A stretch of DNA of 64,000 nucleotides from positions 4,157,501 through 4,221,500 of the forward strand of contig NZ_CP063374.1 of the NCBI RefSeq assembly GCF_015160875.1, written 5' to 3'. The translations under genes and the position numbers were made by a program. Below the pieces are notes generated by a model that saw only the letters and a program-made list of their open reading frames with translations, did no database searches and was not told the DNA's origin. Source of the stretch: Streptomyces chromofuscus (GTDB taxonomy: Bacteria; Actinomycetota; Actinomycetes; Streptomycetales; Streptomycetaceae). Below, piece after piece: positions 1-64,000 of the stretch. The stretch's first letter is position 1. Every line of letters starts with the position of its first letter.

Positions 1-1
1 G

Positions 2-28
2 TCGTTCGCGGACGTAGAGGGGGTCTGA
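2..28 (+). CDS. bkdA: C-terminal end of the 2-oxoisovalerate dehydrogenase E1 alpha subunit (partial)
   Basis: Only the last eight codons (SFADVEGV) and a TGA stop at 26-28 are inside the window. The frame stops just before the E1 beta start. In this enzyme family the E1 alpha gene directly precedes E1 beta, so the identity is inferred from position rather than from sequence. Confidence 0.55.
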   Translation, partial: SFADVEGV

Positions 29-30
29 AC

Positions 31-1011
31 ATGGCCGTGGAGAAGATGGCCCTGGCCAAGGCGATCAACGAGTCGCTGCGCCGTGCCCTGGAGGCCGACC
101 CCAAGGTCGTCGTCATGGGCGAGGACGTCGGCAAGCTCGGCGGTGTGTTCCGCGTGACCGACGGCCTGCAGAAGGACTTCGGCGAGAGCCGCGTCATCGA
201 CACCCCGCTCGCCGAGTCCGGCATCGTCGGCACGGCGATCGGCCTGGCCCTGCGGGGCTACCGCCCCGTCGTCGAGATCCAGTTCGACGGCTTCGTCTTC
301 CCGGCGTACGACCAGATCGTCACGCAGCTCGCCAAGATGCACGCGCGCTCGCTGGGCAAGGTCAAGCTCCCGGTCGTCGTCCGCATCCCCTACGGCGGCG
401 GCATCGGCGCGGTCGAGCACCACTCGGAGTCCCCCGAGGCGCTCTTCGCGCACGTGGCGGGCCTGAAGATCGTCTCCCCGTCCAACGCCTCGGACGCGTA
501 CTGGATGATGCAGCAGGCCATTCAGAGCGACGACCCGGTGATCTTCTTCGAGCCCAAGCGGCGCTACTGGGACAAGGGCGAGGTCAGCACGGAGGCCATC
601 CCCGGCCCGCTGCACAAGGCGCGGGTCACCCGCGAGGGCACCGACCTCACGCTCGCCGCGTACGGCCCGATGGTGAAGCTCTGCCACGAGGTCGCGGAGG
701 CCGCCGCCGAGGAGGGCAGGTCGCTGGAGGTCCTCGACCTGCGCTCGGTCTCCCCGCTGGACTTCGACTCCATCCAGGCGTCGGTCGAGAAGACCCGCCG
801 CCTGGTCGTCGTCCACGAGGCGCCGGTGTTCTTCGGCTCCGGCGCGGAGATCGCCGCCCGGATCACCGAGCGCTGCTTCTACCACCTGGAGGCCCCGGTG
901 CTCAGGGTCGGCGGCTATCACGCCCCCTACCCGCCGGCCCGCCTGGAGGAGGAGTACCTGCCGGGCCTGGACCGCGTGCTCGACGCCGTCGACCGCTCGC
1001 TGGCGTACTGA
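31..1011 (+). CDS. bkdB: Branched-chain 2-oxoacid dehydrogenase E1 component, beta subunit
   Basis: 326 aa, the usual length for an E1 beta chain. It has the transketolase-type pyrimidine-binding domain in the first half (GEDVGKLGGVFRVT, then DTPLAESGIVGTAIGLA) and the C-terminal transketolase domain in the second (LEVLDLRSVSPLD). With E1 alpha it binds thiamine diphosphate and decarboxylates the 2-oxoacids from Val, Leu and Ile, giving branched acyl-CoA starters for fatty acids and polyketides. It sits 2 nt behind the bkdA stop and 11 nt before bkdC. A GGGGGT run precedes the ATG. A pyruvate dehydrogenase E1 beta is the alternative, but the gene order and the short E2 favour bkd. Confidence 0.9.
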   Translation: MAVEKMALAKAINESLRRALEADPKVVVMGEDVGKLGGVFRVTDGLQKDFGESRVIDTPLAESGIVGTAIGLALRGYRPVVEIQFDGFVFPAYDQIVTQLAKMHARSLGKVKLPVVVRIPYGGGIGAVEHHSESPEALFAHVAGLKIVSPSNASDAYWMMQQAIQSDDPVIFFEPKRRYWDKGEVSTEAIPGPLHKARVTREGTDLTLAAYGPMVKLCHEVAEAAAEEGRSLEVLDLRSVSPLDFDSIQASVEKTRRLVVVHEAPVFFGSGAEIAARITERCFYHLEAPVLRVGGYHAPYPPARLEEEYLPGLDRVLDAVDRSLAY

Positions 1012-1022
1012 GGGAGAGGGTC

Positions 1023-2438
1023 GTGACGACGATGACGGAAGCGTCCGTGCGCGAGTTCAAGATGCCCGACGTGGGCGAGGGACTGACCGAGGCCGAGATC
1101 CTCAAGTGGTACGTCAAGCCCGGTGACACGGTCACCGACGGCCAGGTGGTGTGCGAGGTCGAGACGGCGAAGGCGGCGGTCGAGCTGCCGATCCCGTACG
1201 ACGGCGTGGTCCGCGAGCTGCACTTCCCCGAGGGCACCACGGTCGACGTCGGCACGTCGATCATCGCGGTGGACGTCGGCGGCGGCGCGGCGCCCGCGCC
1301 TCAGGCGCCCGCCGAGCCGGAGGAGGAGCCGAAGCCGGAGGGCCGCCAGCCGGTGCTCGTGGGCTACGGCGTGTCCACCGCCGCCACCAAGCGCCGCCCG
1401 CGCAGGGGCCCCGAGGTGTCGGTCCGGCAGGCCTCGTCCGCCGTGCAGGCCGAGCTGAACGGCCACGTCGGCCAGGGCACGCAGGCACCGGTCGCCCCGG
1501 CTTCCGCGGCCGTGCCGTCGCAGCAGCGCCCCCTCGCCAAGCCGCCGGTGCGCAAGCTGGCCAAGGACCTCGGCGTCGACCTGGCGACGGTCACCCCGAG
1601 CGGCCCGGACGGCATCATCACGCGCGAGGACGTGCACGCGGCGGCGGCGCCGGTGACGGTGCCCGAGCCGCAGGCGCCGACGCCGGTCGCGGCACCCGCG
1701 GCCCACGCCCCGGCCCCGGCGGCCACCTACGACACGGCTCGCGAGACGCGTGTCCCGGTCAAGGGCGTCCGCAAGGCCACCGCCGCCGCGATGGTCGGCT
1801 CGGCCTTCACGGCGCCGCACGTCACGGAGTTCGTGACGGTCGACGTGACGCGCACGATGAAGCTGGTCGAGGAGCTCAAGGAGGACAAGGAGTTCGCGGG
1901 CCTGCGGGTGAACCCGCTGCTCCTCATCTCCAAGGCGCTCCTGGTGGCGATCCGGCGCAACCCGGACGTCAACGCGTCCTGGGACGAGGCCAACCAGGAG
2001 ATCGTGCTCAAGCACTACGTCAACCTGGGCATCGCCGCGGCCACTCCGCGCGGGCTGATCGTGCCGAACATCAAGGACGCGCACGAGAAGACCCTCCCGC
2101 AACTGGCCGCGGCCCTCGGTGAACTGGTCGCCACGGCCCGGGAGGGCAAGACCTCCCCGTCGGCGATGCAGGGCGGCACCGTCACCATCACCAACGTCGG
2201 CGTCTTCGGCGTCGACACCGGCACGCCGATCCTCAACCCCGGCGAGTCCGCGATCCTCGCGGTCGGCGCGATCAAGCTCCAGCCGTGGGTCCACAAGGGC
2301 AAGGTCAAGCCCCGTCAGGTCATGACGCTGGCGCTGAGCTTCGACCACCGCCTGGTGGACGGGGAACTGGGCTCGAAGGTACTGGCGGACGTCGCGGCGA
2401 TCCTGGAGCAGCCGAAGCGGCTGATCACCTGGGCGTGA
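1023..2438 (+). CDS. bkdC: Branched-chain 2-oxoacid dehydrogenase E2 component (lipoyl acyltransferase)
   Basis: 471 aa starting at GTG 1023 behind a GAGGGAGAGG ribosome-binding site. Domain order is one N-terminal lipoyl domain (residues about 10-85, lipoyl lysine in VETAKAAVEL), a Pro/Ala linker, a peripheral subunit-binding domain (about 170-205, VRKLAKDLGVDL) and a catalytic acyltransferase domain ending in the FDHRLVDG active-site motif (His and Asp of HxxxDG). It transfers the branched acyl group from lipoyl to CoA and forms the core of the complex. It is the last gene of the operon and is followed at once by a strong hairpin. No E3 gene is visible here. Confidence 0.92.
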   Translation: MTTMTEASVREFKMPDVGEGLTEAEILKWYVKPGDTVTDGQVVCEVETAKAAVELPIPYDGVVRELHFPEGTTVDVGTSIIAVDVGGGAAPAPQAPAEPEEEPKPEGRQPVLVGYGVSTAATKRRPRRGPEVSVRQASSAVQAELNGHVGQGTQAPVAPASAAVPSQQRPLAKPPVRKLAKDLGVDLATVTPSGPDGIITREDVHAAAAPVTVPEPQAPTPVAAPAAHAPAPAATYDTARETRVPVKGVRKATAAAMVGSAFTAPHVTEFVTVDVTRTMKLVEELKEDKEFAGLRVNPLLLISKALLVAIRRNPDVNASWDEANQEIVLKHYVNLGIAAATPRGLIVPNIKDAHEKTLPQLAAALGELVATAREGKTSPSAMQGGTVTITNVGVFGVDTGTPILNPGESAILAVGAIKLQPWVHKGKVKPRQVMTLALSFDHRLVDGELGSKVLADVAAILEQPKRLITWA

Positions 2439-2455
2439 GCCACGGGCGGTAGCGA

Positions 2456-2487
2456 AAGGGGCGGCCACTGTCGAGTGGCCGCCCCTT
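2456..2487. terminator. Terminator between bkdC and the carboxypeptidase gene
   Basis: A perfect 14-bp stem (AAGGGGCGGCCACT / AGTGGCCGCCCCTT) closes a GTCG tetraloop. It lies between two convergent genes and ends in CTT, so it can serve both strands. Confidence 0.85.
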
Positions 2488-2526
2488 GTCACGTTCCCCG
2501 CCGGTGCGGGCGGGACCTGCCGAGCG

Positions 2527-3429
2527 TCAGCTGATCTTGGCGTAGCCGTAGTTGATGAGCTTCTTCACGTCCGTCGTGCGGTCGGCCGCGGAGGCCGAGG
2601 TCATGACGGTGCCCATCACCGACTCCCCGTTGTAGGTGGCGGCGAAGACGAGGCAGTACTTGGCCTGGGTGCCGGAGCCGGTCTTGATGCCGAGCGTGCC
2701 GTTCCAGCCGAGCAGGGTGTTGGTGTTGGTCCAGGGCGCCATCGTGCGCGTGTAACCGCTGCTCGTGATGGTCTTCGCCGTGTACGACTTGGTCTTCACG
2801 ACGGCCCTGAACGTGGTGCTCTTCATGGCGCTGCGGGCGAGCTTGGTCAGGTCGCGCGGCGTCGAGTAGTTCGAGCCGTTGCTGATGCCGTCGAACGAGT
2901 CGAAGTGCGTGTTCGTCATGCCCAGGTTCTTGGCCATGGTGTTCATCTTGCCGATGAACGAGTTCACGCGAGCGCTCACCGTCGTGCCGGTACCGAACTT
3001 GTCGGCGAGGGCCATCGCGGCGTCGCAGCCGGACGGGAGCATCATCCCGTACAGCAGCTGACGGACAGTGACCTTGTCGCCCACGATGAGGCGGGCCGAC
3101 GAGGGGTAACCCTTGGCGACCATGTAGTCGCTGACGGCCTTCTTGATCGTGACCCTGGTGTCCAGGTTCAGGTTCGTCTGAGAGAGCACCACCTTGGCAG
3201 TCATGATCTTCGTGGTGGAGGCGGTGAGTCTCCTGGTGTCGCCGTACTTGGTGTAGAGCGTCGCGCCGGTCGCGCTGTTCATCAGGAACCCGCCCTTGGC
3301 GGTGATGGTGGGCGTCGTCAGCGCCTGCGCGGGAGCCGCGGTGACGACTCCGGCGGCGAGCACCGCGCCGGTCGTCATGGCGGCGGCGGCGGCTCTGCGA
3401 ATACGGATGCCCTTGATGGCGGTTATCAA
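2527..3429 (-). CDS. Secreted D-alanyl-D-alanine carboxypeptidase (penicillin-binding protein 5 type)
   Basis: Serine peptidase of family S11 that trims the terminal D-Ala from peptidoglycan stem peptides outside the membrane. The SxxK motif is STTK (Ser71, Lys74), the third motif is KTG (IKTGSG), and the second motif reads SGC where SxN is usual, as in a subset of actinobacterial members. I chose the TTG at 3429: it gives a good Sec signal (RIRR, hydrophobic stretch, APAQA cleavage region) and has GGGG 7-10 nt upstream. The longer open frame to 3627 would put about 66 unlikely residues before the signal. There is no obvious C-terminal membrane anchor. The start codon is inferred. Confidence 0.85.
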   Translation of the reverse strand: MITAIKGIRIRRAAAAAMTTGAVLAAGVVTAAPAQALTTPTITAKGGFLMNSATGATLYTKYGDTRRLTASTTKIMTAKVVLSQTNLNLDTRVTIKKAVSDYMVAKGYPSSARLIVGDKVTVRQLLYGMMLPSGCDAAMALADKFGTGTTVSARVNSFIGKMNTMAKNLGMTNTHFDSFDGISNGSNYSTPRDLTKLARSAMKSTTFRAVVKTKSYTAKTITSSGYTRTMAPWTNTNTLLGWNGTLGIKTGSGTQAKYCLVFAATYNGESVMGTVMTSASAADRTTDVKKLINYGYAKIS

Positions 3430-3655
3430 CTGAGATACCCCGAATACGTCGAAATGCCCCTGTACGCGGCCGATGTGAACGGGACTACGGCAGGCCGCAT
3501 GTATGTGACACGCGAGTGGCGCGGATGGTTGCGCGGGAACTTGGTCCGACCGGGGGAATTTTCGAGAGACGCCCGGACGTGGTCCGCGGTACGGGGGCGG
3601 GTCCGCATGGTGGACGGTGCGGGCCATGCGTACGTGTTGTATCTATCCTGTCGGC

Positions 3656-4309
3656 ATGACCATGGCCGCCGTGAAGCAACCCCCTGCCGCCGACCGCGTC
3701 TACACCCACGTCAAACAAGGCGTCCTGGACCGCCGTTACGAGGGCGGCACCCTCCTCACCGAGGGCGAGCTGGCCGACGCCGTCGGGGTCTCGCGCACGC
3801 CGGTGCGCGAGGCGCTGCTGCGGCTGGAGGTCGAGGGCCTGATCAAGCTGTACCCGAAGAAGGGCGCCCTGGTGCTGCCGGTCTCCGCGCAGGAGATCGC
3901 GGACGTCGTCGAGACCCGCCTGCTGGTGGAGGAACACGCCGCGCGCAAGGCCGTCCCCGCGTCCTCCGGGCTCATCGGGCGCCTCGAGGAACTCCTCGAG
4001 CGGCAGAGGGAGCAGGCCGCCGCCGGAGACCTGGCCGCCGCCGCCGTCACCGACCGCTGCTTCCACGCCGAGATCGTGCGCAGCGGCGGCAACGAGATCC
4101 TGTCCCGGCTGTACGACCAGCTGCGCGACCGGCAGTTGCGGATGGGCGTCGCCGTCATGCACTCCCACCCCGACCGGATCGCCAAGACCCTTGCGGAGCA
4201 CCAGGAGATCCTGGAGGCGCTGCGCTCCGGTGACCCCGACGCGGCCGTCGACGTGGTCCACCGGCACATCGGCTGGTTCTCCCACCTCGCACGGGGTGAG
4301 GTCCGATGA
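3656..4309 (+). CDS. GntR-family transcriptional regulator (FadR/FCD type)
   Basis: 217 aa from ATG 3656. The winged-helix part (TEGELADAVGVSRTPVREALLRLE, recognition helix SRTPVREA) is followed by an all-helical FCD ligand domain with the metal/ligand residues D..H typical of the family (TDRCFHAEI, AEHQEILEALRSGD). The stop overlaps the next gene's start (ATGA), so the regulator and the transporter are probably translated together and the regulator likely controls that transporter. There is almost no leader: TATCCT at 3643-3648 sits about 8 nt before the ATG, which would suit a leaderless transcript, though this is inference. Confidence 0.88.
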   Translation: MTMAAVKQPPAADRVYTHVKQGVLDRRYEGGTLLTEGELADAVGVSRTPVREALLRLEVEGLIKLYPKKGALVLPVSAQEIADVVETRLLVEEHAARKAVPASSGLIGRLEELLERQREQAAAGDLAAAAVTDRCFHAEIVRSGGNEILSRLYDQLRDRQLRMGVAVMHSHPDRIAKTLAEHQEILEALRSGDPDAAVDVVHRHIGWFSHLARGEVR

Positions 4310-5625
4310 CCTCCCCGTCGGTGTCCCTGCCCGGCGACCCTCCCCCCGAGGGGGCACCCCCAGGCGGCCGCCGCGCCGTCGCCGTGTGGGGCACAGGTGT
4401 CTCGGTCTACTTCGTCGCCGTCATCTTCCGTACGTCGCTGGGGGTCGCCGGCCTCGACGCGGCCGACCGGTTCGGCGTGAACGCCTCCGCCCTGTCGACG
4501 TTCTCGATCCTCCAGCTGCTGGTCTACGCCGGCATGCAGATACCCGTCGGCCTGCTCGTCGACCGGCTCGGCACCAAGAAGGTGCTGGGGCTGGGCGTCG
4601 TGCTGTTCACGGCCGGGCAGCTGGGCTTCGCGTTCTCCCCCTCGTACGGCATGGCGCTCGCCTCGCGCGCGCTGCTCGGCTGCGGTGACGCGATGACGTT
4701 CATCAGCGTGCTGCGGCTCGGCACCCGCTGGTTCCCGGCGCGGCGCGGCCCACTGGTCGCGCAGTTCGCCGGGCTGGTCGGCATGGCGGGCAACCTGGTC
4801 TCCACCCTCGTCCTCGCCCGGCTGCTGCACGGCATCGGCTGGACGGCCGCCTTCGCGGGCAGCGCGCTCGCGGGGGTGGTGGTCCTGGTGCCGCTCCTGC
4901 TGTTCCTGAAGGACCACCCCGAGGGCTACGAACCGGAGCCGGTGGCGCACATGGGGGCCGCGTACGTACGGCGGCAGATCGCCGCGTCCTGGCGCGAGCC
5001 CGGGACCCGGCTGGGGCTGTGGGTGCACTTCACGACCCAGTTCCCGGCGATGGTGTTCCTGCTGCTGTGGGGACTGCCGTTTCTGGTCGAGGCGCAGGGG
5101 TTGTCCCGGGCCACAGCCGGTGAGCTGCTGACCCTGGTCGTGCTGTCGAACATGGCGATCGGACTGGTGTACGGCCAGATCGTCGCCCGGCACCACGGCG
5201 CTCGGCTGCCGCTCGCGCTCGGCACGGTCGGGGCGACGTCGCTGCTGTGGGCCGCGACGGTGTTCCATCCGGCCGACCGGGCGCCGATGTGGCTGCTGAT
5301 CGTGTTGTGCGTGGTGCTCGGCGCGTGCGGGCCGGCCTCGATGATCGGCTTCGACTTCGCCCGCCCGGCGAATCCGCCGGAGCGTCAGGGGACGGCGTCC
5401 GGGATCACCAACATGGGTGGTTTCGTCGCCTCCATGACCACGCTGTTCGCGGTGGGAGCGCTGCTCGACGCGACCGGCGGCGACTACACCGTGGCCTTCT
5501 CGTCCGTGTTCGTGCTCCAGGCACTGGGGGTCTCGCAGGTGCTGCGGCTGCGCAGGCGGGCGGCGCGGCGGGAGCGGGAGCGGTTGGTGGCCAGTCGCGT
5601 GGAGGCGGTGCACGTTCCTGCGTAG
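4306..5625 (+). CDS. Major facilitator superfamily transporter
   Basis: 439 aa with about 12 hydrophobic segments in two halves and a central hydrophilic loop (DHPEGYEPEP). The loop after TM2 carries the family signature (GLLVDRLGTKKVLG). Probable secondary transporter of a small organic solute in the cytoplasmic membrane; the substrate cannot be read from sequence. It overlaps the GntR gene by 4 nt. The stop codon lies in the first unit of a 21-bp tandem repeat, so the last residues (AVHVPA) are encoded by repeat DNA. Confidence 0.88.
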   Translation: MTSPSVSLPGDPPPEGAPPGGRRAVAVWGTGVSVYFVAVIFRTSLGVAGLDAADRFGVNASALSTFSILQLLVYAGMQIPVGLLVDRLGTKKVLGLGVVLFTAGQLGFAFSPSYGMALASRALLGCGDAMTFISVLRLGTRWFPARRGPLVAQFAGLVGMAGNLVSTLVLARLLHGIGWTAAFAGSALAGVVVLVPLLLFLKDHPEGYEPEPVAHMGAAYVRRQIAASWREPGTRLGLWVHFTTQFPAMVFLLLWGLPFLVEAQGLSRATAGELLTLVVLSNMAIGLVYGQIVARHHGARLPLALGTVGATSLLWAATVFHPADRAPMWLLIVLCVVLGACGPASMIGFDFARPANPPERQGTASGITNMGGFVASMTTLFAVGALLDATGGDYTVAFSSVFVLQALGVSQVLRLRRRAARRERERLVASRVEAVHVPA

Positions 5626-5667
5626 GCGGTGCACGTTCCTGCGTACGCGGTGCGCGTTTTTGCGCAG
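5605..5667 (+). repeat. Three 21-bp tandem repeats spanning the transporter stop codon
   Basis: Units at 5605-5625, 5626-5646 and 5647-5667, the first two differing only in the last base (GCGTAG against GCGTAC). The in-frame stop TAG is the end of unit 1; the same position in unit 2 reads TAC. The unit length is a multiple of three. Confidence 0.9.
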
Positions 5668-5703
5668 GCGCCCGGCGTCGGGGTCGGGGCCGGGGTGGGC
5701 GCC

Positions 5704-5723
5704 CTGGGGGCTGACGCCCCCAG
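5704..5723. terminator. Short hairpin between convergent genes
   Basis: CTGGGGGC / GCCCCCAG forms an 8-bp stem with a TGAC loop. This C/G hairpin is common at the 3' ends of Streptomyces genes and lies between the MFS gene and the convergent isomerase-fold gene. Confidence 0.6.
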
Positions 5724-5791
5724 ACCCCCGCGCCGGCCCTGAACGGGCCTCGTCCTCCTATGCCGGACCGGCTGTGACCTGCCGGCCGGCG

Positions 5792-6616
5792 TTACGCCGT
5801 CACCGTGAAGTTGCGCAGGATCGCCGCCGTCAGATCCGGGTCGCCCTCCGTCTTGACGCGGTCCGCGACCGCCTCGGGCGTGACGCGGCCGCAGGCCAGG
5901 CGGACGTAGGTCTCCCAGTCGAGGGTGAGCGTGGCCGCGGGGCCCAGGGCGGGGGCCGTCTCCAGCGTGCCGCGGCCCTGGATGTCGACGCGGATGGTGC
6001 GCAGGAACTCCACGGGGCCGTGCACGTCGAAGACGATCGCCGAGCTGCGCGGCGCGTTCGCCCTGGCGGCGACGACGTCGGGGAGTTCGGACAGCAGGAC
6101 GTCCCTGGCGACGTGGGCGCCGGGGGAGTCGAGGTTGCCGGGGCTGCCGAGGGCGGCGCGCAGGTCCTGCTCGTGCACCCACACGTTGAAGGCGTGGGTC
6201 CGCATCGACTCCTCCAGCGTCAGCTCCTTGCCGAGCGGGCCGCGCACCTTGGTGCCGGGGTCGCGCGACTCGTTGCGGAGCTGCCGGTTGCGCCGGATGA
6301 TCGTGTACTCCAGCTCGGAGGTCATCTCCGGCGCCGTGTGGTGGCGGCGCACGTCGACCTGCATCTCCGTGTAGCGCTGCTGCTCGTTGGTGACGTGGAA
6401 CAGGTCGCGCGGGAGGGTGTGGATCGGGCGCGGGTCGCCGAGCATCTCGCAGTCCAGGCCGATCACATGCGACACGATGTCCCGCACGGACCAGCCCGGG
6501 CACGGGGTCCGCCGGTTCCACTCGCCCTCCACAAGGGGCTGCACCAGCTCGGATATCGCTTCGATGGAGTGGGTCCAGGCGTCGGCGTAGGGCTGGAGGG
6601 TGGGATGCAGACTCAC
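5792..6616 (-). CDS. Maleylpyruvate isomerase-fold (DinB-like), probably mycothiol-dependent enzyme
   Basis: 274 aa. The N-terminal half has the four-helix DinB/MDMPI fold signature (LVEGEWNRRTPCPGWSVRDIVSH, then VHEQDLRAAL), with His residues placed as in the metal-binding triad of mycothiol-dependent maleylpyruvate isomerases. The C-terminal third is the alpha/beta extension of the family (TLTLDWETYVRLACGRV). The family uses mycothiol in isomerisation or detoxification; the substrate here is unknown. It stands alone, convergent with the MFS gene and divergent from the nitrilase-fold hydrolase. Confidence 0.82.
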   Translation of the reverse strand: MSLHPTLQPYADAWTHSIEAISELVQPLVEGEWNRRTPCPGWSVRDIVSHVIGLDCEMLGDPRPIHTLPRDLFHVTNEQQRYTEMQVDVRRHHTAPEMTSELEYTIIRRNRQLRNESRDPGTKVRGPLGKELTLEESMRTHAFNVWVHEQDLRAALGSPGNLDSPGAHVARDVLLSELPDVVAARANAPRSSAIVFDVHGPVEFLRTIRVDIQGRGTLETAPALGPAATLTLDWETYVRLACGRVTPEAVADRVKTEGDPDLTAAILRNFTVTA

Positions 6617-6835
6617 GGAACGGGACCCCTCGGCGGTCGGTACACGGGCAGGTTGTGGCGGCGTTGCCAGTGGGAGGTGGCTGCACTCGGCGGGTGTCTT
6701 GAGGTTCCCCCGGTTCTCGGCTGGGCTCGAACAGGGAGGACCCCCAAGTTACGCTGCTGTGAGGCACCCCGGCAGTGCTTTCGTGTGACGATCGTAGGCC
6801 CGTATGGACGGCTCGAACGCCAGGACGGTGGTAGT

Positions 6836-7660
6836 GTGCGCGCCTCTCTGATCCAGATCGCCGTAGACGAGGGCGAATCGGTCGCGGAACGTCGACAGCG
6901 GGCGGTCTCCCTGGTACGGGAGCAGGCGGGTGCCGACCTCGTGGTCCTGCCGGAGCTGTGGACGACGGGGGCGTTCGCCTACGAGGAGTTCGGCCCGGAG
7001 GCCGAGCTGCTCGAAGGGCCGACGCACGAGGCCATGGCCAAGGCCGCGAGCGACACGGGCGTGTGGTTGCACGCGGGTTCGATTCCCGAGCGGGGCGAGC
7101 CCGACGGCGGCTCACCCGCGGGCGACGGGCCGCTGTACAACACCTCGCTCGTCTTCTCCCCTACCGGTGATCTGGTCGCCGCGTACCGCAAGATCCACCG
7201 CTTCGGCTTCGACAAGGGCGAGGCCGTGCTGATGGGCGCGGGTGACGACCTGGTGACGGTGCGGATGCCGGGCGCGACGACGCTGGGGCTGGCGACCTGC
7301 TACGACCTGCGGTTCCCCGAGCTGTTCCGCGGGCTCGTCGACGCGGGCGCCGAGACGCTGGTGATCCCGGCGGGGTGGCCGGAGCGCCGGCGATCCCACT
7401 GGACGCTGCTGGCCCAGGCGCGGGCGGTGGAGAACCAGGCGTTCGTCCTCGCCTGCGGAACGGCCGGGACGCATGCGGGAGTTCCGCAGGCCGGTCACTC
7501 GCTCGTGGTCGACCCGTGGGGCGAGGTGCTGGCGGAGGCCGGCCGGGGGGAGGAGGTGCTCACCGTGGAGTTCGACCCCGGGAAGGTGGCGGCGACCCGG
7601 GAGCAGTTCCCGGTGCTGAAGGACCGGGTGCTGGGACTGGACCGGCCCCGGCGACGCTGA
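6836..7660 (+). CDS. Carbon-nitrogen (nitrilase-superfamily) hydrolase
   Basis: 274 aa. The Glu-Lys-Cys triad is visible: Glu in VVLPELW, Lys in AAYRKIHRFGF, Cys in LGLATCYDLRFPELFR. It probably cleaves an omega-amide or N-carbamoyl compound in the cytosol. The GTG at 6836 has GGTGG 5-9 nt upstream; an in-frame GTG at 6785 would add 17 residues with no family character. Frame-open sequence much further upstream is not coding. No operon partner is evident. Confidence 0.87.
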   Translation: MRASLIQIAVDEGESVAERRQRAVSLVREQAGADLVVLPELWTTGAFAYEEFGPEAELLEGPTHEAMAKAASDTGVWLHAGSIPERGEPDGGSPAGDGPLYNTSLVFSPTGDLVAAYRKIHRFGFDKGEAVLMGAGDDLVTVRMPGATTLGLATCYDLRFPELFRGLVDAGAETLVIPAGWPERRRSHWTLLAQARAVENQAFVLACGTAGTHAGVPQAGHSLVVDPWGEVLAEAGRGEEVLTVEFDPGKVAATREQFPVLKDRVLGLDRPRRR

Positions 7661-7697
7661 GCGACGGGGCGCACCAGCAGCGCGACCCGCGACGGCC

Positions 7698-8192
7698 CTA
7701 GTCGTCCTCCCGTTCCTTGTCCGCCAGGTGGATCACACACACCGTCACGGCGATCAGCAGCGCCGGGTCCGCGTCGTCCCTGACCACGTCCACGCCGTAG
7801 GTGTCCCGCACGTGCAGGAAGCGCCGGGAGATCACGGCGAGGAGTTCGCCGTCGTACTCGACGGCGAACTCGCGGTCGAGGATCTTGCCGCTGACGTCGA
7901 GTTCGGTGCCGTCGACCAGGATCACCTTGTAGTGGTTGCGCAGCAGCGACAGCCGCTTGCGCCTGATCCGGGCCAGCGGCTCGCCGTCCCGCTCGATCAG
8001 CATGGTGTCCCGCAGGGCGAACATCTTCTGCCGGATGTCCGCCAGCACCCGCCCCTGGGTGTCCTTCAGCTCGAAGGTGTCCCGCAGGCGCATCGCCTTG
8101 CCGTCGACCAGAAAGGCCCTGTTGCCCCGGTCGTCCTCGATCCAGTAGTCGTCACCGAATCCGAGGAGCCGTTCGCGCACGAGGAATCTCAT
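7698..8192 (-). CDS. LURP-one-related (Tubby-like fold) protein
   Basis: 164 aa of short alternating beta strands, with the family pattern of repeated hydrophobic strands and one helix (MRFLVRERLLGFGDDYWI, DTFELKDTQGRVLADI, AVTVCVIHLAD). The role in bacteria is unknown; the fold resembles phospholipid scramblases and Tubby. The start ATG (8192) overlaps the stop of the upstream GlxA-type regulator by ATGA, so the two are co-translated. Confidence 0.8.
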   Translation of the reverse strand: MRFLVRERLLGFGDDYWIEDDRGNRAFLVDGKAMRLRDTFELKDTQGRVLADIRQKMFALRDTMLIERDGEPLARIRRKRLSLLRNHYKVILVDGTELDVSGKILDREFAVEYDGELLAVISRRFLHVRDTYGVDVVRDDADPALLIAVTVCVIHLADKEREDD

Positions 8193-9187
8193 GCCATGAC
8201 CGGTTCCCCGGCGGCCGCTCCGAAACGCCGCCGGTAGGCCGACGGGCTGAGGCCGGTCGCGCGCCGCAGCCGGGCCCGCAGGTTGGCCGCGGTCCCCAGG
8301 CCGCAGCGCGCGGCCACCACGTCCAGCCGTTCCTCGCCGTGCTCGATCAGCCGGCACGCCAGCGCCACCCGTTCCCCGGTCAGCCACGCCAGCGGGGTCG
8401 TGCCGAGCTGGGCGCGGAAGCGCCGGTGCAGGGTCGCCGGGGACACCGCCGCCCGCGCCGCGAGGTCCGCCACGCTCAGCGGCTCGCCCAGCCGCTCCTG
8501 CGCCCACGCCAGCAGGGGACCCAGGGACTCGTCCGGCACCTGGGGCAACGGCCGCTCCACGAACTGCTTCTGGCCGCCGTCCCGGTGCGCGGCGAACACC
8601 AGGCGCCGGGAGACCGCGTTGGCGATCTCGGCGCCGTGGTCCCGGCGTACGACGTGCAGGCACAGGTCCAGCGCCGAGGCGCTGCCGGAGGCGGTCAGGA
8701 CGTCCCCGTCGTCCACGAACAGCACGTCCGGCTCCAGGCGCACCCGGGGGAAGCGCGCGCGGAACGTCTCCGCCCACATCCAGTGACACGCCGCCCGCCG
8801 CCCGTCCAGCAGCCCCGCCTCGGCGAGCGTGAACGCGCCCGAGCAGAAGCCGACCAGCCGGGCGCCACGCGCGTGTGACCGGCGTACGGCGTCGAGCACC
8901 GCACCCGCGCGCGGGGTGTCGGTGTCCGGCCGGTTCGGCACGATCAGCGTGTCCGCCTCGTCCGCGGCCTCCAGCCCGGCGACGTCCGTCAGCGTGAAGA
9001 AGCCGTCCCGCATCCGGGTGCGCTCTCCGGCCGCGCACAGCCGGAAGTCGTACAGCTCCCGCCCCAGCTCGGGCCGGCGCAGCCCGAAGACCTCGATCGC
9101 GCAGCTCATCTCGAAGGGGTTGGAGTTCTCGTCGACGATCACGACGACGCGGTGCGGTCCCGGCTGCTGAGAGGATCGTTGCGGCAT
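8189..9187 (-). CDS. GlxA-family transcriptional regulator (DJ-1/PfpI domain plus AraC HTH)
   Basis: 332 aa. Residues about 12-180 form the class I amidotransferase-like DJ-1/PfpI domain; the nucleophile-elbow region reads LVGFCSGAFTLAEAG, so the Cys is kept. Residues about 225-320 hold two AraC-type HTH motifs (SVADLAARAAVSPATLHRRF; RLDVVAARCGLGTAANLRARL). It leads a two-gene unit with the LURP-one gene. It is divergent, by only 52 bp, from a cupin gene that it may control. Confidence 0.88.
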   Translation of the reverse strand: MPQRSSQQPGPHRVVVIVDENSNPFEMSCAIEVFGLRRPELGRELYDFRLCAAGERTRMRDGFFTLTDVAGLEAADEADTLIVPNRPDTDTPRAGAVLDAVRRSHARGARLVGFCSGAFTLAEAGLLDGRRAACHWMWAETFRARFPRVRLEPDVLFVDDGDVLTASGSASALDLCLHVVRRDHGAEIANAVSRRLVFAAHRDGGQKQFVERPLPQVPDESLGPLLAWAQERLGEPLSVADLAARAAVSPATLHRRFRAQLGTTPLAWLTGERVALACRLIEHGEERLDVVAARCGLGTAANLRARLRRATGLSPSAYRRRFGAAAGEPVMA

Positions 9188-9239
9188 GTGCGATTCCTAG
9201 CACTCGTGCGGGTGCGACACCACCCCGGACGATGACCGC

Positions 9240-9626
9240 ATGGAACCCATCTCGCTGACCCAGGCCCTGGACTCCTTCACCGAGCGGTGGAGTCCCCGCA
9301 TCGTCACCGCCGTCAACGACTACGACGTACGCGTCGCCAAGGTCGAGGGCGAGCACGTCTGGCACGCGCACGACCACACCGACGAGTTCTTCCTGGTCAT
9401 CGAGGGCGAGTTGCACATCGCCCTGCGGGAGTCCGGCGGCGAGCGCACGGTCGTGCTGCCGAAGGGCTCCGTGTTCACCGTGCCGCGCGGCACCGAGCAC
9501 AAGCCGTACGCCCCCGTCCCCACCGCGCTCCTCCTCTTCGAACCGACCGGCACCCTCACGGTCGGCGACCGCCATGACGACGTACCCGACCACGTGGACG
9601 CGACCACGGGCCACTCGCTGGGGTGA
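9240..9626 (+). CDS. Small cupin-domain protein
   Basis: 128 aa, a single cupin barrel. Motif 1 is HAHDHTDEFFLVIEGE, with two His and a Glu that would bind a metal; motif 2 is the VPRGTEHKPYA segment. Function unknown; cupins this size are dioxygenases, isomerases or binding proteins. Start ATG 9240. It is divergent from the GlxA regulator. Confidence 0.85.
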   Translation: MEPISLTQALDSFTERWSPRIVTAVNDYDVRVAKVEGEHVWHAHDHTDEFFLVIEGELHIALRESGGERTVVLPKGSVFTVPRGTEHKPYAPVPTALLLFEPTGTLTVGDRHDDVPDHVDATTGHSLG

Positions 9627-9685
9627 CTCTGGGTCGCGGGGCGGCCGGTGCGGTGACTGTCAGTGGTGAGTGGCACTCTGGAGTC

Positions 9686-11515
9686 ATGACCGACTCCGCC
9701 CCGGCCCCGAGCCGCCGCCGCGCCCGTGTCCGCGCCCCCGAACTGATCGGCAAGGGTGGCTGGCTGAACACGGGCGGGAAGCAGTACACCCTCGCCGACC
9801 TGCGAGGACGCATCGTCCTGCTGGACTTCTGGACGTTCTGCTGCATCAACTGCCTGCACGTCCTCGACGAGATGCGCGAGCTGGAGGCCAAGCACCGGGA
9901 CACGGTCGTGGTCATCGGGGTGCACTCGCCGAAGTTCGTGCACGAGGCGGAGCACGCGGCGGTGGCGGACGCCGTGGAGCGGTACGGGGTGGAGCACCCG
10001 GTGCTCGACGACCCCGAGCTCGGCACCTGGAAGCAGTACGCCGTACGGGCCTGGCCGACGCTCGTGGTGATCGACCCCGAGGGGTACGTCGTCGCCCAGC
10101 ACGCCGGTGAGGGGCATGTGCACGCCATCGAGCGGCTGGTGACCGAGCTGGAGGCGGAGCACACGGCGAAGGGCACGCTGCGGCGGGGCGACGGGCCGTA
10201 CGTGGCGCCGGAGCCGGAGCCCACGGTGCTGCGCTTCCCGGGCAAGGCGCTGTTGCTGCCCGGCGGGACGTTCCTGGTCAGCGACACCACCCGGCACCAG
10301 CTGGTGGAGCTGGCGGAGGACGGGGAGAGCGTGGTCCGGCGCATCGGGTCCGGCGCGCGCGGGTTCGCCGACGGTCCGGCCGAGTCGGCGTCCTTCAACG
10401 AGCCGCAGGGGCCGGCGCTCCTCGGCGACGGCTCCGTGGTGGTCGCCGACACCGTCAACCACGCGCTGCGCCGCCTGGACCTCACCACCGGTGCGGTCAC
10501 CACGCTCGCCGGGACCGGCAGGCAGTGGATGCAGGGCGACTCCACGTCGGGCCCCGGTCGGGAGGTGAACCTCTCCTCGCCGTGGGACGTGGCGCTCTTC
10601 GGCGGCCGGGTGTGGATCGCGATGGCGGGCGTGCACCAGCTGTGGACCTACGACCCGGCGGCGGGCACCGTCGCCGTAGCGGCCGGCACCACCAACGAAG
10701 GGCTGGTCGACGGCCCCGGCGCCGAGGCCTGGTTCGCCCAGCCGTCCGGCCTCTCGGCCACGTCCGAGCGGCTGTGGCTGGCGGACTCGGAGACGAGTGC
10801 CCTGCGCTGGGTCGGCCTCGACGGCACCGTCCACACCGCCGTCGGCACCGGCCTGTTCGACTTCGGCCACCGCGACGGACCCGCCGAGCAGGCCCTGTTG
10901 CAGCACCCGCTGGGCGTCACCGCCCTGCCCGACGGCTCGGTGGCCGTCAGCGACACCTACAACCACGCCCTGCGCCGCTACGACCCGGCGACCGGCGAAG
11001 TGACCACCCTGGCCACGGACTTGCGTGAGCCGAGCGACGCGGTGCTGGTCGGCGACGACATCGTGGTCGTGGAGTCGGCCCGGCACCGCCTGACCCGGCT
11101 GCGGCTGCCTCAGGAGGCGGTCCGCGTCGAGGCGGTCGCCCACCGCACGCAGCGCGCGGCCACCGAAGTCGCCCCCGGGCGGCTCCAGTTGGACGTGATC
11201 TTCGAGGCGCCCGCGGGCCAGAAACTCGACACCCGCTACGGCCCCTCGACCCGCCTGCTGGTCTCCTCGACGCCACCGGAGCTACTGGCACACGGCGAGG
11301 GCGCGGGAACGGACCTGTCCCGCGCCCTGGAACTCGACCCCGCGGTGCCGGAGGGAGTCCTGCACGTCTCCGCGATGGCCGCCTCGTGCGACGACGATCC
11401 GGCGAACGAATACCCCGCCTGCCATGTCCACCAGCAGGACTGGGGCGTCCCGGTCCGCCTCACCGACAAGGGGACGGCCCGCCTGCCCCTCGTCCTGGCC
11501 GGCCTGGACGGCTGA
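9686..11515 (+). CDS. Thioredoxin-like/NHL-repeat protein
   Basis: 609 aa from ATG 9686. The first 160 residues are a thioredoxin-like fold with the redox motif WTFCCINCLH (CxxC = CINC). From about 180 to 500 come NHL beta-propeller repeats (FLVSDTTRHQLVEL; VVVADTVNHALRRLD; VAVSDTYNHALRRYD), then a C-terminal beta-rich part. No signal peptide is evident, so it is probably cytosolic. The family is widespread and its function poorly known. The open frame continues 21 codons upstream, but these look non-coding. Confidence 0.85.
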   Translation: MTDSAPAPSRRRARVRAPELIGKGGWLNTGGKQYTLADLRGRIVLLDFWTFCCINCLHVLDEMRELEAKHRDTVVVIGVHSPKFVHEAEHAAVADAVERYGVEHPVLDDPELGTWKQYAVRAWPTLVVIDPEGYVVAQHAGEGHVHAIERLVTELEAEHTAKGTLRRGDGPYVAPEPEPTVLRFPGKALLLPGGTFLVSDTTRHQLVELAEDGESVVRRIGSGARGFADGPAESASFNEPQGPALLGDGSVVVADTVNHALRRLDLTTGAVTTLAGTGRQWMQGDSTSGPGREVNLSSPWDVALFGGRVWIAMAGVHQLWTYDPAAGTVAVAAGTTNEGLVDGPGAEAWFAQPSGLSATSERLWLADSETSALRWVGLDGTVHTAVGTGLFDFGHRDGPAEQALLQHPLGVTALPDGSVAVSDTYNHALRRYDPATGEVTTLATDLREPSDAVLVGDDIVVVESARHRLTRLRLPQEAVRVEAVAHRTQRAATEVAPGRLQLDVIFEAPAGQKLDTRYGPSTRLLVSSTPPELLAHGEGAGTDLSRALELDPAVPEGVLHVSAMAASCDDDPANEYPACHVHQQDWGVPVRLTDKGTARLPLVLAGLDG

Positions 11516-11527
11516 CGGCGCGGGGTG

Positions 11528-11779
11528 TCACACCCCGTACCCGTCGCTGTAGCCGTCGCGCCGGTGGTGGGGCCGTTCCTCCTCGACGACCGGCGCGGTG
11601 GGCGGCATCACGACGCGGCGGCGCCGCGCGATGCTGCTGAACGTGGTGACCCCGATCAGTCCGACGATCATCAGGATGACGCCGACGAGATCGAGGTTGA
11701 CCCCCTCCATGTTCCAGTCGGTAGCGAACGTGAGGATGGCTCCCACGGCGATGAGGATGATGCACCCGCCGAGGCCCAT
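11528..11779 (-). CDS. Small two-helix membrane protein (DUF6458-like)
   Basis: 83 aa with two transmembrane helices (GGCIILIAVGAILTFATDW and LVGVILMIVGLIGVTTF), followed by a basic stretch IARRRR and a disordered polar tail. It is an actinobacterial family of unknown function. The rest of the flanking gap to 11895 shows no further gene. Confidence 0.82.
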   Translation of the reverse strand: MGLGGCIILIAVGAILTFATDWNMEGVNLDLVGVILMIVGLIGVTTFSSIARRRRVVMPPTAPVVEEERPHHRRDGYSDGYGV

Positions 11780-11895
11780 GAGCGTTGCCTCCCTGTTCCG
11801 GTCCGGTGATTCCGGAGCTTCCGGTGCGGTTCGGGTACCCGCGCGCCCGGCATGCAGTCCTCACCGCCCGTCAACTCGCCCGGGGCGCGGTCCGC

Positions 11896-13194
11896 TCAGC
11901 CCTCCAGGAACGCCACCAGCGCCCGCGTCAGCAGGTAGGGGTCCTCCGCGCCGCACAGTTCACGGACGCTGTGCATCGACAGGATCGCCACACCGATGTC
12001 GACCGTGCGGATGCCGTGCCGGGCCGCCGTGATGGGGCCGATGGTGGTGCCGCAGGGCATGGAGTTGTTGGAGACGAAGGACTGGAAGGGGACGCCGGCC
12101 TTCTCGCAGGCCGCGACCCAGACCGCGCGGCCCGAACCGTCCGTCGCGTAGCGGTTGTTGACGTTGACCTTGAGGATGGGGCCGCCGTTGACCCGGGGGT
12201 GGTGGGTCGGGTCGTGGCGTTCGGCGTAGTTCGGGTGGACCGCGTGACCGGTGTCGGAGGACAGGCAGACGGTGGCGGCGAAGGCCCGCGCCCTGTCCTC
12301 GTAGGAGCCGCCGCGGGCGAAGACGGAGCGCTCCAGGACGCCGCCGAGCAGCGGGCCGTCCGCGCCCGTGTCCGACTGGGAGCCGTTCTCCTCGTGGTCG
12401 AAGGCGGCCAGCACCGGGATGGAGGACAGGTCCTCACCGCCGGTCGCGGCGGCGGTCAGCGCGGCCACGCCCGCGTGCACCGACAGCAGGTTGTCCAGGC
12501 GGGGCCCGGCCATCAGCTCCTGGTCGCGGCCGAGGTACGCGGGCGGCTCGACGGAGTGCACCATCAGGTCCCAGCCGGTCGTCTCGCCCGGTGCGATCCC
12601 CGATTCCGCCTCCAGGAAGGCGATCAGGTCGCCGTCGCGCACGTCGCCCGCGAGGCCCCAGACGGGCTGGAGGTGGCGCTGCTTGTCGAGCTTGAGGCCC
12701 TCCGAGGACACCGAGCGGTCCAGGTGGATGGCCAGCTGCGGCACCCTCAGCAGCGGCCGGTCCACGTTGACCAGGTGGGTGGTGCCGTCGCGCAGCGTCA
12801 GCCGGCCGGCGAGGCCGAGGTCGCGGTCCAGCCAGGAGTTCAGCAGCGGGCCGCCGTAGATCTCCACCGCCACCTGGCGCCAGCCGTGCGCCCCGGTGTC
12901 GGGCAGCGGCTTGACCCGCAGGTTGGGGGAGTCGGTGTGCGCGCCGATGATCCGGAACGGGGTGTGCGGGGCGGCGCCCTCCGGGACGTACCACGCCACG
13001 ATCGCGCCACCGCGCAGCACGAACCTGCCGCCGCTCGTCCCGTCCCAGGCGTCCGTCTCGGCGACCTGCCGGAAGCCGGCCTTCTCCAGCCGCTCCGCGG
13101 CGTTCGCCACCGCGTGGTACGGAGAGGGGCTCGCCGCCAGGAAGGACATGAGGTCGTCGGTGTGGCCGCGGTCGAAGCGGGAGGGTTCGCTCAT
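11896..13194 (-). CDS. M18-family aminopeptidase
   Basis: 432 aa, the standard length. Metal ligands of the two-zinc site are visible: His in IIGAHTDSPNLRVKP, Asp in GPRLDNL, the catalytic Glu pair in FDHEENGS, Asp in SSDTGHAVHPNY and the terminal His in ILSMHSVREL. It releases N-terminal residues, preferably acidic ones, from peptides in the cytosol. It is monocistronic: a strong hairpin separates it from the acyl-CoA dehydrogenase gene upstream on the same strand. Confidence 0.92.
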   Translation of the reverse strand: MSEPSRFDRGHTDDLMSFLAASPSPYHAVANAAERLEKAGFRQVAETDAWDGTSGGRFVLRGGAIVAWYVPEGAAPHTPFRIIGAHTDSPNLRVKPLPDTGAHGWRQVAVEIYGGPLLNSWLDRDLGLAGRLTLRDGTTHLVNVDRPLLRVPQLAIHLDRSVSSEGLKLDKQRHLQPVWGLAGDVRDGDLIAFLEAESGIAPGETTGWDLMVHSVEPPAYLGRDQELMAGPRLDNLLSVHAGVAALTAAATGGEDLSSIPVLAAFDHEENGSQSDTGADGPLLGGVLERSVFARGGSYEDRARAFAATVCLSSDTGHAVHPNYAERHDPTHHPRVNGGPILKVNVNNRYATDGSGRAVWVAACEKAGVPFQSFVSNNSMPCGTTIGPITAARHGIRTVDIGVAILSMHSVRELCGAEDPYLLTRALVAFLEG

Positions 13195-13213
13195 GGGTTC
13201 ACCTTAACGACGG

Positions 13214-13252
13214 ACGAGGGCCCGCTCCCCCTTGCCGGGAGCGGGCCCTCGT
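13214..13252 (-). terminator. Terminator of the acyl-CoA dehydrogenase gene
   Basis: A 16-bp stem (ACGAGGGCCCGCTCCC at 13214-13229 paired with 13237-13252) with a 7-nt loop, between the stop at 13294 and the next start at 13194. Confidence 0.85.
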
Positions 13253-13293
13253 GAGAGCGGTGTGGAAATCCGGTCGCCGACCGGGCGGGCCGG

Positions 13294-15120
13294 CTAGAAC
13301 GCCGCCTCGTCCAGCTCCATCAGGTCCAGCTCGACGCCCTGCGCGAGCTTGCGGGCCAGGGTGACGCCCGGCAGGACGGTGGCCGCGAAGAACTTCGCCG
13401 CCGCGATCTTGCCGGTGTAGAACGCCTTGTCCCTGGCGGAGGCCGTCGGAAGCTTCTCGGCGGCGACCGCGGCGCCCTTCAGCAGCAGGTAGCCGACGAT
13501 GACGTCTCCGGAGGCCATCAGCAGGCGGGTGGTGTTCAGGCCCACCTTGTAGATGTTCTTGACGTCCTGCTCGGTGGCCGCGAGGTCGGTCAGCATCAGG
13601 CCGACGACGGACTCCAGCTCCACGGCCGCCTTGGCCAGCTGCTCGCGGGCGCCGGACAGCTCCTCGCCGCCCGTGCCGAGGGCGAGGAACTTCTTGATGT
13701 CCTCGGCGAGGGAGTTCAGCGCGGCGCCCTGGTTGCGGACGATCTTCCGGAAGAAGAAGTCCTGGCCCTGGATCGCGGTGGTGCCCTCGTACAGGGTGTC
13801 GATCTTGGAGTCCCGGATGTACTGCTCGATCGGGTACTCCTGGAGGAAGCCGGAGCCGCCGAAGGTCTGCAGCGACTGGGCGAGCTGCTCGTAGCCCTTC
13901 TCCGAGCCGTACCCCTTGACGATCGGCAGGAGCAGGTCGTTCAGCGCGTGCTCGGTGGAGGCGTCCTCGCCGGCGGCCTCCCTGACGGCGATCGCGTCCT
14001 GCACCGACGCCGTGTAGAGCACCAGGGCGCGCATGCCCTCCGCGTACGCCTTCTGCGTCATCAGCGAGCGGCGCACGTCGGGGTGGTGGGTGATGGTGAC
14101 CTTGGGCGCGGTCTTGTCCATGAAGTTCGCCAGGTCCGGACCCTGGACGCGCTCCTTGGCGTACTCCAGCGCGTTGAGGTAGCCCGTGGACAGCGTGGAG
14201 ATCGCCTTCGTGCCGACCATCATCCGCGCGAACTCGATGATCCGGAACATCTGCCGGATGCCGTCGTGCTTGTCGCCGATCAGCCAGCCCTTGGCGGGGT
14301 GCTTGTCGCCGAACGTCATCTCGCAGGTGTTCGAGGCCTTCAGGCCCATCTTGTGCTCGACGTTCGTGGCGTAGACGCCGTTGCGCTCGCCCAGCTCGCC
14401 GGTCTCGAAGTCGAAGACGTACTTCGGGACGAGGAACAGGGACAGGCCCTTGGTGCCGGGGCCGGCGCCCTCGGGACGGGCCAGCACGTAGTGGAGGATG
14501 TTCTCCGACATGTCGTGCTCGCCGGAGGTGATGAACCGCTTCACGCCCTCGATGTGCCAGGAGCCGTCCTCCTGCGGCACGGCCTTGGTGCGGCCCGCGC
14601 CCACGTCCGAGCCGGCGTCCGGCTCGGTGAGGACCATCGTCGAGCCCCACTGCTTCTCGACGGCGATCTGCGCGATCTTCTTCTGTACGTCGTTGCCCTC
14701 GTCGTACAGGATCCCGGCGAAGGCCGGGCCGGAGGAGTACATCCACACGGCCGGGTTCGAGCCGAGGACCAGCTCCGCGTACGACCAGATCAGCGACGGG
14801 GGAGCCGTCGTACCGCCGATGGCCTCGGGCAGGCCCAGGCGCCAGTACTCGGAGTCCATGAAGGCCTGGTAGCTCTTGCGGAAGGACTCCGGGACCGGCG
14901 CGGTGTTGGTCTCCGGGTCGAAGACCGGCGGGTTGCGGTCGGCATCCGCGAAGGACTCGGCCAGCTCGTTCTCCGCGAGCCGGCTCAGTTCGTCGAGGAT
15001 GCTCTTGGCGGTGTCGACGTCCATCTCCTCGAACGGGCCGGTGCCGTACAGCTTGTCGCGCCCGAGTACTTCGAAGAGGTTGAACTCGATGTCGCGGAGA
15101 TTCGACTTGTAGTGCCCCAT
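13294..15120 (-). CDS. fadE: Large acyl-CoA dehydrogenase (FadE type)
   Basis: 608 aa, the long subfamily with an extra C-terminal helical domain. FAD/acyl-CoA dehydrogenase motifs are clear: [17 protein letters not shown] in the middle domain and [34 protein letters not shown] near the catalytic region, the Glu of YEGTT being the likely base. It catalyses the first step of fatty-acid beta-oxidation. ATG 15120 is preceded by CGGAG. Two TACC-N4-GGT dyads lie 59-96 bp upstream and suggest control by a TetR-type repressor. A pirin gene 3 kb away is of interest because pirin binds an acyl-CoA dehydrogenase in a Streptomyces species. Confidence 0.92.
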
Positions 15121-15178
15121 GGCGACTGGCTCCGTTGAGAGAGATCGGCGAGGCACGGACCTCGCGCCCAAGTACACG

Positions 15179-15215
15179 TACCAACTGGTGACTGAGATGA
15201 TGCTACCCGTCGGTA
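15179..15215 (-). promoter_or_regulatory. Two operator-like dyads upstream of the acyl-CoA dehydrogenase
   Basis: TACCAACTGGTG (15179-15190) and TACCCGTCGGTA (15204-15215) share the form TACC-N4-GGT(A/G), with centres 25 bp apart. That arrangement suits a dimeric repressor bound twice on one DNA face. Which regulator binds is unknown. Confidence 0.5.
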
Positions 15216-15282
15216 ATAAGAAGCAACCCCGATCCGGGCATCTGTGACTCAGCCCTCGTGGTCGGTCAGTACTCTTGCGTGC

Positions 15283-15753
15283 ATGTACGGCTACGACCAG
15301 AGCGCGGGCGTGGGGCAGCAGTACGCCCAGCCGCAGCAGCAGATGCCCGGCGCCGGGGGCTACGGGCAGCAGCCGCCGCTGTACCCGGAGCCGTCGCCGC
15401 CGTCGCTCGCGGACGCGGTGCGCGCCTTCACCACCGGGCAGATGACCGCGGAGGACTTCCAGCAGGTCTTCGCGACGTCCAAGGTCTACTGCCCGCGCGG
15501 TGACAACCCCGGCTTCCTGGCCCTGCACAACACCCAGCAGCCCGTGATCCCGATGTTCTCCTCGCTGAAGGAGCTGCGGCGCTATGCGGGCAAGGAGTCG
15601 AAGTACTTCGTGATCACCGGCGCCGAGGTGATCGACCTGCTGCCGACCGGGTACGGCTTCGTCCTCGACATGGAGGGCGAACACCGGATGGTGTTCGACG
15701 CCAAGGCCGTGGAGGAAATGGTCGACTTCGCGATGCGGCGGATGTACGGCTGA
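15283..15753 (+). CDS. SseB-like protein with a Gln/Pro/Gly-rich N-terminus
   Basis: 156 aa. The first 45 residues are low complexity ([20 protein letters not shown]). Residues 50-155 resemble the SseB N-terminal domain ([45 protein letters not shown]). Role unknown; relatives include serine-sensitivity and ESX-linked proteins. No ribosome-binding site precedes ATG 15283; TACTCT at 15270-15275 sits 7 nt before it, as expected of a -10 box for a leaderless mRNA. Confidence 0.75.
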
Positions 15754-15946
15754 GGACGCCTGGAGTCCGGCCGGGCACGGGCTGATCGCCCGCCCGTAAT
15801 TGCCTGCTCAACTGTCACAGTCATGCCATATGCTGCCCCGGCAGCCGCGCCCCGTGTGCCACCGCGTCCCCCGCGGTCCTCCCGGGTGCCGCGCGGCGCT
15901 TTCACCTCCCGGCTCCGCCGGGATTTCCTGTGGGGGTCTCATCACT

Positions 15947-17899
15947 GTGCGTATGCGCAGCACTTCGGCCGCGACGGCGCTCGCGGTCCTCTTCAGCTCG
16001 GCGGTGCTGAGCGTGGTCGCGGCCGGTCCCGCCTCGGCCGTGACGGCCACGGTCGGCTCGTACGGCGGCATGGTCGTCGACGGGGCGCGCGGGCGGGTCT
16101 ACCTCGGTGACGACGCGACGGGGCAGATCATCGCCGCCGACTACAACGGCAACCGGGTCGACTCGGTGAGCGGGATCAACGGCGTCTTCGACCTCGCGCT
16201 CTCCGACGACGGCAGCACCCTGTACGCCACCGCGCGGGTCAGCCACGAGATCGTGGCCCTGGACGCGGCCACCCTGGACATCAAGGCCCGCTACCCGGTC
16301 GCCACCAACGCCGGTCCGGCGTATGTCGAGTTCGCCGGCGGCAAGGTCTGGTTCAGCTACGGCGACCAGTGGGACGGCGACCTGGGCTCCGTCGACCCGT
16401 CGGTGGACCCGGCGAGCGGCGCCGACCCGGTGGCGCTGGCCCAGATCCCGGCCGAGGGCACGGGGTCCGGGATGTGGGGGCAGGCCCTGCTGGACACCGA
16501 CCCGCTGCGCCCCGGCCTGCTGGCCGTCGGCGAGACGGGGGACTCCACGGGCACCGAGGCCGTCTTCGACGTGTCGAGCGGCACGCCGGTGCTGACCGCC
16601 TGGCACGACAGCTCGTACCAGCTGAACGACGGCGTCGGGGACATCGACCTCGTCGCGGGCGGCGACCAGGTGCTGATCAACGGCACCGAACGGCACGCCT
16701 ATGCGAACGGCACGCTCACCGAGGCCGGTGCCTACCCGGCCGGGCAGCGGGCCGACGTCGGGCTCAGCGGCATGATCGCCCAGATCTCGGGCACCAAGGT
16801 CGCGGTCTACCGTCCGAACGCCACCCAGCCGGTACGGACGTACAGCATGGGCACCCAGGCAGCGGCCGCGGTGGCCTGGGCGCCGGACTCCTCCCGGATC
16901 TTCGCGCTGGTCCCGTCGGCCGGCGGCTACACGCTCAAGCCGCTGACCCAGCCGACCCTCAACGTCCCCACCCTCACGGTCAACGCTCCCGCCACGGCCA
17001 CCCGCGCCAAGCAGCTCACCGTCACCGGCAGGATTTCGGCGACCGTGCCGCTGCCCACCGGGATCAGGCTGTCGGTCACCCGGACCGACCTGGAGAGCCC
17101 GGCCGGCAAGGCGCTGGCCTCCGTCGCGGTGAAGGCGGACGGGACGTACTCCTTCACGGACATCCCGCCGGCCGGCGGCAAGGTCACCTACAAGGTCGCC
17201 TACGCGGGTGACTCCGGGCACACGGCCGTCAGCGCCTCGGACAGTGTCGAGGTGTCCCGCGCCTCGACCTCGCTGACCCTGAACAACAACGGCAAGCTGT
17301 ACAACTACGGCGCCGACGTCCGGTTCGTCGCGCACCTCGGCACGACGTACAAGAACCGCTCGGTCGAGATCTACGCCGACCCGTTCGGCGCCGACAAGCC
17401 CAACACGCGGATCAAGCTCGGCACGGTCGACTCCCAGGGCAACATCGCCGCCTGGGTGGACATGACCCGCGACACCACCGTCACCGCGGTCTTCCGAGGC
17501 GACGCCCGCTACAAGCCCAAGACGGTGAAGTCGACCGCGTTCGCCCGGGTCCGGATCTCCACCGCCGTCTCCAAGCACTACAAGACGGCCAAGATCGGCA
17601 CGACGCTCTACTACTGGTTCCACAAGAGCACCGACCCGCTGCTCACCACGACGATGACCTACTACCCGGGCCGTCACCAGCGGTTCGACCTGCAGGTCTA
17701 CTACCAGGGCACCTGGTACTCCGCGGAGTCGCAGTACTTCCCGCTCGGTACGGCCGGCAAGTCGGCCGTGAGCCTGGGGGCGCCCGACGAGTCGGGCATC
17801 CGGGCCCGGATGCGCTCGGTGTACGTCAACGGCTCGTCCGGCGACTCCGTGAACTCCACGACGTACGGCTCGTGGAAGTACCTCTACTTCAGCAACTGA
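15947..17899 (+). CDS. Secreted beta-propeller protein with Ig-like repeats
   Basis: 650 aa from GTG 15947, about 10 nt after GGGGG. A Sec signal ends near AGPASAVTA. Residues about 35-330 form a YncE-like beta-propeller (VVDGARGRVYLGDDATGQIIAADYNG; LALSDDGSTLYATA). From about 340 come Ig-like modules (LTVTGRISATVPLPTG, VTYKVAYAGDSGHTAVSASDSVEV and a similar one), then a C-terminal domain with many Tyr and Thr. It is probably an extracellular or surface-bound protein of unknown ligand. A strong hairpin follows. Confidence 0.82.
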   Translation: MRMRSTSAATALAVLFSSAVLSVVAAGPASAVTATVGSYGGMVVDGARGRVYLGDDATGQIIAADYNGNRVDSVSGINGVFDLALSDDGSTLYATARVSHEIVALDAATLDIKARYPVATNAGPAYVEFAGGKVWFSYGDQWDGDLGSVDPSVDPASGADPVALAQIPAEGTGSGMWGQALLDTDPLRPGLLAVGETGDSTGTEAVFDVSSGTPVLTAWHDSSYQLNDGVGDIDLVAGGDQVLINGTERHAYANGTLTEAGAYPAGQRADVGLSGMIAQISGTKVAVYRPNATQPVRTYSMGTQAAAAVAWAPDSSRIFALVPSAGGYTLKPLTQPTLNVPTLTVNAPATATRAKQLTVTGRISATVPLPTGIRLSVTRTDLESPAGKALASVAVKADGTYSFTDIPPAGGKVTYKVAYAGDSGHTAVSASDSVEVSRASTSLTLNNNGKLYNYGADVRFVAHLGTTYKNRSVEIYADPFGADKPNTRIKLGTVDSQGNIAAWVDMTRDTTVTAVFRGDARYKPKTVKSTAFARVRISTAVSKHYKTAKIGTTLYYWFHKSTDPLLTTTMTYYPGRHQRFDLQVYYQGTWYSAESQYFPLGTAGKSAVSLGAPDESGIRARMRSVYVNGSSGDSVNSTTYGSWKYLYFSN

Positions 17900-17937
17900 A
17901 GCAGCTGACCCAAGCAACCGGCGCACCTGTGCGACGA

Positions 17938-17971
17938 CGACGGCCCGGAGGGAATGGCCTCCGGGCCGTCG
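17938..17971 (+). terminator. Terminator after the secreted propeller gene
   Basis: A 14-bp stem built on CGGCCCGGAGG / CCTCCGGGCCG with a short GAATGG loop, 38 nt after the stop codon. Confidence 0.8.
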
Positions 17972-17990
17972 GCGTTGTGGGGTGGCAGAA

Positions 17991-18006
17991 AGTTCAACGC
18001 TCAACT
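17991..18006 (+). promoter_or_regulatory. Possible operator/promoter element of the pirin gene
   Basis: AGTTCAACGCTCAACT has 4-bp inverted ends (AGTT/AACT), contains two TCAAC copies and is followed by TAAACT. It is 35 nt upstream of the pirin start and AT-rich for this genome. A MarR- or OxyR-type site is possible but unproven. Confidence 0.3.
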
Positions 18007-18041
18007 AAACTGAAACGCACGTCGCCCAAGGAGGTACCGAC

Positions 18042-19019
18042 ATGCCCGCAGTGACCGTCGAGAACCCGCTGACGCTGCCCCGCGTGACCGCGCCGGCCGA
18101 CGCCGTGGCACGCCCCGTGCTCGCCGTCGCGACCGCGCCGAGCGGATTCGAGGGCGAGGGCTTCCCGGTGCGCCGGGCGTTCGCGGGGATCAACTACCGC
18201 CACCTCGACCCGTTCATCATGATGGACCAGATGGGCGAGGTGGACTACGCGCCCGGAGAGCCGAAGGGCACGCCCTGGCACCCGCACCGCGGCTTCGAGA
18301 CCGTCACCTACATCATCGACGGGATCTTCGACCACCAGGACTCCCAGGGCGGTGGCGGCACCATCACCAACGGCGACACCCAGTGGATGACCGCGGGCTC
18401 CGGCCTGCTGCACATCGAGGCCCCGCCGGAGCATCTGGTGATGTCCGGCGGCCTCTTCCACGGCCTCCAGCTGTGGGTGAACCTGCCGGCCAAGGACAAG
18501 ATGATGGCGCCGCGCTACCAGGACATCCGCGGCGGCAGCGTCCAGCTGCTCACGTCCCCCGACGGCGGCGCGCTGCTCCGTGTCATCGCCGGTGAGCTGG
18601 ACGGTCACGCCGGTCCCGGCATCACCCACACCCCGATCACGATGATCCACGCGACGCTGGCGCCCGGCGCGGAGATCACCCTGCCGTGGCGGGAGGACTT
18701 CAACGGGCTCGCGTACGTGCTGGCGGGGCGGGGCGCGGTGGGTGCCGAGCGGCGGCCGATCCACCTCGGGCAGACCGCCGTGTTCGGCGCGGGCTCCGCG
18801 CTGACCGTCCGCGCGGACGAGAAGCAGGACTCGCACACGCCGGACCTGGAGGTCGTCCTGCTCGGCGGACAGCCGATCCGTGAGCCGATGGCCCACTACG
18901 GCCCGTTCGTCATGAACACCAAGGACGAGCTGATGCAGGCCTTCGAGGACTTCCAGAAGGGCCGTCTGGGGACGATCCCGGCGGTGCACGGCATGACCGA
19001 GAGCGGCCCGCAGGACTGA
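18042..19019 (+). CDS. Pirin-family bicupin protein
   Basis: 325 aa. The N-terminal cupin holds the iron site: HPHRGFETVTYIIDG with two His, HIEAPPEH with His and Glu. The second cupin (residues about 190-290) lacks metal residues, as usual. The start has a textbook AAGGAGG 7 nt upstream. Pirins are redox-sensing iron proteins that bind partner enzymes or transcription factors, and some have quercetinase activity. In Streptomyces one pirin is reported to modulate an acyl-CoA dehydrogenase and so redirect acetyl-CoA; whether that is this protein is not known from sequence. Confidence 0.9.
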   Translation: MPAVTVENPLTLPRVTAPADAVARPVLAVATAPSGFEGEGFPVRRAFAGINYRHLDPFIMMDQMGEVDYAPGEPKGTPWHPHRGFETVTYIIDGIFDHQDSQGGGGTITNGDTQWMTAGSGLLHIEAPPEHLVMSGGLFHGLQLWVNLPAKDKMMAPRYQDIRGGSVQLLTSPDGGALLRVIAGELDGHAGPGITHTPITMIHATLAPGAEITLPWREDFNGLAYVLAGRGAVGAERRPIHLGQTAVFGAGSALTVRADEKQDSHTPDLEVVLLGGQPIREPMAHYGPFVMNTKDELMQAFEDFQKGRLGTIPAVHGMTESGPQD

Positions 19020-19040
19020 CGTCCTGACGCACCGTCACCC

Positions 19041-19071
19041 GGCCGGGCTGTCCGCGCGAGACAGCCCGGCC
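19041..19071 (+). terminator. Terminator of the pirin gene
   Basis: A perfect 12-bp stem GGCCGGGCTGTC / GACAGCCCGGCC with a 7-nt loop, only 13 nt before the next start codon. Confidence 0.85.
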
Positions 19072-19084
19072 GTCGCATGGTCGG

Positions 19085-20143
19085 GTGGGAAGCGTGCACC
19101 TGCTTCCCGTTCCCGTCCGGCGGTTCGCCGCCTGGTGCGCGGTCGTGCTGCTGGCCGCCGCCGTCGGGTACCTCGGGGTCCTGCTCTGCGGCAAGCTGCG
19201 CACGGCCGTCGTGCCGGTGCTGCTCGCGCTGCTCGGCGCCGCGCTGCTGGGTCCGCTGTACCGGCGGCTCGTCGACGTCGGCGTCAACCGGTCCCTCGCC
19301 GCCGCCCTCACCTGCGTCGCCGTGGTGGCGGTGGTGGGCGGTGCGCTCTACATCGTCGTCGCCGCGCTCATCGAGTCGGGCGACCAGATCGTCGCCTCGC
19401 TGCGGCGGGCGGCCCAGGACATCGCCAAGTACTTCGGGGCGGCCGGGACGTCGCTGGACGACCTCGCCTCCAACTCCCGCGAACTGCTGCGGAGGTTCGG
19501 CGGCACGGCCGCCTCGGGAGTGATCAGCGGGGTCAGCGTGGTCGGGGAGACCATCGCCATGGCCGTACTGGCCCTGCTGCTCGTCTTCTTCTTCCTGCGG
19601 GACTCCGACCGGGCCGCGCACGGCCTGCGCACGCTCGCGCCGCGCGGCACCGCCGACACCGTGGAGGCCATGGCGCGGCGGGCCTTCCGGGCCGTCGAGG
19701 GGTTCATGCGCGGCACCACCTTCATCGCCTTCATCGACGCCGTGTGCATCACCGTCGGGCTGCTGATCCTGGACGTGCCGGGCGCGGTCGGGCTGGGCGC
19801 GCTGGTCTTCGTCGCCGCGTACATCCCCTACCTCGGCGCGTTCCTCTCCGGTGCCGTGGCCGTGCTCGTCGCGCTCGCCGACCGGGGGTTCGTCATCGCG
19901 CTGTGGGCGCTCGGGGTGGTGCTCGCCGTGCAGGTGCTGGAAGGGCATGTGCTCCAGCCGCTGGTGCAGAGCCGGACCGTGCACATGCATCCGGCGATCG
20001 TGCTGCTCGCGATCACCGCCGGGGCGTCGGTCGCCGGGATCCTGGGCATCCTGCTGTCGGTGCCGCTCACCGCCGCCGCCTTCGCCGTCGTGCACGAGCT
20101 GCGGTCGCGCAGCGGAGCACCTCCGGAGCCCGCAGAGTCGTAG
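19085..20143 (+). CDS. AI-2E-family (PerM-type) membrane protein
   Basis: 352 aa with about eight transmembrane helices. The typical arrangement is present: two N-terminal helices, a soluble segment (about 95-150), then the signature region (AVLALLLVFFFLRDSDRA) and the C-terminal bundle ending in LSVPLTAAAFAVVHE. Members are secondary transporters or exporters; the substrate is unknown. GTG 19085 is the furthest start; GTG 19094 is equally possible. It lies just past the pirin terminator, so it needs its own promoter within a very short space or depends on read-through. Confidence 0.83.
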   Translation: MGSVHLLPVPVRRFAAWCAVVLLAAAVGYLGVLLCGKLRTAVVPVLLALLGAALLGPLYRRLVDVGVNRSLAAALTCVAVVAVVGGALYIVVAALIESGDQIVASLRRAAQDIAKYFGAAGTSLDDLASNSRELLRRFGGTAASGVISGVSVVGETIAMAVLALLLVFFFLRDSDRAAHGLRTLAPRGTADTVEAMARRAFRAVEGFMRGTTFIAFIDAVCITVGLLILDVPGAVGLGALVFVAAYIPYLGAFLSGAVAVLVALADRGFVIALWALGVVLAVQVLEGHVLQPLVQSRTVHMHPAIVLLAITAGASVAGILGILLSVPLTAAAFAVVHELRSRSGAPPEPAES

Positions 20144-20165
20144 CCGGCGGGCGGGCGCGCCCTCG

Positions 20166-22349
20166 TCAGGGGTGGTGGCCGTCGGTCCCGGCGGCGCCGT
20201 CCGACGCGTCGGCCTCGTTCAGCTCGAACCAGATGCTCTTGCCCTCACCCCGCGGATCGACCCCCCACGCGTGCGCCAGCAGCTCGATCAGCATCAGGCC
20301 GCGCCCGGAGGACGCCAGTTCCCCGGGTCGGCGCCTGTGCGGCAGGTTGTCGCTGGCGTCGGTGACCTCCACCCGCATCCGCCGGGCGCCCGGCTCCCCG
20401 GCGACCTCGGTGACCTCTGCGACCAGCAGCGCGTCGTTGTCGGTGTGCACGAGGACGTTGGTGAGCATCTCGGACAGCAGCAGCACCGCCGAGTCGACCT
20501 GGTCGGCGGAGCCCCAGTCGTGCAGCAGCTCGCGCAAGTGCTGCCGGGCTTCGGCGACGCGCTCCGGCTCGGCCTGGGCGACCGTCAGCACCGTGCGCCG
20601 GCGCCGCGGCGGTGCGGGCGCCGTGTCGCCGCCGCAGCCCTCAACCTGTCTGCGCAGCAGCAGGACGGCGATGTCGTCCTCGCGCCGGTCGACGAGCGGA
20701 CCGGTGGTGTGGTGGGACGACGGCCCGTGCACGGCCTGGACCAGCGAGTCGGCGAGCTCGTCCAGGTCGCCCTGGTGCTCCTCCAGGATGGTGCGGACGC
20801 GCGCCCAGCCGGTGTCCAGGTCGTGCCCGCCGGTCTCGATCAGGCCGTCGGTGCACAGCAGCATGGTCTCGCCGGGTTCGAGGACCAGCTCGGTGGTGGG
20901 GTAGTCGGCGTCCGGGTCGATGCCGAGGGGCAGCCCGCCGGCCGTCGGGCGTTTCAGGACCGTGCCGTCCGCCATCCTGATCGCCGGGTCCGGGTGCCCG
21001 GCGCGGGCGATCTCCAGCACACCGGTCTCCGGGTCGGCCTCGACGTACAGACAGGTCGCGAAGCGCAGGTCGGCGGGGTCCTCGCCGGCGGCGTTGATGC
21101 CGTGCAGGAAGCGGGAGGCGCGGGACAGCACGGCGTCGGGGCGGTGGCCCTCGGAGGCGTACGCCCGCAGGGCGATCCGCAGCTGGCCCATCAGGCCCGC
21201 CGCCCGCACGTCGTGCCCTTGGACGTCGCCGATGACGAGGGCGAACCTGCCTCCCCCGGACGTCGTCCGGGACGTGCCCCCGGGCAGCGGGATCATGTCG
21301 TACCAGTCGCCGCCGACCTGCAGACCGCCGCCGGTGGGGACGTAGCGGGCGGCGACGCTCATGCCGGGGATCTCCGGGCCCAGGGTGGGCAGCATGGAGC
21401 GCTGGAGGCCGTCGGTCAGCTCCCGCTCGGACTCGGCGGCGCCGGCCCGGGTGAGGGCCTGGGCGAGCATCCGGGCGACCGTGGTCAGCACGGACCGCTC
21501 GTCCGGTGTGAACGTCACCGGATAGGCGAAGGCCGCCATCCAGGCGCCCATGGTCCGCCCGGCGACCGTCAGCGGAAGGAAGGCCCACGACTGGCGGCCG
21601 AACTGCTCGGCGAGATGCCAGGTGAGCGGGTAACGAGACTTGTACTGCTCGGGCGAGGAGAGGTAGACGGCGCGGCCGGTCCGCACGACCTCCGCCGCCG
21701 GATAGTCCGTCGCCAGGGCCATGTCCAGGAACGGGTCCTCGTCACCGGGCCGCTGACCGTGGTGGCCGATGATCGTCAGCCGGTCGCCCTCGACGCCGAA
21801 GACCGCGAGCCCGTCCGGGGAGAAGCCCGGCATCGACAGCCCGGCCGCGACCCGCAGCACCTCCGTGGTGGACCGTGCCTCGGCCAGCGCACGGCCCGCG
21901 TCCAGCAGGAACGCCTCCCTGGAGCGCCGCCAGTCGCCGGTGACCGTTCGGCGGCCCGCCGGGGTGCCCGGGGAGGGGTCGGTGACCTCCTGGAGGGTGC
22001 CGATCAGCTGGAAGGCCCGGCGTGTGCGGTCGTAGCTCGGCTTGGACCGGCTGCGCACGGTACGGATCACCCGGCCCCGCTCGTCCATGATCCGCACGCG
22101 CACCTCGGCGAGCGTGCCCTCGGCGGCGGCGAGGCCGACGACGCTGACGATCTCGTTCCAGTCCACGGGGTGCAGCCGGGCCCTGACCCGGGCCTCGGTG
22201 AAGGTCGCCTGCTCGGCGGGCAGGCCGAGCAGCCGAGCGGCCTCGGCGTCCACCGTGACCAGCTTCGTGGCCGTGTCCCAGTGCCACAGGCCGGTCGCGA
22301 GGGCAGTGAGAACCTGCCCCACGGCGGGCAGGGGCTCACCAGTGCGCAT
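20166..22349 (-). CDS. PAS-GAF-PP2C-HATPase protein phosphatase/anti-sigma-type regulator
   Basis: 727 aa in four modules: PAS (about 15-125, HWDTATKLVTVDAEAARLLGL), GAF (about 150-310), a SpoIIE/RsbU PP2C phosphatase (about 330-565, metal motifs QVGGDWYDMIPL and VIGDVQGHDVRAAG, then ETMLLCTDGLIE) and a C-terminal HATPase_c kinase-like domain (about 590-715, LLLSEMLTNVLVHTDND; SSGRGLMLIELLA). Such proteins can both phosphorylate and dephosphorylate anti-sigma antagonists, tying a sensed signal to a sigma factor. It is cytosolic and has no linked partner gene. Convergent with the AI-2E gene by 22 nt. Confidence 0.92.
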   Translation of the reverse strand: MRTGEPLPAVGQVLTALATGLWHWDTATKLVTVDAEAARLLGLPAEQATFTEARVRARLHPVDWNEIVSVVGLAAAEGTLAEVRVRIMDERGRVIRTVRSRSKPSYDRTRRAFQLIGTLQEVTDPSPGTPAGRRTVTGDWRRSREAFLLDAGRALAEARSTTEVLRVAAGLSMPGFSPDGLAVFGVEGDRLTIIGHHGQRPGDEDPFLDMALATDYPAAEVVRTGRAVYLSSPEQYKSRYPLTWHLAEQFGRQSWAFLPLTVAGRTMGAWMAAFAYPVTFTPDERSVLTTVARMLAQALTRAGAAESERELTDGLQRSMLPTLGPEIPGMSVAARYVPTGGGLQVGGDWYDMIPLPGGTSRTTSGGGRFALVIGDVQGHDVRAAGLMGQLRIALRAYASEGHRPDAVLSRASRFLHGINAAGEDPADLRFATCLYVEADPETGVLEIARAGHPDPAIRMADGTVLKRPTAGGLPLGIDPDADYPTTELVLEPGETMLLCTDGLIETGGHDLDTGWARVRTILEEHQGDLDELADSLVQAVHGPSSHHTTGPLVDRREDDIAVLLLRRQVEGCGGDTAPAPPRRRRTVLTVAQAEPERVAEARQHLRELLHDWGSADQVDSAVLLLSEMLTNVLVHTDNDALLVAEVTEVAGEPGARRMRVEVTDASDNLPHRRRPGELASSGRGLMLIELLAHAWGVDPRGEGKSIWFELNEADASDGAAGTDGHHP

Positions 22350-22445
22350 TGCCCCACTCTAAGAACAGGTGATCGGACGCTGCCACCCATGTCGGTACAC
22401 CGGTCATCGTGAAGAGGCCTTCCCGGGCGGCCGGTACCCTGGGGG

Positions 22446-22461
22446 TGTTTCACGTGAAACA
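22446..22461. other. parS: parS centromere site (ParB binding)
   Basis: TGTTTCACGTGAAACA is a perfect 16-bp palindrome identical to the bacterial parS consensus. It lies in the 143-bp gap between the phosphatase gene and aspS. ParB loads here and spreads to organise the origin region; Streptomyces chromosomes carry many such sites clustered around oriC. Confidence 0.95.
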
Positions 22462-22492
22462 ACCCCGATCTGCGAAGGCTGGATGAACGACG

Positions 22493-24256
22493 ATGCATCG
22501 GTACAGGTCCCACACCTGCGGCGAGCTCCGCGCTTCTGACGTCGGCACCGACGTCCGGCTGAGTGGCTGGCTGCACAATCGGCGCGACCTGGGCGGCATC
22601 CTCTTCATCGATCTGCGTGACCACTACGGCATCACGCAGCTGGTCGCCCGGCCCAACACGGCCGCGTACGAGGCGCTGGACAAGCTCTCCAAGGAGACCG
22701 TCGTCCGGGTCGACGGCCAGGTCGTCTCCCGTGGCGCCGAGAACATCAACTCCGAGCTGCCCACCGGCGAGATCGAGATCGAGGTCGGCGAGGTCGAGGT
22801 GCTGGGCGCGGCCGCCCCGCTGCCCTTCACGATCAACACCGAGGACGGGGTCAACGAGGAGCGGCGTCTGGAGTACCGCTTCCTGGACCTGCGCCGCGAG
22901 CGCATGCACCGCAACATCATGCTGCGCACGGCGGTCATCTCGGCGATCCGGCACAAGATGACGGCGCTGGGCTTCAACGAGATGGCGACGCCGATCCTGT
23001 CCGCGACCTCTCCCGAGGGCGCCCGCGACTTCGTCGTCCCCTCCCGCCTGAACCCGGGCAAGTTCTACGCCCTCCCGCAGGCCCCGCAGCAGTTCAAGCA
23101 GCTGCTGATGATCTCCGGCTTCGACCGCTACTTCCAGATCGCGCCCTGCTTCCGCGACGAGGACGCGCGCGCGGACCGCTCGCCGGGCGAGTTCTACCAG
23201 CTCGACATCGAGATGTCCTTCGTGGAGCAGGAGGACGTCTTCCAGCCCGTCGAGCAGCTGATGACCGAGCTGTTCGAGGAGTTCGGCGGCGGCCGCCACG
23301 TCACCTCTCCGTTCCCCCGGATCCCGTTCCGCGAGGCGATGCTGAAGTACGGCTCCGACAAGCCGGACCTGCGCGCCCAGCTGGAACTCGTCGACATCAC
23401 CGACATCTTCGAGGGCTCCGCGTTCAAGGCGTTCGCGGGCAAGCACGTGCGGGCGCTGCCGGTGCCGGACGTCGCCGCGCAGCCCCGGAAGTTCTTCGAC
23501 CAGCTCGGCGAGTACGCCGTCTCGCTGGGCGCGCAGGGCCTGGCGTGGGTGCGGGTCGGCGAGGACGGCACGCTGTCCGGTCCGATCGCGAAGTTCCTCA
23601 CGGAGGACAACGTCGCCGAGCTGACCAAGCGGCTGTCGCTGGCCGCCGGTCACGCGGTGTTCTTCGGCGCGGGAGAGTTCGACGAGGTCTCGAAGATCAT
23701 GGGCGCGGTGCGCGTCGAGGCCGCGAAGCGGGCCGGCCACTTCGAGGAGGGCGTCTTCCGCTTCTGCTGGATCGTCGACTTCCCGATGTACGAGAAGGAC
23801 GAGGAGACCGGCGCGATCGACTTCTCGCACAACCCGTTCTCCATGCCGCAGGGCGGCCTGGAGGCGCTGCAGACCCAGGACCCGCTGGACATCCTGGGCT
23901 GGCAGTACGACATCGTCTGCAACGGCGTGGAGCTGTCCTCGGGCGCGATCCGGAACCACGAGCCGGAGATCATGCTCAAGGCCTTCGAGATCGCCGGGTA
24001 CGACCGGGAGACCGTCGAGGACAAGTTCGCCGGCATGCTGCGCGCGTTCCGCTTCGGCGCCCCGCCGCACGGTGGCATCGCGCCCGGCGTCGACCGCATC
24101 GTCATGCTGCTCGCCGACGAGCCCAACATCCGCGAGACCATCGCGTTCCCGCTCAACGGCAACGCCCAGGACCTGATGATGGGCGCCCCGACGGAGCTGG
24201 AGGAGGCCCGGCTGAAGGAGCTGCACCTGACGGTGCGCAAGCCGCAGCCGAAGTAG
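22493..24256 (+). CDS. aspS: Aspartyl-tRNA synthetase
   Basis: 587 aa, bacterial type: an N-terminal OB-fold anticodon-binding domain ([21 protein letters not shown]), a class II catalytic core with motif 2 ([25 protein letters not shown]), a GAD insertion (about 300-420) and motif 3 ([14 protein letters not shown]). It charges tRNA-Asp, and in organisms lacking AsnRS also tRNA-Asn. Start ATG 22493 follows GAAGG at a longer than usual distance. The parS site is 32 nt upstream. A 20-bp perfect hairpin terminates the gene. Confidence 0.95.
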
Positions 24257-24263
24257 GCACCTC

Positions 24264-24307
24264 ACGCCAGTGGCCCGGAACCGACGCCGGTTCCGGGCCA
24301 CTGGCGT
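24264..24307. terminator. Bidirectional terminator after aspS
   Basis: A 20-bp perfect stem (24264-24283 with 24288-24307) with loop ACGC, placed between convergent aspS and the FG-GAP gene. Confidence 0.9.
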
Positions 24308-24335
24308 ATGGGGGGCACTCACCGGAGCGGCTGCG

Positions 24336-25751
24336 TCAGATGACCCAGAACAGTCCGTTGCCGCCCAGCCAGCCCTCGTACCACTGGGGCATGCCGAGCG
24401 AGTCCAGGGTGAAGACGCGGCTGCCGGTGCCGGTCGGGCGGGAGGAGCCGCCGGGCAGCATGAAGACAGCGCCGTTGTAGTGGTTCTCGCACGCCGCGCC
24501 GATGAACAGCTCCGGTCTGCCGTCGCGGTTCACGTCTCCGGCGGAGACCGTGGTGCCGAAGCAGTCGCGGGTCTCGTTGACGCTGGGGACACCGGGGGTG
24601 TCCTGGTGGAAGGAGTACCCGCCGGGGCCGAGCGGGCCCGAGCGGCGGCCCGGGATCACGGTGACCATGCCCGTACGCCGGACCGCGCCGACGGCCTCGT
24701 ACGGCGCCCCGACGATGATCTCGGCGGCACCGTCCCGGTCGAGGTCGGCCACCGCGAGGGCGGCCCCGAAGGTGTCCTGCTTCTCACTGGTGCCGGGCAC
24801 GCCCTCGGTCTCCTGGGTGATCACCTCGGGCTTGGCGTAGGGGTCGAGGCCGCGCGCCGATCCGCGCCAGACCAGCACCCGCCCGCCCAGCTCGCCGTCG
24901 ACGCCCGGGGTCACGGGCGTCAGCGGGTCGCCGACCACGAGGTCGGGGTAGCCGTCGCCGTTGACGTCCCCGGTCGCGGCGATGAACCCGTTGCCCTGCT
25001 GGAAGGTGTCCCGGCCGCCCGTGAAGCCGTCCTTGACCAGCACGATGTCGCTGCCCGTCACATCGGCCCGCCGGGGGCCGAAGTACACCTGGTCGGGAGT
25101 CCCGTTGCGGTCGAAGTCGCCGAACGCCACCGACCCGACGGTGCTGTTCCACCCGATCTGATAGGCCGAGGCGAAGGCGTTGCCGGTGCTGCTGAACGGG
25201 CCCTTGTACACGACGGTGTGCTGCGATCCGCCGACCAGGACCTTGGTTCTGTCACCGGGTCCGGCACTGATCGCCGCCACGTCCACGCCGTGCCAGTCGG
25301 CGCCGTCCGCGACGATCGGCAGGAAGCTGCCCTTGCCCAGGCCGCTCCTGCCGCCCCAGATCACTTGCACCGTGCCGCCGCCGCCCTCGTAGGGTGTCCC
25401 GACGACCAGGTCGGCGTAGCCGTCCCGGTTCAGGTCCGCGGTGGCCGTTGAGGTGCCGAACCGGTCGTAGCCGCGGATCTCCCCCGGAATGCCGGGTGAG
25501 TCCTCGGTGATGACCTGGCGCCGGCTCCTGGTCGTCACCCCGTTCGCGGAGCCGTACAGGATGACGACGGCACCCGCCCGGGAGTGCGTACCGATGTCCG
25601 CGCCCGGGATCGGCAGCACCACGTCGCGATAGCCGTCACCGTCGAAGTCGCCCGGCACGGCACCGTGGATGGCCGCGGCGGGGGTCGCCGGTGCCAGCAG
25701 CCCCGCGACCAGTCCGGCGGCCACCAGTGCGGCCGCCCTCCATCTGCCCAT
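24336..25751 (-). CDS. Secreted FG-GAP repeat protein, copy 1
   Basis: 471 aa from ATG 25751, with GGGGAAAG just upstream. A Sec signal (MGRWRAAALVAAGLVAGL, cleavage near TPAAA) is followed by about six to seven FG-GAP/VCBS-like repeats with calcium-type loops (GDFDGDGYRDVVLP; DLNRDGYADLVVG; DVNGDGYPDLVVG), which fold as an integrin-like seven-bladed propeller. It is probably extracellular; the ligand is unknown. It is the downstream partner of a tandem paralogue with almost the same architecture. Confidence 0.88.
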   Translation of the reverse strand: MGRWRAAALVAAGLVAGLLAPATPAAAIHGAVPGDFDGDGYRDVVLPIPGADIGTHSRAGAVVILYGSANGVTTRSRRQVITEDSPGIPGEIRGYDRFGTSTATADLNRDGYADLVVGTPYEGGGGTVQVIWGGRSGLGKGSFLPIVADGADWHGVDVAAISAGPGDRTKVLVGGSQHTVVYKGPFSSTGNAFASAYQIGWNSTVGSVAFGDFDRNGTPDQVYFGPRRADVTGSDIVLVKDGFTGGRDTFQQGNGFIAATGDVNGDGYPDLVVGDPLTPVTPGVDGELGGRVLVWRGSARGLDPYAKPEVITQETEGVPGTSEKQDTFGAALAVADLDRDGAAEIIVGAPYEAVGAVRRTGMVTVIPGRRSGPLGPGGYSFHQDTPGVPSVNETRDCFGTTVSAGDVNRDGRPELFIGAACENHYNGAVFMLPGGSSRPTGTGSRVFTLDSLGMPQWYEGWLGGNGLFWVI

Positions 25752-25856
25752 GTCTTTCCCCTTCCCCAACGCCCTTGAGAAAGGGGACTTGTCACGGCGC
25801 CGGTCGGTTGTACGGCTGGTTACGTCACCTTGTACGGAGATTGTCGCGACAGGCCG

Positions 25857-27263
25857 TCACAGGAGCCTGAGCAGGCCTTTGCCGCCCAGCCAGCCCTCGG
25901 CCTGTGCCATGCCGAGCGACTCCAGGGTGAAGACGCGGCTGCCGGTGCCCGTCGGGCGCGAGGAGCCACCGGGCAGCACGAAGACCGCGCCGTTGCCGTT
26001 GTTCTCACCGGCCGCGCCGATGGTCAGTTCGGGCCTGCCGTCCCGGTTCAGGTCCCCCGCGGCGACCGTGGTGCCGAAGAAGTCACCGGCCTCGTTGCCG
26101 CTGGGGACTCCGGCGGTGTCCTGGTGGAAGGAGTACCCGCCGGTGCCGAGCGCGCCCGAGCGGCGGCCGGGGACCACGGTGACGGTGCCCGCCCGCTCCG
26201 CCGCGCCGACGGACTCGTACGGCGCTCCGACGACGATCTCGGCGGCGCCGTCCCGGTTGAGGTCGGCCACGGCCAGGCCCCCGCCGAAGGCGTCGCCCTT
26301 CTCGCTGGTACCGGGGACGCCCGAGGTCTGCTGGGTGATCACCTCGGGCTTCTGCTCGCGGTTGATACCCCTCGCCGAACCGCGGTAGACCAGCACACGC
26401 CCGCCGAGCTCGCCGTCGACGCCAGGCGTCACGGGCTCCAGCGGGTCCCCGACCACGAGGTCGGCGTAGCCGTCGCCGTTGACGTCACCGGTGGCGGCGA
26501 GCAGGCCGTTGCCCTGCTCCAGCGGCTCCGGCCACGTCTCGGTGCCGCCGTGGTTGACCATGATCGGGCTGCCGCTCAGCTCGGGCCGGAGCGCGCCGAA
26601 GGCCACCTGGTCGGGGCTGCCGCTGCGGTTGAAGTCGCCGAGGGCGACCGAGCCGACGGCGTTGTCGATCCGGGTCTCGACGCTCGATCCGTACGAGCCG
26701 CCCGTGGCGAACGGGCCCTTGAAGACGGTCGTCCACACGTCGCCGCCGATCAGGATCTTGGTCTTGGAGCCGGTCCCCAGGCTGGTCGCGGCCACGTCCA
26801 GGCCGTTGTCGCCCTGGTGCAACTGCTGCGGCAGCCGGGTGCCCTTGGCCAGGCCGCTCCCGCTTCCCCAGAGCACCGTGACCTGCCGGTCCGCAATGCT
26901 GTACGGGGAGCCGACGACCAGGTCGGCGTATCCGTCCCGGTTCAGGTCGGCCGTTGCCGTGGTGGTGCCGAACCGGTCCCCCTCGAACAGGTGCCCAGGG
27001 ATACCGGGCGAGTCCTCGGTGATCGTCTGGCGTCGGCTCGTCGTCGAGACGCCGTTCGCCGAGCCGTACACCACGACGACGGCTCCCGCCTTGTCGTAAG
27101 GGCCGATATCCGCCCCTGGCACCGGCAGCACCAGGTCCCGGTACCCGTCGCCGTTGAAGTCCCCCGGCACTGCCCCGTGCACGGCGGCGGCCGACCCGGC
27201 CGGCGCCAGCGTCGCCGCGATCACCGAGGCGGCCACGACCGCGGCCCCACCCCATCCACGCAT
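25857..27263 (-). CDS. Secreted FG-GAP repeat protein, copy 2
   Basis: 468 aa from ATG 27263. Signal peptide MRGWGGAAVVAASVIAATLAP with GSAAA cleavage region, then the same FG-GAP series (GDFNGDGYRDLVLP; DLNRDGYADLVVG; DVNGDGYADLVVG; GDLNRDGRPELTIG). It aligns with copy 1 from end to end, down to the LDSLGM/LESLGM C-terminal segments, so the two arose by tandem duplication. The 5' flanks are also alike (GAGAAAGGGGACTT against GAGAAGGGGACCAC), so the duplication took the upstream region with it. Confidence 0.88.
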   Translation of the reverse strand: MRGWGGAAVVAASVIAATLAPAGSAAAVHGAVPGDFNGDGYRDLVLPVPGADIGPYDKAGAVVVVYGSANGVSTTSRRQTITEDSPGIPGHLFEGDRFGTTTATADLNRDGYADLVVGSPYSIADRQVTVLWGSGSGLAKGTRLPQQLHQGDNGLDVAATSLGTGSKTKILIGGDVWTTVFKGPFATGGSYGSSVETRIDNAVGSVALGDFNRSGSPDQVAFGALRPELSGSPIMVNHGGTETWPEPLEQGNGLLAATGDVNGDGYADLVVGDPLEPVTPGVDGELGGRVLVYRGSARGINREQKPEVITQQTSGVPGTSEKGDAFGGGLAVADLNRDGAAEIVVGAPYESVGAAERAGTVTVVPGRRSGALGTGGYSFHQDTAGVPSGNEAGDFFGTTVAAGDLNRDGRPELTIGAAGENNGNGAVFVLPGGSSRPTGTGSRVFTLESLGMAQAEGWLGGKGLLRLL

Positions 27264-27392
27264 GAGAAGTCCCCTTCTTCGACACACAGCCGGAGAAGGG
27301 GACCACTCAGCGCCCCGGAGGGTTGTAGATCAGCTCAGAGGGCTCAGAACACTCCCTCGACGATCTTTGGATCCTTCCTCCACGAAGAAACC

Positions 27393-27518
27393 CAGCGTCA
27401 GCGACGCGTCCGGGTCGAACTGCGCGCCGAGGACATCGGCCGGGCCGCGGATGCCTGGCGGCACGGGTGGGAGGTGACGGTGACGGGGGATCTGGGCTCT
27501 GGAAGGCGGTGGTCAGCC
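27393..27518 (+). pseudogene. Possible decayed coding fragment
   Basis: One frame reads like protein (RVELRAEDIGRAADAWRHGW then EVTVTGDLGSGRRW) but has no start, no ribosome-binding site and no continuation. It lies in the 352-bp gap between the FG-GAP pair and the tail cluster. I see nothing else there apart from the GTGCCAC repeat at its right end. Confidence 0.3.
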
Positions 27519-27568
27519 ATGTGGATCCGGGTTTCCTCCCAGGCCGGCCCTTCGTCGTATCCGGGGTC

Positions 27569-27590
27569 GTGCCACATACGTGCCACTACG
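27569..27590 (+). repeat. 11-nt tandem GTGCCAC repeat
   Basis: GTGCCACATAC followed directly by GTGCCACTACG. A similar pair with the same 11-nt period occurs at 43110-43131. Repeats like these flank some actinobacterial integrative elements as arm-type integrase sites; here that is inference. Confidence 0.4.
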
Positions 27591-27615
27591 TCCGCTCTGC
27601 AGCCTTCTCAGCTTC

Positions 27616-27870
27616 TCAACGTCCCACCGTCTCCCACAGCGTGATGGCGAGTGCCGTGCAGGACGTCGCTGCCGCCAGGGACGGCAGGGGCCAGCGGGTG
27701 CGTTCCAGGGCGTCGAGGCGTTCCTCGTGGTCGGCGAGGGTCTTGTCGGTCTGGTCGGCGCGTTGCAGGAGGAGGGCCAGGTCACCGCGGGTGGTGGCGA
27801 AGCCGACGTCCACGGAGCGGCGCAGGCGTTCCAGTTCCACGGCCACTCCGCCGGCCTCCGTCGGGGTCAT
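27616..27870 (-). CDS. Small coiled-coil membrane protein, holin-like by position
   Basis: 84 aa. A helical, charged N-terminal part (LERLRRSVDVGFATTRGDLA, LADHEERLDALERTR) is followed by one C-terminal hydrophobic segment (PSLAAATSCTALAITLW). The ATG (27870) overlaps the stop of the amidase gene by ATGA. A small one-helix membrane protein just after a lysin in a tail cluster suggests a holin or spanin-like release factor. This rests on topology and position only. Confidence 0.6.
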   Translation of the reverse strand: MTPTEAGGVAVELERLRRSVDVGFATTRGDLALLLQRADQTDKTLADHEERLDALERTRWPLPSLAAATSCTALAITLWETVGR

Positions 27871-28730
27871 GACCCCGTGCCGGGCACGGCCGGGACACGC
27901 AGCCTGTCCCAACTCGCCCGGCCCGGTATGCCGTCGGCCCCGGCACCGGCGTACCCGAGCTTGCGCTGCCACGCCGCGTACGAGCGGACGTCGGCCTCGC
28001 CCCAGACCGGGCCAGGACCGACCGCGTACCGACCGCAGCCCTCGGCCACCAGGCGCTGTCCGACGGCCGTGAACAGCGCACTGCGCCGGCCCGGCACGAA
28101 GAAGGCGGCCCCGGGGAAGGGGGCGCAGGCCGCGGGCGCGGGGACGGGCCTGGTCCCCAGCCGGGCCTCGATCCGCGAGCGCATCCCGGCCATCGAGAAC
28201 GACGGGTCGATCTTGCGCCGGGTCCACTCCTTGTGGCCGATCACGCTCCCGGCCGACCAGCCGTGGGCCCGGCACAGCGCCGCAGACACCCGTTCCGCGG
28301 CGGCGAGTTGATCCGCCGGGTACGGATCGCGGCCGTCGCCGAGGTTCTCGATCTCGAAGCCGTAGAAACGGGCGTTGCCGTCGACTGCGTCCGGCCCCGG
28401 GGACGGCGGCGTGCGCTCGGCGACGACCGCGTCGAGTACGGCTGTGGAGCCGGATCCGGCGTGGTTCGTACGGCCGTATCCGACGAGATGCACCGTGCCG
28501 TCCTTGGCGATCAGCCCGACGCACAGCGGGCCGGGCAGCGCCGCGGTGCCGTCACGGCACAGGGTGAGGCTGTTGATGCCGGCGGTGTGATGCAGCATCA
28601 CGCCGTGGACCGGGCCCCAGGGGCCCTTGTGATTGCGGTTGTGGGTCTTCCAGGTTCCGTGTTCCACGAAGCGGACGCCCTCGCCGCGCAGGGCGCGGAC
28701 GAAGGCGTCTGCGGTCAGGGGTGCTGCCAT
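27867..28730 (-). CDS. N-acetylmuramoyl-L-alanine amidase (endolysin)
   Basis: 287 aa. The N-terminal amidase_2 domain (about 30-180) has the zinc ligands: His in MLHHTAG, His in SVIGHKEWTRRKIDPSF, plus the conserved Tyr/Glu region (FYGFEIENLGDG). The C-terminal part (about 205-285) resembles a peptidoglycan-binding module (WQRKLGYAGAGADGIPGRASWDRL). There is no signal peptide, as expected for a phage-type lysin that needs a holin. It cuts the amide between muramic acid and L-Ala. It belongs to the tail cluster: 10 nt after the fibre gene, overlapping the holin-like gene. Confidence 0.88.
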   Translation of the reverse strand: MAAPLTADAFVRALRGEGVRFVEHGTWKTHNRNHKGPWGPVHGVMLHHTAGINSLTLCRDGTAALPGPLCVGLIAKDGTVHLVGYGRTNHAGSGSTAVLDAVVAERTPPSPGPDAVDGNARFYGFEIENLGDGRDPYPADQLAAAERVSAALCRAHGWSAGSVIGHKEWTRRKIDPSFSMAGMRSRIEARLGTRPVPAPAACAPFPGAAFFVPGRRSALFTAVGQRLVAEGCGRYAVGPGPVWGEADVRSYAAWQRKLGYAGAGADGIPGRASWDRLRVPAVPGTGS

Positions 28731-28740
28731 GAGCGGGTCC

Positions 28741-29382
28741 TCACATGACGGGGGTGATGGTCACGAAGCGGTTGGTGAACGTGGCCGTGCTGGTGGTGAC
28801 GGCCGACTTGTAGGCGAGGGTCGCGGTGTAGGCGCCGCCCACGGTGAGGCCCGTGAGCTGGTACTGGGTGTGCGCCGAGGCGGCGCTCGTACCGGTGACG
28901 ACCGCGGCACGGGTGTCCGCCGCCGCCGAGGTGACCGTGGTGCCCAGCCGTACGTTGGCCGACACGAAACAGGACGTCGCGGCACTGCTGTTGCCCCTCG
29001 CACCGACGGAGACGAGCACGGTGCCGGACGGCGGGGCCGTGAAGGAGACGGCCGTCGGGTCCCCCGTGGAGCCGGTGAGGGTTTCGACGTAGGCGGTGGA
29101 CGTGGTGGTGCCGGTCGTGGTGTTGGCCTTGTGGACCGGGCCGGGGGACACGAGGGCCCAGAGGGTGCCCGTGTAGTAGTACAGCCGCCCCGGCGTGGTG
29201 AGCCAGGCGAGCATGCCGGCGACCGGGGCGGTGATCTTGGCGTCCCGGGTGGCGGCGTCGGCGAAGCGCAGGACGGTGCGGCCGTCCACCGCCTCGGCGA
29301 GCGACTGGATGTGGAGCGGGACGTTGGCGGCGTCGGTGGACTGCGGGTAGGGCAGATTCCCCAACGGGGTCAACAGGGACAT
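28741..29382 (-). CDS. Phage tail fibre-like protein
   Basis: 213 aa. It opens with MSLLTPLGNLPYPQSTDAANVP, a form common at the start of siphophage fibre and appendage proteins. A Ser/Thr/Ala-rich beta domain follows (TLTGSTGDPTAVSFTAPPSG; TATLAYKSAVTTSTATFTNRF). The start has AGGAGG. It lies between the Pro/Glu-rich small gene and the lysin. It is probably a structural appendage at the tail tip; its receptor is unknown. Confidence 0.7.
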   Translation of the reverse strand: MSLLTPLGNLPYPQSTDAANVPLHIQSLAEAVDGRTVLRFADAATRDAKITAPVAGMLAWLTTPGRLYYYTGTLWALVSPGPVHKANTTTGTTTSTAYVETLTGSTGDPTAVSFTAPPSGTVLVSVGARGNSSAATSCFVSANVRLGTTVTSAAADTRAAVVTGTSAASAHTQYQLTGLTVGGAYTATLAYKSAVTTSTATFTNRFVTITPVM

Positions 29383-29436
29383 GACAGGGAGACCTCCTGG
29401 CGGCGGTGCTGTACGGAGAGGGAGTGGGCGGCGGGC

Positions 29437-29688
29437 TCAGGCTTCGAAGAGCGGCGGCAGGACCACGGGTCCGGCGCTCTCATCGCCCGAGCGCACGACG
29501 GGACTGTCGATGGGCACGGGGACGCCGGCGGGCGGGTCCAGGGGCGGCTCGGCCGTGGGGCCGACGGACGGCTCAGCGAACAATCCGACGGGCGGCTCGG
29601 CGGCGGGTTCGACGAAGAGCGCGGCGGGCGATTCGGCGGAGGGCTCGACGAAGAGCTCGGCGGAGGGCTCGACGGGCGCTTCGCTCAT
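29437..29688 (-). CDS. Small acidic Pro/Ala/Glu-rich repeat protein of the tail cluster
   Basis: 83 aa made largely of degenerate repeats of the type (E/V)PSAE(x)LFVEPSAE. The start overlaps the stop of the tip protein (TGATG), so it is translated with the tail genes. No fold is recognised; it may be a flexible spacer or an assembly factor. Confidence 0.6.
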   Translation of the reverse strand: MSEAPVEPSAELFVEPSAESPAALFVEPAAEPPVGLFAEPSVGPTAEPPLDPPAGVPVPIDSPVVRSGDESAGPVVLPPLFEA

Positions 29689-32057
29689 CACGCACCTCCC
29701 GTGGCCGTCAGCAGCGCCCGGTAGTGGGGCTCGCCCGCCATCAGGTCGGCCAGCGTGGCGTACTGGGCGGTGACCTGCGCGTACAGACGTTGTGTGCCGT
29801 AGGCAGGATCGAGCGGCCCGTCCGGGGTCAGATCCGCGTCCAGCGGGACACCGTTGTACGAGGTGCCGCGCAGGGTGAGTGTCTGCTGCGGCGCGCTGCC
29901 CGCGGTGAAGGAGGTGCGCATCCCGACCACCCAGGCGAGCGTGTCGAGCTGCGCCCCCGACGTGTCCACCACCCGTACTACGTCGCCGAGTTGGATGCGG
30001 GGATCGTGCAGGACCTCGACTTCTCCCAGCACCGGCACCGGATAGCGGCCGGCGTTGAGCATGGTCTTCGACAGGGTGCTCGCGGTGGCGCTGTTCTGCA
30101 CCCAGTCGGAGGCGGGAGCCGTGAACTGCTGCTTGCCGTAGTACTGCTGGCTGGTCGTGTTCCACCAGGCCCAGTTGCGCTGCTTCGCCTCGCCCGTCGC
30201 CTTCTGAGGGACGACGCGCACGGAAGGCTTGCCGTCCGAGGTGACCGTCCACAGGCTCGTGGTCCCGGTGTTGGTGAAACGGGCGATGTACGACGGGCCT
30301 TCGCGACGGCAGCTGACCGTGACCACACCCTTGACCGCCGTACCACCGGTGGCCAGGGTGCCGAAGCGCACCCGGTGGCCGTTGTTCACCACCGAGTCGT
30401 CGACGGTGACCAGGGGGCCGATGTCGTACTCGTCCTCCGCCATGGCGTAGGGCACTTCCACCGGGATGCCCGGCTTGAGCTCCCGTATCACCGTGTCGTC
30501 CACGACGGCGCCGGCGGCGCTGCTGACACCCGACCAGTCCTTGTACGGCTGCTCGCAGTGATTGCGGCAGGCGTCGATCTCCTCGCTGATGGTGAGCGAG
30601 GCGATGTCGCGGCGGGTGGTTACGGTGAGATCGGGTTCGGTGGGCACTGTGCCGAACCGGGCCGGGCCCCTCCAGTGGAAGATGCCCTGCTCGTCGAATT
30701 CGGCCGTGGACATGCTGGCACGGGCGATCTCGGTGATCACGTCCCACTGCGAACCCGACACCTTCGGGATGTCGTACAGGGGCAGGTCGGCGTCGTCGAG
30801 CACCGCACCCTTGATCCATTTGTCCCGCTGTTCCCACTCCGCCGTGGGATAGGTCGCCGTGTCGGTCCAGACCCGGTCGGTCACCTGAAGGCACTCCACC
30901 GCCATGTCCGTGGTCATGTCGACGCGGTAGAGCTCGGCGCGGGGCTGACTCGCCGCGGGATCCGTGAAGGTGGCCATGCCGCCGACGAAGTACGAGCCGT
31001 CGGGCCCCGTCATCCGGGGCTGTACGGTCGGGAACACGCTGCTGCCGGACGACCTGGTGTCGACCATGAAGCCGAGATGCCAGGTGCCCCGCAGGGCCGC
31101 CAGCTTGCTGGAGGTCCAGTAGAAGTACGTGCTCGTGCCGTTCAGCGTGCCGGAGTGGATACTGACCTGTCCCGTCGAGATGTCGAAGACTCCGCTCACA
31201 AAGCCGTACGCCCCTCCGCTGCGGTCGAAGACGGCCTTGAGCTCGATCTTGTTGCCCCTGGTCATGGCGGTGTTGACCCAGCACTCGACCTGGAAGACAT
31301 CGCCCGGCGTGAGGAACCGTGAGCGCGGCATCCACGAGGCGTTCAGGCCGGCCGCCTTCGGCATCAGCGCCATTTCGAAGGGAGCGCCGTCACGTATCCA
31401 GTCGTAGTCCCCGACCCACGGCACGTTCTCGGGCTGGCCGTAGCTGGCGTTGACGCCGCCGTGCAAGGAGGCGTACAGCACCGTGAACGGGGCGGTGTCG
31501 TCGGTGTCGGCGAGCGGGGCGCGCGGCGGTGGACACGTGTCGATGCCGCCCTGGCGCAGCAGTTCGTCCACGCACCAGACGGCGGTGGCGACGCGCCGGC
31601 CGGTCAGAACGCCGTGGTAAGGACGCGGAAGCGAGGCGGGACCGCGCAGCCGCTCGGCACCGTCCAGGGCCTGGATGGTGACGGTGTCGCTGCCGGACGC
31701 GGCGGTACGGGAGCGTACGGTGCCGCGGAAGGCCGGCAAGGTGTGGCCGCTGACACCCGTCTTGTGCACGACGGACTGGCTGGGGCGTACGGCGTCGCCG
31801 GTGGCGCGGCCGGCCCAGGCCGAGTACAGGCGCGGGGCGGGAACCCCGTCCGCGCCCGCGAGCTGCGCCTCGAACTGCGCGGCGGCGCTGCCGCTGAACG
31901 CCCGCATGGCTTCCGGGAGATCGGTGTTGTAGGCCCGCTCCACCTTCCACGACTGCACCTGGGGGCCGAGATCCTTGCCGCCGAGCCGGGTGGAGTGGAC
32001 GGGGGTGCGCTCGGGGGCCGCCAGGGCGGCGTCGAGCACCTCGTCAGACGGCTGCAC
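29688..32057 (-). CDS. Tail tip (Tal-like) protein with a lectin-like insertion
   Basis: 789 aa, the largest protein of the cluster. Residues about 1-200 and 430-740 look like the baseplate-hub/tail-associated part of siphophages. The middle (about 215-385: TVLYASLHGGVNASYG, FQVECWVNTAM, YFYWTSSKLAALRGTWHLGFMVD) resembles a concanavalin/LamG-type carbohydrate-binding domain. The C-terminus (DPRIQLGDVVRVVDTSG; TLTLRGTSYNG) matches the closing barrel of hub proteins. No lysozyme or peptidase motif was seen. It probably closes the tail tube and recognises the target surface. It overlaps its neighbours by 14 nt and 1 nt. Confidence 0.75.
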   Translation of the reverse strand: MQPSDEVLDAALAAPERTPVHSTRLGGKDLGPQVQSWKVERAYNTDLPEAMRAFSGSAAAQFEAQLAGADGVPAPRLYSAWAGRATGDAVRPSQSVVHKTGVSGHTLPAFRGTVRSRTAASGSDTVTIQALDGAERLRGPASLPRPYHGVLTGRRVATAVWCVDELLRQGGIDTCPPPRAPLADTDDTAPFTVLYASLHGGVNASYGQPENVPWVGDYDWIRDGAPFEMALMPKAAGLNASWMPRSRFLTPGDVFQVECWVNTAMTRGNKIELKAVFDRSGGAYGFVSGVFDISTGQVSIHSGTLNGTSTYFYWTSSKLAALRGTWHLGFMVDTRSSGSSVFPTVQPRMTGPDGSYFVGGMATFTDPAASQPRAELYRVDMTTDMAVECLQVTDRVWTDTATYPTAEWEQRDKWIKGAVLDDADLPLYDIPKVSGSQWDVITEIARASMSTAEFDEQGIFHWRGPARFGTVPTEPDLTVTTRRDIASLTISEEIDACRNHCEQPYKDWSGVSSAAGAVVDDTVIRELKPGIPVEVPYAMAEDEYDIGPLVTVDDSVVNNGHRVRFGTLATGGTAVKGVVTVSCRREGPSYIARFTNTGTTSLWTVTSDGKPSVRVVPQKATGEAKQRNWAWWNTTSQQYYGKQQFTAPASDWVQNSATASTLSKTMLNAGRYPVPVLGEVEVLHDPRIQLGDVVRVVDTSGAQLDTLAWVVGMRTSFTAGSAPQQTLTLRGTSYNGVPLDADLTPDGPLDPAYGTQRLYAQVTAQYATLADLMAGEPHYRALLTATGGA

Positions 32058-32889
32058 CGTGCACCTCCACCAGATCGATGCTGATGTTCCGGTACGGCAG
32101 CCTGCTTGCCGGAGCGTCGCTGAACGAGGTGACCGCCATGGCGGGGCAGCCGTCGCCGAGGGCGAAGGCGGTCGGTGCCTCGCCGATGGTCAGGCAGGCC
32201 CCGGCGAGCCCTGTGATGCCGATCTGGCCGGGGCCGCCGATCGGGGTGACGAAGGCGGCGCCCGCGGGGGCGGTGCCGGTGACCACCGAGGCGTTGGCGG
32301 AGGTGCTGCTCAGATACGCGCCGTCCCGGTCCTTCCAGTCGAGCTGGGCGGTGCACAGGCCCGCGTTCCAGTCCGGCGGCACCATCCAGGAGACCTGCAT
32401 GCCGGGCATGACCGGCCAGCCGGCCCAGACACCGTGCCGCCACCCGATCCTGGTGGCCGGGTCCTGGCAGTCGCCGAGGACGACGTCGCCGACGAAGGGG
32501 CTGATGGTGATCGCCCCGGTCACGGTGAACCAGTGGTCCGCGCCGCCCGCGAGGCTGCTCTGGGCGGCGGCCTGGTACGGGTCGAGAAGGTTCACGGACG
32601 CCGGGTCGAGCAGGGCGACGGGGCCGTACGCGGCCTGCCAGTCGCCCTGCATTCCGGGGCCGTTGACGCGTCGCGCCAGTCGTACGAGGTGCTGGGCGTC
32701 GGCCGGTTCCAGCCACTCCCAGGAGAACTTGAGTCGACGGGTGCTGCGGGCGGGGGCGACCGTGGTGATCTGCCCCTCCAGCGACTTGAACTCGCTGACG
32801 TTCAGCTCGGCGCTGCGGTCCCAGCTCTTGGCGGCCTGGCTCATCTCACGCAGCAGACCCGGCTTGCCGATCCACAGATTCCTGGCCAT
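32044..32889 (-). CDS. Distal tail (Dit-like) protein
   Basis: 281 aa from ATG 32889 (MARNLWIGKP). It is a beta-rich protein directly between the tape measure and the tip protein, where siphophages keep the Dit hub. The first 150 residues (RRLKFSWEWLEPADAQHLVRL) look like an N-terminal Dit ring and the rest like a galectin-type domain. Assignment rests on gene order and general character. Its 3' end overlaps the tip gene by 14 nt. Confidence 0.65.
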   Translation of the reverse strand: MARNLWIGKPGLLREMSQAAKSWDRSAELNVSEFKSLEGQITTVAPARSTRRLKFSWEWLEPADAQHLVRLARRVNGPGMQGDWQAAYGPVALLDPASVNLLDPYQAAAQSSLAGGADHWFTVTGAITISPFVGDVVLGDCQDPATRIGWRHGVWAGWPVMPGMQVSWMVPPDWNAGLCTAQLDWKDRDGAYLSSTSANASVVTGTAPAGAAFVTPIGGPGQIGITGLAGACLTIGEAPTAFALGDGCPAMAVTSFSDAPASRLPYRNISIDLVEVHGAAV

Positions 32890-32896
32890 GTGTTCC

Positions 32897-33874
32897 TCAC
32901 CTCCGGGCGAGCTGGCGCTGTCCGATGAAGACGGCGCGGGCGATGGTCTGGGAGTCCACCTCGACGTGGACGGGCCGCTCGGCAAGTTTCTCGACGGCGG
33001 CGGCGAGGCGGCGCAGTCCGCCGCCAGAGCCGATCATGTGCTCCAGCTTGGAGAGCGGGATGACGGCCTCGGGTTCCCCGCCCTCACCGATGACGGCGAG
33101 TCGGCCGCCGGCGCGGGCGGGGACGATGCCGCCCTGGGCGAGGGTGGGGATGTTGGGGATCTTCGGGATGTTGATCCGGAAGTCCTTGCCGCCGATGACC
33201 GGTACCCAGCTGGGGATCTTGACGTGGACGCGGTTCAGGGCGCCGATCATGAGGTTGATGCCGCTGATGTAGGCGCGGGGCAGGGCGGTGAAGGAGTTGA
33301 TGATGCCCTTGAGGATGGACTTGATGGGCCCGGCGGAGGACCGGACGGCGCCGACGACGGCGTTGAAGGCCCACTTGGTGCCCTTGGCGAGGGCGGCGGT
33401 GACCTTGTCCATATTGACGAACTTCGCGATGAGCGGCGCGAGCAGCGTCATGATCAGCCCGAACGGGCTGGCCGCCATGGCCAGGTTGAGCCCCTTCTGA
33501 GCCAGCGAGGCCCCCTTGAGCCCCTTGCCGAGACCTCCCATGGACTTCCCGCCCCGGTCGGCGTTCTTGCCGGCCTTGCCTACGGACTTCTCTACGGCGT
33601 CGGACTGGCGCTTGACGTCGCGCAGGGCGGTCTCGGCCTTGCCGGAGGAGGATTTGAGCTTGTCGAGGGAGGACTTGAACTTGTCGGTGGAGCTCCGGGA
33701 CTTGGCCACGGCCTGGTCCGCACCGGCGGCCCGGCCACGGAGGGTGTTGAGCGCGCTCCCGCTCTTGGCGGTCGCGTCCTTGAGACTGGACACGGACGTA
33801 GCGGACGCACCGGCGCGGGAGCGCAAACGGTCCAGGCCCGCGGACGCGTTCAGCAGAGACTGTTTCAGGTTCAT
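32897..33874 (-). CDS. Short tail tape measure protein
   Basis: 325 aa. Ser/Lys/Ala-rich coiled-coil N-terminal half (residues 1-115, no aromatic residues), hydrophobic middle (about 118-200: LNLAMAASPFGLIMTLLAPLIAKFVNMDK), then the typical tail of such proteins (LAQGGIVPARAGGRLAVIGEGGEPEAVIPLSKLE). It sets tail length during assembly. Using the family rule of roughly 1.5 angstrom per residue, the tail would be near 50 nm, very short for a siphophage. ATG 33874. Confidence 0.88.
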   Translation of the reverse strand: MNLKQSLLNASAGLDRLRSRAGASATSVSSLKDATAKSGSALNTLRGRAAGADQAVAKSRSSTDKFKSSLDKLKSSSGKAETALRDVKRQSDAVEKSVGKAGKNADRGGKSMGGLGKGLKGASLAQKGLNLAMAASPFGLIMTLLAPLIAKFVNMDKVTAALAKGTKWAFNAVVGAVRSSAGPIKSILKGIINSFTALPRAYISGINLMIGALNRVHVKIPSWVPVIGGKDFRINIPKIPNIPTLAQGGIVPARAGGRLAVIGEGGEPEAVIPLSKLEHMIGSGGGLRRLAAAVEKLAERPVHVEVDSQTIARAVFIGQRQLARR

Positions 33875-33904
33875 GTGATTCCTTCCCGAGTGGGGGAAAG
33901 CGCG

Positions 33905-34555
33905 TCAGCCCAGAGCCACGGTCAGCGCGTTAACGCGGGTCTCCAGAGCGCTGACCCGGTCGCGGGCGGTCGCCAGATCTCGTGAGCTGAGACTCTCGCG
34001 CACATTGCGCCGGGTCTTGCGGTCCGTCCGTACGAGACCGGCGACCTTGCCCTCGAGCGTCTGGATGCGCCGGTTGGAGTTGGCGATCTTGTTGTGCGCG
34101 CTGGTGGTGTTGTCCTGAAGTCTGGCGGTTCCCTGTTCCAGGCGCGTCAGCCGGGTTTCCGCGGCCGCTGCCTCCTGCCGCCGCCGCTCCAGCTCATCTG
34201 CCTTGAGCCGGCGCAGGATCCCCCACTTGTTCCGCTCGATTCCCTTGCGCTCGAAGAACTTCTCGATCGCTGGCTCCAGACTGATGAGCGGGGTGAGCTC
34301 CAGCTTGGCGATGGTGAAAGCAGCGACGAAGCCCAGGATTTCGGGGTTCTTGATCGCTTCCCACAGCTTGGGCTTCGTTTCGTTCTGCACCCAGCTCTGT
34401 GTCGCCAGGACCTCTTTATCCGACTTGAGTGCGGCGGATTCAATGTCATTTTTCCGGGTAAGTCCGGCCAGGCTGGAGGAGTTGGCTTTCGTGTGCAATT
34501 CCGCCCGCAGTCGGTCGATCTCTTTTTCGAGTTCGGCGGGGGATTTATCGGCCAT
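33905..34555 (-). CDS. Coiled-coil protein inserted in the tail cluster
   Basis: 216 aa with heptad patterns at both ends (ELEKEIDRLRAELHTK; ETRLTRLEQGTARLQDNTT; RDRVSALETRVNALTVAL) and a short hydrophobic middle (ILGFVAAFTIAKLELTPL). No family recognised. Base composition is visibly poorer in GC than the neighbours. It lies where phages have the tape measure directly after the G/GT genes, so it is either an accessory insertion or an unusual structural protein. Confidence 0.6.
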   Translation of the reverse strand: MADKSPAELEKEIDRLRAELHTKANSSSLAGLTRKNDIESAALKSDKEVLATQSWVQNETKPKLWEAIKNPEILGFVAAFTIAKLELTPLISLEPAIEKFFERKGIERNKWGILRRLKADELERRRQEAAAAETRLTRLEQGTARLQDNTTSAHNKIANSNRRIQTLEGKVAGLVRTDRKTRRNVRESLSSRDLATARDRVSALETRVNALTVALG

Positions 34556-34593
34556 GAGGTGCCCTTCCGTTGCGATCTTGATATCGTCGCCCT

Positions 34594-35016
34594 GTGAACC
34601 TAGGGGTCATTGCAGCGGTCTTCGAACTCTGTGCGGGTCTGGGCGCCGTGGTTTGGGGGGTGAATCTCGGTGCGCACGGCTTGCGGGAACACCAGCGGAA
34701 AGTCACGCAAGAGGTCGAGATTCTGGATTCCGTCCAGCTGCCGACGGGTGTTTCGTACCGATTCACGCCTGTGGGCGCGGTGACAGACGGTGCGCAATCG
34801 AGCGTCACCGCCAAGGAGTACTCCGGGACCCCCCGCACATTCACCGATCCGAATTTTTCGGCCGGGGACCGGGTTCTCATCGACTTCGACCCCGGCTATC
34901 AGCTGTTCTTCTATCCCGCGGGCCGCTATCCGCGAGCCCGGCTCTGGCCGGTCGCCCTCACCGCAGTGGTGATCGGCTCGGCTTCGGCCGCGCTCGGGGG
35001 CGTCAACCTGCTGTGA
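34594..35016 (+). CDS. Two-helix membrane protein, opposite strand to the tail genes
   Basis: 140 aa from GTG 34594. Transmembrane segments at residues about 3-25 (LGVIAAVFELCAGLGAVVWGV) and 118-138 (LWPVALTAVVIGSASAALGG) flank a soluble beta domain. It resembles small DUF3592-type membrane proteins but I do not recognise it firmly. It is divergent from the coiled-coil gene by 38 bp and is the only plus-strand gene within the structural run, a typical moron arrangement. Confidence 0.6.
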   Translation: MNLGVIAAVFELCAGLGAVVWGVNLGAHGLREHQRKVTQEVEILDSVQLPTGVSYRFTPVGAVTDGAQSSVTAKEYSGTPRTFTDPNFSAGDRVLIDFDPGYQLFFYPAGRYPRARLWPVALTAVVIGSASAALGGVNLL

Positions 35017-35046
35017 CCCGGCATGCGATGGTGGAGCCGTGCCTCC

Positions 35047-35738
35047 TCATGCGAAGAACCGCTGGAGCTCCTCAGGAGACGGCAGCGAGTGTTCCGGCGT
35101 GTTCCCGGCGGTCTGGTCCGGCTCGTGGGGCTGTCCGGGGCGATGGACGGGCTCCGGGTGGTCGAGGGGGTCGCTGTCCTCATCGGCGTTGACCGTCGCG
35201 AACATCCAGTTGGCGTCCTGGAGTTGGTCGACGACATGCGCCAGGAGATAGTCCGTCACTCCCCAGTCGGCGGCCTCGCCGCTGAGTTCACGGACGAGTG
35301 CGCTGTCCCGCGGCATGTGCTGGACGAGCACCGCGAGCCGGCGCGAGGAGAGCCGGCCGCGGTGCCAGTCCAGCAGGTCGATGCCGTAGTGGCGGAGCAG
35401 GTCGGCCTCGATGGCCTCGGCGTGCTCTTCGACGAGCGCGTCGAGGCTCAGTCTTCCCCCAGGCCCAGCCCCGTCTCCTTGCCGTAGGCCTCCAGGATCG
35501 CGGCGATGTCCTGCATGGTGACCTCGTGCCGCTCGAAGAGGGCGAACTGCTGCTCGCCGAGGAGGAGTCGGAGGAGTCCGTCGACGTCGTTGTCGTCGAG
35601 GTCGCGCAGCTTGCGCGCGGTGGCGCGGCTCAGCTCGGTGGGCAGTTCGAACGAGTCGTCGTCCAGCTCGAAGGTCCAGGCGCGGCCGAGCGCTTCGAGG
35701 CGCTGGGCGCGGGCGGCGTTGACGTTGAATCCTGCCAT
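35047..35738 (-). CDS. Tail assembly chaperone, frameshifted GT form
   Basis: The downstream frame (35047-35454) has no usable start and opens exactly where the G gene ends. A -1 slip on GGGGGAA (35460-35454) joins the 95 codons of G, through its Glu, to RLSLDALVEEHAEAI and onward, giving about 230 aa. The extension (HYGIDLLDWHRGRLSSRRLAVLVQHMP; DYLLAHVVDQLQDANW) is typical of actinophage tail assembly chaperones. As in lambda gpGT, the long form made at low frequency loads the tape measure with tube protein. The direction and length of shift fit; the frequency is unknown. Confidence 0.8.
35448..35738 (-). CDS. Tail assembly chaperone, G form
   Basis: 96 aa from ATG 35738 (MAGFNVNAARAQRLEALGRAWTFEL), small and acidic. 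It sits immediately after the tail tube gene, in the lambda G position. It ends at TGA 35450-35448, six codons after the slippery region begins. It is the main product; ribosomes that slip give the GT form. Confidence 0.82.
   Translation of the reverse strand: MAGFNVNAARAQRLEALGRAWTFELDDDSFELPTELSRATARKLRDLDDNDVDGLLRLLLGEQQFALFERHEVTMQDIAAILEAYGKETGLGLGED
35454..35460 (-). other. Programmed -1 frameshift (slippery) site
   Basis: Minus-strand heptamer G GGG GAA in the frame of the G gene, three codons before its stop. GGG re-pairs perfectly after a -1 slip and GAA re-pairs with one mismatch. It fits the X XXY YYZ pattern seen at G/GT junctions of many siphophages. Confidence 0.75.
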
Positions 35739-35823
35739 GTGGGGCTCCTGTTGAATGTGTGGGGCGGGCGGGTGCCCGGCGCGCATCGCCTGCGCGCCGG
35801 GCACCCCTGGGAGGGGCGAGGGC

Positions 35824-36426
35824 TTACGCGTACGCCGTGTCCTTCATCAGCCAGGTGGCCAGCGTGGTCTTGGTCGGGTCGTCCAGACCGATCGCGGTGA
35901 AGGTGACCCCGAGGCGCACAGCGCCCGTGCGGGTGAAGGAGAGCTCCTCGGTGTCCGTCACCTGTCCGCGCGGGATGATCAGGCGGTACGCCACCGCGCC
36001 CGTGCCGACGCCGTCGGTGAAGTCGAAGGCGAGCTGACGCTCGTCGGGTGCCGGGTTGGTCAGCAGGTTGTACTGGAAGGTGCCGGCCTCCGCCGGGGTG
36101 GGGGCGGCCGGGGTGGTGCCGCCGCCCATGAAGAACGGCAGCGTGTCCTTGTTCATCTGGAGCAGCTGGAACTTCACGGTCAGGTCGCGGTCCGAGTAGA
36201 TGAACCGGGCCGGGCTGACCGACTGCCAGGTGTCGACTGGGTCGATCTTGTCCTTCTTGGCGACCTTGATGCCGTCCGTGGTGGTGAAGCCCAGCTCCGT
36301 CCATCCCGCCGGCCAGGCCGCGGAGGTGTCGGCCGGAGAGGCCGGGCCGCTGTTGGCGACGGTCTTGGCGACCAGGACGCGGCCGGATCCGGCGACGCGG
36401 ATCTCGGAACCCTTGTTTCCTGCCAT
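35824..36426 (-). CDS. Major tail tube protein
   Basis: 200 aa (MAGNKGSEIRVAGSGRVLVA; WTELGFTTTDGIKVAKKDKI; VSPARFIYSDRDLTVKFQLLQ). It has the beta-sandwich pattern and length of siphophage tail tube subunits and sits between the tail terminator and the G chaperone, the conserved place. Copies stack as hexamer rings to form the tube. No sheath gene is next to it, so the tail should be non-contractile. Confidence 0.85.
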   Translation of the reverse strand: MAGNKGSEIRVAGSGRVLVAKTVANSGPASPADTSAAWPAGWTELGFTTTDGIKVAKKDKIDPVDTWQSVSPARFIYSDRDLTVKFQLLQMNKDTLPFFMGGGTTPAAPTPAEAGTFQYNLLTNPAPDERQLAFDFTDGVGTGAVAYRLIIPRGQVTDTEELSFTRTGAVRLGVTFTAIGLDDPTKTTLATWLMKDTAYA

Positions 36427-36530
36427 GGGGATTACTCCTCAGTTCGGTGGTTCGGTGAGAGCGAGAACGAGATGGAGACGGAGATGGCGATGGCGAGACG
36501 GAGACGCCGGTAGAAGCCTCGTCAGTCGTG

Positions 36531-36932
36531 TCACGGAATGTGCAGCCACAGCCGCACCGTGGCGAGGTAGCGGTAGCCCGCCGGATGGTTGTAGTCCGGC
36601 AGCCAGCGCGGCCCGTCGGCCTCCTCGACGTCGGAGACGACGGCCCCGCCGTAGGTCGTGCCCGCCAGCTCCTGGACACAGGCGCGTGCGGCGAGTGCCA
36701 CCGCGTGGGCCGCGGTCTTGTCCGGGCCGTACGACTCCAGGTCGATCAGCGGCTGGTCGAGATGCGCGTCGTCGATCCACGCACCGCCGACGCGGGAGAC
36801 GAGCACGACGTTCTGGGTGCCGTCGAACCCGGCGGGCGGCCGGTTGTCGACCGTGGTCCCGGCCAGTTCGGTCCGGTTCTTGAGGAAGTCGACGACGAGC
36901 CGTTCAGCGTCGGGAAAGGTCAGGATGGCCAC
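36531..36932 (-). CDS. Tail terminator-like protein
   Basis: 133 aa from GTG 36932, with GAAGGGAG upstream. The pattern (FPDAERLVVDFLKNRTELAGTTV; PLIDLESYGPDKTAAHAVALAARACVQEL; YRYLATVRLWLHIP) matches the gpU/tail-terminator family that caps the tube and fixes its length. In phages the head completion and portal genes would precede it; here a terminator and regulators do. Confidence 0.78.
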   Translation of the reverse strand: MAILTFPDAERLVVDFLKNRTELAGTTVDNRPPAGFDGTQNVVLVSRVGGAWIDDAHLDQPLIDLESYGPDKTAAHAVALAARACVQELAGTTYGGAVVSDVEEADGPRWLPDYNHPAGYRYLATVRLWLHIP

Positions 36933-37138
36933 ATGGACGCTCCCTTCGGAGGGGCGGAGGACGGAGAACGAGAGACGGAGCCCGGTCGCGACGAGAGGAC
37001 CCCGGGCAGCACAAAGCGGCAGGTCCGCCGCCCGGTGTGTGGGCGCAGCTCTGCCGCTGCATTCAGTGTGACGGGTGACCCCTACGGCCGCAACTGACGG
37101 TATGTCAGGACAGGTTGTTGCACGTGGAGGGTGCACGA

Positions 37139-37173
37139 AGGGCCCCGTCGCGGTGTGTGCGACGGGGCCCTTG
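37139..37173 (-). terminator. Hairpin between the regulatory and structural parts of the tail cluster
   Basis: A 14-bp perfect stem AAGGGCCCCGTCGC / GCGACGGGGCCCTT with a 7-nt loop, between the small HTH gene (ends 37223) and the tail terminator gene (start 36932). It would stop transcription from the regulators, so the structural genes need their own promoter in 36933-37138 or anti-termination. Confidence 0.8.
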
Positions 37174-37222
37174 GGTGTACGTAGGTGGTGAAGCGGCCGT
37201 ACGGCTGCATGGCGCGGACCGG

Positions 37223-37411
37223 TCAGTCGTGGCGGCGGCTGTAGTAGGTGGTGCGCTCGGCCGCGAAGACGTCCTCGAGCCGGTAGAACTGCCGTCGCCC
37301 CTGCCGTCCCGCGGTCCGCAAGTGCCCCCGCTGCACCCACTTGCGAATCGTCGCGGCCGTGACGCCGGCCTCGGTGGCAGCCAACTCGGCGGTGATCAAA
37401 GCGGGGTTCAC
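37223..37411 (-). CDS. Small helix-turn-helix DNA-binding protein (excisionase/BldC-like)
   Basis: 62 aa from GTG 37411. A MerR-like winged helix (AATEAGVTAATIRKWVQRGHL, then QFYRLEDVFAAER) fills the whole protein. The start overlaps the previous stop by 4 nt. It is the last of three regulatory-type genes that lead the tail cluster and likely activates the tail operon. With no integrase nearby, excisionase activity is unlikely. Confidence 0.78.
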   Translation of the reverse strand: MNPALITAELAATEAGVTAATIRKWVQRGHLRTAGRQGRRQFYRLEDVFAAERTTYYSRRHD

Positions 37412-37941
37412 GAAGCGGCACCCTCCGGTTCGAGGACGTGGCGGCATACGGGATTGACGCATCGCACCTCGGCGCGCTCCGGGAACGCGCGCAGCGAGAC
37501 GGAGTCGCAGGCAGGGCAGCGGCCCGCGATCCGCACGACCTGTTCGGGGTCGCCCAGGGCGCGGGCGCAGCGGAGTGCCATCCGACGCGTCTCGGCCTCG
37601 ACGTGCACAGCAAGGTCGGCGTCGGCTGCGATCCTGTCGAGCAGCCCGGCTATGCGGCGTAACCGTTCGGGCACGGGGACGGGGCGGACCGGTCGCAGGC
37701 CGACTCGTTCGCGTACGGCTTCCTCCAACTCCACCACGCCGTCCGTGATGTCGCGGAGGGTGTCGGAGACGAAGAGGCGGACGGGCGGAGCACCCGGGGT
37801 GGAGGCGCGTGGCCCGCGGACCGGGCTCGCCGGCCGGCTGCCGTGACTCGGCGTGAGTTCCTCGATCAGTTCGGGGAAGCGGTGGATGAGGGAGTCGATC
37901 CAGCGGGCGGCGCCGCCCGGCATGTAGCCCGGAGTCGTCAT
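37408..37941 (-). CDS. Hypothetical protein with a C-terminal zinc ribbon
   Basis: 177 aa. The N-terminal part is helical and acidic (GGAARWIDSLIHRFPELIEEL; ITDGVVELEEAVRERVGL). Near the end are CPACDS and CVNPVCRHV, two CxxC/CxxxC pairs that would bind zinc. ATG 37941 overlaps the WhiB stop by 4 nt and the stop overlaps the HTH start, so all three genes are translationally coupled. Such zinc-ribbon proteins are common beside WhiB in Streptomyces phage-like loci; function unknown. Confidence 0.65.
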   Translation of the reverse strand: MTTPGYMPGGAARWIDSLIHRFPELIEELTPSHGSRPASPVRGPRASTPGAPPVRLFVSDTLRDITDGVVELEEAVRERVGLRPVRPVPVPERLRRIAGLLDRIAADADLAVHVEAETRRMALRCARALGDPEQVVRIAGRCPACDSVSLRAFPERAEVRCVNPVCRHVLEPEGAAS

Positions 37942-38366
37942 GCGGCCTTCGCCTCTCGTGCGTACACCCGGTCGGCCCGGCCGCCGTGGAGGTCGCCCCC
38001 CTCTGGGGCGAAGTCGTCGCCCGCGGCCGTGTGGCAGTCTGCGACCACCCGCCCGTTGCGCCACAGGCGCCCCGCGCACACCCCGTCGAACCATGACCGC
38101 ACCGGATCCACGACGGTCTCGCACTCCGCCACGATCGGGCACTGGTTGCAGGCGCGCAATGCCGGGGCCGCCACGGAGGGGATCCGGGTGAAGACGACGT
38201 GCTGGGGCAGGCGCCTGCAGGCGGCGCCGCGCCGCCAGTCGAGCCGTTCGTCGGAGGGCGGGAGTTGTGTGAGGTGATCGCTGAACTGCCTGATGGAGGC
38301 AGGAACGGATGGCCCATTGGGCCGTTTCTTCGACGTTTCCTGGGATGTTCTCTTTCGCTCGAGCAC
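37938..38366 (-). CDS. WhiB-family iron-sulfur regulator of the tail cluster
   Basis: Four cysteines in WhiB spacing: Cys57, Cys80, Cys83 and Cys89 when counted from the ATG at 38387 (CNQCPIVAEC holds the last three), then a WFDGVCAGRLW turn in place of GVWGG. It should carry a [4Fe-4S] cluster and bind the main sigma factor. GGGGAGGGG lies just inside the ATG, so GTG 38366 is the better start (142 aa). Actinophages often carry such WhiB proteins. It heads the minus-strand run, divergent from an XRE repressor. Confidence 0.85.
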   Translation of the reverse strand: MLERKRTSQETSKKRPNGPSVPASIRQFSDHLTQLPPSDERLDWRRGAACRRLPQHVVFTRIPSVAAPALRACNQCPIVAECETVVDPVRSWFDGVCAGRLWRNGRVVADCHTAAGDDFAPEGGDLHGGRADRVYAREAKAA

Positions 38367-38434
38367 GTGCAACCCCTCCCCAAGCATGGGAACATGAGTT
38401 CGAATGTTGCGAACGCGCGATCAGATTCGCATGA

Positions 38435-38590
38435 TGCGCGCGCGTGCGCAAGTGACTACATCGAGGGAGTGAGGTGTGCGGCCGTGCCTGCATCGCTTGG
38501 CCAACTACGCGCGTATAGCGCACCTTTGGCCGGCTCCCTCACCGATACGCGCGAGCGCGCACATCTATGGTGCGTGCGCGATCGGTACGC
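38435..38590. promoter_or_regulatory. Array of related GC-dyad operators between the XRE and WhiB genes
   Basis: Four similar dyads: TGCGCGCGCGTGCGCA (38435-38450), TACGCGCGTATAGCGCAC (38506-38523), TACGCGCGAGCGCGCAC (38546-38562) and GTGCGCGATCGGTACGC (38574-38590). The shared form is TGCGC-N4/5-GCGCGTA. They fill the intergenic region and probably bind the XRE protein, making a phage-like switch. Confidence 0.55.
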
Positions 38591-38619
38591 TTTCCCCCGC
38601 GACGAGGGGAGAGCAGGAC

Positions 38620-39108
38620 ATGAGTTCCAGCTCGTGGGCAAGTGCCCGCAATGACCAGCGCCACCCCGAGGAAGGCCCCGTGCGGCCTCGCCCTGGGGGA
38701 ACACGCGCGGACGGGCTCGACGAGTTCGCCGCCTGGGTGGAGGGCCTGATGCGAGAGCGCGGGTACGTCATCGACGGGCCGCGCGGCGGCGGCAAGTCGA
38801 AACTGGCCGATGACGCCGGGGTGCACCGGGCCGCGGTGACCCGGCTGTTGCAGCGGCAGAGCATGCCGGACCTGGAGACAATGCGGAGGCTGGCCGCCGT
38901 ACTCGACATACCGCTGCGGAACATGCTGATCCGCTCCGGGCGGCTGTCCGAAGAGGATCTTCCGCTGGAGGTGAGTCGGAGTGCGAGCGAAGGGGTACCA
39001 CCAGATCGGCTCAGCCCTGAGGAGGCTGCCCGGAGAATGGGTGTGCCGGCCGAACTGTGCGGGCTGTTCGTGAAGGTGGCGCGGCAGTTTCTGCCGGACG
39101 GCTCTTAG
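38620..39108 (+). CDS. XRE-family transcriptional regulator (repressor-like)
   Basis: 162 aa from ATG 38620 after GGGGAGAG. The HTH is at about 48-90 (KLADDAGVHRAAVTRLLQRQSMPDLETMRRLAAVLDIPL). The C-terminal part (LSPEEAARRMGVPAELCGLFVKVARQFL) is helical, with no LexA-like peptidase domain. It is divergent from WhiB across an array of dyads, so it is the likely master repressor of the tail cluster. Without a peptidase domain, induction should not be by RecA-type self-cleavage. Confidence 0.82.
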   Translation: MSSSSWASARNDQRHPEEGPVRPRPGGTRADGLDEFAAWVEGLMRERGYVIDGPRGGGKSKLADDAGVHRAAVTRLLQRQSMPDLETMRRLAAVLDIPLRNMLIRSGRLSEEDLPLEVSRSASEGVPPDRLSPEEAARRMGVPAELCGLFVKVARQFLPDGS

Positions 39109-39159
39109 GGACGGCTCTTAGGGGAGAGCCGGTACGCGGGGGTGTGAAGGAGTGCGCAC

Positions 39160-39663
39160 ATGGATGGCGAGGGGGGCGACCGGAACCGTGACGCGGAGAG
39201 AACCGGCGAGACAGGCGAGGGCTCGGACGAAGAGCGCATTGCGCACCTGCTGGGCGGGCTGCTGATCGAGCTGGGAGAGAAGGTGCGGCGGGCGGGTCCC
39301 GACGGCGTCCGCATCCTCACCGAAGACGAGATGCAGCAGACCAACCTCCGGTGGTACCGCACCGGTTGGGAGGAACATGCGCGTGCCGTCCAGACGAGCG
39401 AGGAGCACGCGGCTGCGGCCGGCCATCCCGCCGACCCGGACCCTTTGTCCGCGATGGCCAGCCTCCTGCGCTTCCCGCAGCCTCCCGTCCCGGCCGCGGC
39501 GGATCCGTACGCCCACCTGCTCCCGATCGTGGGCGCGGGCGACGCGACCGTACGCGAACTCCTGCCGCATCGCCCGAGGTTAGGGGAGCCGGTGCGGGGG
39601 CGTGAGGGGCTGTGGGGCAGGCGCCGTGGGGAGGGGGTGGAGGCGGTGGATGCGGATGAGTGA
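39160..39663 (+). CDS. Hypothetical acidic protein next to the XRE regulator
   Basis: 167 aa, GAAGGAG upstream of ATG 39160. Charged and helical (DEERIAHLLGGLLIELGEKVRRAG; ILTEDEMQQTNLRWYRTGWEEHARA), no recognised domain, basic disordered tail (RREGLWGRRRGE-like). It follows the XRE gene by 51 nt and is probably co-transcribed with it. Confidence 0.6.
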   Translation: MDGEGGDRNRDAERTGETGEGSDEERIAHLLGGLLIELGEKVRRAGPDGVRILTEDEMQQTNLRWYRTGWEEHARAVQTSEEHAAAAGHPADPDPLSAMASLLRFPQPPVPAAADPYAHLLPIVGAGDATVRELLPHRPRLGEPVRGREGLWGRRRGEGVEAVDADE

Positions 39664-39718
39664 GCGGGGTTCGCGGGTCGAGGCTGGCCTTGGCGGGGCT
39701 GTGCCCTGAGGGGCGGCT

Positions 39719-39856
39719 CTTCAGCGCTCGATCCGCTACCTGGTGGCGGGCGGTATCTCGTGGCGGGCGATACCGGCGGACTTCCCGCACTGGGCCCGGG
39801 TCTACGCCTTTTTCCGCCGCTGGCGCCGGGAGGAGTTGGTCACGGAGGAACGATGA
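39719..39856 (+). pseudogene. IS5-family transposase remnant
   Basis: A short frame (LQRSIRYLVAGGISWRAIPA, then DFPHWARVYAFFRRWRREEL) matches the N-terminal region of IS5-type transposases and ends at TGA. There is no start and no DDE part, so only a scar of an insertion is left. Confidence 0.75.
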
Positions 39857-40475
39857 TGACGAGGATCCGCCCGTAAGCTCTGGAACACCGTCCGCTACGT
39901 ACACGCCGGTGCACTGGACGTATCAGGGCTACGAGTACGCAGACGGTTGGCCGTCAAACTCCATCGGCCGTCAAGGAGCCTGCAGCCATCACGGAGGCGT
40001 CGTCTCCGTATTTGTAACGCGGGTGAGCACGACAGCACCACAAGCGCATCAGATCGAGCGGGGAACAGCGGGGAGCCACGGTGAATGCCGCCGAGGCCGA
40101 CAGGTCAGCGTCCAGACCATTCGCCCAGGTCAGCGCTTGAACGGCCCGCAAATGATCGCAGCTTCCCAAGCTGAGAGTCCCGCTTCTGTCCCTCGCTCAT
40201 GGTCGACATCGAGCTTCCACGGGGCTTGGTCGCGCTGCAACTCAGCGTCTACCCAGCACGGCTGAGGCTGGTGCAGCATGTGCGTGCGAACGGGCCGACA
40301 CGTGACTGGAGACCTGAGCTCCATGCCGAAGCAGCGATCGTGCCAAATGCAGGGGTCAACGACGGTCAACAACGGTGTTCAGCCGACGAATGTCCAGTGA
40401 GTTGAGCAGACCCACAACCCGCAGGTCAGCCGCTCTATGGCTCAGCCTCTCTCCTCAAGTGGTTGTCCAACGCTG
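39857..40475. other. Intergenic stretch without recognisable genes
   Basis: About 620 bp, lower in GC than the flanks, with short frames in several directions but none with a credible start, ribosome-binding site or family character. Its right end contains the imperfect copy of the tRNA-like repeat (40446-40467). Confidence 0.5.
40446..40467 (+). repeat. Left imperfect copy of the tRNA-like 22-bp repeat
   Basis: Matches 43227-43248 at 19 of 22 positions (CCTCTCTCCT identical, then AAG, GG and TGTC shared). The two copies bracket the 2.8-kb segment with the HEPN-type and DUF5959 genes, as direct repeats at the ends of an insertion would. Confidence 0.4.
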
Positions 40476-40787
40476 TCACTGAGTCCACACCCGCTGGAAC
40501 TCTTCGGCCGGGATGGCTTCCAGCGGGTCCTCTTCAGGGTGGAGCGCCTGGTCCGTCAGGAACCCGTGGTCCTCCAAGTGCTCCCAGCTGTACCGGTGGA
40601 GTCGGCCGGCCGGAGTCAGCTCGGCCTGCTTGATGACGATCAACTCACCACGGTCGGGTACGGCCCCGAAGTACCACAAGCCGCCCTCCTCGTCGGCGTG
40701 GCGAAAGTGATGCCGCAGGGTGGCCCCCTCATCAAGAGATCGGAAGTACGCCATGCTCTCTGCTCTGATGCGCTCCAGGTCAACCAC
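40476..40787 (-). CDS. Hypothetical small protein
   Basis: 103 aa from GTG 40787; a longer frame reaches 40886 but its first residues look random. Contains RHADEEGGLWYFGAVPDRGEL, LHRYSWEHLEDHGFLTDQAL and LEAIPAEEFQRVW. The last pattern recalls small actinobacterial proteins of the kind found as immunity or accessory proteins, but I do not recognise a family. It lies inside the lower-GC island. Confidence 0.55.
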   Translation of the reverse strand: MVDLERIRAESMAYFRSLDEGATLRHHFRHADEEGGLWYFGAVPDRGELIVIKQAELTPAGRLHRYSWEHLEDHGFLTDQALHPEEDPLEAIPAEEFQRVWTQ

Positions 40788-40976
40788 AGGATCATCGTGC
40801 CGGCGAGCGCGTGCGGTTGCACCGTTCTGACATCCACAGGTGACATCAACGACCCCGGACACCAGCGCTCCTGGGCGGTCCTGCACGGCCGGCGTAGCCG
40901 GGTGGCTCCCCGACAGTGCCGAGGAGCGGTCGAACTCCTAAATCGGTGGTCGCGCTTCTAACGAGTTGGTGCCTGA

Positions 40977-42140
40977 TCACTGCGCCGACTCGGCCTCCAC
41001 CTCGGCGGCCTTCTGGCGTTCCGCCTCCTCGATGTCGAGGCGCCGCATGAGGAAGCTGGCGAACGCCAACATCTCGTCGGCCTCGTCGCGGTCGTCCGCC
41101 TCGTCCGGACCATGAGCCCGAGGGTTGCGCAGTGCGCCCACAGCGCCCATGAACAAGAAGTGCATGCCCTTCCGCTCGCTGTCCAGCGAGCCTGGGTTTG
41201 TAGACCGGGTCACCTTGATCCTCGGTGGATTGCCCGCCAGCGCATCGCTCATCAGCGGCATGCCGACCACATGGCTGCCGAGCAGCGTCTGTATGCGGTA
41301 CTCCACTGCCCTGTATGCACTCATCACCGCGTCGTTGTAGGAGCCTCGGGCGTACCGCTCGGCAGCGACCTCCGCAATCAGGGGGTGCAGGACGCACTCG
41401 ACCGTCAGCGGCTTCGGTGACTCCTCGGCAGGGCCCGGGATGGCTGGCGTTCCTGGCGACCAAGCCGCCAGGTTGTGCGAAGCGGGCTGAATCGAGAAGG
41501 GCCGATTGTCGGCCTCGGTCCGCTCGGGCCCCAACACCTGCTCGCGAATGCGCCAGTAGTCCTCCAGCCGCTGTACGTCAGCGAACGGCCGGATGCCCCG
41601 GTCGAAGTTGAGCGACCAATCCAACTGCTCCCGGTTGATGCTTCCACCACGGAAGCAGGTTTCACGCATCCCGATCGCGGCGGCGGTAAACGCGGCCTCC
41701 GCGAGCAGTATCTCGGCCGTCAGGCTCGTCGGGAGGCGGCACCCAATGTCTCCGGGCTGCATCCATGGCAGATCACCGCGGTCCGCGGGAAGCCAGGCAA
41801 GCTCCATGTCGGCCGCTGTCTGCACCATCTTGATAAATTGGTCGATGGCCAGTCCGGTGCCGGTGCAGTTCGCAGCGCCAGCGATGGTCAGGGCCAGATC
41901 CTGTGAGCCCTGCGGCAACTGCGAGAGGTCGGAGGCTACTCCGAGCAGCAGTGCAGGACACAGCTGCTGTACGACCTCCTCGAACTGCAGGCCTTGCGCG
42001 TACAACGTGCGGTCGATGTCGTCGAAAACCGGCCAGCGACGGTGCTCGCTGAAGTACGCCCAGATCGCGTCGAGGAGGGCGTGGCCCTCATCTCCCGTCG
42101 GGCGCGGCATACCCTCTGGCGCGATAGTCCGAACGATCAT
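40977..42140 (-). CDS. TIGR02391-like protein with a HEPN RNxxxH motif
   Basis: 387 aa from ATG 42140, GGGGG upstream. The C-terminal 130 residues match the TIGR02391/Ymh pattern (HPLIAEVAAERYARGSYNDAV; YRAVEYRIQTLLG; KGMHFLFMGAVGALRNPRAHG). RNPRAH (Arg338 to His343) is the RNxxxH signature of HEPN ribonucleases, which act in toxin-antitoxin and abortive phage defence. The N-terminal 250 residues are helical and unrecognised. It lies alone in a small low-GC island between tRNA-like repeats, as defence cargo often does. RNase activity is inferred. Confidence 0.72.
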   Translation of the reverse strand: MIVRTIAPEGMPRPTGDEGHALLDAIWAYFSEHRRWPVFDDIDRTLYAQGLQFEEVVQQLCPALLLGVASDLSQLPQGSQDLALTIAGAANCTGTGLAIDQFIKMVQTAADMELAWLPADRGDLPWMQPGDIGCRLPTSLTAEILLAEAAFTAAAIGMRETCFRGGSINREQLDWSLNFDRGIRPFADVQRLEDYWRIREQVLGPERTEADNRPFSIQPASHNLAAWSPGTPAIPGPAEESPKPLTVECVLHPLIAEVAAERYARGSYNDAVMSAYRAVEYRIQTLLGSHVVGMPLMSDALAGNPPRIKVTRSTNPGSLDSERKGMHFLFMGAVGALRNPRAHGPDEADDRDEADEMLAFASFLMRRLDIEEAERQKAAEVEAESAQ

Positions 42141-42655
42141 GTGCTGCCCCCAGCGTCCTAGTTTGAGCGATTCCCGCAGGCTACTACCGTGCCTTGCCTC
42201 GTCGGTTGGGGTTTTGGCGCAGCTGATCACGAGCATCGTGCACTGCGGGCCGTGCTGCTACGGGGTGGCGGCGTCGGCGCACCCGTGCATTCCCTCGCGT
42301 ACAGCAGACCCCCCTGCTCTGTGCACGGCTTGTGGTCTCCCACCGCCTGGCACAGAGCCAGACCGGGGGTGCATCGAGGGTGCCGCCCCTCAGGCAAGCG
42401 CGGCAACGCTGGGCCGTCTCTGGGCCGTCCGAGGCCGCTCAACAGCGGCCGAAGATGACCAACGACGACCACCAGGCACACAAGCCCACCGTCCCTGAAC
42501 AGGGAAAACACAGGTCACCAAGATCCCCGGCAAGACCCAGGGCAAGAAGACAGGTCGTGAGTCACCCATTGAGACGGTGAGCGCAGCAGGCATCGTCAGT
42601 GGTGCCACTTAGGGTGCGTGGCATCAGCGCTGGACCGAACACCCAGGGGTGGGAC
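42141..42655. other. Intergenic stretch without recognisable genes
   Basis: 515 bp. No frame has a plausible start and protein character. The right end holds TGCCAC (42602-42607) and GTGGCA (42617-42622), an inverted repeat just before the DUF5959 gene. Confidence 0.45.
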
Positions 42656-43090
42656 ATGAAGGAAACCGAGCGTTTCGCACTGATGCGGATCACTGGTAAG
42701 TACCGCGGCAGTGTTGTGGTCGAGTTGAACGACTCCTATGCCCCGGGCATCCCGGACGTGACGGGGCAGCTCCTGGTCCACAACGATTTCGTGGCCGGTG
42801 TCCTCGACACCTATGTGGATCCAAGAGACCTGGCTGGCTGGGCACACGTATTGGACGAGGTCGCCGCGGGACACGACGCCGTCTGGCGTGAGGCTGCGCG
42901 AGTCGCCGAGATCGGCATCCGCCTGAACTGGCGGGAGGACGACCATGATGGGATCACGGTCACCATCGCAGACCAGCAGACCACCAGGCTGGCCCTCTCC
43001 CTCGAAGTGGACCGCGGCTGGATCGACGAGCAGCGTGCCCTGCTCAAGAGGCTCGGCACCGTCTGGGCGCACCTGATCCCGGCGAACTGA
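42656..43090 (+). CDS. DUF5959-like protein
   Basis: 144 aa from ATG 42656 (MKETERFALMRITGKYRGSV; GWAHVLDEVAAGHDAVWREAAR; LNWREDDHDGITVTIADQQTT). The pattern of an N-terminal beta half, a central helix and a C-terminal beta half with a short helix is that of DUF5959, an actinobacterial family of unknown function found mostly in accessory regions. It is the only plus-strand gene of the island. Confidence 0.75.
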   Translation: MKETERFALMRITGKYRGSVVVELNDSYAPGIPDVTGQLLVHNDFVAGVLDTYVDPRDLAGWAHVLDEVAAGHDAVWREAARVAEIGIRLNWREDDHDGITVTIADQQTTRLALSLEVDRGWIDEQRALLKRLGTVWAHLIPAN

Positions 43091-43109
43091 GGAGGTTCAG
43101 GGGCAGCCC

Positions 43110-43131
43110 GTGCCACAGGCATGCCAGATAT
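43110..43131 (+). repeat. 11-nt tandem GTGCCAC-type repeat
   Basis: GTGCCACAGGC followed by ATGCCAGATAT, with the same period as the pair at 27569-27590. It is about 100 bp before the tRNA-like scar, a distance at which integrase arm sites often lie. Confidence 0.4.
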
Positions 43132-43226
43132 AAGAGTCAGCCACGGTCAATGGGGGTGTCTCGCGGTCGAGTTCTCGGTGGCCTGACCGAGTATCGAAGC
43201 GCCAGGTCAGCGCCCCCACTCCCCCG

Positions 43227-43255
43227 CCTCTCTCCTAAAGCGGGTGTCGCAGGTT
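43227..43255 (+). pseudogene. Remnant of an arginine tRNA (anticodon CCT), possible att site
   Basis: Anticodon arm CCTCT-CTCCTAA-AGCGG (one stem mismatch) with anticodon CCT at 43234-43236, then a variable segment GTGTC and the 5' side of a T-arm, GCAGGTT. The T-loop and 3' strand are missing and the sequence goes on as GCCGGGGC. No D-arm or acceptor 5' strand precedes it, so it cannot be a working tRNA. A 3'-half tRNA fragment is what an integrative element leaves at its distal attachment site. Confidence 0.55.
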
Positions 43256-43270
43256 GCCGGGGCTCCAGGC

Positions 43271-43304
43271 AAAGGCCCCGGACCGCTCATGGTCCGGGGC
43301 CTTT
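43271..43304. terminator. Strong terminator after the tRNA remnant
   Basis: A 14-bp perfect stem AAAGGCCCCGGACC / GGTCCGGGGCCTTT with loop GCTCAT. Hairpins of this kind usually follow Streptomyces tRNA genes, which supports the reading of the preceding scar. Confidence 0.85.
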
Positions 43305-43307
43305 GAC

Positions 43308-43635
43308 ATCCACTTCTGGGTACTACTTCTTCGCGGACCTCGAGGGGAGCGGAGAAGCCCGCTACCGCGCTGTATACGAAGGCGGTGACGCCTTCCAGGA
43401 CGCTGTCACCGAGAGTGTGCTCGTCGCCGGATAACAGGTGGCCCCGTACGGCGAACCGCCCGTACGGGGCACATCCGGCAGCGCGTAGGGCTCCGGTAGG
43501 GCTCTGTTCTGCGGCCGACCTGGGCAGGCGGCCGAAGCGATCGCCGTCCACCCCACGGTGGCCGAGCAGCGGGCCGCCGAGTCCAAGCCCATCCCTGTGG
43601 GCGAGCACGGGTACTCCTTGGCGACCCCCTTCTAG
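43308..43635 (+). pseudogene. Decayed coding fragments
   Basis: Two frames look like C-terminal protein ends without beginnings. One at about 43308-43434 (YYFFADLEGSGEARYRAVYE, ending VTESVLVAG) resembles the close of an Ig-like secreted domain. The other at about 43530-43635 reads AVHPTVAEQRAAESKPIPVG and ends GYSLATPF. Between them is a small hairpin (CCCGTACGG). The remainder up to 43731 shows nothing coding. Confidence 0.4.
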
Positions 43636-43731
43636 CCCCGTACTTCGCAGGTCGCTGATTCAGATGATCTGGCTGCTGCCCCACAACAGAGAGAGCCCGG
43701 AGGGCATTCTCTCGGGGCTCCCGGCACACGA

Positions 43732-44556
43732 TCAGATGACCAGCGCCACCACCCCCACCACCACGAACGCGACACCGGCCAGCAAGACAGGGCTGCCCAG
43801 CAGCAGGATGAGCACCGCGCCGAACACGAGTTGTCCCGTCGTACGGCGACCGGCCTTGGTGGTCTCGGGGTCCGCGGGGTCGTACGTGATCTCGGCCCGC
43901 TCGGCACCCCCGTCCGAGCCCGTGCGCTTACGCCGTACGCCTTGGCTGTCGACGTACGCGTAGGTGTACTGCTCGACGCCGTTGTACCAGTGGGACCGCT
44001 GCAGCTGTCCCTCCACGGTGATCCCCCGGATACGCAGCACCCAGGCCTCCCGGAACACTTGCCATCCGGCGTACACGCCCAGCCCCCCGGCAGCGATCGG
44101 GCCGGGGGCCACCGCCCAGAGGACCCCCGGGACCACTCCGGCGCCCTTCAGCATCAGCAGGACGAGTACCAGCACATACCCGCCCCCGAGGCCCCACCAG
44201 AGCAAACGGACCTTCGGTGCCGCCCGCTCCAGCGGCTCCTCGGTCACCAGCCCCGCCCCGTCCGGCCGCGGCTCGTCGGCGTCCCGTACGGGCAGTGCAC
44301 GGCGGACGGCGTGCGCGAACTCCTGCACGGCGGGGGCACTGCGGCACCTGAGGAGGTACGCCACAGGCTCGTCGCCCGTCAGTACGACGGTCAGCCGCCG
44401 GCCCTTGGGGCCGTGAACGTCGACCCGTTCTATCGCCGCCACCGGTATCCGGCGCCGCACGCCGTCCGCCTCCAGCAGCACCACCCCGTCCCGCAGCCGG
44501 ATGGAGACACGGCGTCTGCCGTGCAGTACCAGCGAGGACGTCTCTGTTGAGGTCAC
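43732..44556 (-). CDS. Membrane protein with a DUF3592-type domain
   Basis: 274 aa from GTG 44556. The soluble N-terminal half (LVLHGRRRVSIRLRDGVVLLEA; RRRIPVAAIERVDVHGPKGRRL) resembles a PH-like fold. Next come two central transmembrane helices (about 120-165), a beta domain typical of DUF3592 (SHWYNGVEQYTYAYVDSQGV; AEITYDPADPETTKAG) and two closing helices. Function unknown. Its downstream end meets the decayed region. Confidence 0.72.
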   Translation of the reverse strand: MTSTETSSLVLHGRRRVSIRLRDGVVLLEADGVRRRIPVAAIERVDVHGPKGRRLTVVLTGDEPVAYLLRCRSAPAVQEFAHAVRRALPVRDADEPRPDGAGLVTEEPLERAAPKVRLLWWGLGGGYVLVLVLLMLKGAGVVPGVLWAVAPGPIAAGGLGVYAGWQVFREAWVLRIRGITVEGQLQRSHWYNGVEQYTYAYVDSQGVRRKRTGSDGGAERAEITYDPADPETTKAGRRTTGQLVFGAVLILLLGSPVLLAGVAFVVVGVVALVI

Positions 44557-44615
44557 GCGGGCACATTAGCTTCGCGCTTTCATGAAGCGGCTGTCCGACA
44601 GGCGGTCAGGTAAGC

Positions 44616-44877
44616 GAAAAGTGCCTCTGAACAGCGAGAATGAGGATTGCTGAGGTCCTTGTTCCCGCCCCTGTCGGAGGCACTTTTCAGGTGAAGCAGC
44701 CTACCGGGTCTTACCCCCATGTCCGTGTCCGGGACGACGGCCGAGCCGTGGTCTCGCAGGCCGGTTCGGTCCTGCTGGTCGAAACCGCCCGCAAGATCGG
44801 CCTTGACCGGGCCATCTCCGCAGCGCTCGCCCCCTGGCATAAACCGCGGGCCGTCCACGACCCGGGGCAACCGGGCC
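44616..44877 (+). mobile_element. Truncated IS1380-type insertion sequence
   Basis: A 12-bp inverted repeat (GAAAAGTGCCTC at 44616-44627 and its complement at 44677-44688) precedes a frame from GTG 44691 that reads VKQPTGSYPHVRVRDDGRAV, VVSQAGSVLLVETARKIGLD, LAPWHKPRAVHDPG. That is the N-terminal part of an IS1380 transposase. Similarity ends at about 44877, so the element lost most of its length. No intact end is seen on the right. Confidence 0.72.
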
Positions 44878-44901
44878 GAAATCCAGCCCACTTGGGCATA
44901 T

Positions 44902-45447
44902 TCACTCGCGGGAGTGAGCCTGCCCTGCGGGAGGGAGGGGTGGGGCTTGGTGGGGTTCTTTGTCCCCAGTGGGTAGTGCATGGGGAGCGCAGGGTGGGCC
45001 GGGGCGTGGGCCGTCGGGTGCCGGTGATTGCGGCGCGGTGAGGGTGAGTTCGGCCCAGACCGTCTTGCGGGGCGGCAGTCCCTGGATCACGCCCCAGCGG
45101 TCGGCCAGGGCGGCCACGAGGGTGAGACCACGGCCGGACTCGTCGCACGGGTCGGCGAGGTGGCGCTGCGGAAGCCGGTCACCGCGCGTGTCCGTGACCT
45201 CGATGCGGAGGGTCCGGCCGACCACGTAGAGCAGGAGCTGGAAGTTCCGGCCGGGGACGCGGCCGTGGGTCGCCGCGTTGTTGGCCAGTTCGGCCACGAT
45301 GAGTTGCGCCGGGTCCAAGGGCAGGCCCCAGGTCCGCAGTTGTTCCGTGGCGAGCAGGCGGGCGAGGCGTGCGCCTCGGGGTGTGGGGGACAGCAGGACG
45401 CTGAGGTTGCGGACGGGCCGGCTGGGTTGGGGGAGTTTCCGATTCAC
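44902..45447 (-). CDS. ATP-binding (HATPase_c) anti-sigma-type protein
   Basis: 181 aa. GHKL ATPase motifs: N box in LIVAELANNAATHGRV, G box in RIEVTDTRGDRLP and DESGRGLTLVAALADRW. The Pro-rich C-terminal tail (about 140-181) is disordered and its end abuts the IS1380 remnant, so the tail may have changed on insertion. In Streptomyces such proteins sit beside DUF5753 regulators and DUF397 proteins (whiJ-type loci), as here. It is divergent from that pair across about 155 bp. Confidence 0.85.
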   Translation of the reverse strand: MNRKLPQPSRPVRNLSVLLSPTPRGARLARLLATEQLRTWGLPLDPAQLIVAELANNAATHGRVPGRNFQLLLYVVGRTLRIEVTDTRGDRLPQRHLADPCDESGRGLTLVAALADRWGVIQGLPPRKTVWAELTLTAPQSPAPDGPRPGPPCAPHALPTGDKEPHQAPPLPPAGQAHSRE

Positions 45448-45602
45448 GTCACTCAGCGTGGCCGGAAGTGCCTACCGTGGGCAGTGACGTCGCGATTGCG
45501 TACGGTGACTGTCCAGCGCTTGTCCGGTGGTGTCCGGGCTTGTCGGGGCGGGGCGTACGGGTAGGGCGCGGCTGGGACGAGACGTACGACGGAGGGGCGC
45601 GC

Positions 45603-46478
45603 ATGTCGGTGGACGGCGAGGTTCGGCAGCTGAGGACCGAGGCTGACGAGCCGGGGTGGGAGGTGGACCCGGACGACGAGTGGGGCGTGGCCGTTGTCGC
45701 CACCGTGGGGCGGCAGGTGAAGCTGCGGCGCGAGGCCGTGGGGATGCGCGCCGGCGACTTCGGGAAGTCCGTGGGGTACGGCGAGGACCTCGTCTACAAG
45801 ATCGAGAGCGGCAAGCGGATTCCCCGGCCGGAGTTTCTGGACAGGGCGGACGAGGTGTTGGGGGCGGGTGGGTTGCTCTCGGCGATGAAGGAGGATGTGG
45901 CGAAGGTTCGGTATCCGAAGAAGGTGCGGGCCTTGGCGAAGATGGAGGCCACGGCGGTTGAGATCGCGCTGTACGAGTGCAACATCATCGCTGGGCTGTT
46001 GCAGACGCAGGAGCATGCTCGATCCGTCATCGGGGCGACGCAGCCGCCGTACTCGCCGGATGACGTGGAACGCATGGTCACGGCTCGTGTGGCACGGCAG
46101 TCGGTATTCGAACGCGATCCGGCACCTGCGCTCAGTTTCGTCCTGGAAGAGGGCGTGCTGCGGCGCCCCATCGGGGGCAGAATGGTGTGGCGTCAGCAGC
46201 TCGAACGGCTGCATCAGGTGGGGCGGTTGCACAACGTCGTACTGCAAGTGATGCCGATGAACTGTGACACCCACTCCGGGCTGGACGGGCGTATCGAGCT
46301 GCTGAAGTTCGCGGACGGTACGGCGGTGGGCCGCTCAGACGGTGCGTTCAACGGTCGGCCGGTCCACGACCCCAAGCACTTGCGCATCCTCGAACTGCGG
46401 TATGGCACCATCCGGGCTCAGGCGCTCTCGCCTCGGGAGTCGCTGACCCTCATCGAGCAACTGCTGGGAGAAACATGA
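45603..46478 (+). CDS. XRE-family regulator with DUF5753 (whiJ type)
   Basis: 291 aa from ATG 45603; the frame is open further upstream but without protein character. HTH at about 32-85 (QVKLRREAVGMRAGDFGKSV; EDLVYKIESGKRIPRPEFLDRADEVL) and DUF5753 at about 105-285 (ALYECNIIAGLLQTQEHARSV; LHNVVLQVMPMNCDTHSGLDG). It overlaps the DUF397 gene by ATGA. Such pairs are developmental regulators or toxin-antitoxin-like systems in Streptomyces. Confidence 0.9.
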   Translation: MSVDGEVRQLRTEADEPGWEVDPDDEWGVAVVATVGRQVKLRREAVGMRAGDFGKSVGYGEDLVYKIESGKRIPRPEFLDRADEVLGAGGLLSAMKEDVAKVRYPKKVRALAKMEATAVEIALYECNIIAGLLQTQEHARSVIGATQPPYSPDDVERMVTARVARQSVFERDPAPALSFVLEEGVLRRPIGGRMVWRQQLERLHQVGRLHNVVLQVMPMNCDTHSGLDGRIELLKFADGTAVGRSDGAFNGRPVHDPKHLRILELRYGTIRAQALSPRESLTLIEQLLGET

Positions 46479-46687
46479 TCCGCAAGGCCACTGTTGGGGA
46501 AACCTCCGAGTTGGCGTGGTTCAAGAGCAGTTACAGCGGCGGCAACGACGGCAACTCCTGCGTTGAGGTCGCCCACGCTCCCGGCACCATCCACGTCCGC
46601 GACTCCAAGTACCCGGACGTCAGCCCTCGCCTCGCGCTCGCGCCAAAGGCGTGGGCCGACTTCGTGGCGTACGCGTCCGGAAACTGA
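46475..46687 (+). CDS. DUF397 protein
   Basis: 70 aa (ELAWFKSSYSGGNDGNSCVEVA, IHVRDSKYPDVSPRLAL, WADFVAYA), the complete DUF397 pattern. It is translationally coupled to the DUF5753 regulator, whose DNA binding it is thought to modulate. A hairpin terminator follows 13 nt after the stop. Confidence 0.92.
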   Translation: MIRKATVGETSELAWFKSSYSGGNDGNSCVEVAHAPGTIHVRDSKYPDVSPRLALAPKAWADFVAYASGN

Positions 46688-46700
46688 CCCCTCAATTGTC

Positions 46701-46736
46701 GTGCCCCGCACCTGGTCGTGACCGGGTGCGGGGCAC
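46701..46736. terminator. Terminator between DUF397 and the VCBS protein gene
   Basis: A 12-bp perfect stem GTGCCCCGCACC / GGTGCGGGGCAC with a 12-nt loop, between convergent genes. Confidence 0.82.
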
Positions 46737-46770
46737 TGCCCGTGCATCAGCTGCTCGACGTGTTCATCGG

Positions 46771-49700
46771 TCAGGACAGGGACTTGTAGGCGCCCCAGCC
46801 GGTCCCGATCTTCACGGGTGACGCGAACGTGCCCTTGCCCGTGCCCGACAGGCGCCACAGGTAGCCGCTGGTGTCGCGGGCGACGAGGTCGGCCCTGCCG
46901 TCGTCGGTGAGGTCGCCGACGCCCACGACCGCGTTGTAGCCGCTGCCCCAGTTGGACGCCAGTTTCACGCGGGCCGCGAACGTGCCGTTGCCCTTGCCGT
47001 CGTAGCGGTAGAGGGCGTTGGCCTTGTCCTGGGCGATCAGGTCGGGGCGGCCGTCGCCGGTGATGTCGCCGACGCCGACGACCCTATTGTAGGTGCGCCA
47101 GTCCGCCCAGAGCTTCACCGCGGTGGAGAGCTTGCCCGTGCTGAGGCCCTTGTAGAGGTACACCGCGCCCGTGGACGCCTTGCGGGCGAGGAGGTCGGGG
47201 CGGCCGTCGCCGGTCACGTCACCGGGCGAGGTGAGGACATCGAACGTCGTCCAGCCGCTGGTCGCGAGTGTGGTGTACGGCGTCGACGGCCTGAGCGCGG
47301 CGTTGCAGCCGGGCTTGTAGAGGCGCAGGGCGCCGCTGGACAGGCGGACGAGGACGTCGTTGCAGCGGTCGCCGCTGAGGTCGCCGAAGGGGACGGCGGT
47401 GATGGAGGTGGGCCAGCCGGTGCCGGCCGTCCGCTCGCCCAGCTTGCCCGTGCCCGTGCCGGAGTGGAACGTCAGCGCGCCCGTGGAGCCGAGGGTGAGC
47501 AGGTCGCCGCGGCCGTCGGGGCCGTCGGGGCTGACGAAGTCGCGGCGGACCGGCATGCCCCGCTGGAGGAAGACGCCGCCCGTGGCCACCGTGTTCACGG
47601 AGGCGCTGCCGACGCCGGTCGCCTTGAGGGCCCAGGTCAGGTGGCCGTTGGGGAAGCGGGTTCCGTCGGACGCCAGGCCGTTCCACCGCACCGCCACGCG
47701 GGCCGGGGTCGCTCCGCCGGTGATCGTGCGCGTGGCCTTGCCGTTCGCGCCGCTCTGGACGGAGGTGAAGGTCAGGGACCAGGAGGTGACCGGGCGGGAC
47801 AGCAGCCACTGGCCGATCCACGGCGCCGACGTCGACGGCTGCGTGTAGCTCTCCGTCTCCGACTCGATGGCGGTCACGGCGGACGGCGTGATGCCGGTGG
47901 TGGCGACGTGCGTGCGCTCGTAACCGTCGAACCAGGCGACCAGTCCCGTGTACTCGTCGACCGTCCAGCGGTAGCGGCGGTCGGCGGCGAGGCCGGTGTC
48001 GGGCAGGCCGGAGGCGACGACGCGGGTGGCGCCGGTGGCCGCCTCGGTCAGGACGAGCTCGTCGGTGCCGTGGTCGTGGCGGACGGTGAAGCCGTCGCCG
48101 AGCAGCACGTCACCGGGGGCGACGGCCTTCGTCGTCCGGGCCTTGGTGTCGTACACGCCCGCCGAGGCCGTGCCGCAGGCCCAGTACACCCAGCGGCCGG
48201 CCGCCTGGAGCTCGCTCGGCACACAGGCCAGGCCCGGCACGGTTACCGTGGCGAGCGTCTTCATCGCGACGAGGTCGTACGACGAGATCGTGCCGAGCGT
48301 GCTCGCGCTCCAGAGCGTGGTGCCGTTCAGGGCGGCGGCACGGGCGGACCGCTGCAGCCGCTGGCCGTAGCCGAATCGGCCGACGTACTGCGTGCCGGCC
48401 GCGTCGTAGACCGCGTACTCGTCGGAGACGTCGACGATCGAGCCGCCGCGCGTGCCGAAGTCCAGCTCGTGGCCGCCGATCGCGACCAGCCGGTCGTCGT
48501 CGCCGGTGCCGCCCTCGCCGGTGCCGCCGTTGGTGTCCAGATAGACGTGGTGGCCGTCGACGTTGCCCCACAGCGCCGAGCAGGTGGTGCCGGGGTACGG
48601 GCACACGGGCTCGTACATCGAGCCGCTCGCCGTGGCGGCGGACGCCGTCAGCGTGGTCGAGCCGTTCGTGGTCAGGGTGCGCACGGACGTGGTGTCCGTG
48701 GTGGTGCTCGCCGGGTCGTCCGCGGCGACGCGCAGGCTGCCGCGGCTGAGCGCGATGCCGGTCTTGGTGTTCTCCAGGGCCGGGGGCTGGTAGACCTTCT
48801 CCAGCTTCAGCGTGCCGTCCGCGGCCTGGCTCACCCGCTGGACCCACCGGTCGGTGATCGCGCTGCCGCCGGTGACGAGCGCGGAGCCGTCACCGCTCGC
48901 GAGCGTGTACTCGCCGGCGCTGGGCAGCAGGGTCTGCTTCACGGACGGGTCGATGAGGCTGACCGCGAGAAGCCTGGTGGTGGTCGCGTTCACGTAGTGC
49001 GGCAGCAGCAGCCAGTCGCCGACCAGGACCGGTTCGCCGTCGAGGCCGTAGGACAGCTCGGGCACCGGGACCAGCTGTTCCCCGGCGGCGAGGTCGTCGC
49101 GGGACTTCAGGTGCAGGTAGCCGCTGTAGGTGTCGTACCAGCCGACGCGGTCCTCGCTCATCACGGTCTTCGGGCGGTACTGCGTGCCGCTGAACGCCAC
49201 GGTGGCCGTGGCCGTCTCGACGTCGATGTGGGCGAGCCCGTAGTTGCCGTACGCCACGAGGACACCGGAGGAGTCCGCGGCGCGTACGTCCGTGCTCTGC
49301 ACGCTCGTCGGTTCACCGCCGATGGGACGGGTGCGCCACGTGCCGTCGACCTCGTCCAGCAGGGAGTAGGTGGTGAGGATCGTGTCGCCCGCCAGGGCCC
49401 GGTAGTAGCCGTGGTCCGTGGCGTTCCACTCCACCTTCCTGGTGGTGCCCGTCGCCGGGTCCCACAAGGTGGCCTGGGCGTCGGACGCCGTCTTCGGCAG
49501 CGCGATCACATCGCTGTCCGAGCCGTACCAGGCGTCGCGGCAGGCCGAATCGACGTCGGCGCAGGCGGTGTCGGGCGTGTAGACGCCGTTCGCGTCCCCG
49601 ACGGTGACGGTCCGGCCCGTCGCGTAGTCCGTCCACAGCAGCCCGTCCCGGCCGGCATGGCGGTGCAGGAAGCCGGTGTCGCCCACGACGTACGGACGTT

Positions 49701-49881
49701 CGGTGCGTGCCTGGGTGGTGCTGGGATCGGTCAGTGTGATCCCGGTGGTGTCCGCGGCGGCGGACTCCGTGGCCTCGCCGTCCTTCGGTGAAAGGACGAC
49801 GAGGGACGTCGCCGCCATGGCGACCACGAGCGAGGAGACGGATACGGTCAGACCGCCCCGTCTCGGGGCGAATCTGCCCAC
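46771..49881 (-). CDS. Very large secreted protein with propeller and VCBS/FG-GAP repeats
   Basis: 1036 aa. A signal-like N-terminus (RRGGLTVSVSSLVVAMAATSLVVL) is followed by long beta-propeller-like sequence (about 60-640), an Ig/FlgD-like module (about 690-760, ITGGATPARVAVRWNGLASDG) and five or so C-terminal VCBS/FG-GAP repeats (GDVTGDGRPDLLARKAS; GDITGDGRPDLIAQD; GDLTDDGRADLVARD). It is probably exported and calcium-binding; ligand unknown. Single gene, convergent with DUF397. Confidence 0.82.
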   Translation of the reverse strand: MGRFAPRRGGLTVSVSSLVVAMAATSLVVLSPKDGEATESAAADTTGITLTDPSTTQARTERPYVVGDTGFLHRHAGRDGLLWTDYATGRTVTVGDANGVYTPDTACADVDSACRDAWYGSDSDVIALPKTASDAQATLWDPATGTTRKVEWNATDHGYYRALAGDTILTTYSLLDEVDGTWRTRPIGGEPTSVQSTDVRAADSSGVLVAYGNYGLAHIDVETATATVAFSGTQYRPKTVMSEDRVGWYDTYSGYLHLKSRDDLAAGEQLVPVPELSYGLDGEPVLVGDWLLLPHYVNATTTRLLAVSLIDPSVKQTLLPSAGEYTLASGDGSALVTGGSAITDRWVQRVSQAADGTLKLEKVYQPPALENTKTGIALSRGSLRVAADDPASTTTDTTSVRTLTTNGSTTLTASAATASGSMYEPVCPYPGTTCSALWGNVDGHHVYLDTNGGTGEGGTGDDDRLVAIGGHELDFGTRGGSIVDVSDEYAVYDAAGTQYVGRFGYGQRLQRSARAAALNGTTLWSASTLGTISSYDLVAMKTLATVTVPGLACVPSELQAAGRWVYWACGTASAGVYDTKARTTKAVAPGDVLLGDGFTVRHDHGTDELVLTEAATGATRVVASGLPDTGLAADRRYRWTVDEYTGLVAWFDGYERTHVATTGITPSAVTAIESETESYTQPSTSAPWIGQWLLSRPVTSWSLTFTSVQSGANGKATRTITGGATPARVAVRWNGLASDGTRFPNGHLTWALKATGVGSASVNTVATGGVFLQRGMPVRRDFVSPDGPDGRGDLLTLGSTGALTFHSGTGTGKLGERTAGTGWPTSITAVPFGDLSGDRCNDVLVRLSSGALRLYKPGCNAALRPSTPYTTLATSGWTTFDVLTSPGDVTGDGRPDLLARKASTGAVYLYKGLSTGKLSTAVKLWADWRTYNRVVGVGDITGDGRPDLIAQDKANALYRYDGKGNGTFAARVKLASNWGSGYNAVVGVGDLTDDGRADLVARDTSGYLWRLSGTGKGTFASPVKIGTGWGAYKSLS

Positions 49882-49943
49882 GTGAGAACCCTCCCCAGCG
49901 AGGGCCCGCGCCCCCGCACAAGTGGCCGAATCCTACCTGGCGA

Positions 49944-50309
49944 TCAGCGGGCCACGTACTGCGTGAGGATCGCCTGGACCTCGTAGATGTCGACGCCCTT
50001 GGTGAAGGTCTTGGTGATCGGCAGCTGGGCGCCCGACACCCAGATCTTCAGCTCTGCGTCGAGGTCGAAGGTGCCGGCCGTCTCCACCGCGAAGTGCGTG
50101 ATGCTGCGGTAGGGGATGGAGTGGTACTCCGTCTTCTTGCCCGTGATGCCCTGCTTGTCGACCAGGATCAGGCGGCGGTCGGTCAGCAGGATGGTGTCGC
50201 GGATCAGCAGGTAGGCGGCGTGCACCTGCTCGCCCTGGCCCAGCAGCCGGGCGTAGTCCTGCGCCGCCTGCGCCGGGTCGATCGGGTGCGCGTTGCCGAA
50301 AAGAGCCAT
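49944..50309 (-). CDS. Bacterial PH-domain protein
   Basis: 121 aa from ATG 50309 (MALFGNAHPIDPAQAAQDYA; LIRDTILLTDRRLILVDKQGI; YHSIPYRSITHFAVETAGTFDLDAELKIWV). It is the classic bPH_1 (former DUF1696) pattern, a seven-strand barrel closed by a helix. It is cytosolic and function is unknown. Confidence 0.88.
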   Translation of the reverse strand: MALFGNAHPIDPAQAAQDYARLLGQGEQVHAAYLLIRDTILLTDRRLILVDKQGITGKKTEYHSIPYRSITHFAVETAGTFDLDAELKIWVSGAQLPITKTFTKGVDIYEVQAILTQYVAR

Positions 50310-50475
50310 GAGAGGACCCCCCACTCGAACGTCGCGTGACCTTGGCCGGTCACGTGATCTTGGACCAGGTATATCCGGTGGGTGAGGGGGACGAGAAGGG
50401 CTGTTACCCGGCCGTATCGGTGCTGAGTACGCCCTGCGAAGCTTCGGCCATGGGAATTGCGCTGGAACGGCACAG

Positions 50476-50613
50476 CCGCAAGGGGCGGTCGGGGACACCC
50501 TGCTGCGCGGCTCGTACGAGCACGGCGAGGCGCTCGCCCGCGCGCTGGAGAGGATCGGGCCACGGGACGCGGACCGGCTGAGCCGGGTCGACCCCTACCG
50601 CGGGCCGGTGGCG
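50476..50613 (+). pseudogene. Decayed plus-strand coding fragment
   Basis: One frame reads PQGAVGDTLLRGSYEHGEAL, then ALERIGPRDADRLSRVDPYR, which has the look of a protein C-terminus. There is no start and no family assigned. It lies in the 650-bp gap before metG. Confidence 0.3.
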
Positions 50614-50850
50614 GTTCGGGGCGCGGTACGGCGGGAGCGGCGGCAGCTTGGCTGTCAGACGGTGGGCCAGGAAGGCGGCCGGGCGGACCAGGGGTTGCGG
50701 CGGGAGGTCGCTGGTCAGGGCTTGGCGTACGGCGGCGGGGGTGAGGTCGCGCCCCAGCCAGGCGGCGACGCCGGGGGCGAGGTGTTCGGCGTCGGTCCCG
50801 GCCGTCGTAAAAGTCCAGGTGCGGAATGGACGGTCATAACCGGGTCGGGC
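50590..50850 (-). pseudogene. Decayed minus-strand coding fragment
   Basis: A frame with protein character (EHLAPGVAAWLGRDLTPAAV, RQALTSDLPPQPLVRPAAFL, AHRLTAKLPPLPPYRAP). It recalls the C-terminal region of Streptomyces HTH proteins related to replication regulators, but start and HTH are missing. Confidence 0.35.
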
Positions 50851-50908
50851 TGATTGCCCCGTCTGCTCGCTGAGGGAGCCCAGTCGTCGTCGCCCGCACA
50901 ACGCAGGA

Positions 50909-50938
50909 GCCCGGTGACGCCGTACGACGTCACCGGGC
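50909..50938 (-). terminator. Terminator of metG
   Basis: An 11-bp stem GCCCGGTGACG / CGTCACCGGGC with an 8-nt loop, 22 nt past the metG stop. Confidence 0.82.
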
Positions 50939-50959
50939 CCACTCACGGATGCCTGTCCG

Positions 50960-52675
50960 CTACGCGTGCTCCCCGCCGAAGCGCTCCTTGTACGCGGCCA
51001 GGTCCTCGTCCGTGAGCTTGGCGAAGAGGACCGGCGGCACGGTGAACGGGGTGCCGGCGGGCACCGAGGGGAGGGACTTCGCCTCGTCCTGCGACACCCA
51101 GGAGGCGGTGTCGTCGGTGAGGGAGAAGGCCTGGCGCATGGCCGCGGAGGTCGCCGGGATGAAGGGCTCCGACACCACCGCGTACAGGTGGATCAGGTTC
51201 ATCGCCGTGCGCAGGGTCAGCGCCGCGCCGTCCTTGTCCGTCTTGATTTCCAGCCAGGGGGCCTTCTCCTCCAGGTAGGAGTTGCCGGCCGACCACAGGG
51301 CGCGCAGCGCGGCCGCGGCCTTGCGGAACTGGAGGGCCTCCATCTGCTCCTCGTACTCGGAGAGCAGCCGGGCGATCTCCTCGCCCAGACGCGCCTCCGC
51401 CTCGCCGGGCTCGCCGCCGGCCGGGACCTCCTCGCCGAACCGCTTCTTGCTGAAGGACAGCACCCGGTTCACGAAGTTGCCGAGGGTGTCGGCCAGGTCC
51501 TTGTTCACCGTGGCGGTGAAGTGCTCCCAGGTGAAGGACGAGTCGTCCGACTCCGGGGCGTTGGCGATCAGGAAGTAGCGCCAGTAGTCGGCCGGGAGGA
51601 TGTCCAGCGCCTGGTCGGTGAAGACACCGCGCTTCTGCGAGGTGGAGAACTTCCCGCCGTAGTACGTCAGCCAGTTGAAGGCCTTGACGTAGTCGACCTT
51701 CTTCCACGGCTCGCGCACGCCCAGCTCGGTGGCCGGGAACATGACGGTGTGGAAGGGGACGTTGTCCTTGGCCATGAACTCGGTGTAGCGGACGGTGTCG
51801 TCCGCGTCGTACCACCAGGACTTCCAGTCGCGGTTCTCCGGGTCCTGGTCCGCCCACTCCTTCGTCGCGCCGATGTACTCGATGGGCGCGTCGAACCAGA
51901 CGTAGAAGACCTTGCCCTCCGCCGCCAGCTCCGGCCAGGTGTCCGCCGGGACGGGCACACCCCAGTCCAGGTCACGGGTGATGGCGCGGTCGTGCAGGCC
52001 CTCGTTCAGCCACTTGCGGGCGATGGAGGAGGCCAGTTGCGGCCAGTCCGCCTCGTGCCGGGCGACCCACGCCTCGACCTCGTGCTGGAGCTTGGACTGG
52101 AGCAGGAAGAGGTGCTTGGTCTCGCGGACCTCCAGGTCGGTGGAGCCGGAGATCGCCGAGCGCGGGTTGATCAGGTCGGTCGGGTCCAGGACCCGGGTGC
52201 AGTTCTCGCACTGGTCACCGCGGGCCTTGTCGTAGCCGCAGTGCGGGCAGGTGCCCTCGACGTAGCGGTCCGGGAGGAAGCGGCCGTCGGTGGGGCTGTA
52301 CACCTGGCGGATCGCGCGCTCCTCGATGAAGCCGTTCTCGTTGAGCTTGCGCGCGAAGTGCTGGGTGATCTCGACGTTCTGCGAGGAGGAGCTGCGGCCG
52401 AAGTAGTCGAAGGCGAGGGCGAAGCCGTCGTAGACCGCCTTCTGGGCGTCGTGCGCCTGGGCGCAGAACTCGTCGACCGGCAGGCCCTGCTCCTTGGCGG
52501 CGAGCTCGGCGGGGGTGCCGTGCTCGTCGGTGGCGCAGATGTACAGGACGTCGTGGCCGCGCTGGCGGAGGTAGCGGGAGTACACGTCGGCCGGGAGCAT
52601 GGACCCCACCATGTTGCCCAGGTGCTTGATCCCGTTGATGTACGGAAGGGCGCTGGTGATGAGGTGTCGAGCCAT
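50960..52675 (-). CDS. metG: Methionyl-tRNA synthetase
   Basis: 571 aa, class I. The HIGH motif is HLGN ([11 protein letters not shown]), the KMSKS motif KFSTSQKRG, and the zinc knuckle is complete ([19 protein letters not shown]). The anticodon-binding helical bundle is at about 400-540. No C-terminal tRNA-binding extension is present, as in other short actinobacterial forms. It charges tRNA-Met for initiation and elongation. No T-box or other leader was seen in the 60 bp before the start. Confidence 0.95.
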
Positions 52676-52735
52676 GGCTTGGCTGCTCCCAGGTCGGTTG
52701 TTTTTCGAACCTTGAAATCGTAGCCGACATGGGTG

Positions 52736-52777
52736 GGCCGCCCGCTTCCCGTTTTACGGGGTGAGAGGCGGGCGGCC
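52736..52777 (-). terminator. Terminator of the VWA-protein gene
   Basis: A 10-bp stem GGCCGCCCGC / GCGGGCGGCC with a 22-nt loop that can pair further (CCCGTTTTACGGG), between the VWA gene stop and metG. Confidence 0.75.
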
Positions 52778-52822
52778 GGGGGTGGGGGGTGGTGCGGGTC
52801 TTTACGGCTGCTTACGGGGTGG

Positions 52823-54919
52823 TCACGGGCGCCACTGTGCGAGGACGCCCTCGTAGAACTCGGCGTCGGTGAGTTCCTTCGGGGTGGGGCCCGCGTGGAA
52901 GAACGACGTGTTGTCGGTCTTCAGTTTGCGGAGGTAGTCGAAGGCCTTGTTGTCGTGCTCACCGAAGGCGACGAAGGCGAAGTGGACGTGGGGGTGGGTC
53001 TTCGCGGCGTCGGTGAGGGCCTGGGTGGCGGGGGTCTTGGCGTCGGGGGCGCCGTCGGTCTGGAAGATCACCAGGGCGGGGGTGCCGGGGGTGGTCGTCC
53101 TGTCGTGGTGGGTGAGGACGTCCTCGACGGCTACGTGGTAGCTGGTACGGCCCATGCGGCCGAAGGAGGCGTGCAGGGTGTCGATCTTGTTCTCGTGGTC
53201 GGGGAGGGTGAGCTCGCCGGTGCCGTCGACCTCCGTGGAGAAGAAGGTGACGCGGACCGTGGCCTCGGGGTCGAGGTGGGCGGCGAGGGCGAGGGTCTGC
53301 TCGCCGAGGGCCTGGGCGGAGCCGTCCTTGTAGTACGGGCGCATGGAGGCGGAGCGGTCGAGGACGAGGTAGATCTTGGTGGGGGTGGGGAGGTTGTGGG
53401 CCTTGAGGGTGGTGGCGGCTGCGGTGTGGGCCGTGCGGAGGGTGGGGGGTACGGGGGTGTCGTTCCCACCGGCACCACCCGTGCGGCTTTCGTCGCCGGG
53501 AGCGGGTGGCCCCTGCGGGGCGTCCTCGCCGTCGGAGGGTGCGGCGGCCGTGGCGGGTGCGACCGGTGCGGCTGCCGTGGCGGGTTCCGGCGCCGGCTCG
53601 GCGGTCGGTTCCGTATGCGGGGCGGGTGCGGGGGCGGCTTCGGGCGCGGGGGTGAGGGCGGCGGCCGAGGCGGGTTCCGTTGCCGGGTCCGGTGCGGCCT
53701 CGGGCTCGGGGGTGGCGGACGGCTGCTCCGGCTCGGACGAGTCGACCGGGGCGGAGGCCTCGGTCTCCGGCTCCGGCCGCGGGGTGGGCTCCGTGTCCGT
53801 TTCGGCCTGCGGCTCGGTGAGCTTGCTGGTGGTCTCGGCCTCGGGCTCCGGCGTCGGCCCTGCCTCCGCTTCGGTTACCGGCGTGGCGTCTGCTGCGGCC
53901 TCGGGCTCGGTGCTGGTCTCGGCCTCGGGCTCGGTGCTGGTCTCGGCCTCGGGGGCGGGCTGCGGCTCTGCCGCGACCTCTGTGTCGGCCGCCGGGGCGG
54001 GCTGCGGGGTGGGCTCGGTGTCCGTTTCGGGCTGCGGCTCTGCCGCGACCCCTGCCTCGTTTGCCGGTGCGGGCTCTGTCGTCGGCTCGGTGTCCTGTAC
54101 GGCCTCCGGCTCGGTGCCAATCCCGGACTCGGGCGTCGGCTGCGCCTCGGCTGCGGGCTCCGGTGTGGCGTCTGCTTCGGCCTGCGGGTCCGTGTCGGCC
54201 TGAGGCTCCGCCTCGGTCTCGGGCTCCGCGTCTGCCTCGGTCACCGGCGTGGCGAGAGCCTCCGCCTCCGGCTCGGCCTCGGTCTCGGTCTCCGGCTTCG
54301 TCTCAGCCTCCGGCTCGGCCTCGGTCTCCGGCTTCGTCTCAGCCTCGGCCTGGGCCTCGGTCTCCGGCTTCGTGTCAGCCTCGGCCTCGGCCTCGGCCTG
54401 AGGCTCAGTCTCTGTCTCCGAGGCCTGCGGCTGCGCCCCCCGCTCCCCGGAGGCGGGTCCAGCCGTCGGCTCTTCCTCGTGCTCGGCCGAAGGCACTGGC
54501 GTCGAGGGATTGGGGGAGATGCGGCTTTCCTCCCCCTTGGCGTCCGCGGCCGAAAGTGAAGGGCTGTCCGAGGGCGTCGTCGGCCGCGGCACCGTCACCT
54601 TGTCGAAGGCCTCCGCCACCAGCTCGTGCTCCCCGCGCGCCTCCCCCCGCTCCTCGCGCGGCTCCCCCCGCTCCTCGCGCGGCTCCCCCCGCTCCTCGCG
54701 CGGCTCCCCCCGCTCCTCGCGCGGCTCACTCCGCTCCTCGCGCGGCTCCCCCCGCTCCTCGCGCGGCTCGGGCATCTGCGGGGTGGGGTCCGAGGCGGCC
54801 GGGGCCGGGGCCGGGGTCGTCGAGGCTGGTCGGGGCTGCGTGGGGACACCCTCTGCCTCGGGCGTGCGGCCCTTCCGGGAGCGGCCGAATGCGTTCCGCA
54901 GGAGAGTGAGAATGCCCAT
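52823..54919 (-). CDS. VWA-domain protein (TerF-like) with a long low-complexity arm
   Basis: 698 aa. Residues 1-20 are basic (NAFGRSRKGR). About 50-95 are seven-residue tandem repeats (PREERGE). About 100-480 are Glu/Pro/Ala/Thr low complexity (TEPEAE, PAPEAAP). The C-terminal 210 residues form a von Willebrand A domain with a MIDAS motif DRSASM (DxSxS), the metal Thr in RMGRTSYH and Asp in FQTDGAPD. The end (FGEHDNKAFDYLRKL) matches the tellurite-resistance TerF/TerY-type VWA. Probably a metal-dependent adaptor in the cytosol; the arm length is likely variable. Confidence 0.82.
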   Translation of the reverse strand: MGILTLLRNAFGRSRKGRTPEAEGVPTQPRPASTTPAPAPAASDPTPQMPEPREERGEPREERSEPREERGEPREERGEPREERGEPREERGEARGEHELVAEAFDKVTVPRPTTPSDSPSLSAADAKGEESRISPNPSTPVPSAEHEEEPTAGPASGERGAQPQASETETEPQAEAEAEADTKPETEAQAEAETKPETEAEPEAETKPETETEAEPEAEALATPVTEADAEPETEAEPQADTDPQAEADATPEPAAEAQPTPESGIGTEPEAVQDTEPTTEPAPANEAGVAAEPQPETDTEPTPQPAPAADTEVAAEPQPAPEAETSTEPEAETSTEPEAAADATPVTEAEAGPTPEPEAETTSKLTEPQAETDTEPTPRPEPETEASAPVDSSEPEQPSATPEPEAAPDPATEPASAAALTPAPEAAPAPAPHTEPTAEPAPEPATAAAPVAPATAAAPSDGEDAPQGPPAPGDESRTGGAGGNDTPVPPTLRTAHTAAATTLKAHNLPTPTKIYLVLDRSASMRPYYKDGSAQALGEQTLALAAHLDPEATVRVTFFSTEVDGTGELTLPDHENKIDTLHASFGRMGRTSYHVAVEDVLTHHDRTTTPGTPALVIFQTDGAPDAKTPATQALTDAAKTHPHVHFAFVAFGEHDNKAFDYLRKLKTDNTSFFHAGPTPKELTDAEFYEGVLAQWRP
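54643..54768 (-). repeat. 21-bp coding tandem repeat in the VWA gene
   Basis: Six near-perfect 21-bp units encode PREERGE (one unit has Ser for Gly). The period keeps frame, so slippage changes protein length without breaking it. Confidence 0.9.
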
Positions 54920-55071
54920 GTGCGCAACCCTTCGCGTGAGTTGATCCCGTCAATCCCTGGCCAGGACGGACACGTAAGGTTAGCGGTCCTGAGAGGGCCG
55001 ACGGCGTCCGCGTCAAGGGTCGGACCAAGCCGTGATGTGGGTAAACCTCAACTCCCCGACGGATGCCTCCG

Positions 55072-55093
55072 GTTCACGCGGCGTTCACTCCTT
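55072..55093 (+). promoter_or_regulatory. PHO box (PhoP operator)
   Basis: Two direct repeats of 11 nt, GTTCACGCGGC (55072-55082) and GTTCACTCCTT (55083-55093), fit the Streptomyces PHO-box unit. They lie 73 nt upstream of the PhoX gene, where they would replace a -35 element. PhoP would activate the gene under phosphate limitation. Confidence 0.8.
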
Positions 55094-55165
55094 GGCTCCG
55101 CTCCCGCACAAACGTGCTCCTACCGTCCGTCACGCTGCATATAAGGGGAAGCTAGGGGAGTAAAG

Positions 55166-57232
55166 GTGCGCAATCTTCTGCCTATCATCAGAACGAATGA
55201 CTCTCACCAGGGTGGACGATCCGCTCTGACCTGCCGTTTCCGCTGTGGTGACGCCTGCTTCCACGAGGTGCCCAACACCACGGCCAACCCGTACGTCGGC
55301 GACGTCATCGCCGGCGCCATGAGCCGCCGTGGCGTGATGCGCGCCGCCGCCGTCGTCACCGCGGCCGCCGCCGCCGGCACCGCCGTGAGCGCCGCCGCCG
55401 CCCCGCAGGCCCGGGCCGCGGTCGCCGACGGCCGGCACAAGCCGAGCGGCAAGGCCGCCCGCGGCCTGCGCTTCGCGCCCGTCGCGCCGAACACCCACGA
55501 CGCCGTGACCGTCCCCGACGGGTACGACCAGAACGTCGTCATCCGCTGGGGCGAGCCCATCCTGCGCGGCGCGCCCGCCTTCGACCCGGAGAAGCAGACC
55601 GCCAAGGCCCAGGCCGGTCAGTTCGGGTACAACTGCGACTTCCTCGCGCTGCTGCCGCTGCCCGGCGAGCCGGGCCGTCAGCTCCTCGTCGCCAACCACG
55701 AGTACACCGACGAGATCCTGATGTTCCGCGGCTACGACGCCGCCAACCCGACCAAGGAGCAGGTCGAGATCGCCTGGGCCGCCCACGGCCTGTCCGCCGT
55801 CGTGGTCGAGGGCGAGCGCCGCACCGGCAAGCTCACGCCCGTGACCCGGCACCCGCTGAACCGGCGCGTCACCGCCACCACCGAGTTCCGGATCACCGGC
55901 CCCGCCGCCGGTTCCGACCTGCTGAAGACCTCCGCCGACCCGACCGGCACCAAGGCCCTCGGCACCCTCAACAACTGCGCCGGCGGCGTCACCCCGTGGG
56001 GCACCACGCTGCACGGCGAGGAGAACTTCAACCAGTACTTCGCCAACAGCAGCCGGGCCACCGACAAGCGGTACGGCATCGGCACCGGCGCCAGCGAGCG
56101 CAAGTGGGAGCGTTTCGACAAGCGCTTCGACGTCGCGCAGGAGCCGAACGAGGTGCACCGCTTCGGGTACGTCGTCGAGCTCGACCCGTACGACCCCGAC
56201 TCGACGCCGCGCAAGCACACCGCGCTCGGCCGCTTCAAGCACGAGGGCGCGACCGTGCGGCTGACCGAGGACGGCCGGCCGGTCGTGTACTCCGGTGACG
56301 ACGAGCGGTTCGACTACTTCTACAAGTTCGTCGGCACCAAGCGGATGAAGAAGGGGAACTCCCGCGCCGTGCGGGAGCACAACCTCTCGCTGCTCGACGA
56401 GGGCACCCTCTACGTCGCCAAGCTCACCGGCGACTCCCCGGCCATCGAGATCGACGGCACCGGCAAGCTCCCGAGCGACGGCGAGTTCGACGGCGGCGGC
56501 GAGTGGATCCCGCTGGCCACCGCGACGGCGGACGGCGCGGTCTCCCACGTCGAGGGCATGACCGCCGAAGAGGTGTTCGTCTTCACGCGCCTGGCCGGTG
56601 ACAAGGTCGGCGCGACGAAGATGGACCGTCCCGAGGACGTCGAGCCCAACCCGCACACCGGCAAGGTGTACGTCGCGCTCACCAACAACTCCAACCGCGG
56701 TGTCGGTACGAACGCCAAGGCGGACGAGGCCAACCCGCGCAACGCCAACAAGCACGGGCACGTCCTGGAGCTGACCGAGCGCTGGAACCGGGCCGACAGC
56801 ACGAAGTTCGCCTGGACGCTGTTCCTGGTCGCCGGTGACCCGAACGACCCGGCCACCTACTTCGCCGGGTTCCCCAAGGACGACGTCAGCCCGATCTCCT
56901 GCCCGGACAACGTGGCCTTCGACGCGTACGGCAACCTGTGGATCTCCACCGACGGCGCGCAGCTCGGCTCGCACGACGGTCTGTTCGGTGTCGCCACGCG
57001 CGGTGACCGGCGGGGTGAGCTGAAGCAGTTCCTGACGGTGCCGAAGGGCGCGGAGACCTGCGGCCCGATCGTCCAGGACCGTCGTGTCCTGGTCGCCGTG
57101 CAGCACCCGGGCGAGCTCGACGGCGCGACCGCCGAGAAGCCCCTGAGCGCCTGGCCCGACGGGCCCGGCAGGATCAACCGTCCGGCCGTCGTCGCCGTGT
57201 GGCGCGAGGACGGCTGCGACATCGGCGTCTGA
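55166..57232 (+). CDS. phoX: Tat-exported PhoX-family alkaline phosphatase
   Basis: 688 aa from GTG 55166, after GGGGAG. A twin-arginine motif SRRGVM is followed by a long Ala-rich hydrophobic stretch and AQARAA (about 52-90). The N-terminal part before it (residues 1-51, CRFRCGDACFHEVPN) is a conserved leader of this subfamily. The mature part is a DUF839/PhoX propeller (GVTPWGTTLHGEENFNQYF; SPISCPDNVAFDAYGNLWISTDG; DRPEDVEPNPHTGKVYVALTNN). PhoX enzymes use calcium and iron to release phosphate from organic esters outside the cell. A PHO box precedes it, so phosphate starvation should induce it. Confidence 0.88.
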   Translation: MRNLLPIIRTNDSHQGGRSALTCRFRCGDACFHEVPNTTANPYVGDVIAGAMSRRGVMRAAAVVTAAAAAGTAVSAAAAPQARAAVADGRHKPSGKAARGLRFAPVAPNTHDAVTVPDGYDQNVVIRWGEPILRGAPAFDPEKQTAKAQAGQFGYNCDFLALLPLPGEPGRQLLVANHEYTDEILMFRGYDAANPTKEQVEIAWAAHGLSAVVVEGERRTGKLTPVTRHPLNRRVTATTEFRITGPAAGSDLLKTSADPTGTKALGTLNNCAGGVTPWGTTLHGEENFNQYFANSSRATDKRYGIGTGASERKWERFDKRFDVAQEPNEVHRFGYVVELDPYDPDSTPRKHTALGRFKHEGATVRLTEDGRPVVYSGDDERFDYFYKFVGTKRMKKGNSRAVREHNLSLLDEGTLYVAKLTGDSPAIEIDGTGKLPSDGEFDGGGEWIPLATATADGAVSHVEGMTAEEVFVFTRLAGDKVGATKMDRPEDVEPNPHTGKVYVALTNNSNRGVGTNAKADEANPRNANKHGHVLELTERWNRADSTKFAWTLFLVAGDPNDPATYFAGFPKDDVSPISCPDNVAFDAYGNLWISTDGAQLGSHDGLFGVATRGDRRGELKQFLTVPKGAETCGPIVQDRRVLVAVQHPGELDGATAEKPLSAWPDGPGRINRPAVVAVWREDGCDIGV

Positions 57233-57240
57233 GCGACAGG

Positions 57241-59187
57241 TCAGGAGTGCGGTGACGCGATCGCTCGCGCCGCCGCCACCTCCTGGCGCAGCGGCTCCAG
57301 GACGCTGCCCGCCGGACCCGTCAGGTCGGTGCGGACGGGAGTGAGGGTCTCCGCCTCGCGCAGGCCCTCGGAGAGCTCTCTGAGCTGCAGGGTGACCTGA
57401 TCGATCTCCGCCTTCGACGGCGGCACGGCTCCGTGTTTCACGCGGACCCGTGCCGCCGTCGTCGCGTCCACGATGCGTTCCACGGCCACGACCAGCGGCC
57501 ACCATGCGGCGGCGCGGCGGCCGGTGGGCGGGGGTTCGGTGAGCGCGCGCTGGAACTCCGTGCGGATCCCGGACAGGTCCCGGTACAGCCGGCGGCGCAT
57601 CCGGGCGCGGGCCGAGGGGTCGGCCGTGGCGGCGAAGGCCGTCTCGACGTAGCGGGCGGTGTCCGCGACCGCGTCGGCGAGGCGGGCGCCGACGCGGGTG
57701 TACCAGCTCTCCGGCCACAGCAGGTAGCCGGCGGTCAGGGCGATCGCGCAGCCCATGAGCGAGTCGACCAGCCGGGGCAGCAGGAGGCCGGTGCCCTGCT
57801 GGTTGAGGATGTCGGACAGCAGCAGGATGACCGGGGTGATCGCCGCGGTCTGGTAGCCGTACCCGCGGGGGGTGAGCGTCGGGATCAGCGGGGCGAGCAG
57901 CAGCAGGACCGGTACGTCCCACCAGCCGCGCGGCACCTGAGAGAGCACCGCCGCCGCGACGACCAGCCCGGCGACCGTGCCGAGCGCGCGCAGCAGGGCG
58001 CGCGAGAACACCGAGCCGAAGTCGGGTTTGAGGACGAAGGTGATGGTCAGCGCGACCCAGTAGGAGCGCGGGACGGGGATCAGGGACACCAGGCACTGGG
58101 CGATGCCGATGCACAGGGCGAGGCGCAGTCCGTAGCGCCAGGAGTTGGCCGACAGGACGACGTTGCGGGCGGCGCGGGCGGTGCGCACGCTCAGCGCGGC
58201 GGGGCCGCCGAGGCGGTCGTCGATGCCGCGCGGGTCGACGTCCGGCGCGGTGACGACGGCGGCGGCGTGCCGCAGGGCGTGGTCCACCGCGCGGCCGGTC
58301 TCGGTGGTGGGGGTGGGCAGGCGGAGCGTGAGCGGCTCGGTGCGGTCGCTGTCGACCGCGTCGGCGATGGCGCGGACGGCCGCCGGGACCTCGGCGGGCA
58401 GCGGTCTGCCGCTGAGGCGGACGGCGGGGGCGGCCTCCAGCATCGGTGTGACGGCGTTCAACTGTGCGATCATCCGGGTCAGTTCCGGACTGCGGCCGTG
58501 GTGGCGGGAGCGGTGGGACAGGACGAGGTCGTAGGCGTTGTTCAGGGCGTCGGTGACGGCGTGCCGGGAGTCGTCGTAGGCCACCTCCGACTCGCCCGAG
58601 CAGGCGGCGAGCAGGTCGGCGACGGCCCGGTAGGTGTTCGCGACGGCGGTCCGCTCGGGCACCCCGGCGCGCAGCGGCCAGGCCAGCAGGGCGAGGACGA
58701 GGACCAGCAGTCCGCCGCCGCCGGTCAGCAGCGCCGGCGTCCACCACGCGCCCGGCAGGGGCAGTCCCGCCCCGACGACGGAGTTGAGCAGCAGGAGCAG
58801 CCCCGACACGGAGGCGACCGCGCCGATCGTGGAGATCATCCCGGAGACCAGGGCGACGCCGGTGACGACGGCGACGGCGACCCAGCCGTGCCCGTACACC
58901 AGGGTGCCGAGGGTGACGCCGACGGCGCCGAAGAACTGCGGCACGGCGATGTTCAGCACCCGCAGCCGGTACGCGGCGGCCGTGTCGCTGATGACGCCGT
59001 TCAGGGCGCCCATGGCGGCGAGGGCGCCGTAGGCGGGCATGTCGAAGGCCAGTCCGAGGGCCAGCGGCAGTGTCAGCGCGACGGCCGCCCGCGCGGCGGC
59101 GGCCCGGTTGACCGGCGCCTGCTGCGCCCGGAGGTTCCTGACCAGCCAGTCGGGCGGGGTGAGGCTGACGGGGAACTCACGGGCCAT
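57241..59187 (-). CDS. FUSC-family membrane protein (aromatic acid exporter-like)
   Basis: 648 aa with two blocks of about five to six transmembrane helices (about 30-165 and 345-490) and soluble segments after each. The second block carries the family signature (ALTITFVLKPDFGSVFSRALLRALGTVAGLVVAAAVL). Relatives export aromatic carboxylic acids, with unknown partners here. The C-terminal part is helical and cytosolic. It is convergent with phoX, with only 8 nt between the stops. Confidence 0.85.
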   Translation of the reverse strand: MAREFPVSLTPPDWLVRNLRAQQAPVNRAAAARAAVALTLPLALGLAFDMPAYGALAAMGALNGVISDTAAAYRLRVLNIAVPQFFGAVGVTLGTLVYGHGWVAVAVVTGVALVSGMISTIGAVASVSGLLLLLNSVVGAGLPLPGAWWTPALLTGGGGLLVLVLALLAWPLRAGVPERTAVANTYRAVADLLAACSGESEVAYDDSRHAVTDALNNAYDLVLSHRSRHHGRSPELTRMIAQLNAVTPMLEAAPAVRLSGRPLPAEVPAAVRAIADAVDSDRTEPLTLRLPTPTTETGRAVDHALRHAAAVVTAPDVDPRGIDDRLGGPAALSVRTARAARNVVLSANSWRYGLRLALCIGIAQCLVSLIPVPRSYWVALTITFVLKPDFGSVFSRALLRALGTVAGLVVAAAVLSQVPRGWWDVPVLLLLAPLIPTLTPRGYGYQTAAITPVILLLSDILNQQGTGLLLPRLVDSLMGCAIALTAGYLLWPESWYTRVGARLADAVADTARYVETAFAATADPSARARMRRRLYRDLSGIRTEFQRALTEPPPTGRRAAAWWPLVVAVERIVDATTAARVRVKHGAVPPSKAEIDQVTLQLRELSEGLREAETLTPVRTDLTGPAGSVLEPLRQEVAAARAIASPHS

Positions 59188-59208
59188 GGGGCCATTATCG
59201 CCGTTTGA

Positions 59209-60018
59209 TCACCTCCGGCCAGGCGCGGCCGGTTCCGCCCGCTCCACCCGGGACAGGAACGCCGCCAGTGCCGCGTTGAACTCCTGGGGGCGTTCCAGGT
59301 TCGGCATGTGGGCGGCGCGCTCGATCACGTGGAGGGCGGAGTCGGGCAGGGCCGCGTGCAGGGACCGGGCGTCGGACACCGGCGTGTACGTGTCGTCCGC
59401 GCCGACCACCACCAGGGCCGGGACGGTGACGCGGGTCAGCAGATCGCGGTAGTCGGGGCGTTCGGCCCGGCCGCGCAGGGCCGCCGCGGCGCCCTCGGGC
59501 GGGGTGCCGGTCATCATCCGGTGGACGTGGGCTCTGACCCCGGCGGACGCGTACGGGGCGACCATCGTGTCCAGCACCTCGTCGGCGTACCCCCGCATGC
59601 CCTCCCGCAGCAGCCGGTCCGCCATCGCGTTGCGGGCGCGTCTGCCGTCGGGTGTCTCGGCCGCCGCGAAGGTGTCGGCCAGGACCAGGCCCCGGACGCG
59701 GTCGCCGAAGCGGGCACAGCACTCCATGGCGATCTGGCCGCCCATCGACAGCCCGGCCAGCACGAACGACGCCACCCCCAGCTCGTCCAGCAGCGCCTCG
59801 ACGTCCCGCGCGAACAGCGGCAGCGGGGTGATGCCGGGCGTGACCGGGGAGGCGCCGTAGCCCCTCAGGTCGGGCGCGACGACGCGGCGCTCGGCGGCGA
59901 ACGCCTCGATCTGCGGCGCCCACATCGTGCGGTCGAAGGGGTGGCCGTGGAGGAGGACGAGTGGCAGCCGGGACGAGGAATCGGCGCCTTTGTCCTCATA
60001 TGCGAGGAAGGGGCTCAT
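59209..60018 (-). CDS. Alpha/beta-fold hydrolase
   Basis: 269 aa from ATG 60018. Oxyanion region LLHGHPFDRTMW, nucleophile elbow GLSMGG (Ser), acid Asp in VVGADDTYTPV and catalytic His in ERAAHMPNLERP. Cytosolic esterase, lactonase or perhydrolase-like enzyme; substrate unknown. It is divergent from a MocR regulator across an 87-bp gap that holds two direct repeats, so that regulator probably controls it. Confidence 0.88.
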   Translation of the reverse strand: MSPFLAYEDKGADSSSRLPLVLLHGHPFDRTMWAPQIEAFAAERRVVAPDLRGYGASPVTPGITPLPLFARDVEALLDELGVASFVLAGLSMGGQIAMECCARFGDRVRGLVLADTFAAAETPDGRRARNAMADRLLREGMRGYADEVLDTMVAPYASAGVRAHVHRMMTGTPPEGAAAALRGRAERPDYRDLLTRVTVPALVVVGADDTYTPVSDARSLHAALPDSALHVIERAAHMPNLERPQEFNAALAAFLSRVERAEPAAPGRR

Positions 60019-60045
60019 GCGATCGACCCTAGGTCCGCCCAACTC

Positions 60046-60079
60046 CTCGGTGCAATAAGATCTTTGCTCTCGGTGCAAT
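60046..60079. promoter_or_regulatory. Direct-repeat operator between the hydrolase and MocR genes
   Basis: CTCGGTGCAAT occurs twice, at 60046-60056 and 60069-60079, with a 23-bp period. MocR-type regulators typically bind direct repeats about two helical turns apart. Confidence 0.6.
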
Positions 60080-60105
60080 GCGGATCCGGTGAGGGCGGGG
60101 CGATC

Positions 60106-61425
60106 GTGGACGACTATCTGACGCTGGCCGACCGCATCGCCGCCGACATCGCCGCCGGCCGGCTGCGGCCCGGCCAACGCCTGCCCCCGCAGCGGGCGTT
60201 CGCGCGACGGCGCGGGATCGCCGCGTCGACCGCCGGGCGGGTCTACGGCGAACTCGTGCGCCGGGGACTGGTGGTGGGCGAGGTCGGACGCGGGACGTTC
60301 GTCCGGGCCGCGCCAGACGCGCGAGGGGGACGCGCGCTCGCCGAGCCCTCGACGATCGCGCCGGTCAACCTCGAACTCAATTACCCCACCGCCCCCGGCC
60401 AGTCCGGCCTCCTCGCCCCCGCCCTCGCTCCCCTCCTCCACCCCGAGGCCCTGGGCGAGGCCCTCCGCCCGGCCGCGGCCACCGGCACCGCCGCCGCCCG
60501 CGAGGCCGCCGCCGCGCTGCTCGGCTGCCCCGAACCGGCGCGGCTGCTGTTCACGGGGAACGCCCGGCAGGCGATCGCCGCCGCCCTCGCCTCCCTGGTC
60601 CGGCCGGGTGGCCGGGCCGGCGTCGAGGAGCTGACGTATCCGCTGGTGAAGGAGATCGCCGCCCGGCTCGGCATCACGCTGGTGCCGCTCGCCACGGACG
60701 AGGACGGACTGCTGCCCGAGTCGCTGGCGGACGCCCACCGCCGCGCGCCCCTGTCCGCGCTCTACGTCCAGCCGACGCTGCACAACCCGACCTCGCTGAC
60801 GACGAGCGAGGAGCGCAGACGCCGACTGGCCCGCACGGCGAGCGACCTGGGGATCCCGATCGTCGAGGACCGCATCTGGTCGTTCCTGCGGCCGGAGCCG
60901 CCGCTCGCGGTCCACGCGCCGCACCTCACCCACGTCGTCGACGGCCTGTCCAAACGCGTCGCGCCCGGGCTCACCGTCGGGTTCCTCGTCGTACCGCCCG
61001 AGCGGGTGGACGCGGTGGCGGCGGTGATCCGCTCCGGCGGGTGGAGTGCGGGGCGGTTCGCACTCCAGGCGGCGGTGCGGTGGATCGAGGACGGCACGGT
61101 TCGGCGGCTGGTGGCGGCCAAGCGGGCGGACGCGGCGCGGCGGCAGCGGATCGTCCGGCGGTGGCTGGGCGACTTCGCCGTACGGAGCGACCCGCACGCC
61201 TACTACGCCTGGTGGGAGCTGCCGGCGCCGTGGCGGGCCGACACCTTCACGGCGGCCGCCGCCGCGCACGGCATCGCCGTCACCCCCGGTACCGCCTTCG
61301 CCGTCGGCGCCAACCGGACGCCGGACGCCGTCAGGCTCGGGCTCGCGTCGGCTGCTGAGGCGGAACTGGAGCGGGCGGCACGGCTCCTGGCCGACGTCGC
61401 AGGGCAGGGCCGTAGCGACCGGTGA
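60106..61425 (+). CDS. MocR/PdxR-type regulator (GntR HTH plus aminotransferase-like domain)
   Basis: 439 aa from GTG 60106 (GGGCGGGG upstream; GTG 60073 is an in-frame alternative). Residues 1-70 are a GntR HTH (LPPQRAFARRRGIAASTAGRVYGELVRRGL). Residues 95-435 are a fold-type I aminotransferase-like domain with the PLP lysine in VVDGLSKRVAPGLTVGF and the Asp/Tyr context (ALYVQPTLHNPTS; IVEDRIWSFL). Such proteins sense PLP or amino compounds and act on neighbouring genes. Its 3' end overlaps the convergent membrane-protein gene by 95 nt. Confidence 0.9.
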   Translation: MDDYLTLADRIAADIAAGRLRPGQRLPPQRAFARRRGIAASTAGRVYGELVRRGLVVGEVGRGTFVRAAPDARGGRALAEPSTIAPVNLELNYPTAPGQSGLLAPALAPLLHPEALGEALRPAAATGTAAAREAAAALLGCPEPARLLFTGNARQAIAAALASLVRPGGRAGVEELTYPLVKEIAARLGITLVPLATDEDGLLPESLADAHRRAPLSALYVQPTLHNPTSLTTSEERRRRLARTASDLGIPIVEDRIWSFLRPEPPLAVHAPHLTHVVDGLSKRVAPGLTVGFLVVPPERVDAVAAVIRSGGWSAGRFALQAAVRWIEDGTVRRLVAAKRADAARRQRIVRRWLGDFAVRSDPHAYYAWWELPAPWRADTFTAAAAAHGIAVTPGTAFAVGANRTPDAVRLGLASAAEAELERAARLLADVAGQGRSDR

Positions 61426-62257
61426 GCCACGCGGTCAGGGCCACCGCGAGGCCGAGCGTGACGAGCAGCCAGGACGTGGTGCGCAGCGTCGCGGTGAGGG
61501 CGTCGTAGACCGCGGCCGCGGCGGGCCGGGAGACCGAGTCGGGCAGGTCGGACAGCGTGAGCCGGCGGCCGACCGCCACGGCCGTGCCGAGCAGGGCGCC
61601 GCCGAGGGCCGTGCCGAGGGCGGTGGCGGTGATCGCGCGGCGGCGGCAGGTCGCGACGGAGATGCCGGCGACGGCGAGGACGACGGCCGCGGCGGGCAGC
61701 CAGAGAGCGGCGACTTTCAGCACCTCGTATCCCTTTCGCAGCCGGTCCAGTGCGTCGGGCGCGAGGACGGCGACCTCGATGTGGCGGACCGGGATCTGGC
61801 GGGCCAGCGGCGGGTTGTCGTCGGCCAGCCGGTGTCTGATGCGGGTGGTGACGGGGGCGAGGTCGACGGTGACCGGGGCGGCGCGCGGGCGGTCGTCGTC
61901 GAGCAGGGCACGCAGCACCGCCTCGTGCACGACCCGGTTCGCCGTGTCCCAGCCCGTGCGGAAGGCGTCGGTCTGCGTGAACGACAGCACCGCGTCCCGC
62001 ACGAACGGGCCCGTCACCCCCGGTGTCCCGTCGATCCGCCGCACCACCTCGTCCCCGACGGTGTCCGCGACCGTCTCCCGCACGGCCGGGTCACCGGCCA
62101 GCGGCGCCATGGTGCGCACGAAACGGCCGGTGTCGGTGAGGCCGTGCGCCGCCCAGACGGCCAGCGCGCCGGGCGGGACCAGCAGGCAGCACAGGGCGAC
62201 CAGCGCGGCGGACAGGGCGCCGCGCAGCCGGGGGGCGTGTGCTGGCCTGGGGGACAC
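61331..62257 (-). CDS. Four-helix membrane protein of unknown function
   Basis: 308 aa from GTG 62257. One helix at the start (LSAALVALCCLLVPPGALAVWAAHG), an extracytoplasmic domain (about 40-160, TMAPLAGDPAVRETVADTVGD; VTTRIRHRLADDNPPLARQIPV), then three helices (about 175-285) and a Pro/Arg-rich tail. The pattern recalls the actinobacterial membrane proteins with a paired-helix sensor-like loop. The tail is coded on DNA that also codes for the end of the MocR regulator. Confidence 0.75.
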   Translation of the reverse strand: MSPRPAHAPRLRGALSAALVALCCLLVPPGALAVWAAHGLTDTGRFVRTMAPLAGDPAVRETVADTVGDEVVRRIDGTPGVTGPFVRDAVLSFTQTDAFRTGWDTANRVVHEAVLRALLDDDRPRAAPVTVDLAPVTTRIRHRLADDNPPLARQIPVRHIEVAVLAPDALDRLRKGYEVLKVAALWLPAAAVVLAVAGISVATCRRRAITATALGTALGGALLGTAVAVGRRLTLSDLPDSVSRPAAAAVYDALTATLRTTSWLLVTLGLAVALTAWLTGRYGPALRRRPGAVPPAPVPPQQPTRARA

Positions 62258-62490
62258 GCCTCCAGGCAACCGCCCGGCGGCACGCCGTGCGAGCGGTGCG
62301 ACTGCGATCGGGTGGATGTGGTGCGCCGTACCGGTGACGCCCGGTCCGAAGTCCTGGCGGAGACGGGGCTTCCCGCTCCGGTGGAGGGTTGGCCCGAACG
62401 GGTGTTTCCTGGAACTGAAGCGTTTCGGGACCTCGTCGGACGAGCGGGACCTGCTGCCCGTGGTCCGGTGAGTGGAGGGATGAGGGAGAG

Positions 62491-62522
62491 CGTGGACCCC
62501 GGCCACCATGCCGGGGTCCACG
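62491..62522 (-). terminator. Terminator of the small membrane-protein gene
   Basis: A 13-bp perfect stem CGTGGACCCCGGC / GCCGGGGTCCACG with loop CACCAT, 26 nt past the stop at 62548. Confidence 0.85.
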
Positions 62523-62547
62523 CGTGTCCGCTCGCGGGCCGACGGCC

Positions 62548-63027
62548 CTACGCGGTGTCCTCGTGCGTGTAGTACCAGTAGAACAGCACCACGAAGAACG
62601 CCGCCGCGATCACCGCCGACATCACGGCGCAGCGCAGCACGCTGTAGCCGGTCAGGCTGTACAGGAAGCCGAACGCGACGCCCGCGAAGGCCGCCCAGGC
62701 CATCGCGTGCCCCACGGGCGGCAGCCGCTTGGCCGCCTCCCGCACGGCGGCGTACACCAGCACGAACGCGAGCGCCGCGACGAAACCGAACAGCACGTTC
62801 CAGCCGGTGATGGGCCCGGCGTCGCGGAGGTTGGCCGCGGCCCAGTAGCCGTAGACGAGCCCGAGGCCCACCGGTACGGCCCAGTGCGCGATCGCGTGCG
62901 TGCGCGGGCTGAAGATGTCGGGCGTGCGGGTGGTGCCGGGCCGCGTGGCGGGTTCGCCGTACGGGCGGGTCGCGGGCGCGGGTGCGCCGGGCGGACGTGC
63001 GCCGGGCGCGGGTGCCGCGTGAGCCAT
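62548..63027 (-). CDS. Small four-helix membrane protein
   Basis: 159 aa from ATG 63027. A Pro/Ala-rich N-terminus (residues 1-40) is followed by four transmembrane helices (WAVPVGLGLVYGYWAAANL; VLFGFVAALAFVLVYAAV; HAMAWAAFAGVAFGFLYSLTG; AVMSAVIAAAFFVVLFYWYY). No family is recognised. It is divergent from the phosphatase gene by 118 bp. Confidence 0.75.
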   Translation of the reverse strand: MAHAAPAPGARPPGAPAPATRPYGEPATRPGTTRTPDIFSPRTHAIAHWAVPVGLGLVYGYWAAANLRDAGPITGWNVLFGFVAALAFVLVYAAVREAAKRLPPVGHAMAWAAFAGVAFGFLYSLTGYSVLRCAVMSAVIAAAFFVVLFYWYYTHEDTA

Positions 63028-63145
63028 GGGAGCACTCCTCTCTCCTCGCCCCCGCCTTCCAGGGCACACCGCGGCAGGCCGGGCGGCAAGTCGGTCGGCC
63101 GGAGTTCGGATGCGCACGGCACGGGGGCGTGTTTCGCTGTGGTGC

Positions 63146-64000
63146 ATGACCAGGCCCGTGACCGGGGGAGGCGGGGGGCAGAGCCTGCTCCACCGGTACC
63201 CGCGCGCCGGACGCCGCGAGGTTCTGCCCCGGTACCAGATGCTGCGCGTCGGCGGCCGCAGCGTGGCCTGGGTGCCGCCGTTGCTGCTGCTGTTCGGGAT
63301 CGCCGTGGTGGACGCCAACACCTCCGGCGACTTCCGGATCATCTCCTGGATCGTGCTGGTGCCCGGGATCGCCGCGGCGATCTGCGGGGCGTGGGGCACG
63401 GCCGCCTTCACGGTGCTGTCGCTGCTGGCGTACCTGGTCGTGGACAACGCCTGGCCCGACGAGCTCCGGGCCGGGCTGCCCGACTTCATCCTGATCGGCC
63501 TGGGCGGTCTGCTGGCCACGGCGGTCTGCGCGGTCCGCGTCCGCGGCGAGGAGCACGTCGTGCGCATCCGGAGCATCGCCGAGACGATCCGCCGCACCGT
63601 CGTGCGCCCGCTGCCGGAGCCGTGGGGCGGACTGGAGCACGCCGGGGTGTACCTCGCCGCCGACACCGAGGCACGGGTCGGCGGCGACTTCTACGACATC
63701 CAGCCCGGCCCGCACGGCACCCGGGTCCTGGTGGGCGACGTGCAGGGCAAAGGGCTCGGCGCCGTCGAGGCGGCGGCGGTCCTGCTGGGCACCTTCCGCG
63801 AGGCCGGCTACCACGAGCCGGACCTCGCCACGGTCGCCGAGCGCCTGGAGGTGCGCATCCGGCGGCACCGGGAGCACGTCGCCGCCCTCGGCCACGCGGA
63901 CAGCGACCGCTTCGCCACCGCCGTGCTGCTCGGCTTCCCCCCGGACGCGACGGACGCCGTGGACGTCGTCAACTTCGGCCACGACCCGCCGCTCATCGCC
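63146..64000 (+). CDS. Membrane-bound PP2C/SpoIIE-type phosphatase (partial, runs off the right edge)
   Basis: 285 codons are inside the window, starting at ATG 63146. After a short polar N-terminus come three or so transmembrane helices (about 42-125: VPPLLLLFGIAVVDAN; ISWIVLVPGIAAAICGAW; FILIGLGGLLATAVCAV), then the start of an RsbU/SpoIIE PP2C domain with metal motifs (EARVGGDFYDIQPGP; VGDVQGKGLGAVEAAAVL) and FGHDPPLI. It dephosphorylates anti-sigma antagonists. The C-terminus is outside the window. Confidence 0.88.
   Translation, partial: MTRPVTGGGGGQSLLHRYPRAGRREVLPRYQMLRVGGRSVAWVPPLLLLFGIAVVDANTSGDFRIISWIVLVPGIAAAICGAWGTAAFTVLSLLAYLVVDNAWPDELRAGLPDFILIGLGGLLATAVCAVRVRGEEHVVRIRSIAETIRRTVVRPLPEPWGGLEHAGVYLAADTEARVGGDFYDIQPGPHGTRVLVGDVQGKGLGAVEAAAVLLGTFREAGYHEPDLATVAERLEVRIRRHREHVAALGHADSDRFATAVLLGFPPDATDAVDVVNFGHDPPLIA

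Follow-up and report, generated by a model that had tools for sequence, protein, structure and literature searches.

A maintained headless siphophage-type tail cluster in Streptomyces chromofuscus with a variable gene pair resembling effector–immunity modules

Introduction

Tailocins are thought to kill by means of the tail alone, the producer being spared through its own surface, and the F-type pyocins also possess lysis genes. According to a 2021 study, no immunity gene of a tailocin is known (PMC8319346). In Streptomyces venezuelae, a "prophage" with SOS boxes is described as induced 190- to 526-fold by mitomycin C, and the cluster vnz_21525-21550 is labelled there only as a "predicted prophage cluster" (PMC9380542). 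Here, we describe a related locus in a stretch of 64,000 nucleotides from Streptomyces chromofuscus (the window), following up an earlier note on the same DNA.

Organization of the tail cluster

Positions 27616-39663 of the window encode a siphophage-type tail. Genes for WhiB, zinc-ribbon and HTH proteins lead the cluster, which an XRE repressor gene faces (Table 1). The tail genes are ordered as terminator, tube, G and GT joined via a -1 frameshift, tape measure, Dit-like protein, gp27-type hub, fibre, amidase and a small protein. The earlier note had read the locus as a headless non-contractile tail cluster with tailocin-like anatomy, which agrees with the tail-gene matches and with the searches described below, in which no head, packaging, integrase or sheath match appeared among the window matches listed. 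The structural matches that it called for in the tube, tape measure and tip exist (PF25681, phrog_15478 and a gp27-type fold predicted by AlphaFold2, respectively). The plus-strand gene inside the operon (34594-35016) and the SOS-box-like site (38389-38402) were overlooked in that note.

Table 1. Features of the tail cluster and its surroundings, in window coordinates
Feature	Position	Strand	Evidence or remark
Small protein, 84 aa, C-terminal hydrophobic segment (by eye)	27616..27870	-	phrog_5225 2.4e-24, unknown function
N-acetylmuramoyl-L-alanine amidase (endolysin)	27867..28730	-	PF01510 2.1e-18; phrog_880 endolysin 4.7e-63
Fibre-like protein	28741..29382	-	phrog_16452 1.1e-15; phrog_7565 minor tail 1.8e-7
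Tail hub/tip with inserted carbohydrate-binding-like domain (about residues 186-415)	29688..32057	-	named by fold
Dit-like protein	32044..32889	-	named by position; start 32889 preferred (start + RBS)
Short tape measure protein, 325 aa	32897..33874	-	phrog_15478 2.8e-11 and other tape-measure families
Cassette coiled-coil protein (CC), candidate effector or lumen protein	33905..34555	-	hypervariable, swaps with partner
Cassette partner gene (pORF), candidate immunity protein	34594..35016	+	two predicted membrane segments; DUF3592-like layout
GT extension of tail chaperone, -1 frame	35047..35453	-	open frame and homologues
Tail chaperone G	35448..35738	-	phrog_10551 tail chaperone 2.2e-24
Slippery site CTGGGGGAAG, -1 frameshift G to GT	35453..35462	-	just upstream of G stop
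Tail tube protein	35824..36426	-	PF25681 Phage_TTP_17 2.5e-54
Tail terminator	36531..36932	-	phrog_123 6.9e-21
Small MerR-like HTH protein	37223..37411	-	HTH_17 2.2e-5, MerR_1 5.5e-5; homologue in 40/46 loci
Zinc-ribbon protein, one TTA codon	37408..37941	-	homologue in 40/46 loci
WhiB-like protein, first gene of the operon	37938..38387	-	PF02467 7.6e-4 (under gathering score); phrog_472
LexA (SOS)-box-like site	38389..38402	-	CGAACTCATGTTCC on this strand; directly before first possible WhiB start
XRE-type repressor	38620..39108	+	divergent from tail operon; PF01381 5.9e-8
Gene of unknown function, adjoins XRE, one TTA codon	39160..39663	+	
Second DUF3592-like gene, possible orphan partner	43732..44556	-	cassette-partner HMM 1.8e-24

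Several of these names call for comment. The protein encoded at 37408-37941 gave no Pfam match, and we take it to be a zinc-ribbon protein from its CPAC/CVNPVC pattern. The product of 39160-39663 likewise had no match in a Pfam search; its BLAST cluster covers 32 loci, with a direct match in 19 of 46. The XRE repressor has homologues in 37 of the 46 related loci, the amidase in 42 and the Dit-like protein in all 46 headless loci as well as in headed relatives. The Dit-like protein is named by its position; its start is more likely at 32889 than at 32985. For the 84-aa protein, the hydrophobic C-terminal segment and the position that had suggested a holin are both present, but phrog_5225 is a family of unknown function and holin is only a guess. 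Among the genes counted, TTA codons are confined to those on the regulator side.

Fold of the hub

Neither Pfam nor PHROGs gave a match to the hub, and a PDB sequence search returned chance-like matches only. As judged from an AlphaFold2 model (pLDDT 86.6), the protein is a gp27-type baseplate hub. Structure comparison aligned the model with the phi812 hub (Z 20.4, rmsd 3.5, 327 residues aligned), the hub of the S. coelicolor contractile injection system (9gtr_q; Z 20.0, rmsd 3.5, 323 aligned), T5 pb3 (Z 14.6, rmsd 3.8, 348 aligned) and the monocin tip (9j1k_L; Z 14.3, rmsd 4.3, 293 aligned), and the inserted domain with the carbohydrate-binding module of the phage J-1 Dit (Z 12.8, rmsd 3.2, 179 aligned).

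Conservation without head genes

Five head proteins from the nearest headed prophage gave no match in any of the 46 related loci, 41 of which were covered with at least 9 kb upstream; synteny across Streptomyces, which the earlier note had proposed as a check, thus upholds the headless state, and headed relatives do exist on a separate branch of the hub tree. No head, packaging or integrase description was returned for the 38 other window proteins (25 of 30 matched families listed, many of them undescribed), and none mentioning a head came back for 94 upstream flank proteins (25 of 35 families listed). A contractile sheath family was matched neither by the 10 module proteins in Pfam and PHROGs nor among the window matches listed. 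The genome-wide search in S. chromofuscus covered Phage_portal, Phage_capsid, TerL_nuclease and phrog_212; the first three gave no match. The sole phrog_212 match is encapsulin-like.

A single branch of the hub tree (support 100; 0 of 500 shuffles) separates 46 headless from 17 headed rows, and the headless branch contains no headed member. The tape measure is 288-433 aa long in 45 headless clusters versus 790-857 aa in 21 headed ones. All 45 cases examined (the window and 44 loci) keep the frameshift site GGGGGAAG and have the T part in frame -1, and omega is below 0.5 in 106 of 110 core values. Most of the 46 loci keep the gene order, with terminator and tube present in 42 and the chaperones and tape measure in 44, and the order is likewise kept in three genera. 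A matching tail chaperone, one of them weak, was found in 33 of 199 sampled Streptomyces species, about one in six. Since the relatives give no head match, form a separate hub branch, carry shorter tape measures and keep the frameshift, the locus is a maintained headless tail. It is probably an F-type tailocin, for which we infer particle release and killing.

Some loci are fragmentary or broken (G190, G161, L052 and L099, the last of which is missing tube and terminator), and in three genomes (G079, G311 and G369) the match to the hub is spread across two reading frames.

The variable gene pair

The most unusual part of the locus, unnoticed in the earlier note, is a hypervariable two-gene cassette between the chaperones and the tape measure, composed of CC and a partner that is usually on the opposite strand. 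The partners are DUF3592-like, vWA-TerF-like or of other types. The window's pORF, with two predicted transmembrane segments in a DUF3592-like layout, was detected in 4 of 392 genomes, each of which carries the tail cluster. CC co-varies with DUF3592-like partners (partial Mantel 0.66, 0 of 2000 permutations, n = 23), the corresponding value for partner versus GT being 0.11, and CC group 2 is paired with partner P3 in six of seven cases versus none of 33 elsewhere. Clusters that resemble each other much more closely in their remaining genes can have entirely different CCs (18-31% identity), and the change goes along with the partner; between L083 and L036, CC is 22% identical, the tape measure 84% and the other genes 93-100%.

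Where partners are at least 60% alike, the CCs are alike in seven of seven adjacent pairs versus none of three pairs involving an extra copy. Nine extra partners were found. That of L036 is 95% identical to the partner of L085, although the CCs of the two loci do not match each other; in L139, a displaced copy of pORF, interrupted by a stop close to its start, lies beside a 71-aa CC remnant. Some extra partner genes look damaged: the displaced pORF of G024 contains an internal TGA, its open part being without the first transmembrane segment. The second DUF3592-like gene of the window had no meaningful Pfam match. Adjacent genes that co-vary and swap together, with orphan partners that persist after the swaps, are the marks of polymorphic pairs, and by this analogy CC and its partner, which are exchanged together and leave surplus partners behind, look like effector–immunity pairs.

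CC also co-varies with the tape measure (partial r 0.34, 0 of 2000 permutations), which is what a structural partner would show, and among the 41 loci with CC, six are without a recognised partner. The idea that CC is membrane-active is weak, because only 9 of 40 CC proteins reach a simple transmembrane threshold and the all-helical CC model is of low confidence (pTM 0.31). Transmembrane prediction gave no segment in P3 and P4 partners; a single shared protection mechanism is therefore unlikely.

Regulation

The LexA-like site differs at one position from CGAACN4GTTCG. The window holds six such sites versus 3.3 expected, which is not significant alone; at this particular position, a box occurs in 19 of 38 loci (the window and 18 others) versus a control mean of 1.1 and maximum of 6. 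Of the window-like loci, 4 of 17 lack it, as do 15 of 21 in the less related B-type group. The true WhiB start may lie further in than the first possible start. Control by WhiB had been suggested in the earlier note; such control stays conjectural: WhiB does lead the operon here, but it is recognisable in only 27 of 46 relatives, and the visible element is LexA-box-like. A related cluster, L215, contains both SOS boxes published for vnz_21525 and vnz_21545/21550 (PMC9380542). Induction by DNA damage has been measured by others for a related cluster only; for the window it is a prediction from the LexA-like box.

Proposed function and alternatives

We lean, with somewhat better than even confidence, towards a locus that makes a short headless, non-contractile, F-type-tailocin-like particle with a built-in effector–immunity cassette. 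DNA damage would lift LexA, and the XRE repressor, from the operon, which the WhiB, zinc-ribbon and HTH proteins would help to turn on. The tail would assemble to a length set by a tape measure of about 350 residues and be released by the amidase and the small protein, after which the hub, through its carbohydrate-binding-like domain, and the fibre would bind a related bacterium. CC may ride in the tail with the tape measure and act on the envelope or membrane of the target; protection of the producer would fall to the partner (a membrane DUF3592-like protein, or a soluble vWA-TerF-like or P3 protein). Whether this extends to a genus-wide Streptomyces class of SOS-induced headless siphophage-type tailocins, each with an exchangeable CC effector beside the tape measure and a dedicated, usually divergent immunity gene, and with strains collecting orphan immunity genes against rivals' versions, we regard as evenly balanced. 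If true, the combination of an exchangeable effector and its co-encoded antidote in one tailocin would alter the picture of how tailocins kill and spare their producers, and would provide a modular protein weapon in the genus that is the main source of antibiotics. A direct test is within reach, because induction data are already published for a similar cluster in what appears to be the laboratory species S. venezuelae.

A headless tail in which CC is purely a lumen or tape-measure partner, with the antisense genes as unrelated passengers or regulators, is unlikely but carries real weight, as CC is predicted to be helical, lies directly before the tape measure with which it co-varies, and in some loci has no recognised partner. 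However, its wholesale replacement goes with a change of partner, extra partners persist without their CC, and pORF was found solely in cluster-bearing genomes; moreover, partners of one type resemble vWA-TerF proteins, and a link between ter genes and resistance to pore-forming colicins has been described (PMC3064760). More doubtful still is a tail that acts inside or on the producer, in developmental lysis as proposed for the cytoplasmic Streptomyces contractile injection systems, which per a review are cytosolic and kill the producer. The WhiB-led operon and the distribution of TTA codons would fit such a role, but the visible box is SOS-like rather than of a known developmental type, and the cluster has its own amidase, a target-binding-like hub insert, a fibre and a protective-looking partner gene.

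That the cluster merely stocks parts for a helper phage or a gene transfer agent, with heads supplied from elsewhere in the genome, is very improbable. Although a headless cluster and a headed relative do occur together in some strains, e.g., in S. aureoverticillatus (L118/L123) and S. zagrosensis (L088/L119), the search of the window's own genome for Phage_portal, Phage_capsid, TerL_nuclease and phrog_212 yielded only the encapsulin-like protein, the tape measure has half the length, and a terminator, regulators and amidase of their own are present in most headless clusters. A decaying, functionless prophage remnant, to which the lack of head, integrase and replication genes and the broken loci might point, is the least credible reading and is already contradicted by the kept gene order and frameshift site, the low omega values and the well-supported headless branch.

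Comparison with known systems

The F-type pyocins of Pseudomonas, which are lambda-like, are likewise encoded by a headless, non-contractile, chromosomal tail module, as described in PMC12090994, a likeness of description rather than of compared proteins; the Streptomyces locus differs in its own regulators, LexA-like box and CC/partner cassette. Monocins, the F-type bacteriocins of Listeria, share a Gram-positive host and a non-contractile tail, and the hub fold is alike, yet the hub profile gave no PDB sequence match to monocin. The Streptomyces contractile injection systems (SLP/CIS-Sc) also form a tail-like particle with an alike hub fold, but are contractile with a sheath, to which the module proteins of the window gave no match.

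Headed Streptomyces prophages (class C: L116, L126, L131 and others) have hubs 38-44% identical, Dit and GT that also match, and in many cases a weakly matching terminator and tube. In contrast to the headless clusters, they carry portal, protease, scaffold, capsid, primase and DNA polymerase genes and the longer tape measure, have no room for the cassette in the two loci read (L126 and L133), and gave no match to WhiB, zinc-ribbon, HTH or XRE within the 22 kb examined. The LexA-regulated S. venezuelae cluster vnz_21525-21550, represented by L215, differs in having another Dit and hub and two tape-measure-like genes, but it shares homologues of XRE, WhiB, zinc-ribbon, HTH, terminator, tube, G/GT and tape measure, and a CC-like gene precedes its tape measure as in the window.

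Tail Module and Tip Protein

The minus-strand run of the window is a siphophage tail module, in which the terminator, the tube, chaperone G, the tape measure and the endolysin have clear family matches in Pfam and PHROGs. Genes for a WhiB regulator, a zinc-ribbon protein (ZR) and an HTH protein precede the tail genes, and an XRE repressor gene faces the operon. The GT protein is the −1 frame continuing after G, with CTGGGGGAAG directly ahead of the G stop, and this slippery G-run site is retained with GT in frame −1 in 45 of 45 loci (the window and its relatives). No useful match in Pfam or PHROGs was found for the tip protein (hub), for Dit (named by position) or for CC, the coiled-coil protein encoded between GT and the tape measure. 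Against PDB sequences, the hub profile gave no useful match and the tube chance-like matches only, and the hub protein had no match in 50,697 phage records.

The tip is 789 aa long, and its AlphaFold2 model (27 rows, pLDDT 86.6) has the fold of a gp27-type hub. The model aligns with the phi812 hub (Z 20.4, rmsd 3.5, 327 aligned), the S. coelicolor CIS hub (Z 20.0, rmsd 3.5, 323 aligned), T5 pb3 (Z 14.6, rmsd 3.8, 348 aligned) and the monocin tip (Z 14.3, rmsd 4.3, 293 aligned). An insert at about residues 186–415 has carbohydrate-binding or lectin-like likeness in the predicted structure, including to the carbohydrate-binding domain in the Dit of phage J-1 (Z 12.8, rmsd 3.2, 179 aligned). The tail set named in the earlier note (terminator, tube, G/GT, tape measure and tip) is thus borne out by the family matches together with the hub model, and the structural comparison that it had proposed returned a gp27-type hub for the tip.

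Coordinates of features discussed in the text
Feature	Sequence	Position	Strand	Remarks
FG-GAP repeat protein	window	24336-27287		flanks cluster
CC	window	33905-34555	-	coiled-coil cassette protein
pORF	window	34594-35016	+	partner gene of CC
ZR	window	37408-37941		TTA codon
XRE-side gene	window	39160-39663		TTA codon
Hypoth_Ymh protein	window	40977-42236	-	PF09509, 5.7e-26; PADLOC: PD-Lambda-3_B 5.5e-11, Aga_HEPN 1.5e-8
DUF3592-like protein	window	43732-44556	-	274 aa; second partner-type gene of the window
FG-GAP repeat protein	window	46771-49881		flanks cluster
phrog_212 match	L227 (window's genome)	730-3469		sole match in the genome

Absence of Head Genes and Headed Relatives

The earlier note saw no terminase, portal or capsid, and this held beyond the window: no match to Phage_capsid, TerL_nuclease or Phage_portal was found anywhere in its genome. 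The portal, protease, scaffold, capsid and adaptor of related prophages were matched in 0 of 46 related headless loci, as were their exonuclease, primase and polymerase, with at least 9 kb upstream of the hub examined in 41 of these loci and less than 9 kb in L083, L091, L092, L096 and L107. The upstream flank scan covered 94 of 117 listed proteins, for which the matches listed (25 of 35 PHROG families) comprised regulators along with a few tail proteins, and none was a head protein. For 38 further proteins of the window, the matches listed (25 of 30 families) held no head, packaging or integrase description. A search for the portal family PF04860 in 12 records found none, a result with little bearing on the headed relatives, whose portal belongs to another family (phrog_104). 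The sole phrog_212 match of the window's genome carries a cyclic-nucleotide-binding-like domain at its N-terminus and adjoins a polyprenyl-synthase-like gene, and we take it to be an encapsulin type.

A third hub class (38–44% identity), which includes all 13 IMG/VR matches, is accompanied by a capsid match in 24 of 26 rows, or 17 of 19 without duplicates. In L126, one of the headed Streptomyces prophages with a similar hub (class C), the capsid was identified along with portal, protease, scaffold, adaptor, primase and polymerase, and the class C capsid shares 75.5% identity with its counterpart in Streptomyces phages Nesbitt and SF1. In the hub tree, calculated without L110 (split hub), 46 headless and 17 headed rows are split by one branch with a support of 100. 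Tape-measure lengths, counted from the first possible start, do not overlap, being 288–433 aa in 45 headless loci (window included) vs. 790–857 aa in 21 headed ones. At 0.15 nm per tape-measure residue, tails of the window type would be about 50 nm long. Some strains combine a headless cluster with a headed prophage whose hub is related (L118/L123, L088/L119 and L101/L117).

Conservation of the Headless Cluster

Loci were drawn from two genome sets, and collapsing rows with identical hub DNA took the headless set from 63 rows (window included) to 47, i.e., the window and 46 non-redundant loci; L052 and L067–L071, which are short or fragmentary, were excluded. The hub is present in 24 of 392 genus genomes (G263 and G309 with the headed type only, G161 and G190 with fragments only) and in 6 of 200 genomes of the family, across three genera. 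Of 199 genus genomes, 33 have a match to the G chaperone, a weak one in one case (33% identity).

The comparison of synteny proposed in the earlier note likewise showed a cluster conserved without the head proteins of related prophages, with gene order kept in most of the 46 loci. The usual order is XRE, facing WhiB, ZR, HTH, terminator, tube, G, GT, cassette, tape measure, Dit, hub, fibre, amidase and small protein. Homologues were counted in the 46 loci, some of which are cut by contig ends: XRE in 37, WhiB in 27, ZR and HTH in 40, terminator and tube in 42, G, GT and tape measure in 44, Dit in 46, fibre in 39, and amidase and small protein in 42. The regulators are relocated to the opposite end in L079 and L104 and are absent from the sequence examined in L078; L099 is without tube and terminator, and in L091 and L092 the sequence examined contains no tape measure.

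Omega was below 0.5 in 106 of 110 values (core genes, 12 pairs). The exceptions are Dit (0.61) and the small protein (1.11) in L087/L099, where dS is 0.03 or less, the fibre in L093/L096 (0.64) and the tape measure in window/L077 (0.56). By a simple test, 45 of 46 loci have a hub that is open over more than 700 aa, and the hub match is split over two frames in genomes G079, G311 and G369. Overall, the cluster as a class is not a dead remnant; single copies may be.

The CC/Partner Cassette

CC is encoded on the same strand as the operon, and most loci pair it with a partner gene, usually on the opposite strand. The partners fall into families: P0 is DUF3592-like (PF12158, 5e-4, under the gathering score), with two TM segments in 23 of 28; P3 is about 192 aa long; P4 is vWA-TerF-like (PF10138, 1.7e-14); P5, the window's pORF, has a P0-like layout (hhalign probability 72%, 3.5e-5); and P6 is small. 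The ter genes have been associated with resistance to pore-forming colicins (PMC3064760). With adjacency defined as a gap of −120 to 450 bases, 34 of 41 CC loci have an adjacent partner, 6 have no recognised partner and one (L107) has a non-adjacent partner; nine extra partners lie nearby. CC was not called by the script in L100, L103, L108, L111 and L076, and that of L111 was added by hand. In L100 (S. inusitatus), GT and the tape measure are separated by a second Dit–hub pair, after which comes a P3-like protein in antisense orientation. The idea that pORF is a gene-caller artefact was dropped, given its conservation and linkage.

CC and partner vary together. P3 occurs in 6 of 7 CC-group-2 loci and in none of the 33 remaining loci (Fisher 1.8e-6, without correction for ancestry). 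Once hub, tape measure and GT are accounted for, the distances of CC and P0 show a correlation of 0.66 (0/2000 permutations, n = 23, from 24 loci with a DUF3592-like partner), and a first Mantel run with more controls and 12 loci gave a partial r of 0.63 (0/2000). P0 and GT distances show no correlation (0.11, 156/2000), and CC and tape measure a modest one (0.34, 0/2000). CC is also unlike in near-identical clusters: 22% in L083/L036 vs. 98% for the hub, 23% in L090/L089 vs. 94% for the hub, and 31% in L042/L040 vs. 99% for the tube and 89% for the hub. Where partners are at least 60% alike and both adjacent, the CCs are 52–91% alike in 7 of 7 pairs, and where one partner is an extra copy they are 0–9% alike in 3 of 3 pairs (adjacent vs. 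extra, Fisher 0.008). L036 retains a 95% copy of L085's partner, its own CC being of the window type, and L139 has a displaced pORF, with an internal TGA and without the first TM segment, beside a 71-aa CC remnant. pORF was found in 4 of 392 genomes, 4 of 4 with the tail cluster. In the window, GC3 is 0.79 and 0.77 for the cassette genes vs. 0.84–0.96 for the tail genes; that of XRE (0.80) is also low.

The bold part of our interpretation is that CC and its partner would form an effector–immunity pair, since the co-variation, the swaps, the extra partners, the pORF linkage and the low GC3 are marks of such pairs. However, CC shows no fold or catalytic signature, its structure model being of low confidence; among 40 CCs, just 9 pass a simple TM threshold; P3 and P4 appear to be soluble proteins; and six loci lack a partner. 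PADLOC returned no match for the cassette genes. According to a review, immunity proteins against antibacterial eCIS effectors had yet to be identified (PMC10598620).

Six weak P3 homologues (23–28%) occur in hub-less genomes (L161–L166). That of L161 adjoins an Fe–S protein gene of the same kind as in the orphan array of L139, and the two neighbourhoods are perhaps a shared hotspot.

A CC HMM matched 30 of 392 genomes, 16 with and 14 without the hub, and failed to detect 8 of the 24 genomes with the hub, including some that carry a CC. In all 8 hub-less genomes fetched, the CC match lies within a second class of tail cluster, and CC therefore follows these tails. All 8 of these clusters match G, GT and the tape measure, and 7 match the terminator and tube; their Dit and tip are of another kind. 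The five class C head proteins were unmatched in 20 second-class loci (10–20 kb each), and no other head types were seen on reading L215 and L229.

LexA-like Boxes and Regulation

In the window, CGAACTCATGTTCC immediately precedes the first possible WhiB start; the whole window holds 6 sites of the LexA-box type vs. 3.3 expected, and a single site carries little weight. The XRE–operon gap is readable in 38 loci, and 19 of these contain a site that differs from CGAACN4GTTCG at no more than one position, compared with a mean of 1.1 and a maximum of 6 for random stretches of the same loci (300 rounds). The box occurs in 13 of 17 window-like loci vs. 6 of 21 others. A model of control by WhiB only was replaced by one of WhiB plus a LexA box.

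A study of S. venezuelae gives the LexA motif as tCGAAC-N4-GNNCGa and reports TCGAACACCGGCGC as the LexA site of vnz_21525 (induced 526-fold by mitomycin C) and TCGAACACAAGGCC as that of vnz_21545/21550 (induced 190-fold) (PMC9380542). Among 226 loci, both have an exact match in L215 only, a second-class locus, in which one site lies 171–184 bp ahead of the Dit-like gene, in agreement with the published −174, and the other in the gap between a CC-like gene and a divergent gene, where the published distances of −123 and −182 were not matched to ORF starts. Therefore, LexA binding and strong induction have very probably been measured for a relative of the window's system. By analogy, we infer that the window's cluster would behave like L215 under LexA. 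Loci L215, L216, L219, L182 and L183 of the second class have LexA-like boxes in pairs, a few hundred bases upstream of CC or of the position expected for it.

In the window, ZR and the XRE-side gene contain TTA codons, as do some orthologues. By locus, they were found in ZR (4/40), WhiB (5/27) and the XRE-side gene (3/19), and in 0 of 209 XRE, HTH, tube, tape-measure and hub genes counted, a distribution that hints at bldA control.

Genomic Site

In the window, 26.7 kb separates aspS from metG, tail cluster included. These genes are adjacent, about 0.7 and 0.17 kb apart, in 2 of 4 relatives fetched for the empty site; in G006, the 20 kb that follow metG do not match the window, and the stretch of G001 is too short to tell. 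Neither gene was matched in 20-kb stretches round other hubs, and in G015, which looks like S. venezuelae, a related cluster lies between genes read as rpoC and rpsL. In the aspS–metG island, FG-GAP repeat proteins flank the cluster on both sides, and the Hypoth_Ymh protein is possibly a defence gene adjoining it.

Comparison with Known Systems

No report of this Streptomyces tail class was found in the literature searched, with preprints and most subscription papers outside its scope. Headless non-contractile tails are a known kind, represented by F-type pyocins and monocins, and a review describes tailocins as headless and F-types as occurring in Gram-positives (PMC12090994). By its anatomy, the Streptomyces cluster would be a variant of this F-type tailocin kind.
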